From Halomonadaceae bacterium T82-2 (lineage in GTDB: Bacteria; Pseudomonadota; Gammaproteobacteria; Pseudomonadales; Halomonadaceae): a DNA stretch of 64,000 nucleotides. A model generated the notes under the pieces. That model did not search any database, was not told the origin of the DNA, and saw only the letters and a list, made by a program, of their open reading frames with translations. Shown here piece by piece: positions 1 through 64,000 of this stretch (the first letter of the stretch is position 1; every line of letters begins with the position of its first letter). The translations under genes were made by a program, and so were the position numbers. The DNA is taken from positions 62,001 to 126,000 of the forward strand of contig LSBP01000010.1 of the NCBI GenBank assembly GCA_001577635.1, read 5' to 3'.

Positions 1-668
1 GTGCATTCCCGGGCCAGCGGTGAGTCGGGCGCGGTGATGCCCAGCACCACGGCGCCGTTGCTGCGGGCGAGCCGGGCGATCTCCACCAGTTCGCGGGTGC
101 GGCCGGTATAGGAGATGATGACGATGGCGTCGCCGGTGTGGCTGGCGGCAGCGACCATGCGCTGCATGAGCACGTCCTCGTAGACCATCACCGGCAGGTT
201 GAAGCGGAAGAACTTGTGCTGGGCATCCTGGGCGACCGGTCCCGAGGCGCCCAGGCCGAAGAAGCTGATCTGCTTGGCCTGGATCAGGTAGTCGACGGCG
301 CGCTCCACGCGCTTGGCGTCGAGCGCGCGGCGGGCGTCGTCGAGGGCGGCGATGGTGGCGCCGAAGATCTTGTCGCCGTAGCGCGCGGCATCGTCCTCGC
401 GTTCGACGCTGCGGCTGACATACGGCGTGCCGCCGGCCAGACTTTGTGCCAGCTTGATCTTGAAGTCCGGGTAGCCCTTGGCGTCGAAGTTGCGACAGAA
501 GCGGTTGACGGTGGGTTCGCTGACCGAGGCCGCCTGCGCCAGGGTGGCGATGCTCAGCCCGGTGGCAGTCGCCGGATCCTGGAGGATGACGTCGGCCACC
601 TTGCGTTCCGAGCGATTGAGCTCGTCGAGGCGGGCGCGAATGCGCTCGAGAAGGTCATGGCTGGCCAT
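1..668 (-). CDS. hexR: HexR, RpiR-family regulator of glucose catabolism (partial, 3' end outside window)
   Basis: The visible 222 residues begin [21 protein letters not shown] and form an RpiR-type helix-turn-helix (about residues 1-77, recognition segment [23 protein letters not shown]) followed by the start of a SIS sugar-phosphate-binding domain (from about 125, [15 protein letters not shown] and SYTGRT). HexR of pseudomonads and relatives represses Entner-Doudoroff genes and responds to 2-keto-3-deoxy-6-phosphogluconate. The divergent zwf-pgl-eda operon is the expected target. The family is usually about 280-290 residues, so roughly 60 C-terminal residues are missing only because the window ends. 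Start ATG at 668 is chosen because it gives the standard N-terminus. Confidence 0.93.
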
Positions 669-693
669 GCGTGTAACGGCTCCTGATGCAATA

Positions 694-795
694 TGTAGTG
701 ATTTAACTACATTGGTAGCCACATCCTAGCGTGACGCTCGGGATGACGCCAAGTGCGGGCCACGTCAGGATTGCATCTTTGGTAGTAAAATTACC
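694..795. promoter_or_regulatory. hexR-zwf intergenic operators (putative HexR sites)
   Basis: Two palindromes lie between hexR and zwf. At 694-711 there is a perfect 6-bp inverted repeat, TGTAGT-GATTTA-ACTACA. At 781-795 there is GGTAGTAAAATTACC, which resembles the 15-bp TGTAAT-NNN-ATTACA form described for gammaproteobacterial HexR. A shorter palindrome, GTAAGATTAC, sits at 838-847. The first is close to the hexR start, suggesting autoregulation; the second abuts the likely zwf -35. The assignment to HexR is inferred from position and motif resemblance. Confidence 0.6.
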
Positions 796-803
796 GATAA
801 ATC

Positions 804-833
804 TTGCCGTGAAACGCATCAATGGCATATTTT
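804..833 (+). promoter_or_regulatory. Candidate zwf operon promoter
   Basis: A -35 like TTGCCG (804-809) is separated by 18 bp from a -10 like TATTTT (828-833), 35 bp before the zwf ATG. The putative HexR palindrome at 781-795 lies immediately upstream of this -35, a position suited to repression. Confidence 0.45.
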
Positions 834-868
834 ATACGTAAGATTACCAGATTGAAGGGGTTCGAGGC

Positions 869-2344
869 ATGACCCAAGACACCACGCCCGACATCGATCT
901 GGCGCTGTTCGGCGCCCTCGGTGACCTGGCCCTGCGCAAGCTCTACACGGCGCTTTACCATCTCGATCGCGACGGCCTGCTGGGCGCGTCGACGCGCATC
1001 CTCGGCCTGGCGCGCCAGGACATCGACGCCGAGGCCTTCCGCCAGCGCGTCCAGCAGGCGCTGAAGAAGCACGTCAAGACGGCGCTGCTGGAAAAGACCT
1101 GTCTGGAGCGCTTCATCGCGCGCCTCGACTACCTCCAGCTCGATTTCGCCACCGTCGAGGGTTACGACGCCATCGCCCGGTGGCGCCAGGACGTCGAGCG
1201 GCCGATGACCGTCTATCTGGCCGTGCCGGCGAGCATCTACGGCGATATCTGCCGCAACCTGAGCGCCAGCGGCAGCCTGGACGAGCAGACGCGCGTGGTG
1301 GTGGAAAAGCCCATCGGCTACGACCTGGAATCCTCGCGGCAGATCAACGACGCGATCGGCGAGGCCTTCCCCGAGTCGCGCATCTATCGCATCGATCATT
1401 ACCTGGGCAAGGAAACCGTCCAGAACCTGATCGCCCTGCGCTTCGCCAACCCGCTGTTCGGCAACCAGTGGAATCAGAACCAGATCTCGCACGTCGAGAT
1501 CACCGTGGCCGAGCAGGTGGGCATCGAGGGGCGCTGGGGCTACTTCGACAAGGCCGGTCAGCTGCGCGACATGGTGCAGAACCACCTGCTCCAGCTGCTC
1601 TGCCTGATCGCCATGGACCCGCCGTCGAATCTGGATGCCGATGCCATCCGTGACGAGAAGGTCAAGGTGCTCAAGGCCCTCAAGCCCTTCACCCAGGAGA
1701 CCATCGGTCGCGACGTGGTACGCGGGCAGTACATCGCCGGGTCGATCAACGGCGAGAGCGTGCCGGGCTATCTGGAAGAAGAAGGCGCCAACACCGAGAG
1801 CCGCACCGAGACCTTCGTCGCCATGAAGACCGAGGTCTCCAACTGGCGCTGGGCCGGGGTGCCATTCTATCTGCGCACCGGCAAGCGGATGCCCGAGAAG
1901 CTCTCGCAGATCGTCATCCACTTCCGCCAGCAGCCGCACTACATCTTCGATCCCGACCAGCGCGACCTGGCCGCCAACAAGCTGATCATCCGCCTGCAGC
2001 CGGAAGAGGGCATCGCCCTGCAGGTGCTGACCAAGGACGGCGGGCTCGACAAGGGCATGCGCCTGCGCCCGGGGCCGCTGCACCTGGACTTCAACAGCGC
2101 CTTCCCCAAGTCGCGGATTCCGGATGCCTACGAGCGGCTGCTGCTCGAGGTGATGAAGGGCCAGCAGTACCTGTTCGTGCGCCGCGACGAGGTGGAGTAC
2201 GCCTGGCGCTGGTGCGACCAGCTGATCGAGGGATGGAAGGCCCGCGACATGCCGCCGCGGCGCTATCCGGCGGGGTCCTGGGGGCCGGTGGCGTCGATCG
2301 CCATGATCACCCAGGACGGCCGTAGCTGGTACGAGGACTATTGA
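869..2344 (+). CDS. zwf: Glucose-6-phosphate 1-dehydrogenase
   Basis: This enzyme oxidises glucose-6-phosphate to 6-phosphogluconolactone with NAD(P)+, the first step of the Entner-Doudoroff and oxidative pentose phosphate routes. The 491-residue product has a normal family length. The N-terminal nucleotide-binding segment reads [14 protein letters not shown]; the usual GASGDLA appears as GALGDLA. The substrate/active-site motif [14 protein letters not shown] is intact, as is the C-terminal [20 protein letters not shown] region. A GGGGTTCGAGG stretch precedes the ATG as ribosome binding site. It is the first gene of zwf-pgl-eda. Confidence 0.97.
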
Positions 2345-2359
2345 GCGAGGCGTGACTCC

Positions 2360-3034
2360 ATGACGACCGAGATTTCTCCGCGGGAGCGGCTTGCCGCCCA
2401 ACTGGCCGAGGCGGTGGCCGGGGCGTTGAGCGCCGACCTGGAACAGCAGCCCCGGGCGCTGCTGGTGGTGTCCGGCGGCTCCACGCCGGTGGCGTTCTTC
2501 GAATGCCTGGCGGCCATGGCGCTGCCCTGGGAGCGCATCGACGTGACCCTGGCCGACGAACGCTGGGTCGCCGAGGATGACGCCGACAGCAACGCCCGCC
2601 TGGTTCGCGAGCACCTGCTCGTCGGCCCGGCGGCAGCGGCGACCTTCCATTCGCTGACCAGCGACGCGGCCACGCCCGAGCAGGGCGCGGCCACCGTGGC
2701 CGAGCGCATCACCGCGCTGCCCTGGCCGGCCAGTGCGGTGATTCTGGGCATGGGCGGTGACGGCCATACCGCCTCGCTGTTTCCCGACAGCGGCGAGCTG
2801 GGGCTGGCACTGACCACCGATGAGGCGGTCGTGGCCGTGCGCGCGCCGAGCGTTGCCCAGCCGCGCATCACCCTGAGCGCCGCCTATCTGCACCGGGCTC
2901 GCCGCCATGTTCTGCATATCGTCGGCGACAACAAGCGCTCGGTGCTGGCGCAGGCCCTGGCCGGCGACGATGCCCGCGAGCTGCCCATCCGTGCCTTTCT
3001 GGCCTGTCCACTGGCCGTCTACTGGGCACCCTGA
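2360..3034 (+). CDS. pgl: 6-phosphogluconolactonase
   Basis: This enzyme hydrolyses 6-phosphogluconolactone, the product of the gene just upstream. The 224-residue protein shows the glucosamine/galactosamine-6-P isomerase-like fold signatures LVVSGGSTPVAFFE, TLADERWV and GMGGDGHTASLFP. It begins 15 bp after zwf stops and ends 21 bp before eda, so the three form one transcription unit. Confidence 0.95.
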   Translation: MTTEISPRERLAAQLAEAVAGALSADLEQQPRALLVVSGGSTPVAFFECLAAMALPWERIDVTLADERWVAEDDADSNARLVREHLLVGPAAAATFHSLTSDAATPEQGAATVAERITALPWPASAVILGMGGDGHTASLFPDSGELGLALTTDEAVVAVRAPSVAQPRITLSAAYLHRARRHVLHIVGDNKRSVLAQALAGDDARELPIRAFLACPLAVYWAP

Positions 3035-3055
3035 ACCGAATTGCTGGAGCATGAC

Positions 3056-3718
<663 letters not shown>

Positions 3719-3775
3719 GCCATCCCGCCGGCGAGGCGGGCGACTGTTCTCTCTCGACAGCCTATGCTGTTGCTT

Positions 3776-3809
3776 GGCCCGCTCTCCTGGGAGCGGGCCT
3801 CTTTTTTTG
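3776..3809 (+). terminator. Rho-independent terminator of zwf-pgl-eda
   Basis: A 9-bp perfect stem GGCCCGCTC / GAGCGGGCC (3776-3784 and 3791-3799) with a 6-nt loop is followed by CTCTTTTTTT. Confidence 0.93.
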
Positions 3810-3884
3810 TCCTGCCCTTTTGCGCGGCTGCCTTGCTCTGCCTTCGCCGGGGCGGGGGTGGCGGCACGTCGTGAGCGAGCGAGG

Positions 3885-5654
3885 CTAGCGAGAGCACTCC
3901 CGATAGGGCTCGGCGCGGTACTGTGTCTTCCATTCCAGAAAACGCTCGGCCGGCAGCGGGGCCGAGAACCAGTAGCCCTGGGCGTGCTCGCAGTTCAGCG
4001 AGGCCAGCAGCCGGGCCTGCTCGGGGTTCTCGATGCCTTCGGCGACCACATCGCAGCCGAAGCTGTGGGCCAGCTGGATCACGGTGTTGGCCAGATTGCG
4101 GTCGTGGCTGCTGTGAAGCATGTCATTGATGAAGGCGCGGTCGATCTTCAGCGTGTTGACCGGCAGCGTCTTGAGGTAGGCCAGCGAGGAATAGCCGGTA
4201 CCGAAGTCGTCGATGGCGATGCGGATGCCCTGATCGGCCAGTTTTCTGAGCGTTTCTCGTGCCAGGCTGACGTCCTCCATCAGTCCCGACTCGGTGACCT
4301 CGACCTCCAGGGCATGAGCCGGCAGGCCGGCATAGCGCAGGCGTGTCAGTACGCGCCTGGCGAACCCTGACGTCATCAACTGTCGGGCGGCGACGTTGAT
4401 GGCGATGCTGAAGTCGTCATCGACCTGGCCCTGGCCGCGCCATTTCCGGGCCTGACGTATGGCTTCGTCGACCACCCAGTCGCCGATGGCGAGAATCTCG
4501 CCACTGGTCTCGGCCAGGGGGATGAAGTCCCCCGGCGAGACATGACCCAGTTCGTCGCTGGTCCAGCGCAGCAGGGCTTCGGCGCCGATCAGCCGGCCGG
4601 TGCGTAGCGACACCTTGGGTTGGTAGACCAGTTGCAGTTCGCCCCGTGAGGTTGCGTCGCGGAGGAGCTGCTGCATGCGGGCCCGTTGCTGGTGGCGCTG
4701 CTCGAGGCCGGCCGAGTAGAAGCCTATCGGCGTATCGCCCGGCGACGGCAGGGCAAGGCTGGCCTGGCGGACCAGTTGCTCGGGTGTGTCGGCCTCCTTC
4801 TCCGCGCGGCTGATACCGATGCGGGCGGTCAGCGACATCAGTGCGTCGCCGATCTGGTGGTCGCGCGCCAACAGGGTCAGGATGCGCCTGGCCCGGATGT
4901 GCAGGGTGTCCTCGTCCGAGGGGGCGTGGCAGATCAGCAGCAGCTCGGCCCCGCCCCAACAGCCCATCACGTCACGCGAGTGGGCCTCGCTGGCCAGCAG
5001 GTGGCAGGCATGCTTGAGCAGGGCATCCGATGCCGGATAGCCATGCAGGCGTGCGATGTCGTCCAGACCGTCGAGGGCGATGAACAGCAGGCAGGTGCCG
5101 CGGCCCGTCGTCAGGTGGCGTTCCAGCCACTTGACCAGAGCGCTGCGGTTGGGCAAGCCGGTGATCGGTTCCTGATAGGCCAGGCGCTCGAGTTCGGTGG
5201 TTCGCTGGGCCACCAGCTGTTCGAGCCGGGCGTTCTGGTCCGTGCGTTCCCGATACAGGCGGCCGGCCTGCAGGGCGTTGTGGATTCGCTGCAGGGCTTC
5301 CTGATGATCGAAGGGCTTGTTCAGAAAGTCGCGGGCGCCGAGCTCGAGCGCCCGTGAGCGGGTGTCGCGATCGGTCTGCGCGGTCAGCACGATCACCGGC
5401 GGTCCTTCACCGTTCCAGCGCTGCTGCAGATCACCGAGCAGGGTCAGGCCGTCGATATGCGGCATGCGCACGTCGAGCAGCAGCAGGTCGGGCGGTGTGT
5501 CGTGGCAGTAGTCGACTACCCGGCGCGGATCATCGAGCGTGGCGACCCGGGTGAAGCCCTCGTCGTCCAGCAGGTCCTCGAGCAAGGCGAGATTGGCGGG
5601 GTTGTCGTCGACCACCAGGATGTGGCTGGCGAGCAGGGCGTCCTTGTCAGGCAT
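3885..5654 (-). CDS. Response regulator with REC, degenerate GGDEF and EAL domains (c-di-GMP phosphodiesterase)
   Basis: The 589-residue protein has a receiver domain (about 10-130; phospho-acceptor in LLLLDVRMP, conserved Lys in FLNKPFD), a GGDEF domain (about 165-320) in which the catalytic motif is GGAEL, and an EAL domain (about 335-585). The EAL domain keeps YQPKVSL, EALLRW, ITVTESG-like EVEVTESG, DDFGTGYSSL and VAEGIE. It is therefore likely a phosphodiesterase whose GGDEF part is inactive or only regulatory. Start ATG 5654 overlaps the stop of the upstream histidine kinase by 8 bp, indicating a kinase/regulator pair made from one transcript. Confidence 0.9.
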   Translation of the reverse strand: MPDKDALLASHILVVDDNPANLALLEDLLDDEGFTRVATLDDPRRVVDYCHDTPPDLLLLDVRMPHIDGLTLLGDLQQRWNGEGPPVIVLTAQTDRDTRSRALELGARDFLNKPFDHQEALQRIHNALQAGRLYRERTDQNARLEQLVAQRTTELERLAYQEPITGLPNRSALVKWLERHLTTGRGTCLLFIALDGLDDIARLHGYPASDALLKHACHLLASEAHSRDVMGCWGGAELLLICHAPSDEDTLHIRARRILTLLARDHQIGDALMSLTARIGISRAEKEADTPEQLVRQASLALPSPGDTPIGFYSAGLEQRHQQRARMQQLLRDATSRGELQLVYQPKVSLRTGRLIGAEALLRWTSDELGHVSPGDFIPLAETSGEILAIGDWVVDEAIRQARKWRGQGQVDDDFSIAINVAARQLMTSGFARRVLTRLRYAGLPAHALEVEVTESGLMEDVSLARETLRKLADQGIRIAIDDFGTGYSSLAYLKTLPVNTLKIDRAFINDMLHSSHDRNLANTVIQLAHSFGCDVVAEGIENPEQARLLASLNCEHAQGYWFSAPLPAERFLEWKTQYRAEPYRECSR

Positions 5655-7515
5655 CGCTGGCTTCCTTCTTGAAGCGGGTCTCGAGGGCGGCGGGCGGCGG
5701 CTCGGGGTCGCCGGCCGGTGCGTCATCGGCGCGGCGAAGCTCGATCCAGAATCGGCTGCCGGCGTCCTTTTCGCTGGTGACGCCGATGCGGCCGTGCATC
5801 TGTTCGATCAGCTGGCGGGTCAGTGTCAGACCGATGCCGGTCCCTTCAATGGTGCTGCCTTCCGCCTCGAGGCGGTTGAAGGGCTGGAACAGCTCGGCGA
5901 TGCGCGCCTCGGAGATGCCGACGCCGGTGTCCTCGACACTTACCCGAAGGGTGTCGCCGTGCTCGGCCAGGGTGACCACGACGCGGCCCTCGGGGCGGTT
6001 GTACTTGATGGCATTGGACAGCAGGTTGAGCAGCACCTGCTTGAGGCGGGTCGGGTCGGCGAGCACGCAGGGATCGGCCGTCTCCGCTGGGCCATGCAGG
6101 GTGACGGCGGCCTCCCGGGCCAACGGTGCCAGGCTTTCCAGCGCCGCGTCGCAGATATCCCTGACCGATACTGCCTCGAGGGCCAGCGTCATGCGGCCGG
6201 CCTCGATCCGGGAGAGATCGAGGATGTCGTTGATCAGGGCCAGCAGGTGTTCGCCGCTGCTGCGAATCTGGGCGACCTGCCGCTGCTGGCGTTCGGAGAG
6301 CGGGTCGCGGCGGCCGTTGGCGAGCAACTGGGCGAAGCCGAGAATGGCGTTGAGCGGGGTGCGCAACTCATGGCTCATCGCCGAGAGAAAGTCGCTCTTG
6401 GCGCGGCTGGCCCGCTCCGCCTGATCGCGGGCCCGGGTGATTTCCTGCTGGATGCGGTCGCGCTCGGAAAACTGGCGGTAGAGATTGATCAGCAGCGCGC
6501 AGGTGGCGTTGAATGGCTCCAGCCATGCCACGGTCTCGGGAGAATATCCGTCATCGCTGTTGGCGGTGGCGTACATGCCGATCACCCGGCCGTCGTGGAC
6601 GATGGGCACGCCCAGGTAGTTGTGGATCGGCGGGTGTCCGGGCGGAAAGCCGCCCCGGAGGGGGTGGTTGGCCAGATCGTCGGTGATGATGGTATCGCCA
6701 TGGGCGAATACGCGACCCAGCAGCGAGCCGGGGTTGGTCAGGCGCATGTCCCCCGAGCGCAGTTGTTCCATCAGCCGGCGGGATTGCGCGTTCCACGAGA
6801 GGTCGGTGATGGCGTGGATCTTCAGGGCCGGCCCCTCGGCCTCGTGCAGCACTTCGCCGATCAGTGCGTAGTCGCTGCCGGTCAGTTCGCGCAGGGCTTC
6901 CATCAGGAAGTCCCACAGGCGGCGGCCCGACATCAGGGCGCGATAATCGGTGATGCCCTGATGCAGGACCCGCAGCAGCGTCTGCTGGCGATGATGCCGA
7001 CGCTCACGACTTTGCGCCTTGCGGTGGGCCAGGTGCAGGCGGATCAGCTCTTCCGCCTGGGCGGCGAGCAGCGCCAGGCTTTCCTGCTGGCGGGCATCGA
7101 AGCGGCGCGGCCGGGTGTCGATCAGGCACAGGGTGCCGACGACGTGGCCATCGAGGGGGCGCAGCGGATGGCCGGCATAGAAGCGGATGCCGTCGATCCG
7201 ATCCACCAGCGGGTTGTCCCGGAAGCATGCGTCCAGTTGCGTGTCCTCGACCACCAGCGGTTGATCGTCGGCGACGACATGGCCGCAGAAGGACACGTCT
7301 CGCGGGGTTTCCCGGCAGTCCATGCCGTGCGCCGACTTGAACCACTGGCGATGGGCGTCGACCAGCGAGATCAGTGCCGTGGGCACGTCGAACAGGCGTG
7401 CGGCCAGTTCGGTCAGGCGGTCGAACCCCGCCTCCGGAAGGCTGTCGAGGAGCTCGAGGCGATGCAGAGTCTGCAGGCGTCGTGCTTCGTTGTCGGGGAG
7501 TCGGGGAGGCTGCAT
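5647..7515 (-). CDS. Cytosolic hybrid-less sensor histidine kinase with two GAF domains
   Basis: The 622-residue kinase has no predicted membrane segment. Domains in order are GAF (about 20-165), a second GAF-like domain (about 190-360), a coiled linker, HisKA with H-box SHELRTPLNAI (about 390), and HATPase_c with N-box NLLSNAIKYN, G1 DTGVGI and GTGIGL. The first GAF resembles the FCGHVV / GTLCLID class common in bacterial sensor kinases. It most likely phosphorylates the overlapping EAL response regulator and so couples an unknown cytosolic signal to c-di-GMP degradation. The start is set at ATG 7515, where homology-like sequence begins; the ribosome binding site is weak. Confidence 0.88.
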   Translation of the reverse strand: MQPPRLPDNEARRLQTLHRLELLDSLPEAGFDRLTELAARLFDVPTALISLVDAHRQWFKSAHGMDCRETPRDVSFCGHVVADDQPLVVEDTQLDACFRDNPLVDRIDGIRFYAGHPLRPLDGHVVGTLCLIDTRPRRFDARQQESLALLAAQAEELIRLHLAHRKAQSRERRHHRQQTLLRVLHQGITDYRALMSGRRLWDFLMEALRELTGSDYALIGEVLHEAEGPALKIHAITDLSWNAQSRRLMEQLRSGDMRLTNPGSLLGRVFAHGDTIITDDLANHPLRGGFPPGHPPIHNYLGVPIVHDGRVIGMYATANSDDGYSPETVAWLEPFNATCALLINLYRQFSERDRIQQEITRARDQAERASRAKSDFLSAMSHELRTPLNAILGFAQLLANGRRDPLSERQQRQVAQIRSSGEHLLALINDILDLSRIEAGRMTLALEAVSVRDICDAALESLAPLAREAAVTLHGPAETADPCVLADPTRLKQVLLNLLSNAIKYNRPEGRVVVTLAEHGDTLRVSVEDTGVGISEARIAELFQPFNRLEAEGSTIEGTGIGLTLTRQLIEQMHGRIGVTSEKDAGSRFWIELRRADDAPAGDPEPPPAALETRFKKEASDA

Positions 7516-7698
7516 GGCAAGATGGGTCGTTCCTGACGTGGAGAATCCTGAATGTCGAGGGCGCCGCCATGCCCGGGCCCTGGCCTGGCAGACCACATTT
7601 AACGTTTTATCGGCCTGTTGCCGAGGAAACTTGAGCGTGGTGTCATCCGGGCGGGGCAACCCCATGACGTCACCGCCAACAGCGAGGAGCGCATCACG

Positions 7699-8334
7699 AT
7701 GCAGAGCAGGGACCCGATGACGGGGCATTCGGACGAGCGGCTGTCGAGCCCCGCGGCCCAGCGCAACCGCGAGCCGATTCTGGCCACGCTGGCACCGTTG
7801 CTCGGCGGTGCCCGGACGGTACTGGAACTGGCCAGCGGCACGGGCGAGCACGCCGTGCATTTTGCCGCGGCGCTGCCGGGCGTGCGCTGGCAACCCAGTG
7901 ATCCCAGCGAGTCGGCCCGGGCCTCGATCGCGGCCTGGCGAGCCGACAGTGGCCTCGACAACCTGGCCGAACCGCTGGCCCTGGATGTGGAAAGCCGCCC
8001 CTGGACGGTCGATGCCTTCGACGCCCTGGTGGCCATCAACCTGCTGCACATCGCGCCCTGGTCGGTGACCGAGGCCCTGCTCGGCGAGGCCGGTGCACGC
8101 CTGCCGGCCGGCGCCCCGGTGTTCCTTTACGGCCCCTTCCTGCGCGACGGCGTGCCGACGGCGCCCAGCAACGAGGCCTTCGATATCGAGCTGCGGCGGC
8201 GTGACCCGCGCTGGGGTCTGCGCTCGCTGGCGGCGGTATCGACGCTGGCGCGCGCCAGCGGCCTGCATCTCGAGCAGGTGGTGGAAATGCCGGCCAATAA
8301 TGTCGGGGTCGTGCTGCGTCGACGGAGTGCGTGA
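7699..8334 (+). CDS. DUF938-family SAM-dependent methyltransferase
   Basis: The 211-residue protein has the class I methyltransferase core with motif I VLELASGTGEHAVHFA near residue 40, then WQPSDPSESARASI and a central AINLLHIAPW segment. These are typical of the DUF938 family, whose substrate is unknown. Start ATG 7699 follows AGCGAGGAGC; the frame is open further upstream but without homology-like sequence. It diverges from the histidine kinase gene. Confidence 0.85.
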   Translation: MQSRDPMTGHSDERLSSPAAQRNREPILATLAPLLGGARTVLELASGTGEHAVHFAAALPGVRWQPSDPSESARASIAAWRADSGLDNLAEPLALDVESRPWTVDAFDALVAINLLHIAPWSVTEALLGEAGARLPAGAPVFLYGPFLRDGVPTAPSNEAFDIELRRRDPRWGLRSLAAVSTLARASGLHLEQVVEMPANNVGVVLRRRSA

Positions 8335-8426
8335 CGGGCGGGGTGCTTGATAATTGGGCCGACGCCCCAAAGACTGAGGACAGGGCCGGCCACGGCCTGT
8401 TTCCACCATCAAGGGAGTGAGTGCCA

Positions 8427-8654
8427 ATGACCGATCATGACCTGTCCGAGGATTTTCGCCTGCCGGTGGGGTGCCCGTCATGCGGCAGCCACCTGATGCG
8501 GGTGTCCGAGGTCCACAACCCTGACGACAAGGTGTTCTGTGCCTCGTGCAATGCCTATGTGTGCCTGTATCACGAAGCGCAGGAGATCCTGCGCCAGGGG
8601 CCCGGCAGCGAGAGCGAGGCGCTGCTCGAGAAGGCCGTGAACGCACGGCACTGA
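8427..8654 (+). CDS. Small zinc-ribbon protein, function unknown
   Basis: The 75-residue protein has two Cys pairs, CPSCG near residue 16 and FCASCNAYVC near residue 39, fitting one structural zinc site. The C-terminal third is helical and acidic. I do not recognise a named family. An in-frame GTG at 8421 sits closer to AAGGGAG and is an alternative start adding two residues. Confidence 0.72.
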   Translation: MTDHDLSEDFRLPVGCPSCGSHLMRVSEVHNPDDKVFCASCNAYVCLYHEAQEILRQGPGSESEALLEKAVNARH

Positions 8655-8669
8655 CACGTTTCCCTGCCG

Positions 8670-8711
8670 ACGCCGGCCGGTGCCCCGCATGAGGGGCTGC
8701 CCGGCCGGCGT
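8670..8711. terminator. Strong hairpin between convergent genes
   Basis: ACGCCGGCCGG (8670-8680) pairs with CCGGCCGGCGT (8701-8711), with an inner TGCCCC/GGGGC extension. It lies between the zinc-ribbon gene and the phoH stop. There is no T-tract on either side, so termination on both strands is inferred. Confidence 0.6.
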
Positions 8712-8725
8712 TGTCGCGAGTGGGA

Positions 8726-10135
8726 CTACAGCAGGTCTTCCGCCGCCATGGCCAGCCGCGAGCGTTCGACGCTTTTCAGGGTGATGTGCCCGGCATGCGG
8801 CCAGTCGCGAAAGCGTTCGACCACGGCTGCCATGCCGCAGGTGTTGGCGGTGAGGTAGGGAGTGTCGATCTGGCCGACGTTGCCCAGGCAGACGATCTTG
8901 GTATTGCGTCCGGCCCGCGAGATCAGCCCCTTGAGCTGCTTGGGCGTGAAGTTCTGGGCCTCGTCGATGATCAGGAAGGTATCGTTGAGCGTGCGTCCGC
9001 GCATGAAGGTCGGCGAGCGAATCTGCACCCGTGAGCCGATCAGCTGGCGGGTGGCCCCCTCGCTCCAGTTCGAGGTGCCGTCGCGCTCGTCGCGCAGCAG
9101 GTTGTCCATGTTGTCGTGGAAGGCCCCCATCCACGGCGACATCTTCTCCTCCTCGGTGCCCGGCAGGAAGCCGATATCCTCCCCCATGGGGATCGGCGCA
9201 CGGGTGAAGACGATGCGCTCGAAGCGCTTCTGGTCGAAGGTCTGCTCGAAGGCGGCGGCCAGGGTCATGTAGGTCTTGCCGGTGCCGGCGGTGCCGGCGA
9301 TGGTCACCAGGTCGATCTCGGGGTCCATCAGCAGGTTGAGCGTGAAGTTCTGCCGACTGTCGTGCGCGTGCACGCCCCAGACCCCGGCGTGATGGCGGTA
9401 GTTGGTGAGCAGTTCGAGGCGGGCGCCGTCGGTTCGGTACTCGCGCACGATGGCTTCGAAGTCGGCGCCGTTGTCGCTGTCGGCCACCAGCATGCCGGCA
9501 TGCCAGTCCGCAGGGAGCGTGCCGGTGAGCGCATAGCAGGTCTGCTGGTCGATGCGCTCGACGCTGACGTCGACATCGAGCGATTCCCAGAGACCGGCAC
9601 CGTCCGGCCCTGCCTGCGCGTAGACCCGGGCCCCCTCGATCATAGCGTCGTTGTCGCTGAACGCCCGGTCGTTGCGGTAATCCTCCACCGGCACGTTGAG
9701 CGCCGCCGCCTTGACGCGCAGGTTGATGTCCTTGGTCACCAGGATGACGGACGCATCCGGGCGTTCGTCGCGCAGCCGGCAGGTTTCGGCCAGCAACCGG
9801 TTGTCGGGGCTGTCCTCGAGCGGGTCGAGCGGCTTGAGGTCGCTGTAGCAGAGAAAGCGCAGGCGGCCGGTCTGGCCGGTGCCGGGCAACTGGATGCCGG
9901 CGCGGATCTCGTCGAAGGTGGCGTTGGCGGTCAGTTCGGAGAGCGTGCGGCTGACCTGGCGCGCGGTGCGAGCGATGTCGCGCAGGCCGTTCTTGTGCTT
10001 GTCGAGTTCCTCGAGCACGGTCATGGGGATGACCACGTCGTGCTCCTCGAAGTGATACAGGGCGGCCGGATCGTGGATCAGGACGTTGGTGTCGAGTACA
10101 TAGAGGCGGGTGGCCTTCTTGTCGATACGTACCAT
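8726..10135 (-). CDS. PIN domain-PhoH family ATPase (PhoH2/YlaK-type)
   Basis: The 469-residue protein joins an N-terminal PIN nuclease-like domain (about 10-150, LYVLDTNVLIHDP and ILVTKDINLRVKA with conserved acidic residues) to a C-terminal PhoH ATPase domain (about 245-469, Walker A IAGTAGTGKTY, Walker B FLIIDEAQNF). PIN-PhoH proteins are linked to ATP-dependent RNA unwinding and cleavage. The ATG at 10135 is the best start although AAGGAG lies about 11 bp upstream, a longer spacing than usual. It is monocistronic here. Confidence 0.9.
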   Translation of the reverse strand: MVRIDKKATRLYVLDTNVLIHDPAALYHFEEHDVVIPMTVLEELDKHKNGLRDIARTARQVSRTLSELTANATFDEIRAGIQLPGTGQTGRLRFLCYSDLKPLDPLEDSPDNRLLAETCRLRDERPDASVILVTKDINLRVKAAALNVPVEDYRNDRAFSDNDAMIEGARVYAQAGPDGAGLWESLDVDVSVERIDQQTCYALTGTLPADWHAGMLVADSDNGADFEAIVREYRTDGARLELLTNYRHHAGVWGVHAHDSRQNFTLNLLMDPEIDLVTIAGTAGTGKTYMTLAAAFEQTFDQKRFERIVFTRAPIPMGEDIGFLPGTEEEKMSPWMGAFHDNMDNLLRDERDGTSNWSEGATRQLIGSRVQIRSPTFMRGRTLNDTFLIIDEAQNFTPKQLKGLISRAGRNTKIVCLGNVGQIDTPYLTANTCGMAAVVERFRDWPHAGHITLKSVERSRLAMAAEDLL

Positions 10136-10351
10136 CGGCGTGAGCACTCCTTGGTTGATGGCCTTCTCGACGCTGACAGTCGAGCATGGCACGGCGATGA
10201 CAACCACTGGCATGAGCCCCGTCACGGGGCGTCGGGAGTTGCGGGTCGATGGTTCTCCTTGTGTCGTGGGCGGGATGAGTCTCTTTTCGTCAAGATGGGT
10301 CGAGATCGCGTGAAACGCCAGCCACAGCGTTTCACGCAAGGGCGTCGAGCC

Positions 10352-10534
10352 TCATGTCTTGATGCCGCCCCAGCCGTGCTGATGGCAGTCACAGTCCGCA
10401 TCCTGGCAGGGCTCGCGGTCGGGGTGGGCGCTGGCGCAGGCTGCGCAGCAGTAGTAGTGGCCGTTGACCGGCAGCGCCGTGTCGGGCACGACGCACTGGC
10501 AATAAGGGCACTCGCAGATGCGTTTCTCGTCCAT
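10352..10534 (-). CDS. Bacterial metallothionein (SmtA-like)
   Basis: This 60-residue protein has ten cysteines (7, 9, 12, 14, 29, 30, 33, 43, 48, 50) and four histidines. They are arranged as CxCxxCxC, then CCxxC and CxCH, the pattern of prokaryotic metallothioneins that bind Zn/Cd/Cu in a cluster. The GHYYCCAACASAHP core matches the family zinc-finger-like fold. An AGGCTTCGA stretch precedes the ATG. No ArsR/SmtB regulator is adjacent. Confidence 0.85.
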   Translation of the reverse strand: MDEKRICECPYCQCVVPDTALPVNGHYYCCAACASAHPDREPCQDADCDCHQHGWGGIKT

Positions 10535-10813
10535 TCGAAGCCTCCGTTACCATGTCATGATGGGATTCAGTGTAGAAGGGGGAAGCTCGGGTGTGGCAAG
10601 CGCCTGCCGGGGTCGGCGGGGCGAGTGACACGCTGCGAAAAAGTGGGCAGGGTAAACAGTCGGATCAGGGGCAGAGGTGGGTCATGCCGGAGGGGCGTCG
10701 TGTTCTGCAGGTCGAGGACAGCGAGTCGAGGGTCGCCATGACACGGGCGGCACGGAAAGCGGCGGGCCGGGCGGGCCAGCCGCACGGTGCGGGACGGTCG
10801 GGAGGGACGTTGC
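10535..10813. other. Intergenic region, no gene seen
   Basis: These 279 bp separate the divergent metallothionein and Hpt-REC-REC-GGDEF genes. No convincing ORF, long repeat or operator was found; promoters for both must lie here, but no good -35/-10 pair stands out. Confidence 0.4.
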
Positions 10814-12499
10814 ATGACTCCCATGGCTAACGCCGATATTCGGGCCAGGCTCGAGCGCATGCGCCATGACTATGGGCTCTGGCTCGGTCGCGAGTGCGCC
10901 GACCTGTCGGCTCAGGCACAGGAGCTGGGCAATCCCATCCTGAACGGCGCCCCCTGGGAGCCGGTTCGCGAACGGCTGCATCGCATCGCCGGTTCGGCGG
11001 GTACCTTCGGCTTCCAGGAGGCCAGTGAAATCTGTCGGCTGCTGGAGCATCGCCTGGAGCGAATCCTGCAGACCGGTGCCTCCGGCGACGCCGGGGTCTT
11101 CCTGCGCGAACTCGACTCCCTGCCGGCGCTGGTGAAGTCGCTGACCCCCGAGCGGCTCTCCATCGCCGACGACCTGCTGCACTCGCCGGTCGTGGCTCGG
11201 TCGCCGGAAGTCCGGGAATCTCGCCAGCCGCTGATCTTCGTGCTCGACGACGACGCCACCACGGGGCAGCCACTGTGCCGCATGCTCGAGAGCTTTCACT
11301 ACCGGACATGCCGGTTCAGCACGGGGGACGCGCTCGAGCGAGCCTGCCGCGAGCAGCGCCCCGATGCGCTGATTCTCGACCTGCACCTGGAGGTCGAGGA
11401 TGGCCTGGCCATCGGCGAGGCGGTGCAGCACCTGTTCGACGAGCCACTGCCGCTGTTCGTCACCAGCCGGGCCCAGGCCTTCGAGGACCAGCTGCGGGCC
11501 GTGCGTGCCGGCGTCGTGGGGATCATCTCTCATCCGCTGGATCCGATCCGGCTGGCCGACATGCTCGAGACGCACCTGCGCCGGCATCGCCTGCCGCCGG
11601 CACGGGTCCTGCTGGTCGATGACGACGAGATGATGCACACCTATCATCGCCTGTTGCTGGAAGAGGTCGGCTTCACGGTGATGACCCTCAGCCGCCCCGA
11701 GGGGATACTCGAGGCCATGGAGGGGTTCGCGCCCGACGTGCTGGTGCTGGACGTGCACATGCCCCAGTGCAGCGGCCCCGAACTGGCCCAGATCGTGCGC
11801 TACCATCCCCGCTGGCTGCAGGTGCCGATCATCTACCTGTCGGCCGCGCTCGATGCCGGCGCGCAGCTCGAGGCGATGACCAAGGCCGGCGACGACTTTC
11901 TCACCAAGCCGATTGCGCCCGAGGCGCTGGTCGCCGCCGTCACGGCGCGAGCCCGACGTTCCCGGGAACTGGCCGCCGCGCTGTCCCGCGACGGTCTGAC
12001 CGGTCTGCTCAAGCACGCCGACATCAAGGAGCGCCTGCAGACCGCTCTCGCCCAGGCCCGGCGACGGAACACCGCCCTGTGCGTGGCCATGCTCGACATC
12101 GATCATTTCAAGTCGGTCAACGACACCCACGGCCACCTGGCCGGCGACGAGGTGATTCGTGCGCTGGCCAACCTGCTGCGCCGGCGGCTGCGGGAAAGCG
12201 ACCTGATCGGCCGCTACGGGGGCGAGGAGTTCCTGCTGGTGCTCAACGACTGTGATCGCACCCAAGCGCTTCAGGTACTCGACGAGTTGCGCGAGTCCTT
12301 CAAAGCGCTGGCGTTCCATGGCGACGATCGGGACTTCCAGTGCACCCTGAGTGCCGGTCTCGTCGCCCTGACGCCGGATTTCACCACGGGCGACGCCCTG
12401 ATCAACGCAGCCGACCAGCATCTGTATCAGGCCAAGCAGGCCGGGCGCGACTGTGTGATCGGCGGTGCCGGGCCCGTGGCCGCCGACGTTCCGGGGTAA
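10814..12499 (+). CDS. Hpt-REC-REC-GGDEF diguanylate cyclase
   Basis: The 561-residue protein contains an Hpt domain (about 15-115; phospho-His in HRIAGSAGTFGF), REC1 (about 137-250), REC2 (about 260-380) and GGDEF (about 395-550). REC1 keeps the Asp in LILDLHLE but has SHPLDP where the conserved Lys-Pro is expected, so it may be degenerate. REC2 is complete (VLVLDVHMP, LTKPI). The cyclase has an intact GGEEF and an upstream RESD inhibitory-site motif, so it is probably active and product-inhibited. The Hpt domain implies a phosphorelay from an unidentified kinase. Start ATG 10814 follows GGGAGGGAC. Confidence 0.9.
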   Translation: MTPMANADIRARLERMRHDYGLWLGRECADLSAQAQELGNPILNGAPWEPVRERLHRIAGSAGTFGFQEASEICRLLEHRLERILQTGASGDAGVFLRELDSLPALVKSLTPERLSIADDLLHSPVVARSPEVRESRQPLIFVLDDDATTGQPLCRMLESFHYRTCRFSTGDALERACREQRPDALILDLHLEVEDGLAIGEAVQHLFDEPLPLFVTSRAQAFEDQLRAVRAGVVGIISHPLDPIRLADMLETHLRRHRLPPARVLLVDDDEMMHTYHRLLLEEVGFTVMTLSRPEGILEAMEGFAPDVLVLDVHMPQCSGPELAQIVRYHPRWLQVPIIYLSAALDAGAQLEAMTKAGDDFLTKPIAPEALVAAVTARARRSRELAAALSRDGLTGLLKHADIKERLQTALAQARRRNTALCVAMLDIDHFKSVNDTHGHLAGDEVIRALANLLRRRLRESDLIGRYGGEEFLLVLNDCDRTQALQVLDELRESFKALAFHGDDRDFQCTLSAGLVALTPDFTTGDALINAADQHLYQAKQAGRDCVIGGAGPVAADVPG

Positions 12500-12503
12500 C
12501 CCG

Positions 12504-13610
12504 TCAGGAGGTGTCGGGCCGGTGGCGTTTCGCCTGCCCGGCGATGAGCCGCGCGAGATGCGGCCCGAACAGCAGCACCAGCACGAAGCGGGCGAGCTGC
12601 ATCGCCATCACGTAGGCCACATCGACATGGGTCGAGGCGGCGATGATCGCCACCGAGTCGGCGCCGCCCGGGCTGGTGGCGAGATAGGCGGTGAGCGGGT
12701 CGAGTCCGGCGAACACCACCAGCAGCGCGGCAAAACCGCCGCAGACCCCCACCAGGCAGAGAATCGAGACGAGCACGCCGGGCAGCGACTGGATGACGTG
12801 GGCGAGAATGGCGCGGTCGAAGCGCAGCCCGATGTTCCAGCCGACGAAGGCATAGCTGACGGCGAGCAGGGGCGAGGGAAGCTCTAGCGTCACCCCGGCG
12901 AGATCCTGCAGCAGTGTGGCGCCCACCAGCGTTACCAGCAGCGGGCCGGCCGGCAGACGCGCAACCTGGCCGACAACGGTGCCGACGACGATCATGCCCA
13001 GTGTCATCGCCAGGGCGGCCGGCTCCACCGCAGCGAACCACGCCCGGCCGGATGAGGCATTGCCGGCGCCTTCAGGCATGAAGAACGAGGCCACCAGCGA
13101 GGCGACGAGGGTGACGATCACCACGCGCAAATACTGCATGAAGGCGACCAGGCGCACGTCGGCGCCGAAGGATTCGGCCATTAATACCATGGCGGTGGCC
13201 GCGCCCGGTGCCGCGCCCCAGATGGCGGTAGTGCCCGGCAGTACCTGCCAGCGTGCCAGCAGCCAGCCGAGCAGGCTGCTGGCGGCAATTACCGCCACCA
13301 CCGCCAGTCCGAAGGTCGGCCAGTGACGGCCGATCTCGTGCAGGATCGGCAGGGTGATGCTCTGGGCGATCAGGCAGCCGATGCTCGCCTGGGCGAGCAG
13401 AAACGGCCGACGGGGCACGCGTACGCTCGCCCGCCCCACGGCGACCAGCACTGCGGCCGCCATCGGCCCCAGCAGCAGCCCGGCGGGAACCTGAAGGCCC
13501 ACCAGTGCGGCGCCGAACAGCACCGAAAGCAACACCAGGATCAGCCACTGTGCGGCGAGGCCGCGAGTGGCCAGATCGAATGGCGCGGCTTGCCGGGCCT
13601 CGTTTGGCAT
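12504..13610 (-). CDS. AbrB-family integral membrane protein (putative transporter)
   Basis: This 368-residue hydrophobic protein has about ten predicted membrane segments in two repeats, each containing the family-type motif: WGAAPGAATAMVLMAESFGAD near residue 130 and a SPGGADSVAIIAA motif near 310. The family (often called AbrB or ammonia monooxygenase, both misleading) has no established substrate. Its ATG overlaps the stop of the preceding hydrolase by one base (TGATG), so it is translationally coupled to it and may move a related metabolite. Confidence 0.85.
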   Translation of the reverse strand: MPNEARQAAPFDLATRGLAAQWLILVLLSVLFGAALVGLQVPAGLLLGPMAAAVLVAVGRASVRVPRRPFLLAQASIGCLIAQSITLPILHEIGRHWPTFGLAVVAVIAASSLLGWLLARWQVLPGTTAIWGAAPGAATAMVLMAESFGADVRLVAFMQYLRVVIVTLVASLVASFFMPEGAGNASSGRAWFAAVEPAALAMTLGMIVVGTVVGQVARLPAGPLLVTLVGATLLQDLAGVTLELPSPLLAVSYAFVGWNIGLRFDRAILAHVIQSLPGVLVSILCLVGVCGGFAALLVVFAGLDPLTAYLATSPGGADSVAIIAASTHVDVAYVMAMQLARFVLVLLFGPHLARLIAGQAKRHRPDTS

Positions 13611-14176
13611 CAGGCCAGCGCCAGGTCGGCGCTTTGCACCACCCGCGACAGGCGCGGCAGGATCCGGGTCATCGCCATCTCGTGCAGCTCGCGAGAGGGG
13701 CCGGCACAGGCGTCCTCGACCACCACCACATCGTAGCCGCGCTCCCAGGCCTGGCGGGCCGTGGACTCGACGCCGAAGTTGGTGGCGATGCCGCCCAGGA
13801 CCACGGTGGTGATACCGCGGCGGCGCAGTTGCAGGTCCAGCTCGGTGCCGAAGAAGGCCCCCCACTGGCGCTTGAGGATCTCCAGATCCCCGGCCTTGAC
13901 CAGGCCGTCGACGAACTGGCTCCAGTCGTCGGGCAACCCGCCTTCCGGTTGCGGGATCGGCTGGTCAACATTGCGCGGCGGTGCGTCAGCGAAATCCGCC
14001 GACCAGGCGACACGCACCTGAACCACCGGCGCGCCGGCGTCGCGGAAGCGGTCGGCCAATCCTTTCGACTGGCTGACCACTACCTCGCCGCTGCGCGGTT
14101 CCAGTGGCATGCCGACGATGCCGCGCTGCAGATCGATGAGAACGAGGGCCGTGGTGCGGGGGGCGAGTTCGGGCAT
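13610..14176 (-). CDS. Isochorismatase-family hydrolase, YecD-like
   Basis: The 188-residue protein follows the family layout: Asp in ALVLIDLQRG, Lys in EILKRQWGAFFG and the loop GIATNFGVESTARQAW. In cysteine hydrolases of this family the last motif carries the nucleophilic Cys; here that position is Gly, as in E. coli YecD, whose reaction is not established. It may act by a non-thiol mechanism like isochorismatases. It lies downstream of the tct genes on the same strand and is coupled to the AbrB-type gene. Confidence 0.85.
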   Translation of the reverse strand: MPELAPRTTALVLIDLQRGIVGMPLEPRSGEVVVSQSKGLADRFRDAGAPVVQVRVAWSADFADAPPRNVDQPIPQPEGGLPDDWSQFVDGLVKAGDLEILKRQWGAFFGTELDLQLRRRGITTVVLGGIATNFGVESTARQAWERGYDVVVVEDACAGPSRELHEMAMTRILPRLSRVVQSADLALA

Positions 14177-14270
14177 GGGGCACCTGAAGCAAGTGAGCGG
14201 AAATCGTGTGCCAAATAGTGTAAACCCTTCGCAGGATAATTGTTGGCTCGGTAGAGGGGAGAGCGAGTGC

Positions 14271-14300
14271 GGCCGCCGCCCGCGATGGCGGGCGGTGGCC
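14271..14300 (-). terminator. GC-rich hairpin after tctAB
   Basis: GGCCGCCGCCCGC pairs with GGCGGGCGGTGGCC around a 3-nt loop, just beyond the tctAB stop. There is no U-tract, so it may stabilise the upstream mRNA or attenuate rather than fully terminate before the hydrolase gene. Confidence 0.5.
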
Positions 14301-14312
14301 TGTCAGGTGAGC

Positions 14313-16280
14313 TCAGCTGAACAGCCAGGGATCGAGGAATCCGCTGGGATAGGTCAGCGTCAGGAAGTGCGCCATGCCGACCAGGAAGGCAACCACGCCG
14401 GCGGCCATGCCCGCCGCCGTCCACAGCTTGAGCCGGGCGATACCCAGCAGGAATGCCAGGCAGAACAGTGCCGCCGTGCTGATGAAACCCAGGCCGAGGA
14501 TGGTCGCGATCAGCGCGCAGAAGCCCGCCAGCCAGATCAGCTCTTCCCGGCAGGCCTGCTCTTGCCATTGCGGTCGGCGAAGGACGTAGCGCGCCGTCTC
14601 GGCGAGACAGCCCACCGCCATGATGGCGATAGCCAGCTTGGGAAACACGCTGCCCAGCAGCGAGAGGCCGGCGACATCGCTCCAGGCGAACGCGGCCAGG
14701 CCCAGCAACCCTGCCAGCAACAGAACGTCCACCGCACCGAACGTGGGCCGTGTCCGATCGGCCGGGGTCGCTGCTTCGCTGTCGGTGGTGTCGCCATCCC
14801 CCCTTGCCTGGCGGCGTTTCAGCCACAGCGCCTTGAGGGCGGGGATGAACAGTACCGCCAGGATCAGCGCACCGATGATCATCACGCCGGGGCGGACGAA
14901 CGCGGCGCTGCCCTGGAACTGGACCGCCTGATAGAAGTAGGTCTCGGCACCCGGTGCCAGGACGAAGCCGATCAGGAAAGCCGGGCGTGACCAGTTGGCC
15001 TTCTTGAACAGCACGCCGATGGCACCGACGGCGGCCAGTGCGATCAGGTCGCCGGTGGCCCGGGTCGCCTGGTAGGCGGCGAACAGGATGAGCACGGTGA
15101 TCAGCGGGGCGAGAATGGTGAAGCGGACGCGGGTGAGGCTGGCGACCGGGCCGGCCAGCCCCAGGCAGAGACCGGCGCCGAGGATGTTGGCCAGCGCCAG
15201 CGACCAGATGATGGTGTAGGTCAGGTCGAGGTGGGTCTCGATCATGCCGATGCCCGGCTGCAGCCCGAGCAGGAGCAGGCCGCCGAGGAACACCGCCGCG
15301 CTGCCCGAGCCGGGGACGCCGAACAGCAGCGTGGGCACCATCGCGCCGCAGGCGCAGGCGTTATTGGCCGACTCGGGAGCGATCACGCCGCGGATGTCGC
15401 CGCGGCCGAACTCGCTCTTGTCCTTGGCGCTCTGCACGGCGTGGCCGTAGGTCATCCAGTCGACGACCGAGCCGGCCAGCCCCGGAATGGTCCCGATCAG
15501 GCTGCCGAACCCCGCGCAGCGTGCCACCAGGCCGCGTTCGCGCCGCACGTCACGAAAGCCCTGACGCCAGCCCTCGCCGAGCCGACAGGGTTCGCTGGCG
15601 ATGGCGCCGCGCTGGACCAGCAGGTCGATGATCTCGGGCAGGGCGAAGATGCCCAGGCCCACCACGACCAGCGGCAGGCCGTCATAGAGGTAGTCGAGGC
15701 CGAAGTTCAGGCGAAACTCGCCGGTGGCTGGAGCCATGCCCATGCCGCCGACCAGCAGGCCCAGTCCGCAGGCGGCGAGCCCCTTGAACAGGTCGCGCCC
15801 CGAAAGCACGGCGACCATCGACAGACCCAGCAGCGTCAGCATGAACAGTTCCGACGAGGAGAACGCCAGCACCAGCGGCCGGGCAATGAGAATGAAACCG
15901 GTCAGGACTGCAGCGCCGATCAGGCCGCCGATCATCGATGACAGGAAGGCACTGGAAAGCGCCCGGGCCGCCTGCCCGCGCTTGGCCAGCGAGAACCCGT
16001 CGATCACCGTGGCCTGCGAGGCACTGGAACCGGGGATGCCGAGCAGCACCGAGGCGAAGGTGTCGCCGGTGGGGATTACCGCCACCAGTCCCATCAGCAT
16101 GCCCAGTGCCACCGAGGGTTCCATGCCGTACAGGAAGGGCAGCAGCAGCGACATGCCGGCGATACCGCCGAGGCCGGGAATGATGCCGACCACCAGGCCG
16201 ACACTGACCCCGAGCATCATGTAGAGAAGATGGGAGAGGGTGAAGACCTGTCCCAGACTGGAGAGAAGGATGTCGAGCAT
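14313..16280 (-). CDS. Tripartite tricarboxylate transporter permease, TctA fused to TctB
   Basis: The 655-residue protein starts with a full TctA domain (about 1-500): GIIPGLGGIAGMSLLLPF and the central GTIPGLAGSVVDWMTYGHA, with the ESANNACACGAMVPTLLFGVPGSGSAA-type motif. After a polar linker (about 505-525) a C-terminal region of about 130 residues has four hydrophobic segments and looks like TctB, the small permease subunit normally encoded separately. No separate tctB is present, which supports a fusion. It works with the periplasmic TctC from the gene upstream to import a carboxylate. Confidence 0.88.
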   Translation of the reverse strand: MLDILLSSLGQVFTLSHLLYMMLGVSVGLVVGIIPGLGGIAGMSLLLPFLYGMEPSVALGMLMGLVAVIPTGDTFASVLLGIPGSSASQATVIDGFSLAKRGQAARALSSAFLSSMIGGLIGAAVLTGFILIARPLVLAFSSSELFMLTLLGLSMVAVLSGRDLFKGLAACGLGLLVGGMGMAPATGEFRLNFGLDYLYDGLPLVVVGLGIFALPEIIDLLVQRGAIASEPCRLGEGWRQGFRDVRRERGLVARCAGFGSLIGTIPGLAGSVVDWMTYGHAVQSAKDKSEFGRGDIRGVIAPESANNACACGAMVPTLLFGVPGSGSAAVFLGGLLLLGLQPGIGMIETHLDLTYTIIWSLALANILGAGLCLGLAGPVASLTRVRFTILAPLITVLILFAAYQATRATGDLIALAAVGAIGVLFKKANWSRPAFLIGFVLAPGAETYFYQAVQFQGSAAFVRPGVMIIGALILAVLFIPALKALWLKRRQARGDGDTTDSEAATPADRTRPTFGAVDVLLLAGLLGLAAFAWSDVAGLSLLGSVFPKLAIAIMAVGCLAETARYVLRRPQWQEQACREELIWLAGFCALIATILGLGFISTAALFCLAFLLGIARLKLWTAAGMAAGVVAFLVGMAHFLTLTYPSGFLDPWLFS

Positions 16281-16315
16281 GGCGTGGTTCTTCGCGTTGT
16301 CGTGTCGGAATCGGG

Positions 16316-16344
16316 CCGGCCCCGGCGCGTTGCGACGGGGCCGG
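16316..16344 (-). promoter_or_regulatory. Hairpin between tctC and tctAB
   Basis: CCGGCCCCG pairs with CGGGGCCGG (9-bp perfect stem, 11-nt loop) in the 69-bp gap. Such hairpins commonly protect or partly terminate binding-protein mRNA so that the binding protein is made in excess over the permease. Confidence 0.55.
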
Positions 16345-16349
16345 AGAGA

Positions 16350-17480
16350 TCAGCGCGTGGCCAGGTGGACGTCGAACTTGTCCGCCAGCCAGGTGATCAG
16401 CCACTGGCGCGTCTCGTCCTTGATCGCCATGGCATCCCGGAGGTGCCTGGAGACCGTCTCGCCGACGATCGGCGTGTAGGGACCGAGCTGGGCGGCCGCT
16501 TCCTCCTTGAACTGGTCGGTCTTGATGAACTCGCGAGCCGCCTGCCGGTAGGTCTCGACGAGGGGCTCGGGGGTGTCGACCGGGACCATCACCAGCTTCT
16601 GCAGGGCGTAGCCGGAGGCGAAGAACTTGCGGTAGGCCTCGTAGGCGTTGCCCGACGGTGCCTTGCCCCGGGTCTGTTGGTAGATCTCGTTGAAGGTCGG
16701 CAGATCCGGGAAGGTCGGGTCGCGCACGATGTTGCCGTCGTCGTCGAGCACGCCGAGGCTGAACAGCGGGATCGCCTTGCCGTCGTCGACCAGCGGCTGG
16801 ACGTTGCTCAGGTAGGCGGAGGTGGTCTGGAAGTCGATGTTCGCCTCGCCACGCTCGAAGGCCAGGCGACCTTCACCGCGGCTGCGCATGCCGAATACCG
16901 GATTGATGTCGACGCCCAGCATCTCGAGGGCGATCAGCACCGGCAGCTCGACCCCGGTGGGGGACTGCGCGGCCAGCTTGACCGGCTGCTTCAACAGGGC
17001 CTTAAGGGCGCTGTCGGCGTCCTTGCCCATCTCGGGCGAGGCGTAGACCACCCCGCCGGTCGGGGTGGCGAGGATCGGCTTCCAGTCGGCGTAGTCGTAG
17101 CGCACCCGCGGGTCGCCGAGCATGGCCGGGTACTGGGTCGAGGCCGACGTGCCCAGCCACTGGCTGCCGTCGGACCTGGCGCGGACCGCGAACAGGTTGG
17201 CACCGTTGATCGAGCCGCCACCGGGCACGTTGTCGATCATGACGGTCGGCTTGCCGGGCAGGTAGTCGCTGAACCAGGGCGCGAAGAAGCGTGCCCAGAC
17301 ATCGGTGCCGCCACCCACCCCGAAGGGGATGGTCCACTTGATGGTATCGGGGACGTCGGGGTCCGCGGCGTTCGCCGTCGCGGGAAGGACCAGCGGGCTC
17401 AGGCCGGCGCACAGCAGGCCGAGGCCGGCGGCGCGCTTCAGACGGGTGGCGAGAGTCTGTCGGGATTTCAAGGGGCGCAT
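16350..17480 (-). CDS. TctC-family periplasmic substrate-binding protein
   Basis: The 376-residue protein has a Sec signal peptide: positively charged start RPLKSRQTLATRLKRAA, hydrophobic core GLGLLCAGLSPLVLP and a probable cleavage at ATANAA|DP. The mature part has TctC/Bug features: IPFGVGGGTDVWARFFA near residue 52 and NVPGGGSINGANLF near 83. It is somewhat longer than typical Bug proteins (about 320-330 residues). It likely delivers a carboxylate to the TctAB permease encoded downstream. Confidence 0.9.
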   Translation of the reverse strand: MRPLKSRQTLATRLKRAAGLGLLCAGLSPLVLPATANAADPDVPDTIKWTIPFGVGGGTDVWARFFAPWFSDYLPGKPTVMIDNVPGGGSINGANLFAVRARSDGSQWLGTSASTQYPAMLGDPRVRYDYADWKPILATPTGGVVYASPEMGKDADSALKALLKQPVKLAAQSPTGVELPVLIALEMLGVDINPVFGMRSRGEGRLAFERGEANIDFQTTSAYLSNVQPLVDDGKAIPLFSLGVLDDDGNIVRDPTFPDLPTFNEIYQQTRGKAPSGNAYEAYRKFFASGYALQKLVMVPVDTPEPLVETYRQAAREFIKTDQFKEEAAAQLGPYTPIVGETVSRHLRDAMAIKDETRQWLITWLADKFDVHLATR

Positions 17481-17535
17481 GGCGTGACTCCTTGTTGTTG
17501 TGTCGCTCTTTGGGATTCGTCGGATGGACTACGAT

Positions 17536-18669
17536 CTAGCCGGCCCTGGCCGTCATGGCAGCGGCCGGCCGGTGATCGGGCGTGGTGCCGGGATAATACA
17601 GCGTGCCGGCCATGATCTTGCGGGCGGTGCGGACCAGCGAGACCCGGGCGACGTCATGCGGGTCCTGCCCGCGGTGCTCGACATCGAGATCGATGTAGCC
17701 CGAGGGGTGCTCGAGGCGCACGTGCGCCAGTGACTCGCCGTCGGTCAGCCGGCCCGCCGCGGTGGCAATACGGTTGGCGACGGTCCCCGGAACGCTGATC
17801 GCCGTTGCCAGGGCGATGGCACCGGTCACGGCGAGCGCCTTGTGGCAGCGGTGCGGCACGAAGTAGCGGGCGCGCAGCGTCGCCTCGGTGGTGCCGGGGG
17901 CCGACAGCAGAACCGGCTTGGGCAGCACGCCGTGGCTGACGTCGCCGAGCCCCATGCGCCGCCCGGCTTCGCGGCGGATGGCCTCGAGGCGGGCGAGCAT
18001 GGGGCCGTTGGCGTCGAGTTCGGCGGGCGTTTCGTCGCCTGTCAGGCCGAAGGCCTCGGCGGCGATCAACAGGGTCGGGGTCGCGGCGTCGAGGCAGGTC
18101 ACCTCGATGCCGTCGATGATCTCCCGCGCCTGGCCGGTGGGCAGCAGGGCGCCGGTCTTGGTGCCCACCACATCGAGAAAGCTGAGCTGGATACCCGCGG
18201 CGCTCCCCGGCACGCCGCTGATGCGGGTGTCGCCTTCGTAATCCACCTGGCGTCCCGGCGTGGGGACGTGGCATTCGATGAGGCGTTGCGTGTTGAGGTT
18301 GCAAACCCGCACCACGGTGATGCCGTCTCGCGGCTCGACCAGCCCGGTCTCGATGGCGTAGGGGCCGACCGCCGAGAGCATGTTGCCGCAGTTGGGGTTG
18401 AAGTCGACGCGGCGCCCGGGGCCGTCGACCTGGGCGAACAGGTAGTCGACGTCGGCGTCGGGATGGTCGGAACGTTCGACGATCGCCACCTTGCTGGTCA
18501 ACGGATCGCTGCCGCCGATGCCGTCGATCTGCAGGGCATGGCCGGCGCCCATCAGGTTGAGCAGTGTCTCCGTGCGCGCCTCCGGCGATTCGGGCAGGTC
18601 GCTCATGCGCAGGAACGGGCCCTTGGAGGTGCCGCCACGCATGATGATGCAAGGGATGCTGTGGATCAT
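17536..18669 (-). CDS. PrpF-family isomerase (4-oxalomesaconate tautomerase-like)
   Basis: The 377-residue protein has the PrpF fold hallmarks: N-terminal IPCIIMRGGTSKGPFL, GIGGSDPLTSKVAIV, NPNCGNMLSAVGPYAIE with the catalytic Cys, and VPHRCHKALAVTGAI. PrpF proteins isomerise methylaconitate; the close GalD group tautomerises 4-oxalomesaconate in gallate catabolism. The transporter genes follow 55 bp downstream, so the substrate is probably an imported unsaturated tricarboxylate. An upstream in-frame ATG at 18699 is an alternative start; 18669 is preferred because GGAAAG precedes it. Confidence 0.87.
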   Translation of the reverse strand: MIHSIPCIIMRGGTSKGPFLRMSDLPESPEARTETLLNLMGAGHALQIDGIGGSDPLTSKVAIVERSDHPDADVDYLFAQVDGPGRRVDFNPNCGNMLSAVGPYAIETGLVEPRDGITVVRVCNLNTQRLIECHVPTPGRQVDYEGDTRISGVPGSAAGIQLSFLDVVGTKTGALLPTGQAREIIDGIEVTCLDAATPTLLIAAEAFGLTGDETPAELDANGPMLARLEAIRREAGRRMGLGDVSHGVLPKPVLLSAPGTTEATLRARYFVPHRCHKALAVTGAIALATAISVPGTVANRIATAAGRLTDGESLAHVRLEHPSGYIDLDVEHRGQDPHDVARVSLVRTARKIMAGTLYYPGTTPDHRPAAAMTARAG

Positions 18670-18766
18670 TGCCGTTTCACTTTCCGTGCCAGAACTCATG
18701 AAACGAGCATGTCACCGCTGTTTTGATGCCTCAAATGCAAATAAAGATAACTACTAATGTTTAAAG

Positions 18767-18778
18767 CACATTAATGTG
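18767..18778. promoter_or_regulatory. Palindromic operator candidate between prpF and lysR
   Basis: CACATTAATGTG is a perfect 12-bp palindrome in an AT-rich intergenic stretch between divergent genes. It contains ATTAAT and has the dyad form expected of a LysR-type regulator site. A related half, ACTAATGT, lies at 18753-18760. Confidence 0.5.
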
Positions 18779-18819
18779 ATAAGTTGTTCAATGGCTCAAT
18801 TCCAATGCAAGAATCGTCC

Positions 18820-19737
18820 ATGTTACATCGCATCGAGTTTCTCGACCTGCAGGCCTTCGTCCAGGTCGCCGAGCTGGGCAGCTTTCACGAGGCGGCACAG
18901 CGGCTCCACCTGTCACAACCTGCGCTGTCGCGGCGCATCCAGAAGCTCGAGGAGGCGCTCGAAGTGACGTTGCTCGAGCGTACCACCCGGCGTACCTGGC
19001 TGACGGCGATCGGCACCGACTTCCTGCCGCGGGCCCGCCGGATGATCGACGACTATGAATCGTCTATCCTCGGCATCCGCGAACTGGCGACGCACCAGAA
19101 GGGCACCCTGACCATCGCCTGCCTGCCCACGGCGGCATTCTATTTCCTGCCCAGCGTGATCCGCCGGTTCAACGAGGCGTGGCCGGGGATCCGCATCCGG
19201 ATTCTCGATGTCAGTGCCAACGAGGGCCTGGAACGGGTGGTCAACGGCGAGGCGGATTTCGGCATCAACATGATCAGCCCGCAGCTGCCCGAGGTCTCCT
19301 TCACGCCGCTGTTGCGTGACCCGTTCGTGCTGGCGCTGCGCTCCGATCACCCGCTGACTGCCAAGGAGACGATCACCTGGGCCGACCTGGAGGCGGTGAA
19401 GATGATCACCGTCAGCCGCGACAGCGGCAATCGCACCCTGCTGGACAACGTGCTGTCGTCGGAGGGCATTCGCCTCAACGGTTTCTACGAGGTCCAGCAT
19501 CTTTCCACGTCGCTCGGGCTGGTGGAGTCCGGGCTGGGGGTCGCCATCCTGCCCCGGTTGACCATGCCGGGTGCCGACCATGACACGCTGTGCTCGCGTC
19601 CCCTGCCCGAACCGCGCATCGAGCGCACCATCGGCCTGATTCAGCGCAACGATCACCATCTCTCGAGTACCGCCGAGCTGTTCATCGAGACGCTGCTGGC
19701 GCTGTGGGGCGACGAAGTCGGGCCGGGGCACGGATGA
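18820..19737 (+). CDS. LysR-family regulator of the divergent tct/prpF operon
   Basis: The 305-residue protein has the N-terminal winged helix (about 4-62; [35 protein letters not shown]) and a two-lobed effector-binding domain ([23 protein letters not shown]). Its divergent placement next to the prpF-tctC-tctAB genes suggests it activates them in response to the imported acid. The start is uncertain: ATG 18805 is in frame and also lacks a clear ribosome binding site. Confidence 0.88.
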
Positions 19738-19852
19738 TCGGGCGGGGTACCCGGCAAATGCGCGTCGGTCGGCACGGTGGACGGAAGCCAGGTTGGGCAA
19801 TGCGTCGCGACCGATTACACTGCGCGCTCATCTCTGTTATCGGACATCGTTC

Positions 19853-20194
19853 ATGAGCCAGTTGCCTCCCTGCCCGCAGTGCGGATCGGAATTCACCTAC
19901 CAGGATCAGGACCTGCTGATCTGCCCGGAATGCGCCCACGAGTGGGTCGCCGATGGGGCGGTCGAGACTGATGACGACACGCCGGTGGTCAGCGACGCCC
20001 ACGGCAATCTCCTGCAGGACGGTGACACCATCACCGTGGTCAAGGACCTCAAGATCAAGGGGTCGTCGTCGGTCGTGAAGGTGGGCACCAAGGTCAAGAA
20101 CATCCGCCTGGTGGACGGCGACCACAACATCGACTGCAAGATCGACGGCATCGGCGCGATGAAGCTCAAGTCGGAGTTCGTCAAGAAGGTATAA
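19853..20194 (+). CDS. yjdM: YjdM/PhnA-family zinc-ribbon protein
   Basis: This 113-residue protein begins with a zinc ribbon (CPQCGSEF at 8-15 and CPECAHEWV near 24) and continues with the highly conserved PhnA/YjdM body [13 protein letters not shown]-like [25 protein letters not shown] and [19 protein letters not shown]. It was named from the phn region of E. coli but is not needed for phosphonate cleavage; its role is unknown. No phn genes are nearby. Confidence 0.93.
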
Positions 20195-20224
20195 CCCGCC
20201 GGGCGATGGGGCGCCCGGGCCGCT

Positions 20225-22198
<1,974 letters not shown>

Positions 22199-22266
22199 GA
22201 CCACTCCTGAAGGGGAAGGCGGCGGGGGCTATGCTGGGAACGGCATTCGTCACCCGAGGGGCTTCG

Positions 22267-22845
22267 ATGACCGCTCGCCAGCCGCGCCCATTCTCGCACA
22301 TCGTCGGCTTCGACGATTGTCCCTTCGCGCGCGACCATCGCGGCCTGGTGACCGTGATCGGTGCGGTGTACTCGGGCAGCCGACTGGCCGGCGTGGTCTC
22401 GGGGCGTGTCGAGCGCGACGGCCTCGACGCCACCCGCGAGCTGCTGCGCCTGACGGGCGGGACGCGCTTCGCCCCGCACCTGCAGCTGATCCTGCTGCAG
22501 GGCGTGGCGCTGGCCGGCTTCAACGTCGTCGATGCGGTGCGCCTGCATCGTCTCTCGGGGCTGCCGGTGCTGGTGGTCGCCCGTCATGCGCCGCGCCCCG
22601 AGGCGCTTCGCGAGGCCCTGCTTGCGCACATTCCCGGCGGTTCGCAAAAGTGGGCGCGCATCGCCCGGCTGGGGCCGATGGAACCGCTGGCCGGCGTGTA
22701 CGTCCAGCGCCAGGGCCTGAGCCGTGACGAGGCCGAGCGGGTGATCCGCGCCACCGCGCTCGAGGGGCGGATTCCCGAGCCGCTGCGTGCCGCGCATCTG
22801 ATCGCCGGCGGCATCGCCCGTGGCGAGAGTCGGGGGCGTACCTGA
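22267..22845 (+). CDS. DUF99-family protein (endonuclease V-like fold)
   Basis: The 192-residue protein has the DUF99 pattern: HIVGFDDCPFA near the N-terminus, VTVIGAVYSG, LLQGVALAGFNVVDAVRLH and LPVLVVARHAPR. DUF99 is mostly archaeal and distantly related to endonuclease V; some archaeal members have been reported to act on deaminated or uracil-containing DNA. Start ATG 22267 is chosen for GAGGGG just upstream; ATG 22231 is in frame. It diverges from recQ with only 68 bp between starts. Confidence 0.78.
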   Translation: MTARQPRPFSHIVGFDDCPFARDHRGLVTVIGAVYSGSRLAGVVSGRVERDGLDATRELLRLTGGTRFAPHLQLILLQGVALAGFNVVDAVRLHRLSGLPVLVVARHAPRPEALREALLAHIPGGSQKWARIARLGPMEPLAGVYVQRQGLSRDEAERVIRATALEGRIPEPLRAAHLIAGGIARGESRGRT

Positions 22846-22970
22846 GCATCGCGGGTGGCTGTCGAGCCGACGCACTGGAGCGAAGCGTCGGGGCCTTCCT
22901 ACACTCAAGCAAGGCTGCGTGATCCCGGAAATCCCGCTTTTGCCGCCGTGTGCGGCGAGGAGGTCGACCC

Positions 22971-23645
22971 ATGGTGTTTTCGCCCCGGAGCGTCACCCTC
23001 GAGGCTGCCGGCGTCGAGTTGAAAGGGGACCTGATCGTTCCCGAGGGGGCCACCGGCATCGTGGTGTTCGCCCACGGCAGTGGCAGCAGCCGTTTCAGCA
23101 CCCGCAACCGTCAGGTAGCCGAGTATCTCGCCTCGCAAGGCCTGGCCACGCTGCTCTTCGATCTGCTTACGCCGGACGAGAACGTCATCGACGAGCGCAC
23201 CCGCGAGCTGCGTTTCGACATTCCGCTGATCGGGCGGCGCATGACCGGCGCGGTGGACTGGGTCGCCCAGGCCGAGGCGACCCGTGAACTCGCCATCGGC
23301 CTGTTCGGTGCCAGTACCGGCGCGGCGGCGGCACTGATCGCCGCCGCCGAACGCCCGCAGGCGGTGAAGGCGGTGGTCTCGCGCGGGGGCCGGGTGGATC
23401 TTGCCGACGAGGCGCTGGCGCGGGTCGTGGCACCCACGCTGTTGCTGGTCGGTGGGCGCGATCATCCGGTGATCAATCTCAACGAGCAGGCACGAGAGCG
23501 GATGACCGCCCCTTGCGAACTGATCACTGTGCACGGTGCCACCCACCTGTTCGAGGAGCCGGGCAAGCTCGAGGAAGTCCAGCGGCTGGCCGGGTTGTGG
23601 TTCCTCGAGCATCTCGATCCGCAGCGCGCGACGACGCTGCTTTGA
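22971..23645 (+). CDS. Dienelactone-hydrolase-like alpha/beta hydrolase
   Basis: The 224-residue protein has HGSGSSR (oxyanion loop), nucleophile elbow GLFGASTGAAAAL, an Asp in LLVGGRDHPVI and the final His in HGATHLFEE. The family includes phosphoribosyltransferase-linked hydrolases and dienelactone-hydrolase relatives of unknown substrate. GGAGG lies seven bases before ATG 22971. Confidence 0.85.
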   Translation: MVFSPRSVTLEAAGVELKGDLIVPEGATGIVVFAHGSGSSRFSTRNRQVAEYLASQGLATLLFDLLTPDENVIDERTRELRFDIPLIGRRMTGAVDWVAQAEATRELAIGLFGASTGAAAALIAAAERPQAVKAVVSRGGRVDLADEALARVVAPTLLLVGGRDHPVINLNEQARERMTAPCELITVHGATHLFEEPGKLEEVQRLAGLWFLEHLDPQRATTLL

Positions 23646-23841
23646 TGCAGGGCGCTACCCCAATGAGGCCAGTCGATTCCCGGATGCAGCGCTAGGAAGG
23701 AGCGCTCCTGAGCGTGTGGCTGGCGTATCGTTCGGCCAGCTTCGCGAAGGGCCGTGTCGTGGCCTGCGCGGCGGTTGGGGCTGGGCCTCGGCTGTCAGCT
23801 GTAAAGTGCGACTTATTATCATTGATCCCTGGAACACAGCC

Positions 23842-23869
23842 TTGATGGTCGATCAACCGGAGATAGAAT
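23842..23869 (+). promoter_or_regulatory. Sigma70-type promoter of the Wadjet-like operon
   Basis: TTGATG (23842-23847), 16-bp spacer, TAGAAT (23864-23869). The expected start site is near 23876, giving a leader of about 30 nt before the first gene. The rest of the 262-bp gap holds no gene; GGAGCGCTCC near 23699 is a small palindrome. Confidence 0.65.
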
Positions 23870-23907
23870 GACCTTTCCAACCGAGAGCTAACCATCAAGG
23901 ATGCCGC

Positions 23908-26900
23908 ATGGCTCAGCTGTTACGAATCGTGATGATCCACGGTCATCTCGAGGGGGTGGTCGAACTGGATGTCGACGGCCACACCAACATCTGCGGCACC
24001 AATGCGTCGGGCAAGACGACCCTGCAGCGCCTGGTGCCGGTCTTTTACGGGGAGCTGCCCAACCGGGTGGTGCCCAAGACTCGGCGCAAGTTCGATGCCT
24101 TCTACCTGCCGCATCGCAACAGCTACCTGGTCTACGAATATCGCCGCGAGGAGGGCGACGTTTGCCAGGCGGTACTCACCCGCAAGAGCGAGGGCGGCGT
24201 GGAGTATCGCTTCGTCGGCGCGCCCTATCGCCCCGAGGACTACCTGGTCGAGACCGAAGCTGGGGTGGTCGCTATCGACTATGCCCAGTGGCATCAGGGG
24301 CTGCGCCGGCAGGGCACCCCGGTGTCGCAGAAGCTCGGCGCCACCTCGGAATATCGTGCGGTGATCCAGAACGATTTCACCCAGCACGGCAGCGGCGGGG
24401 GACGTCGCGAGGGTCTGAAACTGCGCCAGGTCGCCGCCCGCTTCAGCCTGGTGCGGCCCGGGCGGCGCATCCGCCACATGGAGAAGCTGGTCTCGGCGGT
24501 GCACGCCAAGGAGGGCAAGATGGACACCCTCAAGACCATGCTGGCGGCGATCTTCGAGGAAGACGGCGTCGAGCTGCCGATGACCCGCATCCGCAACACC
24601 AAGGCGCGGGAGTGGATCGCCCGCATGCGCCAGTCGATGCGCCTCGAGCCGCTGCAGAAGGCCCTGGCGGACCTGCAGCGCCAGGATCGCGAGATCGCCG
24701 CCCTGGAAGCCGGCCTGTGGCAGCTGCGTCCCCAGCTCGAGGCTGATCGTGCCCGGGCCGAGCGCGGCCGGGCCGATCTCGAAGCGCAGATCGGCGAGCG
24801 CCAGCGCGACTTCCAGGCCCGCGAGCAGGCCTACGAACAGGCGCGCCAGGACGTCAACGACCGCCTCAGCGAGATGGGCAGCGAGCTCGAGCAAACCCGC
24901 ACCGAGCTTGATGATCTCCAGCGCCGCTTCGAGGCCTTCGAGGAGGCCGACATGCCCGGCCTGGAGCAGGACCTCAAGGCGCTGCCCCAGTGGCGCGAGC
25001 AGCAGCAGGGCCTGCGCGACCACCTCGAGTTCATGCAGCAGGCGGTGCAGGAGAGCAAGGTCCGTCTGGAAGCGCGTCTTGTCGAACTCGGTGATCAGCT
25101 CGAGCGCCGCCGCGACGAGCTCCAGGCCCGAATCGACGCCCTTGGCGAGGAGAAGGACGCCCGCCGCGAGAGTCAGCGCGAGGCCGAGAGTCGCCTCGAC
25201 GCCGACTACCAGACCCGCCGCCAGGCGCTGGATAGCGACTACTGCGGGCGGCTCGAGCAGCTCACCGCGCGCCTCTCCGAGCTCAAGGCCGAGCTCGCCC
25301 ACGGCACCCAGACCGAGGACGAGGCCCGCGAGGCCGAGCGGGCCCAGCTGCGCGTCGACGAGGCCCGCAGTGCCCAGGACGCCATTGCCGCCACCCTCGA
25401 GGCTCTGCGCGGCGAGCTCGACGGTCACAAGCGCGCCCGCGACGATGCCGAGCGCGAGCTCGACCGGGTCCGCCAGCAGCGCGCCCGGGCCGAGGCTCGC
25501 CTCGAGGCCTTGGAGGTGCAGCGCGATCCGGCCCAGGGCAGCCTGCGGCACTTCCTGCGCCATCACCGCCCCGGCTGGGAGCAGACCCTGGGCAAGGTGC
25601 TGGCGCCGGCGCTGCTCAAACGCCGCGACCTCGCCCCGCAGCTCAACGACGACGCCAGCGACGACCTCCACGGCCTGGCGCTCGACCTGGCCGCCATCGC
25701 GCTGCCGGACCATGCCCAGGACGAGGCCGGCCTGCAGGCCGAGATCGCCGCCGCCGAGCAGGCGCTGGGCGACGCACGGGCGGCGGAACAGGACGCCGAG
25801 AAGGCCCTCAGGACCGGGCACCAGAAGGTGCAGGAGGCCGACGCGCGTCTCGAGCGGGCCAGCGGCGAGAAGCGCCGCGCCGCCGAGGAGGTGGACTACG
25901 CCCTGCAGGCCCGCAGCCAGTGTCAGGTGCGTCATCAGCAGGCGCAGCAGGAACGTCAGGCGAGCCGCCGCCAAGCCCTCGAGGAGCAGGAGGCGGTGCA
26001 GCAGGCGCTGCGCGAGGAGCGCGACCAGGCGCTGGCGACGCTGGACGAGACCCACCGCGCCCAGCGCATGGAGCTTACCGCCGATCATCAGGGCCAGCTG
26101 GCCGGCGTCGATCGGCAGATCGAGCAGTATCGCCGCCAGCTCGGCGAGATCCGCGAAGACAATCGCCGCCAGCGCGAGGAGCTCGAGGCCGCCTTCGATC
26201 GTGAGCTGGCCGACCGCGGCGTCGACCCGGTCAAGGTCCGCGAGACACGGGCGAAGATCGAGGACCTGGGCCAGCGCATCCACGACACCGAGGCACGGCG
26301 CGACGAGCTCGACGCCTACGCCCGCTTCATGCGCCTTGACTGGGGCGAGCGCAAGCCGCGTCTGGTGGCGCGGGAAGCGGAGCTGAGCCAGGCCCAGCAG
26401 GCCGCCGAGCACGAGCGCAAGACGCTCAAGGACGCCTTCAACGCCGACCGGGCCGAGCATCGGTCGGCGGTGGGTGAAATCAAGACCCGCCGCGAGGCCG
26501 AGCAGGCGCTGATCGAGACCCTGGCGCCGCTGCTCGACACCCTGGAAGGACTGACCCTGGCGCCGGCCAGCGAGCCCCGCGGCGAGGCCCAGGGCGACGT
26601 CGACGAGCGCATCGAGCGCGCCCGCCATGCGCTCACCGAGCATGCCCGCGCGCTCGATGCACTGCGCCGAGGCTGCGAGAAGATCGAGGCCGACCTGATC
26701 AAGGGCGCCAGCGCCGACTTCCAGGATACCCTGGAGGCCGAGCGCGCCAAGCTCGAGGATACCGGTCCGCGCCGCCTGCTGGCGGTGCTCGCCGACATGC
26801 TGCAGCTGCTCGAGGGGCAACAGCAGCAGCTGCTGCAGGAAGGGCGCAATCTCGGCGACGATCTCGACAAGTTCTTCACCGTGTTCCGCGACCTCAACCG

Positions 26901-27588
26901 GCGCATCAACGCCCAGAGCCGGCGGCTCTCCGACGAGGTGGCCGACGACCTCAAGCTCGAGGGTATCGGCAAGGCCGAGGTGAAGATCCAGTCGACCATC
27001 GACGAGCTCGGCTTCTGGGAGCCGCTCAAGCGCTTCGCCCAGCGCTACCGTGAGTGGCGTGATGGCGGCCGCACGCTGCCGGACGATGACTACCTCGACG
27101 CCCTGGGCGACGTGGTGGAGCTGTTGCGCAGCGATCAGCAGTACAGCGTCGAGAGCCTGCTGCGCCTGGAGCTGCACCTCAACGAGGGCGGCGCGGACCT
27201 GGTGATCAAGAACGACCGCCAGCTGCTCGAGTCCTCCAGCCACGGCATGGCCTACCTGATCCTGTGCAAGTTCCTGCTGGCCTTTACCCGGCTGCTGCGC
27301 GGCCCGGCCGAGGTCGCCGTGCACTGGCCCATCGACGAGATCGGCACTCTGGCGTACCACAACGTCGAGAAGCTGTTCGACGCCTGCGACAACAACCGCA
27401 TCCATATCGTCGGCGCCTTCCCCAATCCGGAGTCGGATGTGCTGATGCTGTTCCAGCACCGCTATCTGATCGACCGCGACGAGGCCGTGCCCAACAAGCG
27501 CCGGCTCAAGCGCATCGAGCCGCGCCTGAGCCGCCTGGCCCAGCGCCTGCAGGACCGCGAGAACGACCGTCAGGAGACATCGGCATGA
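23908..27588 (+). CDS. jetC: SMC-like ATPase of a Wadjet/MksB-type complex (JetC-like)
   Basis: This 1226-residue protein is built as an SMC motor: N-terminal Walker A GTNASGKTTL (30-39), long charged heptad coiled coils from about 215 to 1000 with a central less-coiled hinge-like region near 540-620 (HFLRHHRPGWEQTLGKVLAPALL), and a C-terminal ATPase half. The ABC signature appears as SSSHGMAYLILCKFL (from 1109) and Walker B as WPIDEIGTL (D1143, E1144). The SSHG signature departs from the usual LSGGQ but is consistent with distant MukB/JetC ATPases. It should dimerise and extrude DNA loops with the proteins from the next two genes. Ribosome site CAAGG lies 7 bp before ATG. Confidence 0.85.
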   Translation: MAQLLRIVMIHGHLEGVVELDVDGHTNICGTNASGKTTLQRLVPVFYGELPNRVVPKTRRKFDAFYLPHRNSYLVYEYRREEGDVCQAVLTRKSEGGVEYRFVGAPYRPEDYLVETEAGVVAIDYAQWHQGLRRQGTPVSQKLGATSEYRAVIQNDFTQHGSGGGRREGLKLRQVAARFSLVRPGRRIRHMEKLVSAVHAKEGKMDTLKTMLAAIFEEDGVELPMTRIRNTKAREWIARMRQSMRLEPLQKALADLQRQDREIAALEAGLWQLRPQLEADRARAERGRADLEAQIGERQRDFQAREQAYEQARQDVNDRLSEMGSELEQTRTELDDLQRRFEAFEEADMPGLEQDLKALPQWREQQQGLRDHLEFMQQAVQESKVRLEARLVELGDQLERRRDELQARIDALGEEKDARRESQREAESRLDADYQTRRQALDSDYCGRLEQLTARLSELKAELAHGTQTEDEAREAERAQLRVDEARSAQDAIAATLEALRGELDGHKRARDDAERELDRVRQQRARAEARLEALEVQRDPAQGSLRHFLRHHRPGWEQTLGKVLAPALLKRRDLAPQLNDDASDDLHGLALDLAAIALPDHAQDEAGLQAEIAAAEQALGDARAAEQDAEKALRTGHQKVQEADARLERASGEKRRAAEEVDYALQARSQCQVRHQQAQQERQASRRQALEEQEAVQQALREERDQALATLDETHRAQRMELTADHQGQLAGVDRQIEQYRRQLGEIREDNRRQREELEAAFDRELADRGVDPVKVRETRAKIEDLGQRIHDTEARRDELDAYARFMRLDWGERKPRLVAREAELSQAQQAAEHERKTLKDAFNADRAEHRSAVGEIKTRREAEQALIETLAPLLDTLEGLTLAPASEPRGEAQGDVDERIERARHALTEHARALDALRRGCEKIEADLIKGASADFQDTLEAERAKLEDTGPRRLLAVLADMLQLLEGQQQQLLQEGRNLGDDLDKFFTVFRDLNRRINAQSRRLSDEVADDLKLEGIGKAEVKIQSTIDELGFWEPLKRFAQRYREWRDGGRTLPDDDYLDALGDVVELLRSDQQYSVESLLRLELHLNEGGADLVIKNDRQLLESSSHGMAYLILCKFLLAFTRLLRGPAEVAVHWPIDEIGTLAYHNVEKLFDACDNNRIHIVGAFPNPESDVLMLFQHRYLIDRDEAVPNKRRLKRIEPRLSRLAQRLQDRENDRQETSA

Positions 27589-28256
27589 GCGAGGACATGA
27601 TGTCAGGGTATTCGATCGCAGAGCGGCCCATGGTGGAGCTGGGCCCGCTGCTCGAACGTCTGCTGGCCGGCGATTTCATCTGCGCGGTCAGTGACGACAC
27701 GGCCTTCCGCCGCCTGCAGGACGAGGCGACCCGCGAGCGCCTCGACGCCTACCTGCGCCCGCTCAACCGTCGCCTGGCGAGCAACGAGGAGGGCAGCGTC
27801 TATTTTCTGGCCTGGCGTCATCTGGACGAGGGCGCCCGCGACCAGCTTTCCCGCCAGCTGGCGGAGACCGTCGGCAGCCTGCTGCCGATGCTCGAATGGC
27901 TGCAGCTGGTGCAGGAGGCGCTCGGCCGCGACGGCCCGGTGTCACCCGGGGGCGTGCTCAAGCCCGCCGACTTCAGCTCGCGCTGCGAGGACAACCAGGG
28001 GCTGCGCGAGCGCCTCGAGCGCCTGGCCACCGACCCGTTCTTCGGCTCCCAGAGCGAGCAGCTCGACGCCCAGATCAAGCAGGTCTTCAAGCGCCTGCGC
28101 GAGCGCGGCTACCTGAGCCAGCCCCACGCCGACCGCCAGTACTTCGTCGCCACCGCCAAGATCGACTACCTGATCGAGCTGGTGCGCTTCATCCGAGACG
28201 AGGAACAGCTGCCCGTCGACGACCAGGCCCCGGAGGCCCAGGAGCGGCTGCTGTGA
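27585..28256 (+). CDS. jetB: KITE-like subunit (JetB/MksE-like)
   Basis: The 223-residue protein starts by an ATGA overlap with the SMC gene. It begins with a helical segment (ERPMVELGPLLERLLAGDFICAV) and ends with a predicted winged-helix region (DAQIKQVFKRLRERGYLS ... RQYFVATAKIDYLIEL), as in MukE/MksE/JetB KITE proteins that bridge kleisin and SMC heads. Assignment rests on size, winged-helix character and gene position; I could not run a profile search. Confidence 0.75.
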   Translation: MSEDMMSGYSIAERPMVELGPLLERLLAGDFICAVSDDTAFRRLQDEATRERLDAYLRPLNRRLASNEEGSVYFLAWRHLDEGARDQLSRQLAETVGSLLPMLEWLQLVQEALGRDGPVSPGGVLKPADFSSRCEDNQGLRERLERLATDPFFGSQSEQLDAQIKQVFKRLRERGYLSQPHADRQYFVATAKIDYLIELVRFIRDEEQLPVDDQAPEAQERLL

Positions 28257-29512
28257 GCGCGAGCGACGCCGACATCCTGGACAACCGCCTGCTCGGCACT
28301 GGCGCTGAGCGCCTGGCGTTGCTCGGCAAGCATGCCGAGGCGCTGATGGCCGGCTATGTGCGCGACGAGGTGCCGCTGGAGAACCTGAGCACCACCGCGC
28401 TGAACCGGCTGCTGTCGGCGCGCATCCTGTGGCGGCCCGACGAGCAGGCCGGGGTGAAGCTCTCGCCCAAGGTCCGCGAGCTGATCGCCGAGATGTTGGC
28501 TGACGAGACCCGCCGCCACGTCAACGCCGACGTGGCCGAGACCCTGGAGCTGATGCGCGGCCTGGTGCAGAGCTACCGCGAGGCCCGCGACGGCGCCGAG
28601 TACTGGCGCCAGGAACAGCAGCTGCTGCACCTGCGCCAGGCGGTGGACGACCTCGACGGCCGCTTCGCCGACGCCATCGACAGCCTGTGGCGTCGCCTCA
28701 ACAGCGACTTCGGCTTCGTCAGCCGGCTGGCCGACAAGATCCGGGAGAACGACCGCGCCCAGAAGCAGATCGTGCGCCTGCTCGACGGCCTGGCGCTGAT
28801 CGACTTCGACGAGCTGATCGACCTGGTGGGCGCCGACGGGGCGCTGCGCAAGCTGCTGGTCAGCCAGCTCCAGCATCGCCTGAGCCAGCACTACACCAGC
28901 CTGCGCGAGGTGCAGCGGCGGCTGATCGAGCTGATGGCGCGCTTCCGCCAGCAGCAGTCGCGCAGCCGCCTGGTGGCGGGCATGGCCGCCTTCCTGCGCG
29001 AGCATCCCGGCTTCGTGCCCGGCAACTACGCCCGGCGCAGCGAGGTGCCGGCACTGGTCAACCGTGCCGCGCCGCTGACCGCTGCCGGCGCGGTGGCGCT
29101 CGATCATGCCCCGGACGCCCGGGTCGTCACCGAGCTGCTCCATGACCTGCCACGGCCTACCGCGGCGCCGGAGCCCGTCGTCGCCGCCGTGGCCGTCGAG
29201 CGTCAGGAGGACTCGATGGTCACCGCCCGCCAGCAGGCGCTGAGGGAAGACGTCGAACGCTTCTATCTGTCGGTGGTCGAGGGTGACGGCGCGTCGCAGA
29301 GCGCGCTCGAGTATCTCGAGGCAGGCGAGCTCGAGTGGGGCGAGGAGATCTGGCTGTTCCAGGTGCTGGCCGAGTTCCAGGGCCTGCCCCGGCGCGAGCA
29401 GGCCGCCTTCCGGCTGCGCCAGCACGAGAGTCGGGCGGCCGCCTTCAACGACGTGCGGTTGATTCACGACGTCAGCCTCCAGCTTGCCCCCGCGCGACAG
29501 GGCAGCGCATGA
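28253..29512 (+). CDS. jetA: Kleisin-like subunit (JetA/MksF-like)
   Basis: The 419-residue protein starts at GTG 28253, whose GTGA overlaps the stop of the previous gene. The N-terminal third has a winged-helix look (YVRDEVPLENLSTTALNRLLSARILWRPDEQAG), the middle is helical with a coiled coil (about 95-240), and the C-terminal part is acidic with another compact domain (SALEYLEAGELEWGEEIWLFQVLAEF). This matches MukF/MksF-type kleisins that close the SMC ring. No upstream ATG suits the coupling geometry as well as this GTG. Confidence 0.75.
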   Translation: MSASDADILDNRLLGTGAERLALLGKHAEALMAGYVRDEVPLENLSTTALNRLLSARILWRPDEQAGVKLSPKVRELIAEMLADETRRHVNADVAETLELMRGLVQSYREARDGAEYWRQEQQLLHLRQAVDDLDGRFADAIDSLWRRLNSDFGFVSRLADKIRENDRAQKQIVRLLDGLALIDFDELIDLVGADGALRKLLVSQLQHRLSQHYTSLREVQRRLIELMARFRQQQSRSRLVAGMAAFLREHPGFVPGNYARRSEVPALVNRAAPLTAAGAVALDHAPDARVVTELLHDLPRPTAAPEPVVAAVAVERQEDSMVTARQQALREDVERFYLSVVEGDGASQSALEYLEAGELEWGEEIWLFQVLAEFQGLPRREQAAFRLRQHESRAAAFNDVRLIHDVSLQLAPARQGSA

Positions 29513-30384
29513 CCACGCTCTCGGAGGCGGCGCGGCGGGTGCTGCGCGATGCGGCGGACAAGCTGCGTCGCGCGCCTCACGTCGACAAGCCCCGCGGCGC
29601 TGCGGTCACGGAGATCGTCGCCTGGTGCCGGGCCTGGGACATCGAGCCCGGGGCGCGCCTGAATCGTGTCCGGCTGCGACTCGATCGCGAGCTGCTGGAG
29701 GGCATCGACGCCGAGCTCGAGGTACAGGGGCAGCCGCCGCTGGCGTCCGAGCTGAGCGGGCTGACCACCGCCGAGCAGGCCGAGCATGGCCATCAGGAAG
29801 CGAAGAGCGTGCGCGAGGCGCCGCGGGAATCGCGGGTGCTGGTCAGCCTGCCGGCCCGAGCGTCCTGGCCGGGCATCGCCGGCGGCGAGCGGGAGTGTCT
29901 GGATGTCGACTGGCATGCCATCACGCCTGCCGTCTTTGATGTGCTGTTGCAGGTCGAGAATCTCGACAGCTTTTACGCTTTCACGACCGAGATCCCGGCG
30001 CTGTCGGCGTATCAACGGCCGCTGATCGTCTATCGCGGCGATCGCCACTACGGTGGCGGCTTCGCCCGCCTGGCCGAGGCCTGGGCGGCGACCGGGCGGC
30101 CACATGGCTACGCCGGCGACTTCGACCTCAAGGGGCTCGATATCGCGTTGGCCAGCGGCGCGACCGAGCTGCTGTTGCCGTCGCTGGCATGGCTCAGGCA
30201 CCACGCGACAACTGCTCATGTGCCGGAGGGCCAGGAGCCCTATCGGGAGCGGCTGCGGCGGCATCGCGCTACGCTGCCCGAGACCCACCCGCTGCGTGGC
30301 TATCTGGCGTTGCTGCTTGACGAGCAGCGCGGCCTGAAGCAGCAGTGGTTCTGTGAGCAACAGGAGTGGGTGCCGTTTTATTGA
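29509..30384 (+). CDS. jetD: Toprim-domain protein (JetD/MksG-like putative nuclease)
   Basis: The 291-residue protein starts by ATGA overlap with the kleisin gene. Its C-terminal half has the Toprim/topoisomerase VI-like pattern: a conserved Glu in LLQVENLDSFYAF (E150) and the DxD motif in YAGDFDLKGLDIA (D204, D206), with VYRGDRHYGGGF between. JetD/MksG cleaves plasmid DNA in Wadjet systems using this metal site. It is shorter than many JetD proteins (about 370-400 residues), and the N-terminal region (1-100) is a helix-rich domain I do not recognise. It is the last gene of the unit; no terminator hairpin is evident after it. Confidence 0.8.
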   Translation: MTTLSEAARRVLRDAADKLRRAPHVDKPRGAAVTEIVAWCRAWDIEPGARLNRVRLRLDRELLEGIDAELEVQGQPPLASELSGLTTAEQAEHGHQEAKSVREAPRESRVLVSLPARASWPGIAGGERECLDVDWHAITPAVFDVLLQVENLDSFYAFTTEIPALSAYQRPLIVYRGDRHYGGGFARLAEAWAATGRPHGYAGDFDLKGLDIALASGATELLLPSLAWLRHHATTAHVPEGQEPYRERLRRHRATLPETHPLRGYLALLLDEQRGLKQQWFCEQQEWVPFY

Positions 30385-30556
30385 TACCTTTTTGTGCGCG
30401 ATATCTTTCAGCACAGAGACAGGTTTCTCGTTAGCGGCTGCAGGATCATCGAAAGGCAGCAAGCCGGCGTCGGTCGTGGCCGCCACGCTGGTCGGACAAG
30501 GCCTCGATAGGGATCAATGCTGATGACTGACGAGATGGCAGGGGGAGGGGAGTGAA

Positions 30557-30958
30557 ATGACAGTCTATGGTCTGGGAGACAGCACGCTACAGGCGCTTGG
30601 CGGCGAAGCGGCGGTGATCGAACTGGTCGAGCGCTTCTATGCGGCGATGGAGCGCCTGCCCGGCCTGCCCGAGGCGCACACGATCCGCGCCTGGCACCCC
30701 GACGATCTCACTCAGTCGAAGGACAAGCTGGCGACCTTTCTGATCGGCTGGATGGGCGGACCCAGCCGCTACCGTGAGCGCTTCGGGCCGATTGCCATTC
30801 CTCGCGCTCACCACCACCTGCCGATCGGCCCCGCGGAGCGCGATGCGTGGCTGGCCTGCATGGCCACGGCCCTCGACGAGATGGCCGTGGAGCCGCAACT
30901 GCGTCGCTATCTACTGGAAAAGCTGCGCCATCCGGCGGAACTCTGTCGTAGCCACTGA
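30557..30958 (+). CDS. Group II truncated hemoglobin
   Basis: The 133-residue protein matches the truncated-hemoglobin group II (GlbO/YjbI) pattern: ALGGEAAVIELVERFYAAME, LIGWMGGPSRYRERFG, a His-rich F-helix region PRAHHHLPIG holding the proximal His, and the Trp of the G helix in RDAWLACM. Such proteins bind O2/NO and may protect against nitrosative or oxidative stress. GGGGAGGGGAGTGAA precedes the ATG. Confidence 0.93.
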   Translation: MTVYGLGDSTLQALGGEAAVIELVERFYAAMERLPGLPEAHTIRAWHPDDLTQSKDKLATFLIGWMGGPSRYRERFGPIAIPRAHHHLPIGPAERDAWLACMATALDEMAVEPQLRRYLLEKLRHPAELCRSH

Positions 30959-31014
30959 CGCAGCAGCGTAGCCATTGGCGAAGAAAACGTCGGCAAGGCG
31001 GTATGCGGTATTTC

Positions 31015-31028
31015 GTTAGCACACTAAC
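31015..31028. promoter_or_regulatory. Inverted repeat upstream of marR (putative operator)
   Basis: GTTAG-CACA-CTAAC is a 5-bp perfect inverted repeat 19 bp before the chosen marR start, placed for autoregulation. Confidence 0.5.
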
Positions 31029-31047
31029 ATGTGATACGATGCTTCGC

Positions 31048-31506
31048 ATGCAAACTAATGACCTGCCGAATGCCGATACCTCGCTGGGGATGCGCTTGGG
31101 GCACGTTCATCGCCTCTGGCGCACCGTCGTGGACCGCACCGTTGCCTCGTCGGGGTTGACCCAGCCGCGCTGGACGGCGCTGTTCATGCTGCGTCACCTG
31201 GGAGATGGCGCGACCCAGAAGCAGCTGGCCGACTCGCTGGGCATCGAACTGCCGTCACTGTCGCGGACGCTGGCCCAGATGGAGCGCCAGGGGCTGATCG
31301 AGCGGCGGACGCCGAGCGAGGATCGCCGCGTTCGTCAGGTCTTCTTCACGGCGGCGGGCCGCCGGGCGCTGGAGGAACTCGAGACGCGTGCCGACGAGGC
31401 GAGAGCCTTGCTGCTGGCAGGTCTGGAGCCGGCCGAGCGCGAGATCTTCCATCGTGTCCTGCGCCACATCGAGTCCAATGCGGCGCATTGGCTGTCCGGC
31501 CATTGA
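31048..31506 (+). CDS. MarR-family transcriptional regulator
   Basis: The 152-residue protein has the MarR winged helix: TQPRWTALFMLRHLGDGATQKQLADSLGIELPSLSRTLAQMERQGLIERR and the wing SEDRRVRQVFFT. It precedes an efflux pair and most likely represses it, with release by an aromatic ligand. An in-frame ATG at 31003 would place the putative operator inside the gene, so a later start is preferred; 31039 is also possible. Confidence 0.9.
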   Translation: MQTNDLPNADTSLGMRLGHVHRLWRTVVDRTVASSGLTQPRWTALFMLRHLGDGATQKQLADSLGIELPSLSRTLAQMERQGLIERRTPSEDRRVRQVFFTAAGRRALEELETRADEARALLLAGLEPAEREIFHRVLRHIESNAAHWLSGH

Positions 31507-31557
31507 GTACCGCCGTTTCCCCACGCCCTTGTCGATCCATCTGTCAGAGAGAGAGCC

Positions 31558-32619
31558 ATGACCCCGGAGCAGCGATTTGCCCGTTGGGTGCGTGCGGCGA
31601 TTGTGCTGTTCGTCGTGCTGTTCGTCTATTTCGTGTTTGCCGATACCTACATGCCGGTCACGCCGCAGGCCCGCGTCCTGCGCGAGGTGACGCGGGTGGC
31701 GCCGCAGGTGAGCGGGCCGGTCGAGGCGGTCGCCGTCACCAACAATGCCGCGGTCAAACAGGGGCAGCTGCTGTTTCGCATCGACCCCGAGCCCTTCCGG
31801 ATCGCCGTGGACAAGGCCCGGCTGGCGGTCGATCAGGCACGGCGTGAGAACGCCCAGCTGGATGCCGCCCTGGCCGAGGCGCGCGCCAACCTGGCCGAGC
31901 GCCGTGCCACGGCCGATGAACTGGCCGGCGAGCAGCAGCGGGTCGAGTCGCTGATCGCCCGCGGCAGCATCTCTCGTCAGCGCTACGACTCGGTTATGGC
32001 CGATGCGCGCGCCGCACGCTCGGCGGTGGCGGCCGCCGAGGCCAGGGTGCACTCGCTGGAGGTGCAGCGCGGCCGGCAGGGCGACGACAATCTGCGGGTG
32101 CGTCAGGCGCGCAATGCCCTGGCCGCCGCGACGCTCGACCTGCGGCGCACCCGCGTCACCGCTGCGCACGACGGCCGAGTCAGCAATCTTCAGCTGGACC
32201 CGGGGGACACGGTACACGCCGGCTCGCCGGTGCTGGTCAACATCGGTCGCAAGCTGGATATCATCGCCGACTTCCGCGAGAAGAGCCTGCGTCACGTCAA
32301 ACCGGGGGATTCGGCCTGGATTGCGCTCGATGCCCGTCCGGGAGCGGTCTATCGGGCACGGGTGGTCTCCATTGATGCCGGGGTCCGCGACGGCCAGCTG
32401 GCGGCGGACGGCAATCTGGCATCGATTCCCGCCACTGATCGCTGGGTGCGGGACGCCCAGCGCATCCGTGTTCACCTGCGCCTCGATGCGCCTCTCGAGT
32501 CCCTGCCGCCCACCGGCGCGCGGGCCACGGTGCAGCTGGCCCCGCTCGACAGTGGCCTGAGCCGGGCGCTGGCCCGGGCGCAGATCACGCTGCTGAGCCT
32601 GCTCCACCATGTCTACTGA
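31558..32619 (+). CDS. HlyD/EmrA-type periplasmic adaptor of an efflux pump
   Basis: The 353-residue protein has one N-terminal membrane anchor (AAIVLFVVLFVYFVFA, about 14-29), a split lipoyl/barrel-sandwich domain (VAPQVSGPVEAVAVTNNAAVKQGQLLFRID ... TRVTAAHDGRVSNL), a helical hairpin (about 85-185) and a beta-barrel C-terminus. It resembles AaeA/EmrA adaptors. It overlaps the next gene by 11 bp, so the two make a bipartite inner-membrane pump; no outer-membrane channel gene is adjacent. Confidence 0.88.
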   Translation: MTPEQRFARWVRAAIVLFVVLFVYFVFADTYMPVTPQARVLREVTRVAPQVSGPVEAVAVTNNAAVKQGQLLFRIDPEPFRIAVDKARLAVDQARRENAQLDAALAEARANLAERRATADELAGEQQRVESLIARGSISRQRYDSVMADARAARSAVAAAEARVHSLEVQRGRQGDDNLRVRQARNALAAATLDLRRTRVTAAHDGRVSNLQLDPGDTVHAGSPVLVNIGRKLDIIADFREKSLRHVKPGDSAWIALDARPGAVYRARVVSIDAGVRDGQLAADGNLASIPATDRWVRDAQRIRVHLRLDAPLESLPPTGARATVQLAPLDSGLSRALARAQITLLSLLHHVY

Positions 32620-33694
32620 GGCGCCTCGCTGGCCGCTGCTGCGTGATGCCTGGCGGCTGCTGACCGGGCACCGCGACGGCGAGGGGCTCGATGAGAACGG
32701 GCTGCGCCAGTGCCTGAGAGTGGCCGGCGGCGGTGCCCTGGGCTTTCTGGTCAGCCAGCTGATGAACTGGAACTACGGGGTCTTCTTCACCGTGTTTCCG
32801 ATGTTCCTGCTGGGGCTGGTGCCGGTGCTCAACGGCCATGTAGTGCGTCAGTTTCTGGGCAACGTGCTGGTCAACTGTGTCGAGGTCAGCCTGGTGGTGG
32901 GCCTGACCCGGCACATGCCGGTGGTGATGACGGGGCTGGTGTTTGCGCTGTTCTACACGCGTTTCCGGCTGATGGCTCGCGGTCCACTGTTTCTGTTCGG
33001 CGCCAACGGGGTGCTGACGCTGAGCATCCTGTTCCACTTCGCCAGCTATCCGTCGATCGATCTGGCCGACCTGCTGACCTGCAATCTGGTGGCCAGTGTG
33101 CTGGCGGTAGCGATCGCGGCGCTGATGTATGTGGTGTTTCCGGATCGCGAACCCCGCCGGCCCCCGCCGCGCCCGTCCAAGTCGGCCGCCCGGATCCGCC
33201 ACGAAACCCTGATCGGCGCCGTCACCGCCACGCTGTCGTTCGTGATCTTCCAGGTCTTCGACCTGCGTGACTCGCTGTCCGCGCAGATGGCGACGGTGCT
33301 GATCCTGTTCTCGCTGGGCTACCCGGGGGCACGCTTGTCGGCCCGCAAGCGTGCGGTGGGCACACTGCTCGGCTGCAACCTGGCCCTGGCGAGCCAATTG
33401 CTGCTCTACACTCAGGCCCAGCATTTTTTGCTGGTGCTGGTGGTCTACTGGCTGGGACTGATGGTGTTCGCTCGGGTGCATGTGCTCGAGGGCGCGGGTT
33501 CGGGGGTCGGGTTCGGTGGCTTGACGACGCTGGGCATCCTGTTCGGCCAGTCGTTGTCGCCCAATCAGGATCTGATCTACAGCGCCCTGTATCGTTTCTC
33601 GTCGATGAGTGTGGCGCTGGTGGCGACGCTGGTGCTCATGGCGCTGCTGGATCGTCTGCTGAATGTCTGGGCACCGACCCGGGCCATCGAGTAG
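32609..33694 (+). CDS. DUF2955/FUSC-like inner-membrane efflux subunit
   Basis: The 361-residue protein has about ten hydrophobic segments in two blocks (about 40-165 and 195-355) separated by a short polar stretch (FPDREPRRPPPRPSKSAARIRHE). This is the DUF2955 arrangement, related to fusaric-acid-resistance/AaeB pumps. With the adaptor encoded upstream and the MarR regulator it probably exports aromatic acids or similar toxic compounds. It ends 15 bp from the convergent cyclase gene. Confidence 0.85.
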   Translation: MSTEAPRWPLLRDAWRLLTGHRDGEGLDENGLRQCLRVAGGGALGFLVSQLMNWNYGVFFTVFPMFLLGLVPVLNGHVVRQFLGNVLVNCVEVSLVVGLTRHMPVVMTGLVFALFYTRFRLMARGPLFLFGANGVLTLSILFHFASYPSIDLADLLTCNLVASVLAVAIAALMYVVFPDREPRRPPPRPSKSAARIRHETLIGAVTATLSFVIFQVFDLRDSLSAQMATVLILFSLGYPGARLSARKRAVGTLLGCNLALASQLLLYTQAQHFLLVLVVYWLGLMVFARVHVLEGAGSGVGFGGLTTLGILFGQSLSPNQDLIYSALYRFSSMSVALVATLVLMALLDRLLNVWAPTRAIE

Positions 33695-33709
33695 TCGCAA
33701 GGCAGGGCG

Positions 33710-35722
33710 TCAGGCCCGAGCGCAGACCCGGTTGCGTCCGTCGTGCTTGGCGGCGTAGAGACGCTGGTCGGCACGTTCGATCAGGGTGTCGGCGGTATCG
33801 TCGGGCCGGTACTCGGCGACGCCCAGACTGGCCGTGATGCGGGTCGCGGGCAGGCCGAAGTCATGGGCGGCGATGGCATGGCGGAGCCGCTCGGCCAGGC
33901 GCTGCGCCGCGTCGGCGTCGGTCAGCGGCAGCAGGATGGCGATTTCCTCGCCGCCGAAGCGGGCAACGAGGTCTTCCTGTCGCAACAGGTCGCGGCACAA
34001 CCGGCTCAGCACGCGCAACACCCGGTCGCCCTTGAGGTGCCCCCAGGTGTCGTTGATGTGCTTGAAGTGGTCCAGGTCGAGAAGAATCAGGGCCAGCGTG
34101 GTGTGATGGCGTCGGGCGCGGGAGAGTTCGCTGGCCAGGGCCTGCATCAGCCGACGCCGGTTGGCGAGTCCGGTCAGGGCGTCGGTATCCGAGAGTTTCT
34201 TGAGGCGGTGGGCCTTGGCGACCTGGTCGTTGATGTCGAACAGCACGCCGTGCCAGAGCGTGCCCTGCTGACTGCGCTCGGGCTGGGCTCGCAGGGTGAT
34301 CCAGTGTGTGGCCTGGCCGTTGTCGTGAAGGCGCAGCTGGATGGACAGCCGAGAGAGACGTCGTGTCGATTTCTCGATGGCGGCGATGAGTCGCGGGCGA
34401 TCTTCGAGGGCGATACGTTCCAGGACCGGTTGGGCGTCGTGCTGCAGTTCCCGGCGGTCCAGGCCATCGAGCAGCGGGGCGTCGCCGGCCAGGTAGGGCA
34501 GGCTCGTGCGGCCGTCCCTGTCGCGCTGGAACTGGAAGATCAAGCCGGGAATGCGCCGGGTCATGAGTTCGAGCCGGTGCAACAACCGGGCCTCGCGGCT
34601 CGCATCGAGCAGGGTGCCGATCAGCTCGCGTTCGCCACCGGTCCGGCGCGGCCGCGAAATCAGGGCCTGATTCTGTACCGTCAGGTAATGACCGTCCTCG
34701 TGGCGCAGCCGATAGCGCAGGGTACTGCGGCCCTGGTCGGCCTCGGTGACGCGTTCCAGCCAGGCAGCCACCTCGTCGCGGTCCTCCGGGTGCACGCGCG
34801 CGAGGAGGCCGAGGTCATGCAGCTGGTGGGCGTCGGGCAGGCCGAGCAGGGACTGGATGTTGCGGCTGAGATAGTGAAACGCCCAGGGGGCCGTGGGGGC
34901 GCAGGCGTAAAGCACGGCCGGGTTGGCCTCGAGCAGATGACGTAGCCGGCGGTGGGCGTTGGCGGCGCTGCGCCGTGCCTGGGCCAGGGCGGTGAGGTTG
35001 TGGACGAAGCCGATGAGACAGTCGTCGCTGTCCGGTTCGTGCGTCAGGGTCAGCAGCGTGGTACGCAGCCGCAGATACCGCCCCTGGAAGGGCAGCGTAT
35101 GCTCGTAGGTGGCGGGAACCCGGTCACGCAGGCTGGTCGCGTAGTAGCGCTCCAGACGCATGCCGGCAATGTCGCCGAAGACCTCGCGGGGCGAACGGCC
35201 GGCGATCGACAGGCTTTCGAAGGCCTCGTTCATGGCCGGATTGCTGTAGCGATAGCGAAAATGCCCGGTTACCGCGTCGCGCTGGGCGATGAAGGCGCTG
35301 GTGGGCATGGGCTCGAGCAGTTGCCGGCTCAGGATCTCCAGAGTCTTCGGCAGCGGGCCGGTGGCCACGGCCGGTTCGGGCAGACGCCGAATCAGGCCCT
35401 GCCAGCCCGTGGGGGTGCAGGCAATCTGTTCCTCGAGTTGATGCCGGGCGCCAGCGATGACCAGCGTGTAGCGGCCACTGGCGTGGCCCTCCCGGGAGGC
35501 GGCGTCCAGCAGGGTCCGACGTGCGGTTTGCCACGGCGACTCGGCGGTGTCGTCGCCTGCGGGACGGTGAAGGCCAGCAAGGAATGCCGGCGTTTCCAGG
35601 CCCAGCAGGCGCTGCGGATCGCCTGCCAGCACAACCGGCTCGCCTCGCGGCATGGGGACGTGCCAGATCAGAAAGTCGAGGCTTTCCGCGGCATGGGCCA
35701 GCATGGCATCGAGGCAGGACAT
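33710..35722 (-). CDS. PAS-containing diguanylate cyclase
   Basis: The 670-residue cytosolic protein has several PAS-like domains (about 130-240, 250-370 with FHYLSRNIQSLLGLPD and RVHPEDRDEVAAWLE, and 375-495) followed by GGDEF (about 505-668; DALTGLANRR, DLDHFKHINDTWGH). The catalytic motif is GGEEI rather than GGEEF, a variant found in active enzymes, with an RQED inhibitory-site motif ahead of it. No EAL domain and no membrane segment are seen. The start at ATG 35722 is where the conserved region begins. Confidence 0.88.
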   Translation of the reverse strand: MSCLDAMLAHAAESLDFLIWHVPMPRGEPVVLAGDPQRLLGLETPAFLAGLHRPAGDDTAESPWQTARRTLLDAASREGHASGRYTLVIAGARHQLEEQIACTPTGWQGLIRRLPEPAVATGPLPKTLEILSRQLLEPMPTSAFIAQRDAVTGHFRYRYSNPAMNEAFESLSIAGRSPREVFGDIAGMRLERYYATSLRDRVPATYEHTLPFQGRYLRLRTTLLTLTHEPDSDDCLIGFVHNLTALAQARRSAANAHRRLRHLLEANPAVLYACAPTAPWAFHYLSRNIQSLLGLPDAHQLHDLGLLARVHPEDRDEVAAWLERVTEADQGRSTLRYRLRHEDGHYLTVQNQALISRPRRTGGERELIGTLLDASREARLLHRLELMTRRIPGLIFQFQRDRDGRTSLPYLAGDAPLLDGLDRRELQHDAQPVLERIALEDRPRLIAAIEKSTRRLSRLSIQLRLHDNGQATHWITLRAQPERSQQGTLWHGVLFDINDQVAKAHRLKKLSDTDALTGLANRRRLMQALASELSRARRHHTTLALILLDLDHFKHINDTWGHLKGDRVLRVLSRLCRDLLRQEDLVARFGGEEIAILLPLTDADAAQRLAERLRHAIAAHDFGLPATRITASLGVAEYRPDDTADTLIERADQRLYAAKHDGRNRVCARA

Positions 35723-35885
35723 GGGGCGTCGACTCCCGGCGGTTTGTCGTGCGAGGCCTGTCGCTGATCGGCAACAAGGCCTGTACAAAACGCAACACTA
35801 TACGCCCGAAACGAAACGCGCGTCATGCCTCAGATCATGTCAGCCCTGATCTCGAAACCATGTCAGTGATTTCCTACAGCCCCCT

Positions 35886-35930
35886 CTCAACGCGGGCTGT
35901 CTCAACGCGGGCTGTCTCAACGCGGGCTGT
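35886..35930. repeat. Three exact tandem 15-bp repeats at the cfa stop codon
   Basis: The unit CTCAACGCGGGCTGT occurs at 35886-35900, 35901-35915 and 35916-35930. The copy nearest the gene encodes the last cfa codons and its stop; the other two follow in phase. Confidence 0.95.
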
Positions 35931-37068
35931 CATAGCGCCCCGGCCGCCCCTTGGAGAAGACCACCTGCCAGAGCTGGATATCCCGGGCACGGAAGGCACC
36001 GGCGCAGGCACCCAGATAGTAACGGAACATGCGGCGGGTCTTCTCGTTGTAGTTGTCGGCGATTTCGTGCCAGTGGGCGTCGAAGTTGTCGCGCCAGGCC
36101 ATCAGCGTGCGGTCGTAGTCGGCACCGAAATTCTGCCAGTCTTCCATCAGCAGCCGCCCTTCGGTGGCCTGGGCGATGTGCTTGATCGAGGGCAGAATGC
36201 CGTTGGGGAAGATGTACTTGTGAATCCACGGATCGGCGCTGATCTCGGAGTTGTTGGAGCCGATGGTGTGCAGCACGAACAGGCCGTCGTCGGCCAGCAG
36301 CCGGTCCACGGTGTCGAAATAGGTCCGGTAGTTGCGGTGGCCGACATGCTCGAACATGCCGATCGAGACGATGCGGTCGAACCGGCCTTCCAGATCGCGA
36401 TAGTCCTCGAGGATGATCTCGACCGGCAGGCCTTCGCAGCGCTTGCGGGCCAGTTCGGCCTGCTCCCGGGAGATGGTGATGCCGGTGACGTGGGCCCCGT
36501 AATGGCGTGCGGCATGCTCGGCGAAGCTGCCCCAGCCGCAGCCGATATCGAGCACTTTCATGCCCGGCTCGATGCCCAGCTTGCGGGCGGCGAGATCGAG
36601 TTTCGCCACCTGGGCCTCGTGCAGTGTCTCGGCGTCCTTCCAGTAGCCGCAGGAGTAGCACATGGTCGGATCGAGCATGCGTTCGAACAGGTCATTGCCC
36701 AGGTCGTAGTGCGCCTCGCCGACAATGTAGGCCCGCGCCTTGCTCTGCAGGTTGAAGAAGCCGGCCTGGAGCTTGTACATCAGGCGCTCGGAGGGGGTGT
36801 GCGCATGCTCGCCGAGACCGTGACGCAGCAGGCGATGGGTCATCTCGTCGATGCGCTCGCATTCCCACCAGCCTTCCATGTAGGACTCGCCGAGGCCGAG
36901 CGTGCCCTGGTGAAGAACTCGCGAGAAGAAGTCGGGATGGTGTACCTGAATGTCCCAGGGCGAGGTGCCGTTCAGCGCGACACCCGAGCCGTCGAGCAGG
37001 CTCTCGATGACGCGTCGGGCGCGGGTGTCGGGCAGTGCGATGGGGGCGATGCGAGTGTCACTGGTCAT
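35917..37068 (-). CDS. cfa: Cyclopropane-fatty-acyl-phospholipid synthase
   Basis: This enzyme transfers a methylene group from SAM to unsaturated acyl chains of membrane phospholipids. The 383-residue product matches the usual length. It has the SAM motif VLDIGCGWGSFAEHAARHYGA, GITISREQ, the family-specific SIGMFEHVGHRNYRTYF, and the N-terminal HHPDFFSRVLHQGTLGLGESYMEG-type segment. GGAG lies 6 bp before ATG 37068. In halophiles and stationary-phase cells cyclopropane lipids help membranes under salt and acid stress. The final residues YDSPR are encoded within a tandem repeat. Confidence 0.95.
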   Translation of the reverse strand: MTSDTRIAPIALPDTRARRVIESLLDGSGVALNGTSPWDIQVHHPDFFSRVLHQGTLGLGESYMEGWWECERIDEMTHRLLRHGLGEHAHTPSERLMYKLQAGFFNLQSKARAYIVGEAHYDLGNDLFERMLDPTMCYSCGYWKDAETLHEAQVAKLDLAARKLGIEPGMKVLDIGCGWGSFAEHAARHYGAHVTGITISREQAELARKRCEGLPVEIILEDYRDLEGRFDRIVSIGMFEHVGHRNYRTYFDTVDRLLADDGLFVLHTIGSNNSEISADPWIHKYIFPNGILPSIKHIAQATEGRLLMEDWQNFGADYDRTLMAWRDNFDAHWHEIADNYNEKTRRMFRYYLGACAGAFRARDIQLWQVVFSKGRPGRYDSPR

Positions 37069-37113
37069 GCCGAACTCCGTTATCTGGGGCGCCGTTGCGC
37101 GATACGGTTTTCG

Positions 37114-37131
37114 GGCAAGGCAATCCTTGCC
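37114..37131. promoter_or_regulatory. Inverted repeat in the cfa upstream region
   Basis: GGCAAGG-CAAT-CCTTGCC, 7-bp perfect arms, lies 46 bp upstream of the cfa ATG. It could be an operator or a leader hairpin; no family is assigned. Confidence 0.4.
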
Positions 37132-37265
37132 GCTGTACACAGCTCTCGTTTAGTTTGCTAATTGACTTGGCGACCTGCAAGAGGCTCAGTCTATGGTGGC
37201 AATAGCCTTGCTCAACAGCATAGACCACGAGCAATCAGTCATACGGATCGCGAAAGGAGTGAATC

Positions 37266-37568
37266 ATGCAGGTCATTGTCGATTTCTGCCTGGTGCCGAT
37301 GGGCGTCGGCGTTTCCGTATCCCGGCATGTCGCGGCGTGCCAGACGATCATCGAGGAGGCCGGCCTGGTGCATCGCATGCATGCCTACGGGACCAATATC
37401 GAGGGGCCGTGGGACGAGGTCTTCGCCGTGGTGAAGCGCTGCCATGAAGCCGTGCACGCCATGGGGGCACCCCGCATCAACACCACGCTCAAGGTCGGCA
37501 CGCGTACCGATCGCGAGCAGAGCATGGATGACAAGGTGGCCAGCGTCGAAGACCTGCTTCGGCACTGA
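37266..37568 (+). CDS. MTH1187-family thiamine-binding protein
   Basis: The 100-residue protein matches the MTH1187/YkoF-like family (formerly DUF77): VIVDFCLVPMGVGVSVSRHVAACQ, AYGTNIEGPWDEVFAVVKRCHEAVHAMGAPRINTTLKVGTRTDREQSM. Members bind thiamine or its pyrimidine part. AAAGGAG lies upstream of the ATG. It sits 146 bp before fdhA on the same strand; no thiamine transporter genes or riboswitch are visible beside it. Confidence 0.9.
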   Translation: MQVIVDFCLVPMGVGVSVSRHVAACQTIIEEAGLVHRMHAYGTNIEGPWDEVFAVVKRCHEAVHAMGAPRINTTLKVGTRTDREQSMDDKVASVEDLLRH

Positions 37569-37668
37569 GGCGAGACGGGGGATGTCGTGCGGCTGTCTCG
37601 TTCAGGCATGCCGATGCCTTTCTGAGCACAGTGGCCTCCCTCGCGCCGGGGCTAGGCTGGTCGAGGTC

Positions 37669-37688
37669 GTCACCGTGGGTGCGGTGAC
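37669..37688. promoter_or_regulatory. Inverted repeat upstream of fdhA
   Basis: GTCACC and GGTGAC (6-bp perfect arms, 8-bp spacer) lie 26 bp before the fdhA ATG. A regulatory role is inferred from position only. Confidence 0.4.
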
Positions 37689-37714
37689 AGGAACAACGAC
37701 AAAGGACGCCAGCC

Positions 37715-38908
37715 ATGAGTCAAGCCAACCGCGGGGTCGTCTATCAGGGCCCCGGTCATGTCGAGGTGCAGTCTCTCCCCTTTCCCGAGCTTGCCCTGGG
37801 TAATCGTCAGTGCCAGCACGGCGTGATCCTCAAGGTGCTCACCACCAACATCTGCGGCAGCGATCAGCACATGGTGCGGGGTCGCACCACGGCGCCACCG
37901 GGGCTGGTGCTGGGCCACGAGATCACCGGCGAGGTGGTCGAATGCGGTCGAGATGTCGAGTTCGTCAAGGTCGGCGATGTGGTTTCGGTCCCTTTCAACA
38001 TCGCCTGTGGCCGCTGCCGCAACTGCAAGGAAGGCAACACCCACATCTGTCTCAACGTCAACCCGGCGCGGCCGGGCGCCGCCTACGGCTATGTCGACAT
38101 GGGCGGCTGGGTCGGTGGCCAGACCGAGTACGTCATGGTGCCGTACGCCGACTTCAACCTGCTGCGCTTCCCCGACCGCGACCGGGCGATGGACAAGATC
38201 CGTGACCTGACGCTGCTGTCGGATATCTTTCCCACCGGCTATCACGGCTGCGTGACCGCGGGTGTGGGGCCGGGCAGCACGGTCTACATCGCCGGCGCCG
38301 GCCCGGTGGGGCTGGCCGCCGCCGCCTCGGCGCGTCTGCTGGGCGCCGCCTGCGTGATCGTCGGCGACATGAATCCGCAGCGGCTCGACCAGGCGCGCAG
38401 CTTCGGCTGCGAGACGCTCGATCTGCGTCAGGACACGCCGATGCCGGACATGCTGGAAGGGATCCTCGGCGAACGCGAGGTCGATTGTGCGGTGGATGCC
38501 GTGGGCTTCGAGGCGCGTTGCCACGGGCACAACCACAGTCACGAGCAGCCGGCCACCGTGCTCAATGCGATGATGGACGTGACCCGTGCCGGTGGGCAGG
38601 TGGGGATTCCGGGGCTGTATGTCACCGAAGATCCCGGTGCCGAGAGCCAGGACGCCCAGCACGGCAATCTGTCGATGCGCTTCGGGCTGGGCTGGGCCAA
38701 GGCGCATTCCTTCCATACGGGGCAGTGCCCGGTGATGCGCTACCATCGCCAGTTGATGCAGGCGATTCTCTTCGAGCGCATCGACATCGCCAAGGCCGTC
38801 AATGTTCAGGTCATTTCCCTGGACGAGGCGCCCCAGGGCTATGCCGACTTCGATGGCGGCGTGGCGAAGAAATTCGTCATCGACCCCCACGGCAGCCTGG
38901 CGGCATGA
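37715..38908 (+). CDS. fdhA: Glutathione-independent formaldehyde dehydrogenase
   Basis: This zinc-dependent alcohol dehydrogenase-family enzyme oxidises formaldehyde to formate with tightly bound NAD+. The 397-residue product has CGSDQHMVRGR (catalytic zinc Cys), GHEITGEVVE, the structural zinc cluster CGRCRNCKEGNTHIC, the cofactor motif GAGPVGLAAA and the FdhA-type insert HGHNHSHEQPATVLN. Length and insert fit Pseudomonas putida FdhA. It probably detoxifies formaldehyde from demethylation of osmolytes such as glycine betaine, though those genes are not here. AAAGGA precedes the ATG. Confidence 0.93.
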   Translation: MSQANRGVVYQGPGHVEVQSLPFPELALGNRQCQHGVILKVLTTNICGSDQHMVRGRTTAPPGLVLGHEITGEVVECGRDVEFVKVGDVVSVPFNIACGRCRNCKEGNTHICLNVNPARPGAAYGYVDMGGWVGGQTEYVMVPYADFNLLRFPDRDRAMDKIRDLTLLSDIFPTGYHGCVTAGVGPGSTVYIAGAGPVGLAAAASARLLGAACVIVGDMNPQRLDQARSFGCETLDLRQDTPMPDMLEGILGEREVDCAVDAVGFEARCHGHNHSHEQPATVLNAMMDVTRAGGQVGIPGLYVTEDPGAESQDAQHGNLSMRFGLGWAKAHSFHTGQCPVMRYHRQLMQAILFERIDIAKAVNVQVISLDEAPQGYADFDGGVAKKFVIDPHGSLAA

Positions 38909-38938
38909 TCGAGGGCCGGGGCGTCAAGGCGTCCCGGC

Positions 38939-39835
38939 TCACTGGGGGCTGGCGAAGGGGATCAGCCAGTGCCGGCACTGCGCCAGCAGGTGGTCGGTCA
39001 GTGCGTCCAGTACCTGGCCGCCGTGCCGCCAGTGGTGCCAGTAGAGCGGCACGTCGATATAGCAGCCGGGGTCCAGGTCCACCAGTGTGCCGCCCGCCAG
39101 TTCCCGGGTGACCTGTCGCTCGGGAATCAGTCCGTATCCCATACCCGCTTCGGCCAGCTGGATGAACCCTTCCGAGGAGGGGCACAGGTGGTGGGGGAAG
39201 GGTTCCCGAAAGCCCCGCATTTCCAGATAGCGGTGCTGCAACCGGTCGTCCGGACCGAAGACGATGGCGGGCGCCTCCCGCAGGGCTTCATGAGTCAGGC
39301 CGCGGGGGAAGTGGCGAGCGACATAGTTCGGGCTGGCCAGTGCCCGGTAGCGCATGTAGCCCAGCGGATGCTGGCGCGCTCCTTGAATCGGGCGCGGCGT
39401 GGCGCAGATACAGCCGGCGACTTCCCCATCCCTCATGCGCTTCAGGGCTACGTCCTGATCCTCCACCACCAGGTCGAGAAGTACGTCGTGCTGCCGGCAG
39501 AATGCGCCGGTGACCGGCGACCACCAGGTGGCCAGACTGTCGGCGTTGATCGCCAGACGCAGCCGTTGTTCCCGTTCGCCCAGGGCGGGAATCTGGTCGA
39601 GCAGGTCATGCTCGAGCAGGCGGACCTGCTGGACGTGATTGAGCAGCCGACGTCCCAGCGCCGTGGGGGCTAGCTTGGGCGTGCGAATCAGTACCGGTTG
39701 TCCCAGTCGGGCCTCGAGCAGCTTGATGCGCTGGGAAACGGCCGATTGGGTCAGGCCCAGATGCTTGGCGCCCCGCTCGAAGCCGGATTGGTCGATGACG
39801 GCGGCCAAGGCCTGGAGAAGTTTGTAGTCAAGCAT
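38939..39835 (-). CDS. argP: ArgP/IciA-family LysR regulator
   Basis: The 298-residue protein begins MLDYKLLQALAAVIDQSGFE and has the HTH LGLTQSAVSQRIKLLEARLG typical of ArgP. The effector domain contains NADSLATWWSPV, which is characteristic of ArgP/LysG. ArgP activates exporters of basic amino acids. It is divergent from an ArgO/LysE-type exporter, its classical partner. Confidence 0.92.
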   Translation of the reverse strand: MLDYKLLQALAAVIDQSGFERGAKHLGLTQSAVSQRIKLLEARLGQPVLIRTPKLAPTALGRRLLNHVQQVRLLEHDLLDQIPALGEREQRLRLAINADSLATWWSPVTGAFCRQHDVLLDLVVEDQDVALKRMRDGEVAGCICATPRPIQGARQHPLGYMRYRALASPNYVARHFPRGLTHEALREAPAIVFGPDDRLQHRYLEMRGFREPFPHHLCPSSEGFIQLAEAGMGYGLIPERQVTRELAGGTLVDLDPGCYIDVPLYWHHWRHGGQVLDALTDHLLAQCRHWLIPFASPQ

Positions 39836-39927
39836 CAGCCAGGTTAATCATCCATTCCTTGAATTAATTTCACTTATTGTAGCGTCAAACCTAACCTGTC
39901 GTCTTCCAGGGCCAGGGAGGCGACATC

Positions 39928-40518
39928 ATGTGGGCATCCGCCCTTCAAGGGCTGGCGACCGGCGCCGGGCTGATCGTGGCCATCGGTGCGCAGAACGCCT
40001 TCGTGCTGGCGCAGGGGCTGCGGGGTCGCTCACCGTGGCGTGTCGCCGCGATCTGTACCGCTTGCGACGCACTGCTGATCGGTCTGGGCGGGTTGGGTCT
40101 CGGGCCGTTGATCGCCTCGCAGTCGCTGCTGGTGACGGCGGCGCGCTGGGGCGGGGCCGTATTCCTGATCTGGCAGGCGCTTCAGGCGTGGCGGCGTGCC
40201 GTGGCCCCCGCCGGCCTGGCTGCCGCACCGGCGGCATCGACGCGCCGTGGCGTGACGGCGGAGACCCTGGCCGTCACCCTGCTCAATCCTCACGTCTATC
40301 TCGACACCGTGGTGATGCTGGGTGCCATCGGTGCCGTCCAGGCCAGCCCGACGGGCTTCTATGCTGGCGCCATGAGTGCGTCGGGGCTGTGGTTCTTCGG
40401 TCTGGTGACGGCGGCCGGCTGGCTGGCACCGCGGCTGGCGCACCCTGGCGTGTGGCGCGCCATCGATGCCGTGATAGGGGCCTTTCTGCTGGTGATGGCG
40501 GTGCAGCTGGTGACCTGA
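39928..40518 (+). CDS. argO: LysE/ArgO-family amino acid exporter
   Basis: The 196-residue membrane protein has about six hydrophobic segments and the LysE signature GLIVAIGAQNAFVLAQGLRG at 14-33, plus LLNPHVYLDTVVMLGA. It exports arginine or lysine. The 92-bp divergent gap to argP is AT-rich and should hold the ArgP site. GGGAGG precedes the ATG. Confidence 0.92.
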   Translation: MWASALQGLATGAGLIVAIGAQNAFVLAQGLRGRSPWRVAAICTACDALLIGLGGLGLGPLIASQSLLVTAARWGGAVFLIWQALQAWRRAVAPAGLAAAPAASTRRGVTAETLAVTLLNPHVYLDTVVMLGAIGAVQASPTGFYAGAMSASGLWFFGLVTAAGWLAPRLAHPGVWRAIDAVIGAFLLVMAVQLVT

Positions 40519-40755
40519 GTGTCAATTTTTCGTTACGCCTTGTCAGGGTTTCCGTCCGCTTTCGGGAGCCGCTGACGTGGGCCGGTAGGGCTGTCAGCTT
40601 TTCTTGACGAGCCAGGTGGTCATGGGGGAGCCGCGGGGCCCGTGGTGGCGCCAAATCGCCATTCTCGACGACGGGGCAGAGGCCTAGGCTTGGGGCCATT
40701 CGCCGTCCGTCGACGGCGCCGCTCCCCAGCCACGACGTCAACAAGGAGAAGGCTC

Positions 40756-41856
40756 ATGACCGCACCGGCCAGCATTTCCCCCCGTGAAACCCAGGGCAAC
40801 CCGATCGGCACCGATGGTTTTGCATTCGTCGAGTTTACTGCGCCGAGTGCCGAGGAGCGCGAGGGCCTGCGTCAATTGTTTCGCCAGCTCGGCTTTACCG
40901 AAACCCGCCAGCACCGTTCCAAGCAGGTGACCCTGTTCCAGCAGGAGGGCATCAACTTCGTGCTCAACGCCGAGCCGAACAGCCATGCTTCCGCCTTTGC
41001 CGAAGCGCATGGCCCCAGCGCCTGCGCCATGGCCTGGAAGGTGGCGGATGCCCGCCAGGCCTTCGAGCACGCCGTGGCGAAGGGTGCCGAGCCGGTGGAT
41101 AATCCGGTCGGTCCCGGGGAAGCCGGTATTCCGGCCGTCAAGGGAATCGGCGGCTCGCTGCTTTATTTCGTCGACGACAAGCGGGATGCCGAGGGGCGCA
41201 GCATCTACGAGATCGACTTCGAACCCATTGCCGGCGCCGAGAAGAACGCCCGCAGCGTGGGCCTGAAGATGCTCGACCATCTGACCCACAACGTCGATCG
41301 TGGCCAGATGGACGTCTGGGCCAACTTCTACACGGCCATTGCCAACTTCCGCGAGATTCGCTACTTCGACATCGAAGGCAAGATGACCGGCTTGCACTCG
41401 CGCGCCATGACCGCACCCTGCGGCAAGATGCACATTCCCATCAACGAGTCCGCCGATGACAACTCGCAGATCGCTGAATTCCTGCGCGAGTACAACGGGG
41501 AAGGCATCCAGCATCTGGCCCTGGCGACCGATGACATCTACGCCACGGTCAAGGCGCTGCGCGACAACGGCATTCGCTTCATGACCACGCCGGCGACCTA
41601 CTACGAGAAGGTCGACCAGCGCGTGCCCAACCACGATGAGAATCTGGAGGATTTGAAGGCGCTCAACCTGCTGATCGATGGTGCGCCGGAAGAGGGGATC
41701 CTGCTGCAGATCTTCACCGATACCGTCATTGGTCCGATCTTCTTCGAGATCATTCAGCGCAAGGGCAACAAGGGCTTCGGCGAGGGCAACTTCAAGGCGC
41801 TCTTCGAGTCCATCGAGGAAGACCAAATCCGCCGCGGCGTACTCAAGGCCGATTAA
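40756..41856 (+). CDS. hpd: 4-hydroxyphenylpyruvate dioxygenase
   Basis: This iron enzyme converts 4-hydroxyphenylpyruvate to homogentisate in tyrosine catabolism. The 366-residue product has two vicinal-oxygen-chelate domains; the iron ligands are visible in MLDHLTHNV (His), GIQHLALATDD (His) and FFEIIQRKG (Glu). C-terminal GFGEGNFKALFESIE is the family lid helix. AAGGAG lies upstream of ATG 40756. Homogentisate dioxygenase and the rest of the pathway are not in the window. Confidence 0.96.
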   Translation: MTAPASISPRETQGNPIGTDGFAFVEFTAPSAEEREGLRQLFRQLGFTETRQHRSKQVTLFQQEGINFVLNAEPNSHASAFAEAHGPSACAMAWKVADARQAFEHAVAKGAEPVDNPVGPGEAGIPAVKGIGGSLLYFVDDKRDAEGRSIYEIDFEPIAGAEKNARSVGLKMLDHLTHNVDRGQMDVWANFYTAIANFREIRYFDIEGKMTGLHSRAMTAPCGKMHIPINESADDNSQIAEFLREYNGEGIQHLALATDDIYATVKALRDNGIRFMTTPATYYEKVDQRVPNHDENLEDLKALNLLIDGAPEEGILLQIFTDTVIGPIFFEIIQRKGNKGFGEGNFKALFESIEEDQIRRGVLKAD

Positions 41857-41913
41857 ACACCGCTGTCACCGACGAGCGAGGGTCGGCGCCTTCGGAAGGC
41901 CGGCCCGATAGCA

Positions 41914-41947
41914 TTGCCCCGGCAGGATGTCGGGGCAAATTCTTTCC
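41914..41947 (+). terminator. Terminator of hpd
   Basis: TTGCCCCG (41914-41921) and CGGGGCAA (41931-41938) form an 8-bp stem followed by ATTCTTTCC. Confidence 0.7.
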
Positions 41948-41975
41948 GTCACGAGATGCCCGGGGACGATCAGGG

Positions 41976-42179
41976 TCACAGGCCGTATTCGCCGGGATCT
42001 TCACCCTGCTCGCGCAGAAAGGCAGCAATCAGATCCTCCTCGCCGTCGTGATCCGAGCCATGACGGTAGGCGAATTCGATCAACTGTTCCTCCTCGAAGC
42101 CGTCGTACCAGGCCATGTCCTTGTAATCGCTGGCGGCGTACCAGTCACTGGCTGCTTCGTAACTGTCGAACAGCGGCAT
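41976..42179 (-). CDS. Small acidic protein, function unknown
   Basis: The 67-residue protein is rich in Asp, Glu, Trp and Tyr (DWYAASDYKDMAWYDGF) with an acidic helical tail. A strong ribosome binding site (GAGGAGGAAAGG) before the ATG supports that it is translated. I do not recognise the family. It is downstream of, and on the same strand as, nothing obvious; the XRE gene lies on the same strand 73 bp upstream. Confidence 0.68.
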   Translation of the reverse strand: MPLFDSYEAASDWYAASDYKDMAWYDGFEEEQLIEFAYRHGSDHDGEEDLIAAFLREQGEDPGEYGL

Positions 42180-42252
42180 GAGCCTTTCCTCCTCGATAGC
42201 CTGCTGTCAACGTAGCCACCACGACACCGGGCCGCAAGGCGACCCTGGGCGG

Positions 42253-42852
42253 TCAGGTGCCGAGCAATTGCCAGCGGGCCTGGATACGGCCCCGTAGCCG
42301 GAAGGGAAGAGCATCGAGCGGGGCGGTTTCGAGTGCATCGTGCTCCCCGCCGATCTGCAGATCACCGTCGGGCAGGCGCTCGAGGCGGCGGATGGCCAGT
42401 CGATCCGGATAGGTCACCAGGTACAGGTCATCCTCCTGAAAGGCATTGACCGGACGGACGGCTGCCAGGTCGCCGCTGTCGAGGAAGTCGAAACGTTCGC
42501 CCGGTCCCGGGGTGACCAGATAGCAGTTCTTGTCGACGCGGGCCAGGGGCAGATCCCCCAGCAGCGATACCAGCGAGGTGTCACGGCGCTCCCACGGGAC
42601 CGGTTCGCGAGCAATGAGTTGCAGAATGCCGGTGACCGCGGGGGGAGCCGGGGTGTCCTCGAGGAGATCTCCCAGCGTGCAGTCAAGGGCGTCGGCCAGG
42701 GCCAGCAGGCGCTCGTGGCCGATTTGTCGGATGGTGCCCGACTCCCAGTAGGAAATGGTCACATCAGAAACACCGACTCGCCGGGCGAGGGCGGCCTTGC
42801 TCAGGTTTGCCTTCAGTCTCAGCGCTTTTATTCGGGAACCCAACGCATCCAT
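42253..42852 (-). CDS. XRE-family regulator with C-terminal S24-like domain
   Basis: The 199-residue protein has an N-terminal HTH_3 domain (about 5-62; SKAALARRVGVSDVTISYWESGTIRQIG) and a C-terminal part of about 120 residues that looks like a LexA/cI-type S24 fold (VDKNCYLVTPGPGERFDFLDSGDLAAVRP, EDDLYLVTY, LQIGGEHD). A clear Ser-Met cleavage-active motif is not seen, so autoproteolysis is doubtful. No phage genes flank it. Start ATG 42852 is preferred over 42861. Confidence 0.8.
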   Translation of the reverse strand: MDALGSRIKALRLKANLSKAALARRVGVSDVTISYWESGTIRQIGHERLLALADALDCTLGDLLEDTPAPPAVTGILQLIAREPVPWERRDTSLVSLLGDLPLARVDKNCYLVTPGPGERFDFLDSGDLAAVRPVNAFQEDDLYLVTYPDRLAIRRLERLPDGDLQIGGEHDALETAPLDALPFRLRGRIQARWQLLGT

Positions 42853-43427
42853 CGATTGCATCTCGCCGTAACGTGAACGCCTAGCATAGCCAGTCGCCAC
42901 CGAAGTATGTTTCGGGTTGATAAAGCTCACTTTGTTGAGGAATTACCGGATGCTGCGGGCGATAACTTCCGTAAAAAAGTGTGATTTTACGTCATCCATT
43001 TATGCGGGAATTCGGTGCCAGGTGTGCGGCGAGGGGCCCGTATTCAGGCAAACTGAAAGAGGGCGTCGGCGTGACTTGGGCGAACGTTACCGGATGGGCC
43101 ATGTCGCTGGACAACGATGACTCCGTTATACCCCTGCCACCGGCGGGGTGGGTAGTGTGGGTAAATGGCGACACTTGCAACCGGGAGGGGCGCACAAAGA
43201 AAAATGCGCCGAGTGCTCGGTCGAGCAGACTCTGGCGCACAAGAGATGATGCACTGAAGGCTCCGTCGACGCCGCGGCGGGCGAGGACAGTGCTTCAACG
43301 GGGATGCCGTCGAAGTGCTGGCAGTATAGGCAGTCGTACTTTGCGGAATAAGTGGGTACAATTGAAATCCAGTGTTTCTATTATGGAAACAAAGTCATCT
43401 CATTGCGCGACCGCGAGGTACTGTTCC
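42853..43427. other. 575-bp intergenic region with an inverted repeat
   Basis: No convincing gene is seen between the divergent XRE and LysR genes, although one frame is open through to the LysR gene. Locally AT-richer sequence near 42905-43000 includes the inverted repeat CGTAAAA-N8-TTTTACG (42970-42991), a possible operator. The remainder shows no clear RNA gene. Confidence 0.45.
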
Positions 43428-44324
43428 TTGGCCACGCTGGATGCACTCAAGGTCTTTGTCGAAGTCGTGCGCGCCGGCAGCTTCACCGCCGCGGCGCGCC
43501 GGCTGGGGATTTCCAAGTCGCTCGCTTCCAAGCGTATTGCCGCGCTGGAGGAGGAGCTGGGCGTCAGCCTGTTGAACCGATCCACTCGTTCGCTGCACCT
43601 GACCGAGGCGGGGCAGATCTATTACGAGCACGGGCTGCGGATTCGCGAGGAGCTGGCGGCTGCCGAGGCGCAGGTGCAGTCGGTGACGGCGCGGCCCCGC
43701 GGCCAGCTCAAGGTCAGCGCGCAGGTGAGCTTCGGCTTCATGTATCTGGCCCCGCCGACCACCGCCTTCATGCGTCGCTATCCGGATGTGGCGGTAGAGA
43801 TCCTGCTCGAGGACCAGCGTTTCGAGCCGATCGACGATTCCGTGGACCTGGCGATCCGCATGGGCCCCTTGCCGGCGTCGAGTCTGGTGTCGCGCCCGCT
43901 CTGCAAGGTGGTCTACGGTCTTTATGCGGCGCCCGACTATCTGGCCCGGGCGGAGCGTCCGCAGCATCCCCGGGACATCGAGTCCCACGACAGCGTCTTT
44001 TACGGCAACTACGACCTGGGCGCCCACTGGCGCTTTTCGCTCAACGGTCAGCCGCTGGACATCGAGCCCAGCTCTCGACTGGTGATCAATAACCTGCTGG
44101 GCGTGGTCGAGGCGGCCAAGGCGGGCTTCGGGCTGGCCTACCTGCCGACCTTCGCCGCCCAGTCCGCCGTGGCCGAGGGGGAACTGGTGCCGCTGCTGCA
44201 GCCCTACTGGAATGAGCACGGCAGCATGCTGGTGCTGTTCCGCTCCCGCAAGTACCTGCCGGACAAGACACGTGCCTACCTGGATTTCATTACCGACTGG
44301 TTCCGCGAGCGTCTGGTCCTGTAG
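43428..44324 (+). CDS. LysR-family transcriptional regulator
   Basis: The 298-residue protein begins (TTG)ATLDALKVFVEVVRAGSF and has HTH ARRLGISKSLASKRIAALEEELGVSLLNRSTRSLHLTEAG. The effector domain matches the AaeR/DsdC-like CrgA group of LysR (SVDLAIRMGPLPASSLVSRPLC). Start TTG 43428 is proposed because GCGAGG lies just upstream and it gives standard LysR length; ATG 43383 is in frame but lacks a ribosome binding site. The 4-bp-spaced convergent SDR is not an obvious target. Confidence 0.85.
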   Translation: MATLDALKVFVEVVRAGSFTAAARRLGISKSLASKRIAALEEELGVSLLNRSTRSLHLTEAGQIYYEHGLRIREELAAAEAQVQSVTARPRGQLKVSAQVSFGFMYLAPPTTAFMRRYPDVAVEILLEDQRFEPIDDSVDLAIRMGPLPASSLVSRPLCKVVYGLYAAPDYLARAERPQHPRDIESHDSVFYGNYDLGAHWRFSLNGQPLDIEPSSRLVINNLLGVVEAAKAGFGLAYLPTFAAQSAVAEGELVPLLQPYWNEHGSMLVLFRSRKYLPDKTRAYLDFITDWFRERLVL

Positions 44325-44328
44325 TCGT

Positions 44329-45069
44329 CTACCAGGCGATGGGCTCGCCGGCCCAGTCCCAGAAGGTGCCGGTCTCCTCCGGGCGACGTGCGTTCATGAC
44401 GGCGAACAGGCGCTCGGCGACGAAGGCGGGCGTGAACAGCTTGCCCTCGGGCACGCGGGACTGGAAGGGGCGCGACAGTGCGGTGTCGGTCGTGCCAGGG
44501 TGAAGGCAGAGCACGATGGAGCGCCGGTTGTAACGGGCCAGCTCGATGGCGGCGGTACGCATCAGCATGTTGTGGGCGGCCTTGCTGGCCCGGTAGCCGT
44601 ACCAGCCGCCGAGCCGGTTGTCGTCGATCGACCCGACCCGTGCCGACAGGCTGGCAATAATCACCGGATGGCGCCCCTTGAGTGACGCATGCAGTGCCTG
44701 GATCAGCAGGGCCGGCGTTGTGGCGTTCACCTGGAACAGGTGCGCCAGCGTGTCGGCGTCCAGCTCCTCGAGGCGCTTTTCCGGCCGCAGGCCCCGGGGG
44801 GTGTCGTGCAGCAGGCCGATGGCGTTGAACAGCAGGTGTACCGGGGCGCCGTCCAGGCGAGCGGTGAGCGCTTTGCGGCCCGCCTGGCTGGAAAGATCCG
44901 CTGTCAGGCTCTCCAGACGGGGATCCGGGTGCTCGATGGGGCGACGAGACACGGCCAGCACTCGGCCCGGGCGATCGCTGGCCAGCAGGTGGTCCAGCAC
45001 GGCGCGACCGATACCGCCGCCGGCACCGGTTACCACGGCGGTAAAGTCACTCGGCAAGGCTTCCAGCAT
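44329..45069 (-). CDS. Short-chain dehydrogenase/reductase (CsgA-like)
   Basis: The 246-residue protein has the Rossmann motif VVTGAGGGIGRAVLDHLL, the NAG-equivalent NAIGLLH, catalytic Ser in IIASLSARVGS, and YGYRASKAAHNM with the catalytic Tyr/Lys. C-terminal HPGTTDTALSRPFQ is typical of the C-factor/CsgA-like group with unknown substrate. AGGAG lies 6 bp before ATG 45069. Confidence 0.9.
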   Translation of the reverse strand: MLEALPSDFTAVVTGAGGGIGRAVLDHLLASDRPGRVLAVSRRPIEHPDPRLESLTADLSSQAGRKALTARLDGAPVHLLFNAIGLLHDTPRGLRPEKRLEELDADTLAHLFQVNATTPALLIQALHASLKGRHPVIIASLSARVGSIDDNRLGGWYGYRASKAAHNMLMRTAAIELARYNRRSIVLCLHPGTTDTALSRPFQSRVPEGKLFTPAFVAERLFAVMNARRPEETGTFWDWAGEPIAW

Positions 45070-45142
45070 GAGCGTCTCCTGAGCAAGGGGAGGGAACGAG
45101 CGGGAGCATCGGCTATCGGCTGATGATGGCGCCTCGGGTGCG

Positions 45143-45148
45143 TATAAT
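45143..45148 (+). promoter_or_regulatory. Candidate -10 of the gltX promoter
   Basis: A consensus TATAAT stands 33 bp before the gltX ATG, preceded by GGTGCG; no good -35 is seen at the standard distance. Confidence 0.45.
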
Positions 45149-45181
45149 GCCGCCCATCCTGCAAGCCAATGGACGCACGTC

Positions 45182-46663
45182 ATGACTACTGTTCGTACCC
45201 GTATCGCGCCGTCACCGACCGGTGACCCGCATGTGGGCACCGCCTACATCGCGCTGTTCAATCTCTGTTTCGCTCGCCAGCACGGCGGTCAGTTCATTCT
45301 GCGCATCGAGGATACCGATCGCCAGCGCTCCACGGCTGAATCCGAACAGATGATCCTCGATTCCCTGCGCTGGCTGGGGCTCGACTGGGATGAAGGACCG
45401 GACGTGGGCGGGCCGCACGGTCCCTATCGTCAGAGCGAGCGCGGTGACATTTACGCCGAGTATGCCCGTCAGCTGATCGAGGCCGGGCATGCCTTCCGCT
45501 GTTACCGCACCAGCGAAGAGCTCGATGAGCTGCGTGAGACGCGCAAGGCTGAAGGGCTCCATCTCGCGCTCAAGCCGGGGGATCTGGCCCTGTCCGAGGC
45601 CGAGCAGCAGCGGCGCGAGGCGGAAGGTTGGCCCTACGTGGTGCGCATGAAGGTGCCGGCGGAAGGTACCTGTGTCGTCAACGACATGCTGCGCGGCGAG
45701 ATCGAGGTGGACTGGGCCCAGGTCGATGCCCAGATTCTGCTCAAGTCCGACGGCATGCCGACCTATCACCTGGCCAATGTGGTCGACGACCACCTGATGG
45801 GCATCACGCATGTGCTGCGTGGCGAGGAATGGATCAATTCGGCCCCCAAGCACAAGCTGCTCTACGAGTACTTCGGCTGGGAGATGCCGGTGCTGTGTCA
45901 CATGCCGTTGCTGCGCAACCCCGACAAGTCGAAGCTCTCCAAGCGCAAGAACCCCACCTCGATCAACTACTATCGGCGAATGGGGTTCCTGCCGCAGGCG
46001 GTGACCAACTACCTCGGCCGCATGGGCTGGTCGATGCCGGACGATCGCGAGAAGTTCACCCTCGACGAGATGATGGCGCACTTCGATATCCAGCGCGTGT
46101 CGCTGGGTGGTCCGGTCTTCGACCTGCAGAAGCTGACCTGGCTCAACGGGGTCTATATCCGCGAGGATCTCGACGACGCGGCGCTGCTGGAGGCGCTGCG
46201 CGAGTGGGCCTTCAACGAGCCGTATGTCGGTCAGATCCTGCCGCAGGTACGCCCGCGTATCGAGACGCTGTCCGATGTGGCGCCGCTGGCCGGGCATTTC
46301 TTTGCCGGGGTGGTGCACCTCGACGAGCAGAGCTTTGCCGACGTCAAGCTCGAACGTGAAACCCTGCTCAAGCTGCTGCAGTTCCTGGTCTGGCGTCTGG
46401 AAGGGGTGACCCGCTGGGAAAAGGAAAGCCTGCTGGCCGAGGTCAAGTCGCTCAGTGCCGCCTTCGACCTGAAGATGAAGGCCTTCCTGGCGCCGGTGTT
46501 CATCGCCATTACCGGTTCGGCGACCTCGACCTCGGTAATGGACGCCATGGCGATTCTCGGCTCCGACATGACCCGGGCACGTCTGCGCCATGCCATCACC
46601 GTGCTGGGCGGTGTGTCCAAGAAGCAGGCCAAGCGCTTCGAGAAGGAGTATCGGGACCTGTAG
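45182..46663 (+). CDS. gltX: Glutamyl-tRNA synthetase
   Basis: This class I synthetase charges tRNA-Glu. The 493-residue product has the HIGH-equivalent [13 protein letters not shown] at the N-terminus, [13 protein letters not shown], and [10 protein letters not shown] as the KMSKS equivalent. The C-terminal anticodon-binding domain spans about 330-493. Its substrate tRNA-Glu is encoded only 240 bp downstream. Confidence 0.97.
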
Positions 46664-46680
46664 TCGGATGCGGATCCCCG

Positions 46681-46710
46681 AGGCAGGGGCGCAGACCCCT
46701 GCCTTGTTTT
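46681..46710 (+). terminator. Terminator of gltX
   Basis: AGGCAGGGG and CCCCTGCCT form a 9-bp stem with a 6-nt loop, followed by TGTTTT. Confidence 0.88.
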
Positions 46711-46727
46711 CCCGGTGAAATTCGTTG

Positions 46728-46756
46728 TTGACCAAGGCCGCGAGAATCCGTAATAT
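46728..46756 (+). promoter_or_regulatory. Promoter of the tRNA-Ala/tRNA-Glu unit
   Basis: TTGACC (46728-46733), 17-bp spacer, TAATAT (46751-46756), followed by GC-rich sequence before the first tRNA at 46787. Confidence 0.8.
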
Positions 46757-46786
46757 ACGCCTCGTTCTCACGGGCAACGCCGATAC

Positions 46787-46862
46787 GGGGCCTTAGCTCA
46801 GCTGGGAGAGCGCGACACTGGCAGTGTCGAGGTCACCGGTTCGATCCCGGTAGGCTCCACCA
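46787..46862 (+). tRNA. tRNA-Ala (anticodon GGC)
   Basis: The 76-nt gene folds as a cloverleaf: acceptor GGGGCCT/AGGCTCC, D-arm AGCTCAGCTGGGAGAGC, anticodon stem CGACA/TGTCG with loop CTGGCAG, T-arm CCGGTTCGATCCCGG. The CCA end is encoded. Confidence 0.97.
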
Positions 46863-46899
46863 AGTTGCACGTTGTGAACCTGCTTGAAGGCATCTCCGC

Positions 46900-46975
46900 G
46901 TCCCATTCGTCTAGTGGTCCAGGACACCGCCCTTTCACGGCGGTAACAGGGGTTCGAACCCCCTATGGGACGCCA
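46900..46975 (+). tRNA. tRNA-Glu (anticodon UUC)
   Basis: The 76-nt gene has acceptor GTCCCAT/ATGGGAC, anticodon stem CCGCC/GGCGG with loop CTTTCAC, T-arm GGGGTTCGAACCCCC and an encoded CCA. It is 37 bp after tRNA-Ala and is probably cotranscribed. Confidence 0.97.
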
Positions 46976-47339
46976 CTTCCTCCCTCGCTGTTTCTTGCAA
47001 TCCAGTCGCTCGTTTTCAGCCGGCCGTTCGATCCGTTCTTCGCCTGGTATCCCGGAATTTTCCGGTTTCGTCCCGTTTTTCGTATTGACTTTTCCCCACG
47101 AATTTTCGATGGCTCGCGGCTTGTGCACAAGTCAGCGCGGCATCCATGTTCTTGACCGCCTCTTTATTAAAAATCAATTAAATCAATGGTTTATGCTTGG
47201 TTAAAATTTGACCGATTTGTTGCCAGGCCGCTTGTCATGGCGATTCTGCGACCTTTTCGAAAGCTTATAAACAGGGTTGTCCACAGAATGTGTGGAAAAG
47301 GGGCGGGCAGGCCCGATCCTGCGCGATCGGGCCGTTCGG
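46976..47339. other. 364-bp non-coding region with AT-rich core and DnaA-box-like 9-mers
   Basis: No gene is seen. An AT-rich core (about 47160-47220) is flanked by 9-mers one mismatch from the DnaA box TTATNCACA: TTGTGCACA at 47121, TTGTCCACA at 47277 and, on the other strand, TTTTCCACA (47291-47299). The right end holds the terminator of the convergent dehydrogenase gene. Confidence 0.5.
47310..47333 (-). terminator. Hairpin terminator of the dehydrogenase gene
   Basis: GGCCCGATC and GATCGGGCC form a 9-bp stem with a 6-nt loop directly after the stop at 47340. On the minus strand a TTTT run follows about 10 bases later. Confidence 0.65.
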
Positions 47340-48221
47340 TCAGTCGTGCTGCAGACGCTTGAGCAGGGCGGACGTGTCCCAGCGGCCGCCGCCCATGGCC
47401 TGGACATCGCCATAGAACTGGTCCACCAAGGCTGCCACCGGCAGGCGGGCGCCGAGCTTGCGAGCTTCTTCCAGGCAGATGCCCAGATCCTTGCGCATCC
47501 AGTCGACAGCGAAGCCGTGATCGTACTGATCGGCGATCATGGTCCGGTGGCGGTTTTCCATCTGCCATGAGCCGGCGGCCCCCTGGGCGATCACCTCGAT
47601 GACGCGGTGACTGTCGAGTCCGGCCTTCTCGGCGAAGTGCAGGCCTTCGGCCAGACTCTGCACCAGCCCGGCGATGCAGATCTGGTTGACCATCTTGGTC
47701 ATCTGGCCCGCTCCGACGGCGCCCATCAGGGTAACCGCGCGTCCGTAGTGGGCGAGTGCCGGGCGGGCATGCTGGAAGGCGTGCTCCTCGCCGCCGCACA
47801 TGATGGTCAGTACGCCGTTCACTGCGCCCTGCTGGCCACCGGATACCGGGGCATCGATGAAGTGGGCGCCACGTTCGCGGCAGGCGTGATCGAGTTCTTC
47901 GGCGAGCTCGGCCGAAGCGGTGGTGTGGTCGACCAGGATGGCGCCGGCCTGCATGCCGGTCAGCGCTCCTTCGGGGCCGGTGGTGACCTCGCGCACGTCG
48001 TCATCGTTGCCGACGCAGACGAGGATCAGGTCGGCACTGTGTGCCGCCTCGGCGGGCGTTTCGTGCCAACTGCCGCCATGCTCATCGACCCACTGGCGGG
48101 CCTTCTCGCTGGTGCGGTTGTAGACGCGCATCTCGATGCCGGCGCGGGCCAGGTGGCCGGCCATGGGATAGCCCATGACGCCCAGGCCGATAAAGGCGGC
48201 GGTTCGGATTGTCTGGCTCAT
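47340..48221 (-). CDS. NAD(P)-dependent beta-hydroxyacid dehydrogenase (3-hydroxyisobutyrate dehydrogenase family)
   Basis: The 293-residue protein has the N-terminal Rossmann motif AFIGLGVMGYPMAGHLARAG, the substrate-binding DAPVSGGQQGAVNGVLTIMCGG, and GAGQMTKMVNQICIAG with the catalytic Lys. Candidates are 3-hydroxyisobutyrate dehydrogenase or tartronate semialdehyde reductase; context does not decide. It lies downstream of gltA on the same strand but behind a terminator-like hairpin. Confidence 0.9.
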   Translation of the reverse strand: MSQTIRTAAFIGLGVMGYPMAGHLARAGIEMRVYNRTSEKARQWVDEHGGSWHETPAEAAHSADLILVCVGNDDDVREVTTGPEGALTGMQAGAILVDHTTASAELAEELDHACRERGAHFIDAPVSGGQQGAVNGVLTIMCGGEEHAFQHARPALAHYGRAVTLMGAVGAGQMTKMVNQICIAGLVQSLAEGLHFAEKAGLDSHRVIEVIAQGAAGSWQMENRHRTMIADQYDHGFAVDWMRKDLGICLEEARKLGARLPVAALVDQFYGDVQAMGGGRWDTSALLKRLQHD

Positions 48222-48297
48222 GGAAGGGTACCTCGCAGGGAAGTTGTCTCATGCCGGGACCAGCATAGGTGAATGCCGGTCGGCGGGGCCTGACGAG

Positions 48298-48321
48298 AAA
48301 GGCCGCCTTGCGGCGGCCTTT
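48298..48321. terminator. Terminator of gltA
   Basis: AAAGGCCGCC and GGCGGCCTTT form a 10-bp perfect stem with a 4-nt loop, 12 bp after the gltA stop; a T-run ends the stem on either strand. Confidence 0.88.
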
Positions 48322-48333
48322 GAGTGGTCCTGC

Positions 48334-49623
<1,290 letters not shown>

Positions 49624-49697
49624 GATGGCCTCCTCTTTATCTCAATACCTAACGTAACTCTTTGTCTTGCCTGCAAACGGACATCAAAGGTTCGCCC

Positions 49698-49725
49698 ACT
49701 ATAGAAGCGTCCCGAGTATTGTCAA
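49698..49725 (-). promoter_or_regulatory. gltA promoter
   Basis: On the minus strand TTGACA (49725-49720) is separated by 16 bp from TATAGT (49703-49698), about 75 bp upstream of the gltA ATG. Both hexamers are close to sigma70 consensus. Confidence 0.85.
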
Positions 49726-49817
49726 TTCACCGATGGTGGCCGATGCGGCGATGCAGCAGAGGCTGGGGCGGCTTCAGAGGCTGGCTCGAGGCCGGTGTCA
49801 TGCTGCCCGGCAGCAAG

Positions 49818-49865
49818 GTTACCTTGTTACCAAGGGTAACACCAAGGTCGCAATCCGGCGGTAAC
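49818..49865. promoter_or_regulatory. GTTACC repeat cluster upstream of the sdh promoter
   Basis: Four GTTACC/GGTAAC half-sites occur: 49818-49823 and 49826-49831 (direct), 49835-49840 and 49860-49865 (inverted). The middle pair forms TGTTACC-AAG-GGTAACA, a 17-bp perfect inverted repeat. The last half-site ends 3 bp before the sdh -35, so a regulator bound here could control sdhC; the protein is unknown. Confidence 0.6.
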
Positions 49866-49868
49866 GAT

Positions 49869-49897
49869 TTGTCATGCCAGTGGCCAGTCCCTATAAT
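49869..49897 (+). promoter_or_regulatory. sdhCDAB-suc operon promoter
   Basis: TTGTCA (49869-49874), 17-bp spacer, TATAAT (49892-49897). It predicts an sdhC leader of about 130 nt, in which no strong hairpin was recognised. Confidence 0.85.
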
Positions 49898-50034
49898 CCT
49901 TATCCGCGCGACTGGCGGGAAGCGGTGACTGGTACCACCTGACTTGGCCAACCATCGCTCTTCCTCAAACCACCGCCCGCTCGACCGAGCCCGATCGGAG
50001 TCCTGGAGCGGGCCAAGAGAGTGTGTAGAGAGCC

Positions 50035-50412
50035 GTGAATAGCAAAAGACCCGTAAACCTCGACCTTTCCACGATAACGTTCCCACTCCCAGCCCTGACC
50101 TCCATTGCCCACCGTATCACCGGCGTCATTCTGTTCGTTGGCCTGATCTTCGTCTTCTGGGCACTCGACGCGTCGCTGTCTTCGCCCGAAGGCTTCGAGG
50201 CGGTCCGGGGCGCCCTCGAGCACAACTTCCTGGCCAAGCTCGTGGCCTGGGGGCTGCTCTCGGCACTGGCCTACCATTTCGTTGCAGGCATCAAGCACCT
50301 GCTGATGGATGCCGGTTACGGTGTCGATCTCGAAAACGCCTATAAGAAGTCGCAAGTCACCGTGGTGGCGAGCGCCGTTCTCGTGGTACTGGCAGGAGTC
50401 TGGGTATGGTAA
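50035..50412 (+). CDS. sdhC: Succinate dehydrogenase cytochrome b556 subunit
   Basis: The 125-residue membrane anchor begins at GTG 50035 (NSKRPVNLDLSTITFPLPALTSIAHRITGV) and has three membrane segments. SIAHRITGV and the heme-ligand His in ALAYHFVAGIKHLLMD are conserved. With SdhD it binds heme b and ubiquinone in complex II. It overlaps sdhD by 7 bp. No ATG allows a correct N-terminus. Confidence 0.95.
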   Translation: MNSKRPVNLDLSTITFPLPALTSIAHRITGVILFVGLIFVFWALDASLSSPEGFEAVRGALEHNFLAKLVAWGLLSALAYHFVAGIKHLLMDAGYGVDLENAYKKSQVTVVASAVLVVLAGVWVW

Positions 50413-50753
50413 CCAACATCACCAATTTCGGTCGCAGTGGCCTGTCGGACTGGCTGATCCAGCGTGTTTCGGCGGTGGTTCTGGCGCTTTATGCGGTCTT
50501 CATGGTCGGCTATCTGCTGTTCCATCCTGACCTGGATTACGCCACCTGGAACGGCCTGTTCGCGCAGACCTGGATGCGTATCTTCTCCCTGCTGGCCTTC
50601 GTCTCGCTGGCGGCCCATGCCTGGATCGGCCTGTGGACCGTGGTCACCGACTACATCAAGCCGACCGGCATTCGTTTCACCGTCCAAATCGCCATCATCC
50701 TCGCCATCTTCATCTTCCTGGTGTGGGGCGTACAAGTCTTGTGGGGAGCCTGA
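50406..50753 (+). CDS. sdhD: Succinate dehydrogenase membrane anchor subunit
   Basis: The 115-residue protein has three membrane segments and the family features GLSDWLIQRVSAVVLALYAVF and the heme-proximal His in SLAAHAWIGLWTVVTDY. It anchors the SdhAB dimer and contributes to the quinone site. It overlaps sdhC and ends 3 bp before sdhA. Confidence 0.95.
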   Translation: MVTNITNFGRSGLSDWLIQRVSAVVLALYAVFMVGYLLFHPDLDYATWNGLFAQTWMRIFSLLAFVSLAAHAWIGLWTVVTDYIKPTGIRFTVQIAIILAIFIFLVWGVQVLWGA

Positions 50754-50756
50754 TCC

Positions 50757-52529
50757 ATGTCCAATATGCGTAGCCTGACGTTCGACGCAATCATCATCGG
50801 CGGTGGTGGCTCCGGCCTGCGTGCCGCGCTCGAGCTGGCCAAGTCCGGCAAGAAGACCGCGGTGATCACCAAGGTCTTCCCGACCCGTTCGCACACGGTC
50901 TCGGCCCAGGGCGGCATCACCTGTGCCATCGCCTCCGCGGATCCCAACGACGACTGGCGCTGGCACATGTACGACACCGTCAAGGGCGGTGACTACATCA
51001 CCGACCAGGATGCTGCCGAGTACATGTGTTCCGAAGGTCCGAAGGCGGTCTTCGAGCTCGAGCACATGGGGCTGCCGTTCTCGCGCTTCGACAACGGCCG
51101 CATCTACCAGCGCCCGTTCGGCGGCCAGTCCAAGGAGTTCGGCAAGGGCGGCCAGGCGGCCCGTACCTGCGCCGCGGCCGACCGTACCGGTCACGCGCTG
51201 CTGCATACGCTGTATCAGAATAACCTGAAGAACAACACCGTGTTCCTCAACGAATGGTACGCGGTGGATCTGGTCAAGAACGCCAGTGGCGATGTGGTCG
51301 GCTGTATCGCCCTGTGCATCGAGACCGGTGAAGTGGTGCACATCAAGTCCAAGGCCACCGTGCTGGCGACCGGCGGTTCCGGTCGTATCTACGCGTCCAC
51401 CACCAACGCCCTGATCAACACCGGTGACGGCATCGGCATGGCGCTCCGGGCCGGCTTCTCCGTGCAGGACATGGAGATGTGGCAGTTCCACCCGACTGGC
51501 ATCTACGGCGCCGGCGTGCTGGTGACCGAGGGCTGTCGCGGCGAAGGCGGCTACCTGATCAACAAGGACGGCGAGCGCTTCATGGAGCGCTATGCGCCGA
51601 ACGCCAAGGACCTGGCCGGTCGTGACGTGGTCGCGCGTTCCATGGTCATGGAGATCCTCGAAGGACGTGGCTGCGGCGAGAACGGCGATCACGTGCTGCT
51701 CAAGCTCGACCATCTGGGCGAGGACGTCCTCAGCAAGCGCCTGCCGGGTATCGTCGAGCTGGCCAAGACCTTCGCTCACGTCGACCCGGTCAAGGAGCCG
51801 ATCCCGGTCGTGCCGACCTGCCACTACATGATGGGCGGTCTGGCGACGAACGTGAACGGCCAGGTCATCGTCCAGGACGGCGACGGCAACGATCAGATCG
51901 TCAACGGCCTCTTCGCCTGCGGTGAAGCGGCCTGTGTCTCGGTGCACGGTGCCAACCGACTGGGCGGTAACTCGCTGCTCGACTTGGTGGTGTTCGGTCG
52001 CGCCGCCGGCATGTACATCGAAAGCGCGCTGAACGAAGGGGTGGAGTACCTGGACGCGGCCGAATCCGACGTCGAGCAGGCCCTGTCCCGCCTGAATCGC
52101 TGGAACGAGTCGAACGGTGGCGAGTCCGTGCCGGAGCTGCGTGCCGAGCTGCAGGAAACCATGCAGAAGTCGTTCGGCGTGTTCCGCCAGGAAGACCACA
52201 TGCAGGAAGGCGTCAAGAAGGTGGCCGAGCTGCGCGAGCGCATCGCCAACGCGCACCTGGGCGACAAGTCCAACGCCTTCAACACGGCCCGCATCGAGGC
52301 GCTCGAGCTCGACAACCTGCTCGAGGTGGCCGAGGCGACCGCCATCTCGGCGCTGGAGCGCAAGGAGAGCCGCGGTGCGCATTCCCGCTACGACTATCCG
52401 GACCGCGACGACGTCAACTGGCTGAAGCACTCCATGTACTTCCCGGTCGAGAAGAAGCTGGGCAAGCGTGACGTGAACTTCCAGCCCAAGACCCTCGACA
52501 CCTTCGAGCCGAAAGTCCGGACTTACTAA
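50757..52529 (+). CDS. sdhA: Succinate dehydrogenase flavoprotein subunit
   Basis: The 590-residue protein binds FAD covalently and oxidises succinate to fumarate. It has the dinucleotide motif [14 protein letters not shown], the flavinylated His in [11 protein letters not shown] (His46), the HPTG catalytic segment [12 protein letters not shown], a catalytic Arg region GRDVVARSM, and [18 protein letters not shown]. Length and motifs are normal. Confidence 0.98.
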
Positions 52530-52540
52530 GGGGAGCACCG

Positions 52541-53251
52541 ATGTCCATGCTTCAGGTATCCATATACCGCTACAACCCGGAAACCGACTCCGCACCGTAC
52601 ATGCAGGAGTTCCAGGTGGACACTCAGGGCCGCAACCTGATGGTCCTGAACGTTCTCGAGATGATCAAGCAGCAGGACAGCTCGATGGCCTATCGCCGCA
52701 GCTGCCGCGAAGGGGTCTGCGGGTCCGACGGGATGAACATGAACGGCACCAACGGGCTTGCCTGCATCACCGCACTGTCGGATGTGGTCAAGAACAACAA
52801 GCTGGTGCTACGCCCGTTGCCGGGGCTGCCGGTCATTCGTGACCTGGTCGTCGACATGGGGATCTTCTACAAGCAGTACGAGCGCATCCAGCCGTACCTG
52901 CAGAACGACGCCACCCCGCCGGCCATCGAGCGCCTGCAGTCACCGGAGGATCGCGACAAGCTCGACGGTCTCTACGAGTGCATCCTGTGTGCCTGCTGCT
53001 CGACCTCCTGCCCGTCGTTCTGGTGGAATCCGGACAAGTTCGTCGGGCCGGCCGGCCTGCTGCAGGCCTACCGCTTCCTGGCGGATTCCCGCGATACCGC
53101 GACTCGCGAGCGTCTGTCCGAGCTCGAGGATCCGTTCAGCGTGTTCCGTTGCCGCGGCATCATGAATTGCGTGGCGGTGTGTCCCAAGGGGCTGAACCCC
53201 ACCCGCGCGATCGGCAAGATTCGCGAGCTTTTGCTGGCGAACGCCACTTAA
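52541..53251 (+). CDS. sdhB: Succinate dehydrogenase iron-sulfur subunit
   Basis: The 236-residue protein carries electrons from FAD to quinone through three clusters: 2Fe-2S (CREGVCGSDGMNMNG with a later Cys in LACIT), 4Fe-4S (CILCACCSTSCPSFWW) and 3Fe-4S (CRGIMNCVAVCPKGLNP). It starts 11 bp after sdhA with AAGGGGAG as ribosome site. Confidence 0.98.
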   Translation: MSMLQVSIYRYNPETDSAPYMQEFQVDTQGRNLMVLNVLEMIKQQDSSMAYRRSCREGVCGSDGMNMNGTNGLACITALSDVVKNNKLVLRPLPGLPVIRDLVVDMGIFYKQYERIQPYLQNDATPPAIERLQSPEDRDKLDGLYECILCACCSTSCPSFWWNPDKFVGPAGLLQAYRFLADSRDTATRERLSELEDPFSVFRCRGIMNCVAVCPKGLNPTRAIGKIRELLLANAT

Positions 53252-53331
53252 ACCGGGGTTCATGGCTTGTTATCATTACCCCCTGTTCCCGGGCGCGGCA
53301 ATGTGTCGCGGCTGGGAGCCGGTCCAGGCGT

Positions 53332-53362
53332 CAAGAGCCGGTGTCAGGGGCACCGGCTCTTG
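53332..53362 (+). promoter_or_regulatory. Long hairpin between sdhB and sucA
   Basis: CAAGAGCCGGTG and CACCGGCTCTTG form a 12-bp perfect stem with a 7-nt loop. No T-tract follows (ACGATCAAAG), so it is more likely an mRNA processing, stability or attenuation element than a full terminator. The whole sdhB-sucA gap is 266 bp without a gene; a separate suc promoter could lie after the hairpin. Confidence 0.6.
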
Positions 53363-53517
53363 ACGATCAAAGCCGCCGAAACTCTTGGACGACACTCGTT
53401 CACGCAGAGCGGGTCCAGTCAGTGCAAGTCTCGCTCTCGTTAGAGCAAAGAGTGACGCCGGAGCCCAAGCGCAACTCCGGCGCCGACACCACCCCATCAG
53501 TGCAGGGTGACCGAAAG

Positions 53518-56352
53518 ATGCAAGAAGGCATAATGGAGTTGATGTGGCGCACCTCCCATGTGAGCGGCGGCAACGCTCACTATGTGGAAGCGCTGTACGA
53601 GCAGTACCTCGTCGATCCCAACGCAGTCCCGGACGAATGGCGTAACTACTTCGACACGTTACCCCGGCCGGAAGGCAGCCCCTCTCACGATATTCCCCTC
53701 AGCCCGATCCGCGATCAGTTCTACCAGCTGGCCCAGCAGCGCCGCAACGGTGCCGCCGCTCCGGCCACCGAAAGCGGCGAGAGCAAGAAGCAGGTCAAGG
53801 TCCTTCAGCTGATCAATGCCTATCGCTTCCGCGGCCACCAGAAGGCCGACATCGATCCGCTCGATCTGCGCAACCCGGTGCCGGTCCCCGATCTCGACCT
53901 GGCCTTCCACCAGCTGTCCCAGGCGGACATGGACACCGAGTTCCAGACCGGTTCGCTGTTCCTGGGCAAGGACAAGGCACCGCTCAAGGAAATCGTCGAG
54001 GCGCTGGAGCGGACGTACTGCCGGAGCATCGGCTGCGAGTTCATGCATATCGTGGATACCGAGGAAAAGCGCTGGCTGCAGCAGCGTTTCGAATCGGTAC
54101 GCTCCGCCCCCAGGTACAGCGACGAGGTCCGTCGGCATGTGCTGGAGCGCCTTACCGCGGCGGAAGGGCTCGAAAGCTATCTGGCGTCCAAGTATCCGGG
54201 CACCAAGCGCTTCGGCCTGGAAGGCGGCGAGACCTTCATCCCCATGATGGATGAACTCATCCAGCGTTCCGGTGGCTACGGCACCAAGGAAGTGGTCATC
54301 GGCATGGCCCACCGCGGTCGCCTCAACCTGCTGGTCAATATCCTCGGCAAGAGCCCCTCGGAGCTGATCGACGAGTTCGACGGCAAGAAACTGATCGAGA
54401 AGGGCTCCGGGGACGTCAAGTACCACCAGGGCTTCAGCTCCAACGTCATGACGCCGGGCGGCGAGGTGCACCTGGCACTGGCCTTCAACCCGTCGCACCT
54501 GGAGATCGTCTCGCCGGTGGTGGAAGGCTCCGTGCGGGCCCGCCAGGATCGGCGCGAGGATACCAAGGGCGACAAGGTGCTGCCGATCAACGTCCACGGC
54601 GATGCCGCCTTTGCCGGGCAGGGCGTGGTCATGGAAACCTTCCAGATGTCGCAGACCCGCGGTTACCGGACCGGTGGCACGCTGCACATCGTGATCAACA
54701 ACCAGGTCGGCTTTACCACCTCGAACCCGCAGGATTCGCGCTCCACCGAGTACTGCACCGACATCGCCAAGATGGTTCAGGCGCCGATCTTCCACGTCAA
54801 CGGCGATGACGCCGACGCGGTGATCCATGCTGCTCAGGTGGCGCTCGACTATCGTCAGCAGTTCCACAAGGACGTCGTTATCGACCTGGTCTGCTACCGG
54901 CGCCGAGGCCACAACGAGGCCGACGAGCCGTCCGGCACCCAGCCGATGATGTACAGCAAGATCAAGTCGCACAAGACCTCGCGCGCCCTGTACGCCGAGC
55001 GTCTGATCGCGGAAGGGCTGATCAGCGAGGATCAGGCCAAGGAGTACGTCGAGACCTATCGGAATGACCTGTCGGCCGGCAACCATGTGGCCAACGCCCT
55101 GGTCAAGGAGCCCAACACGGAGCTCTTCGTCGACTGGACGCCCTATCTGGGTCACGAATGGACCGGCGACGCGGACACGTCCTTCGACATGAAGCGCATG
55201 CAACAGATTGCCGCGCGCATGTGCGAGATACCCGACGGGGTCCAGGTCCAGCGTCAGGTCAGCAAGATCTACGAGGACCGCCGCAAGATGCTGGCCGGCG
55301 GCATGGCGCTCAACTGGGGCTTCGCCGAAACCCTGGCCTACGCCACGCTGCTTGACCAGGGACACCCGATTCGCCTGACCGGCCAGGACTCCGGGCGTGG
55401 CACCTTCTCGCATCGCCATGCGGTGGTGCACAACCAGAAGGACGGCAGCACCTACGTGCCGCTCGAGCATATCCGTGACGGGCAGCCGCGCTTCACCATC
55501 CACGACTCCTTCCTGTCCGAAGAGGCGGTGCTGGCGTTCGAGTACGGCTACGCTACCACCATGCCCAACGCGCTGATCATCTGGGAGGCGCAGTTCGGCG
55601 ACTTCTTCAACGGCGCCCAGGTCGTGGTCGACCAGTTCATCTCCTCGGGCGAGTCCAAGTGGGGGCGGCTGTGCGGACTGACCCTGCTGCTGCCGCACGG
55701 CTACGAGGGGCAGGGGCCGGAGCACTCCTCGGCGCGGCTCGAACGCTTCCTGCAGCTGTGCGCCGAGCACAACATGCAGGTCTGCGTGCCGACCACGCCG
55801 GCGCAGATCTTCCATCTGCTGCGCCGCCAGGTGATTCGCCCGCTGCGCAAGCCGCTGGTGATCATGTCGCCGAAGAGCCTGCTGCGCCACAAGGAAGCGA
55901 CCTCGAGCCTGGACGAACTGGCCAACGGCCGCTTCAACATGGTGCTGCCGGACCAGGGCAAGCTGGACCCCGAGAAGGTCAAGCGCGTGGTGCTGTGCGC
56001 CGGCAAGGTGTATTACGACCTGGCCGCCTATCGGGCCGAGAACGAGCGCGACGACACGGCCATCGTGCGCGTCGAACAGCTCTATCCCTTCCCCAAGGAA
56101 GAGCTCTATGAGGCGCTCAAGGACTTCACCAACCTCGAGCAGGTGGTGTGGTGTCAGGAAGAGCCGCTCAACCAGGGGGCCTGGTACCAGAGTCAGCACC
56201 ACATGCGTGTCGTTGCCGACATGCTGGTGGATGGCCTGGGTCGCGGGCTCAAGTTTGCCGGTCGTCCGGCATCGGCCGCACCGGCCGCCGGCTACATGTC
56301 CGTGCATGTGGAACAACAGCGCCAACTGGTGGATGACGCCTTCAACGCCTGA
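53518..56352 (+). CDS. sucA: 2-oxoglutarate dehydrogenase E1 component
   Basis: This thiamine diphosphate enzyme decarboxylates 2-oxoglutarate and transfers succinyl to the E2 lipoyl group. The 944-residue product has the N-terminal E2-interacting segment (MWRTSHVSGGNAHYVEALYEQYL), VKVLQLINAYRFRGHQKADIDPL, EFMHIVDTEEKRWLQQRFE, the ThDP motif region GDAAFAGQGVVMETFQMSQTRGYRTGGTLHIVINNQ, and LTGQDSGRGTFSHRHAV. ATG 53518 matches E1o N-termini better than ATG 53533. Confidence 0.97.
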   Translation: MQEGIMELMWRTSHVSGGNAHYVEALYEQYLVDPNAVPDEWRNYFDTLPRPEGSPSHDIPLSPIRDQFYQLAQQRRNGAAAPATESGESKKQVKVLQLINAYRFRGHQKADIDPLDLRNPVPVPDLDLAFHQLSQADMDTEFQTGSLFLGKDKAPLKEIVEALERTYCRSIGCEFMHIVDTEEKRWLQQRFESVRSAPRYSDEVRRHVLERLTAAEGLESYLASKYPGTKRFGLEGGETFIPMMDELIQRSGGYGTKEVVIGMAHRGRLNLLVNILGKSPSELIDEFDGKKLIEKGSGDVKYHQGFSSNVMTPGGEVHLALAFNPSHLEIVSPVVEGSVRARQDRREDTKGDKVLPINVHGDAAFAGQGVVMETFQMSQTRGYRTGGTLHIVINNQVGFTTSNPQDSRSTEYCTDIAKMVQAPIFHVNGDDADAVIHAAQVALDYRQQFHKDVVIDLVCYRRRGHNEADEPSGTQPMMYSKIKSHKTSRALYAERLIAEGLISEDQAKEYVETYRNDLSAGNHVANALVKEPNTELFVDWTPYLGHEWTGDADTSFDMKRMQQIAARMCEIPDGVQVQRQVSKIYEDRRKMLAGGMALNWGFAETLAYATLLDQGHPIRLTGQDSGRGTFSHRHAVVHNQKDGSTYVPLEHIRDGQPRFTIHDSFLSEEAVLAFEYGYATTMPNALIIWEAQFGDFFNGAQVVVDQFISSGESKWGRLCGLTLLLPHGYEGQGPEHSSARLERFLQLCAEHNMQVCVPTTPAQIFHLLRRQVIRPLRKPLVIMSPKSLLRHKEATSSLDELANGRFNMVLPDQGKLDPEKVKRVVLCAGKVYYDLAAYRAENERDDTAIVRVEQLYPFPKEELYEALKDFTNLEQVVWCQEEPLNQGAWYQSQHHMRVVADMLVDGLGRGLKFAGRPASAAPAAGYMSVHVEQQRQLVDDAFNA

Positions 56353-56393
56353 GGCGTCGCGACCGACGAGAGAGAACACACTAAGGAAACGAA

Positions 56394-57971
56394 ATGGCTA
56401 CCGAGATCAAAGCGCCCAGTTTTCCGGAATCCGTCGCCGAGGGCACGGTTGCCGCCTGGCACAAGAAGCCCGGCGATAGCGTCGAGCGCGACGAGTTGAT
56501 CGTCGAGATCGAGACCGACAAGGTCGTCCTCGAGGTGGTGGCGCCGGAGGCGGGCACGCTGTCGGAAATCAAGGTCGAGGAAGGCGAGACCTGCGAATCC
56601 GAACAGGTGCTGGGCATGCTGGGAGCGGCCGACGCATCGGCCGGTCAGGAGAAGAAGGCCGATAGCGGCGACGCGCAGCCGGCCGACAAGGATCAGGCAG
56701 CCAAGGCCGAGGCGCCGGCCGCGTCCGGCAAGCAGCACGACGTCAAGGCACCGTCCTTCCCCGAGTCCGTGCAGGAAGGCACTGTGGCGACCTGGCACAA
56801 GAAGGTCGGAGAAGCGGTCAAGCGCGATGAAGTGCTGGCGGACATCGAGACCGACAAGGTGGTTCTCGAGGTCGTGGCGCCGGCCGACGGTGCACTGGCC
56901 GAGATCAAGGCCGAGGAAGGAGAGCAGGTTACCTCCGAGCAGCTGCTGGCCGTCTTCGCCGAGGGCGCCGGTGGCGACGCCTCCGGTGGCGCGAGCGAGT
57001 CCGCCGGCAACGAGTCCAGTGAGTCCGCAGCTGGCGAAGAACGCGACGAGAAAGTCGGTGACAAGATTCTCGCCCCGGCCGCGCGCAAGCTGGTTGCCGA
57101 GAACGACCTCGACGTTGCCAAGATCGAAGGCACCGGCAAGGGCGGCCGCATCCTCAAGGAAGACGTCCAGAAGGCCATCAAGTCGGGCTCCGCGAAGAAG
57201 TCCGCCGCGCCGGCCGCCCAGAGCAGCGTCGCCAAGGCCGCCGCCGCGCCGGCTCCGGCGGTCGAAGGCGAGCGCCCCGAGAAGCGCGTGCCGATGAGCC
57301 GTCTGCGTCAGACCATCGCCAAGCGTCTGGTCCAGGCTCAGCAGACCGCGGCGATGCTCACCACCTACAACGAGGTGGACATGAGCGCGGTGATGGCGCT
57401 GCGTGCTCAGTACAAGGACACCTTCCTGAAGGCCCACGACACCAAGCTCGGTTTCATGGGCTTCTTCGTCAAGGCGGCCACCGAGGCGCTCAAGCGCTTC
57501 CCGGACGTCAACGCCTCCATCGACGGTACCGACATCGTCTACCATGGCTACCAGGACATCGGCGTGGCCGTGTCTACCGACCGCGGTCTGGTCGTGCCGG
57601 TACTGCGTGATACCGACAGCATGAAGCTGGCGGACGTCGAGAAGACCATCGTCGACTTCGGCAAGCGGGCCCGTGACGGCAAGCTTGGCATCGATGAAAT
57701 GCAGGGCGGCACCTTCACCATCACCAACGGCGGCATCTTCGGTTCACTGATGTCGACGCCGATCCTCAATCCGCCGCAGACGGCGATCCTGGGCATGCAC
57801 AAGATTCAGGAGCGCCCCATGGCCGTCAACGGCAAGGTCGAGATCCGGCCGATGATGTATCTGGCCGTGTCCTACGATCACCGCATGATCGATGGCAAGG
57901 ATGCGGTGCAGTTCCTGGTCACGATCAAGGAGCTGCTCGAGGATCCGGCACGCCTGCTGCTGGACGTTTGA
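56394..57971 (+). CDS. sucB: Dihydrolipoamide succinyltransferase (2-oxoglutarate dehydrogenase E2) with two lipoyl domains
   Basis: The 525-residue protein has lipoyl domain 1 (about 3-77, lipoyl-Lys K43 in ETDKVVLEV), an Ala/acid-rich linker, lipoyl domain 2 (about 116-192, K155 in a second ETDKVVLEV), another linker, an E3-binding domain (about 223-260, [14 protein letters not shown] ... GRILKEDVQ) and the acyltransferase core (about 295-525) with catalytic [10 protein letters not shown] (His496, Asp500). Well-known E2o proteins such as E. coli SucB have one lipoyl domain, so the duplication is notable. Both domains keep the lipoylation site. It starts 41 bp after sucA. Confidence 0.96.
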
Positions 57972-57991
57972 TTCGCCGCCAAGCCAACTAG

Positions 57992-59449
<1,458 letters not shown>

Positions 59450-59470
59450 CGATCGTCGCTGTAAACCCGC

Positions 59471-59508
59471 GCCCTCGCTCGAGGGCGCTTCGCCCGCATG
59501 CGGGCGAA
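59471..59508 (+). promoter_or_regulatory. Two adjacent hairpins between lpdA and sucC
   Basis: GCCCTC-gctc-GAGGGC (59471-59486) is followed at once by the perfect 20-bp palindrome TTCGCCCGCATGCGGGCGAA (59489-59508). No T-tract follows. They may stabilise the upstream mRNA or attenuate sucCD. Confidence 0.55.
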
Positions 59509-59590
59509 CAGGGGTGATGCGGGCCGGGGCGAGCTGTCAGCCCGGCGCCGCGTCATCGTTCGAGTCACATGCAACCAATGGCATGACACG

Positions 59591-60756
<1,166 letters not shown>

Positions 60757-60757
<1 letters not shown>

Positions 60758-61629
60758 TGAGTATCCTGATCGACAAGAACACCAAGGTCATCTGCCAGGG
60801 CTTCACCGGTGGCCAGGGGACCTTCCACTCCGAACAGGCGATCGCCTACGGCACCCAGATGGTCGGCGGCGTGACCCCGGGCAAGGGCGGCCAGGAGCAC
60901 CTGGGTCTGCCGGTGTTCAACACCGTCAAGGAAGCGGTCAAGGAGACCGGCGCCGAGGCATCCGTCATCTACGTGCCGGCCCCGTTCTGCAAGGACTCGA
61001 TCCTTGAAGCCGCCAACGCCGGCATCAAGCTGATCGTGTGCATCACCGAGGGCATCCCGACCCTCGACATGCTCGACGTCAAGGTCAAGTGCGACGAGCT
61101 GGGCGTACGCCTGATCGGCCCGAACTGCCCGGGCGTCATCACGCCGGGCGAGAGCAAGATCGGCATCATGCCGGGCCACATCCACAAGCCGGGCAAGGTC
61201 GGCATCGTGTCGCGTTCCGGCACCCTGACCTACGAAGCGGTCAAGCAGACCACTGACCACGGCTTCGGCCAGTCCACCTGCGTGGGCATCGGCGGCGACC
61301 CGATTCCGGGCTCCACCTTCATCGACATCCTCGAGATGTTCGAGAAGGATCCGCAGACCGAGGCGATCGTCATGATCGGCGAGATCGGCGGTACCGCCGA
61401 GGAAGAAGCGGCGGCCTACATCAAGGAGCACGTCTCCAAGCCGGTCGTTTCCTACATCGCCGGTGTCACCGCGCCTCCGGGCAAGCGCATGGGCCACGCC
61501 GGTGCCATCATCGCCGGCGGCAAGGGCACCGCGGACGAGAAGTTCGCGGCGCTGGAAGCGGCGGGCGTCAAGACCGTGCGCTCCCTGGCCGAGATCGGCG
61601 ATGCCCTGAAGGAAGCGACCGGCTGGTAA
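60757..61629 (+). CDS. sucD: Succinyl-CoA synthetase alpha subunit
   Basis: The 290-residue protein has the CoA-binding Rossmann domain ([39 protein letters not shown]), the PNCPGVI segment and the phospho-His motif [17 protein letters not shown]. It is the last gene of the operon. Confidence 0.98.
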
Positions 61630-61659
61630 GCCGTCCGCTCCTGCATCGCCAGGCGATCG

Positions 61660-61687
61660 AAAGGGCACCCCGCGGGGTGCCCTTTTT
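61660..61687. terminator. Terminator of the sdh-suc operon (probably bidirectional)
   Basis: A perfect 26-bp palindrome, AAAGGGCACCCCG and its complement, ends in TTTTT on the plus strand. The convergent beta-helix gene ends 57 bp further on, so the same stem can serve both. Confidence 0.95.
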
Positions 61688-61743
61688 GTTGGTGCATCGT
61701 GCCTGGTCTGAAAGGTATGGCACACCGTGCGGCCGATCCCGCG

Positions 61744-63618
61744 TCAGCCGGCCAGCGAATCGAATTGCCCGGTATCGATGCCCGTCAGCACGACCGACAG
61801 ATCATCGCCATCGGCGTTCTGCGCGCTGAGCGAGTCGGGGACCGAGCGGGCGTCACCGTAGGCCTTGTAGGCGAAACGCCAGGTCTCGCCGGGTTGCAGC
61901 ACCTGATGCTCGTCGTCATGGACCCGGTAGTCGTCGCCATCCTGCGCGACGTCGCCGTTCCAGACGACGGCGATGTCATCGGCCATGGTGAAATGGAGCT
62001 CGGGGGTGTCGATGGCCTCGTCGGAGCGGTTCTCGACAAAGATTTCCGCCACGTAGCCATTAGACCAGGCGCTGGTCACGTCGCCGTTGAGGCGCAGGTC
62101 GGTATCGCTGGTATCGCCGTCGAGCGGGGCGTCGTCATGGTCGAGGATGTCGGCGACGGTAGGTACTGCGGCGGCGCTTCCCTGAACGCTGTCCCGGGAG
62201 GCCACGTCGAGGTGGGTGCCGTCGGCGAAGATGAGTTGCTCGACATGCTCGAGGGTATCCGTTCCGCCCTTGCCGGTGACGTGCACCGTGTCGCCGTCGA
62301 AATCGAGCGTATAGGCGTCGCGGTCCGCCATGTAGAGCACGGTATCGTAGCCGTCGCCGCCGTCGATGCGATCGTTGCCGTCGTACCAGTCATCGCCCGG
62401 GCCACCCTGCAGGATGTCGTCGCCGTCGCCGCCGATCAGGGTGTCGTGGCCCAGTCCGCCGTCGAGATAGACGCCGTCGTCGGTACCCTCGATATGGTCG
62501 TCACGCCGCGACCCGACCACGTACTCGAAGCGGACCTGATTGGCGTCGGCGTCGGTAATGGCACCGAAGCTCTCGCCGCCGCCGTTGATCCACAGCGACG
62601 GGGAGAGGGCGTCGGCATCGGGATTGCGGATCGACTGTTCGACATGGATGTGATTGTCGTGATCGCGTCCGCCGTGAAAGTTGACGTCCCGGTCGGTGGA
62701 TTCCACGCGAATCTCGTTGCCGACCGAGGAGCGCCAGGAGGCAAACACCAGTCCGTGGCGCATGCCGCTGTCGATGAGTCCGGTAAAGTCACCGTCGTAG
62801 CTCTCGTGCAGCTCGAAGCCGTAGCCGTTGCCACCGCCTCCCTTGTTGAAGCTGCCGTGGGCTTCGAGGTTGTCGACGTCACTGTCGAGCGCCCGGGAAA
62901 AGCGGAAGGCGGTCGACGGCCCGTTGACGACCCGAATGTCATCGACGCTGGCGTTGACCGTGCCGTCCAGCAGCACGGCGTGATAGTCGCTCAGCGAGTC
63001 GCGTGTATTGTGGAACTTGGCGGCGTCGGGCGTGCCCAGCTCGAAGGCGAGGGTGAACCCCTCCAGTGACACGTCGTTGACCGTGTCGATGCGCTCGACA
63101 TGGGTCTCGCCGCCGTCCAGGTCGAAGTGAATGCCGCGATCGAGGGTCACCTCCCGGCCGTCGACGGACTCGACACGCGCCATGCTGGTGCGAAGCTCGG
63201 CGTACTTGACCTTGCGCCATGAGGTATCGCCGATCTCGTCGAAGAAGGCGTCGTCGTTGTCCTGCCAGAGGCGTACGGTATCCCCGGCAGAGAGGTCGTC
63301 GGGAGCCTTTTCCAGGCGTATTTGCCGGTCTCCCTCGTCGGCGTGCGAGTCGAGGGTGCCGACGTCATGGCCATAGCCGCCGTACAGCCGGATGGCAAAG
63401 TCGTCGTTGTGGTCCAGCGCCTCGTCGGAGAAGGTGAGCGTGGTACGTTCGGCGCCGGCGCCGACCAGCGAGATATCGGAACGCCGGATGGTGATCGCAT
63501 CATCGAAGTGGTAATCCCCGGCCGCAAATCGCAGTGTTGCCCCACTGGGAGCGTCCTCGATCCGGGCTTCAAGCTCGTGGGCGGAGATACCGGACTCGAT
63601 ATCGATGGTGCTGCTCAT
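61744..63618 (-). CDS. Beta-helix protein with RTX repeats, probable type I-secreted polysaccharide-acting protein
   Basis: The 624-residue, very acidic protein lacks a Sec signal peptide. Residues 1-370 look like a right-handed beta-helix of the pectate lyase/mannuronan epimerase type (LEARIEDAPSGATLRFAAGDYHF, ISLVGAGAERTTLTFSDEAL, then His/Asp-rich turns). Residues about 383-425 carry RTX-type nonapeptides (GGLGHDTLIGGDGDDILQGG, GGDGYDTVLY) that bind Ca2+ and usually accompany type I secretion. Residues about 506-624 resemble a CBM2-type carbohydrate-binding domain (W-x-N-G-YVAEIFVENRS, AVVWNGDV, LQPGETWRFAYKAYGD). Enzyme activity is not certain; it could be a lyase, an epimerase or a structural protein. 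GGAG lies upstream of ATG 63618. Confidence 0.78.
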   Translation of the reverse strand: MSSTIDIESGISAHELEARIEDAPSGATLRFAAGDYHFDDAITIRRSDISLVGAGAERTTLTFSDEALDHNDDFAIRLYGGYGHDVGTLDSHADEGDRQIRLEKAPDDLSAGDTVRLWQDNDDAFFDEIGDTSWRKVKYAELRTSMARVESVDGREVTLDRGIHFDLDGGETHVERIDTVNDVSLEGFTLAFELGTPDAAKFHNTRDSLSDYHAVLLDGTVNASVDDIRVVNGPSTAFRFSRALDSDVDNLEAHGSFNKGGGGNGYGFELHESYDGDFTGLIDSGMRHGLVFASWRSSVGNEIRVESTDRDVNFHGGRDHDNHIHVEQSIRNPDADALSPSLWINGGGESFGAITDADANQVRFEYVVGSRRDDHIEGTDDGVYLDGGLGHDTLIGGDGDDILQGGPGDDWYDGNDRIDGGDGYDTVLYMADRDAYTLDFDGDTVHVTGKGGTDTLEHVEQLIFADGTHLDVASRDSVQGSAAAVPTVADILDHDDAPLDGDTSDTDLRLNGDVTSAWSNGYVAEIFVENRSDEAIDTPELHFTMADDIAVVWNGDVAQDGDDYRVHDDEHQVLQPGETWRFAYKAYGDARSVPDSLSAQNADGDDLSVVLTGIDTGQFDSLAG

Positions 63619-63926
63619 GCAATGTCTCCAATCAGCAATGTCGGGCTTCCCGGCAGAGTCCGTTGCCATTGAAGCTGTCAGAGTCTCCTGGTTGTTATGG
63701 CGACAGGTCCGGGTGAGACACTGCGTACCGGTATTTTTCCTTTTCCCCGGCAACCCTGTCTGTTCGTGGAGCACGAGGCGAGGGATGGTAGCCAGTTGCT
63801 GGCGGGCTGGAAAGAGGGTGAGTAAATATTAATAATTTTTTAATATATTGTTTGTCGAGTCTGTTTTGGTGAAGATCTCAGCAGAAAAGTCGTGACTATC
63901 GTCACGATGACGTTTTTTGGGCACAT
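63619..63926. other. Non-coding region upstream of the beta-helix gene
   Basis: No gene is seen in 308 bp. A very AT-rich tract lies at about 63825-63850. CGTGAC-TATC-GTCACG (63891-63906) is an inverted repeat, and CGTCA-CGA-TGACG followed by six T (63900-63918) looks like a small plus-strand terminator with no known gene before it. Confidence 0.45.
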
Positions 63927-63956
63927 AAAAAAACGGCGGCCCTTGCGAGCCGCCGT
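63927..63956 (-). terminator. Terminator of a gene entering from the right edge
   Basis: ACGGCGGC and GCCGCCGT form an 8-bp stem with an 8-nt loop; on the minus strand it is followed by seven T. Confidence 0.9.
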
Positions 63957-63980
63957 GGGTAAGAAGCGTGAAAAGTACCT

Positions 63981-64000
63981 TCAGGCTGCCGGACGAGCCA
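63981..64000 (-). CDS. C-terminus of an unidentified gene (partial)
   Basis: A minus-strand stop (TGA, 63983-63981) follows codons for Ala-Arg-Pro-Ala-Ala and lies 24 bp before a minus-strand terminator. This fits the end of a gene that starts outside the window, but the fragment is too short to identify. Confidence 0.4.

Follow-up and report, generated by a model that had tools for sequence, protein, structure and literature searches.

The MksBEFG systems of C. glutamicum and Pseudomonas, called Wadjet type I, are encoded by operons of the order mksF-mksE-mksB-mksG, as laid out in the excerpted text of PMC10123090. Wadjet type I/MksBEFG complexes extrude DNA loops, recognize small circles and cut them via a Toprim subunit (excerpted text of PMC10586767 and PMC10123090, in addition to general knowledge). 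Here we analyzed an operon of the salt-loving Halomonadaceae bacterium T82-2, which consists of four co-directional open reading frames on the forward strand at positions 23908-30384 of the window, the whole stretch of 64,000 nucleotides under analysis. The genes encode, in turn, an SMC-family ATPase in the MksB/JetC role (23908..27588, 1226 residues, Pfam DUF3584), a KITE subunit in the MksE/JetB role (27585..28256, 223 residues, PF21980 MksE), a predicted kleisin in the MksF/JetA role (28253..29512, 419 residues, GTG start, assigned through an AlphaFold model) and a Toprim nuclease in the MksG/JetD role (29509..30384, 291 residues, Pfam DUF7281). They are joined by 4-bp overlaps (ATGA, GTGA and ATGA), in agreement with the layout given in a first-pass annotation of this DNA. 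The “one good promoter” of that annotation corresponds to a sigma-70-like consensus match (TTGATG, 16 nt, TAGAAT) at 23842..23869 of the forward strand, which agrees with the consensus at 9 of 12 positions and is a plausible candidate promoter. A consensus scan of 22500-32000 found two promoter-type sites against 0.5 expected, and no terminator-like site on the forward strand.

The surrounding region (20225-35788) encodes a RecQ-like helicase, an endonuclease dU family protein, an alpha/beta hydrolase, a bacterial globin and a MarR regulator, as well as HlyD and DUF2955 proteins and a GGDEF protein. These are housekeeping-type genes, and a defence island is not evident.

Gene order among relatives

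Scanning the contigs of the best 80 of 109 candidate relatives yielded 79 loci, mostly from Halomonas and its allies, in addition to Ectothiorhodospira, Marinospirillum and Celerinatantimonas. The four genes are inherited together in the order SMC-KITE-kleisin-Toprim in 68 of these 79 loci, for which reason chance open reading frames were rejected; the other 11 lack the Toprim gene or end early. The order is identical in 20 additional loci wherever all four genes were found, the exceptions being one with a silent kleisin profile (L134), one with a split kleisin gene (L145) and two with fragments only. All 10 plasmid copies examined carry the complete set in this order as well. Overlaps of the 4-bp type recur at the SMC-KITE (119/136), KITE-kleisin (80/94) and kleisin-Toprim (44/64) junctions, counts that are biased toward overlap by choosing for each relative the start codon nearest the preceding stop.

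The yardstick for type I Wadjet comprised 12 loci from 24 genomes above the DUF3375 cut-off, nine of which supplied a JetD-sized open reading frame. The neighbours of JetA and MksE were identified from their size and location. On this basis the order is kleisin-KITE-SMC in 11 of the 12 type I loci, the remaining one being cut at a contig end, and F-E-B in four of six MksE loci, the other two being cut or ambiguous. The SMC gene thus stands third in the reference loci, which bears out the earlier view that an SMC-first order is unusual. In a separate locus (L188:2689-7675), an MksE-like protein of 184 residues lies behind open reading frames of 1013 and 464 residues, possibly another SMC operon of different order.

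The four subunits

The SMC protein matches Pfam PF12128 (DUF3584) with 780 bits over residues 8-1189, that is, in full length. Its Walker A motif (Gly30 to Thr37, 23995..24018), ABC signature SSSHG (residues 1109-1113, 27232..27246) and Walker B pair Asp1143-Glu1144 (27334..27339), all on the forward strand, lie where the first-pass annotation had placed them. Lys36 of Walker A is kept in 145 of 146 relatives, whereas Ser1111 and Gly1113 of the signature and both Walker B residues are kept in 146/146. These motifs and the full-length family match identify SMC-type ABC ATPase heads, presumably separated by a long coiled coil. Profile comparison gave a match to MksB of 99.8% and placed MksB nearer than JetC, although coiled coils may inflate such SMC matches. 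A phmmer search against PDB sequences returned no match at E values up to 0.1.

A tree built from the head domains of 46 proteins groups the 28 DUF3584 SMCs in a single clade (support 99/97), outside the separate clades of JetC1 (100/100) and JetC2 (100/99). MksB appears as the sister of the DUF3584 clade with weak support (90/59). The tree took 18 of the 27 chromosomal SMCs, has long branches that were flagged, and holds JetC of types I and II, as a JetC3 search in the class sample found no full-length type III protein. Of the JetC tree suggested earlier as a check, it covers types I and II, and it sets the DUF3584 SMCs apart from both. Chromosomal and plasmid SMCs are intermixed on it, with no clear direction.

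The KITE subunit exceeds the cut-off of PF21980 MksE (41.8 bits versus 27), confirming the earlier assignment of this 223-residue protein. The KITE alignment took 25 of the 34 representatives, and profile comparison gave matches of 83.4% to JetB and 88.5% to MksE. Behind a variable linker, the protein ends with QERLL (28239..28253, forward strand), an instance of a conserved Q-x-x-[LM]-[LFIM] tail. The strict tail is found in 20 of 23 KITE representatives at 80% identity, compared to 15 of 2580 background open reading frames; by eye it is absent from 11 type I JetB tails and four MksE tails. The tail resembles the bacterial beta-clamp-binding motif and may be an address tag that binds the clamp, a possibility that we regard as a lead. 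It is retained (QGSLI) in the KITE proteins of nuclease-less forms from family f141, so it is probably no nuclease dock. The strict tail occurs in just two of 10 plasmid copies, which counts against a general role.

The 419-residue protein has no Pfam family above cut-off and no significant match to kleisins by sequence, the best being MksF at 43.8%, with JetA and MukF below 1%; the alignment comprised 29 of 30 representatives, an incomplete one being left out. Profile comparison between JetA and MksF themselves likewise fails (0.8%). In contrast to its sequence, the AlphaFold model (mean pLDDT of 83.5) is MukF-like: in a re-examination of Foldseek’s own ranking, done for the kleisin and Toprim models alike, chains of MukF size from MukF, MukEF or MukBEF entries account for eight of the 10 best structural matches. 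The Z score of about 12 overlaps those of unrelated helical bundles, such as CorA at 11.5, and the whole-chain alignment has an RMSD of 46.8 Å. No JetA structure is among the fold matches listed, and JetA may match further down the ranking. N- and C-terminal winged helices are indicated by the fold and topology of the model alone, and bridging of the SMC subunits is predicted. The earlier description as kleisin-like thus stands for the predicted fold, which is closest to MukF, and not for the sequence.

The Toprim protein matches PF23947 (DUF7281) with 44 bits against a cut-off of 27, and its model (pLDDT of 91.9) has the C. glutamicum nuclease 8b7f as the best fold match. Glu150 (29956..29958) and the DxD motif of Asp204 and Asp206 (30118..30126), encoded on the forward strand, are kept in 34 of 34 sequences. 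Glu97 (Glu96 in the numbering of a smaller alignment of 31 of 56 representatives) is invariant in that alignment (31/31), yet kept in 15/34 in the larger one. Profile, fold and the invariant Glu and DxD residues uphold the first reading as MksG/JetD-like; the protein is predicted to be a compact TopoVIA-like nuclease of this kind, catalysis included.

Comparison with described systems

The PADLOC Wadjet models gave no JetA and weak matches for JetB1 (16.2 bits), JetC (JetC1-3, at best 21 bits) and JetD3 (14 bits). In Pfam, DUF3375 found no match, and DUF4194 (20.3 bits) and JetD_C (12.9 bits) stayed under their cut-offs. NCBIfam gave no informative match. The JetA-D models of PADLOC and Pfam thus do not place the operon in Wadjet types I-III, which, as far as these libraries go, speaks against its families already belonging to an assigned type. 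Nor does it follow the order F-E-B(-G) of MksBEF(G), since its SMC gene comes first. Altogether, sequence comparison indicates a divergent MksBEFG/Wadjet-like subtype outside Wadjet types I-III as modelled. The divergent subtype suggested at first pass gains from the DUF3584 clade, the SMC-first order and the weak PADLOC matches, within the libraries and papers searched. Among open-licence papers, judged by title and start of abstract, none retrieved with DUF3584 concerns this system; DUF7281, PF23947, PF12128 and PF21980 retrieved just HMMER, and Wadjet with Halomonas just marine biofilms. The SMC-first branch may have been described before, and its novelty is confined to this literature and these libraries.

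Like MksBEFG, the operon combines SMC, KITE and kleisin roles with a TopoVIA-like Toprim nuclease, as reflected by the best fold match to 8b7f and the Pfam MksE match. It differs in having the SMC gene first instead of the mksF-E-B-G order of the excerpted PMC10123090, in a kleisin unrecognizable by sequence, and in an SMC of 1226 residues compared to 917-943 residues in four MksB proteins. The four roles are shared with type I JetABCD too, with homology to JetD across its C-terminal part. The nuclease here is some 100-130 residues shorter than most type I JetD proteins, its alignment starting at JetD column 125. In contrast to the operon, type I has the order kleisin-KITE-SMC-nuclease, a DUF3375-type JetA and JetB tails without a visible KITE-type motif.

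In type II, the KITE-position protein ends with Q-x-x-[LM]-[LF] in both cases read, and the SMC (JetC2, TIGR02680-type) has about 1380 residues and belongs to another clade. Neither KITE nor kleisin profiles match, but the type II profile scores are weak evidence, since they draw on two loci, partly mis-assigned: in L178, the “JetA2” is a helicase, and the starts of “JetB2” and “JetD2” were set too far upstream. As for the MksBEF/MukBEF condensins, the kleisin model matches MukF and nuclease-less forms exist here as well. However, a housekeeping SMC is present in all family genomes (201/201), and the Toprim gene is full in 64 of 73 assessable copies (from the best 80 of 109 candidates).

Spread, nuclease loss and proposed function

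The DUF3584 cut-off is passed in 90 of 201 genomes of the family, two of 14 of the window’s own genus and 10 of 369 of the class. All 201 family genomes encode the housekeeping SMC TIGR02168 (199 above cut-off), so the operon was rejected as the only condensin of its genome, MukB lying outside that search. The operon is mobile. A unit at 23894..30351 (forward strand) has a DNA identity of 93.2% with the Halomonas getboli operon (L031), and homology stops at both edges. The flanks of the two operons are not shared; where DNA flanking the L031 operon has long matches in the window’s genome, these are 71-81% identical. The window RecQ shares 68% identity with its counterpart in two genomes from another genus, whose operons are 94-95% identical over 5,081 bp, whereas Modicisalibacter ilicicola and Halomonas sp. 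LBP4 have neighbours in common with the window and operon copies just 79-80% identical. The sharp edges of the 93.2% match and the unshared or diverged flanks indicate that the operon of the window was transferred between genera in one piece. An element of about 90 bp (L031:9646-9736) directly preceding the H. getboli operon is a dispersed repeat with about two dozen matches among 50 listed places in the window’s genome, at about 77-92% identity. Among 91 SMC pairs at least 95% identical, 71 share the upstream flank, 52 the downstream flank and 42 both, which shows that the operon is also resident in many lineages.

A tblastn search with the KITE protein found 14 of 72,556 plasmid records, four of them typed as conjugative; in the 10 of these records that were examined, the annotation reads ATP-binding protein for one gene and hypothetical protein for the other three. 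One of 50,697 phage records has the four genes. This 209-kb entry, submitted under the name Dolichospermum phage Dfl-JY45 (L203, PP438435.1 82610-99209; locus 4298-10653), has the same SMC-KITE-kleisin-Toprim order and a KITE protein ending with QGLLL. Among 20 proteins scanned, replication and methylase families were found and capsid, portal and terminase were not, and its phage status is as deposited. Scanning viral contigs with the SMC found nothing.

Among the 79 loci (best 80 of 109 candidates), the Toprim gene is full (at least 270 residues) in 64, truncated in two and missing in seven, leaving out three with too little DNA and three in which the contig ends before a kleisin; it is thus missing or broken in nine of 73 assessable loci. 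Replacement by another effector was rejected, as the downstream open reading frames of the nine look unrelated by eye. Supply from elsewhere in the genome was likewise rejected: eight of the nine affected genomes were searched and none has a full relative, two having remnants, and the positive control (L081) was detected. In family f141, two genomes carry the operon as three genes, and a search of both found no Toprim relative. In L105 (11600-14739), counted as full, about 3.1 kb with two other open reading frames separates kleisin from Toprim, so that the nuclease gene can be uncoupled from the operon. In L070 (15539-22945), the Toprim gene is an insertion target, interrupted by about 6.4 kb that holds a 1324-residue open reading frame and others.

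On a quickly built tree of 82 SMCs, of which 11 come from Toprim-less loci (including L128, L129, L070 and L080), Toprim presence changes nine times, eight of these forced by well-supported branches. Its absence is hardly clustered (nine changes versus a shuffled mean of 10.5, with 42 of 500 shuffles as low). Losses would be the simplest reading, and any one change may be a gain. The core has a dN/dS of 0.02-0.07 in four Toprim-less pairs and 0.02-0.20 in five Toprim-bearing pairs; the Toprim gene has 0.07-0.39 in the latter five, and evolves fast. In L067 and L068, the one of the four Toprim-less pairs with a demonstrated common loss, the deletion junction is the same and the SMC gene differs at 28% of synonymous sites with a dN/dS of 0.054, which shows the core to be under selection without the nuclease. 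Toprim absence was seen in chromosomal copies, whereas the 10 plasmid copies examined all have the gene.

We propose that the product of the operon is quite likely an SMC machine of four subunits, akin to MksBEFG and Wadjet and encoded in the order B-E-F-G, that extrudes loops and cuts circles. A pair of SMC ATPases, linked through the kleisin and carrying KITE dimers, would use ATP to extrude DNA loops; a motor that had taken up a small closed circle would pass the DNA to the Toprim protein for cutting. By this analogy, loop extrusion, circle sensing and cleavage would be activities of the operon, and plasmid restriction its reasonably probable outcome. In addition, we lean toward a nuclease-independent role of the SMC-KITE-kleisin core, since purifying selection persists after nuclease loss; this second job might be condensin-like handling of the chromosome or of invading DNA.

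Against this main reading, many relatives have the operon at a conserved location, as would suit a resident condensin better than a defence gene that roams, and the neighbours in the window are of the housekeeping type. Repeated loss of the nuclease from a constrained core also suggests a function besides nuclease-based defence. The operon might be mainly an alternative chromosomal condensin of the MksBEF type that does not restrict plasmids, in which Toprim would be an accessory present only in some cases, perhaps acting as a decatenase or in repair. The stable site, the strong purifying selection on Toprim-less cores, the repeated losses and the three-gene f141 form all fit such a condensin. 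We nevertheless consider it unlikely in view of the patchy presence in family and class, the transfer between genera, the housekeeping SMC in every family genome and the occurrence on plasmids, of which some are conjugative and all 10 examined have the nuclease; the faster evolution of the nuclease (five pairs) is also as expected in an arms race.

Conversely, a plasmid- or phage-borne competition system may exclude rival circles, with domesticated chromosomal copies losing the nuclease over time. The 14 plasmid records, the record deposited as phage and the confinement of nuclease loss to chromosomal copies speak for this origin, but such records are rare among those searched, the intermixed tree gives no clear direction and the phage record showed no capsid, portal or terminase among the proteins scanned; we regard it as quite improbable. 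Finally, it is highly improbable that the operon is an ordinary Wadjet type I, II or III member with shuffled gene order. The same four roles and the weak PADLOC matches to JetC1-3, JetB1 and JetD3 would suit an ordinary member, but DUF3375 is absent, DUF4194 and JetD_C stay under cut-off, the DUF3584 clade excludes JetC1 and JetC2 on a tree of types I and II, and the order is unlike that of type I loci.

Beyond the MksBEFG/Wadjet-kind machine, we tentatively suggest, with considerable doubt, a separate branch of SMC-based DNA immunity, in which the selected core would have its own job, Toprim would be a detachable, fast-evolving weapon, and the core would perhaps be recruited by the clamp via the KITE tail. 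If clamp recruitment is true, the core would watch replication rather than DNA shape only. The operon adds a mobile SMC-nuclease branch that PADLOC matches weakly and that is annotated on the plasmids examined as an ATP-binding protein and proteins of hypothetical status. Where the motor persists without the cutter, the lineages concerned offer a natural test of the relation between chromosome-folding and DNA-destroying SMC complexes, and of the role of a Wadjet-like core without its nuclease. Plasmid uptake in halomonads may be affected by the operon.
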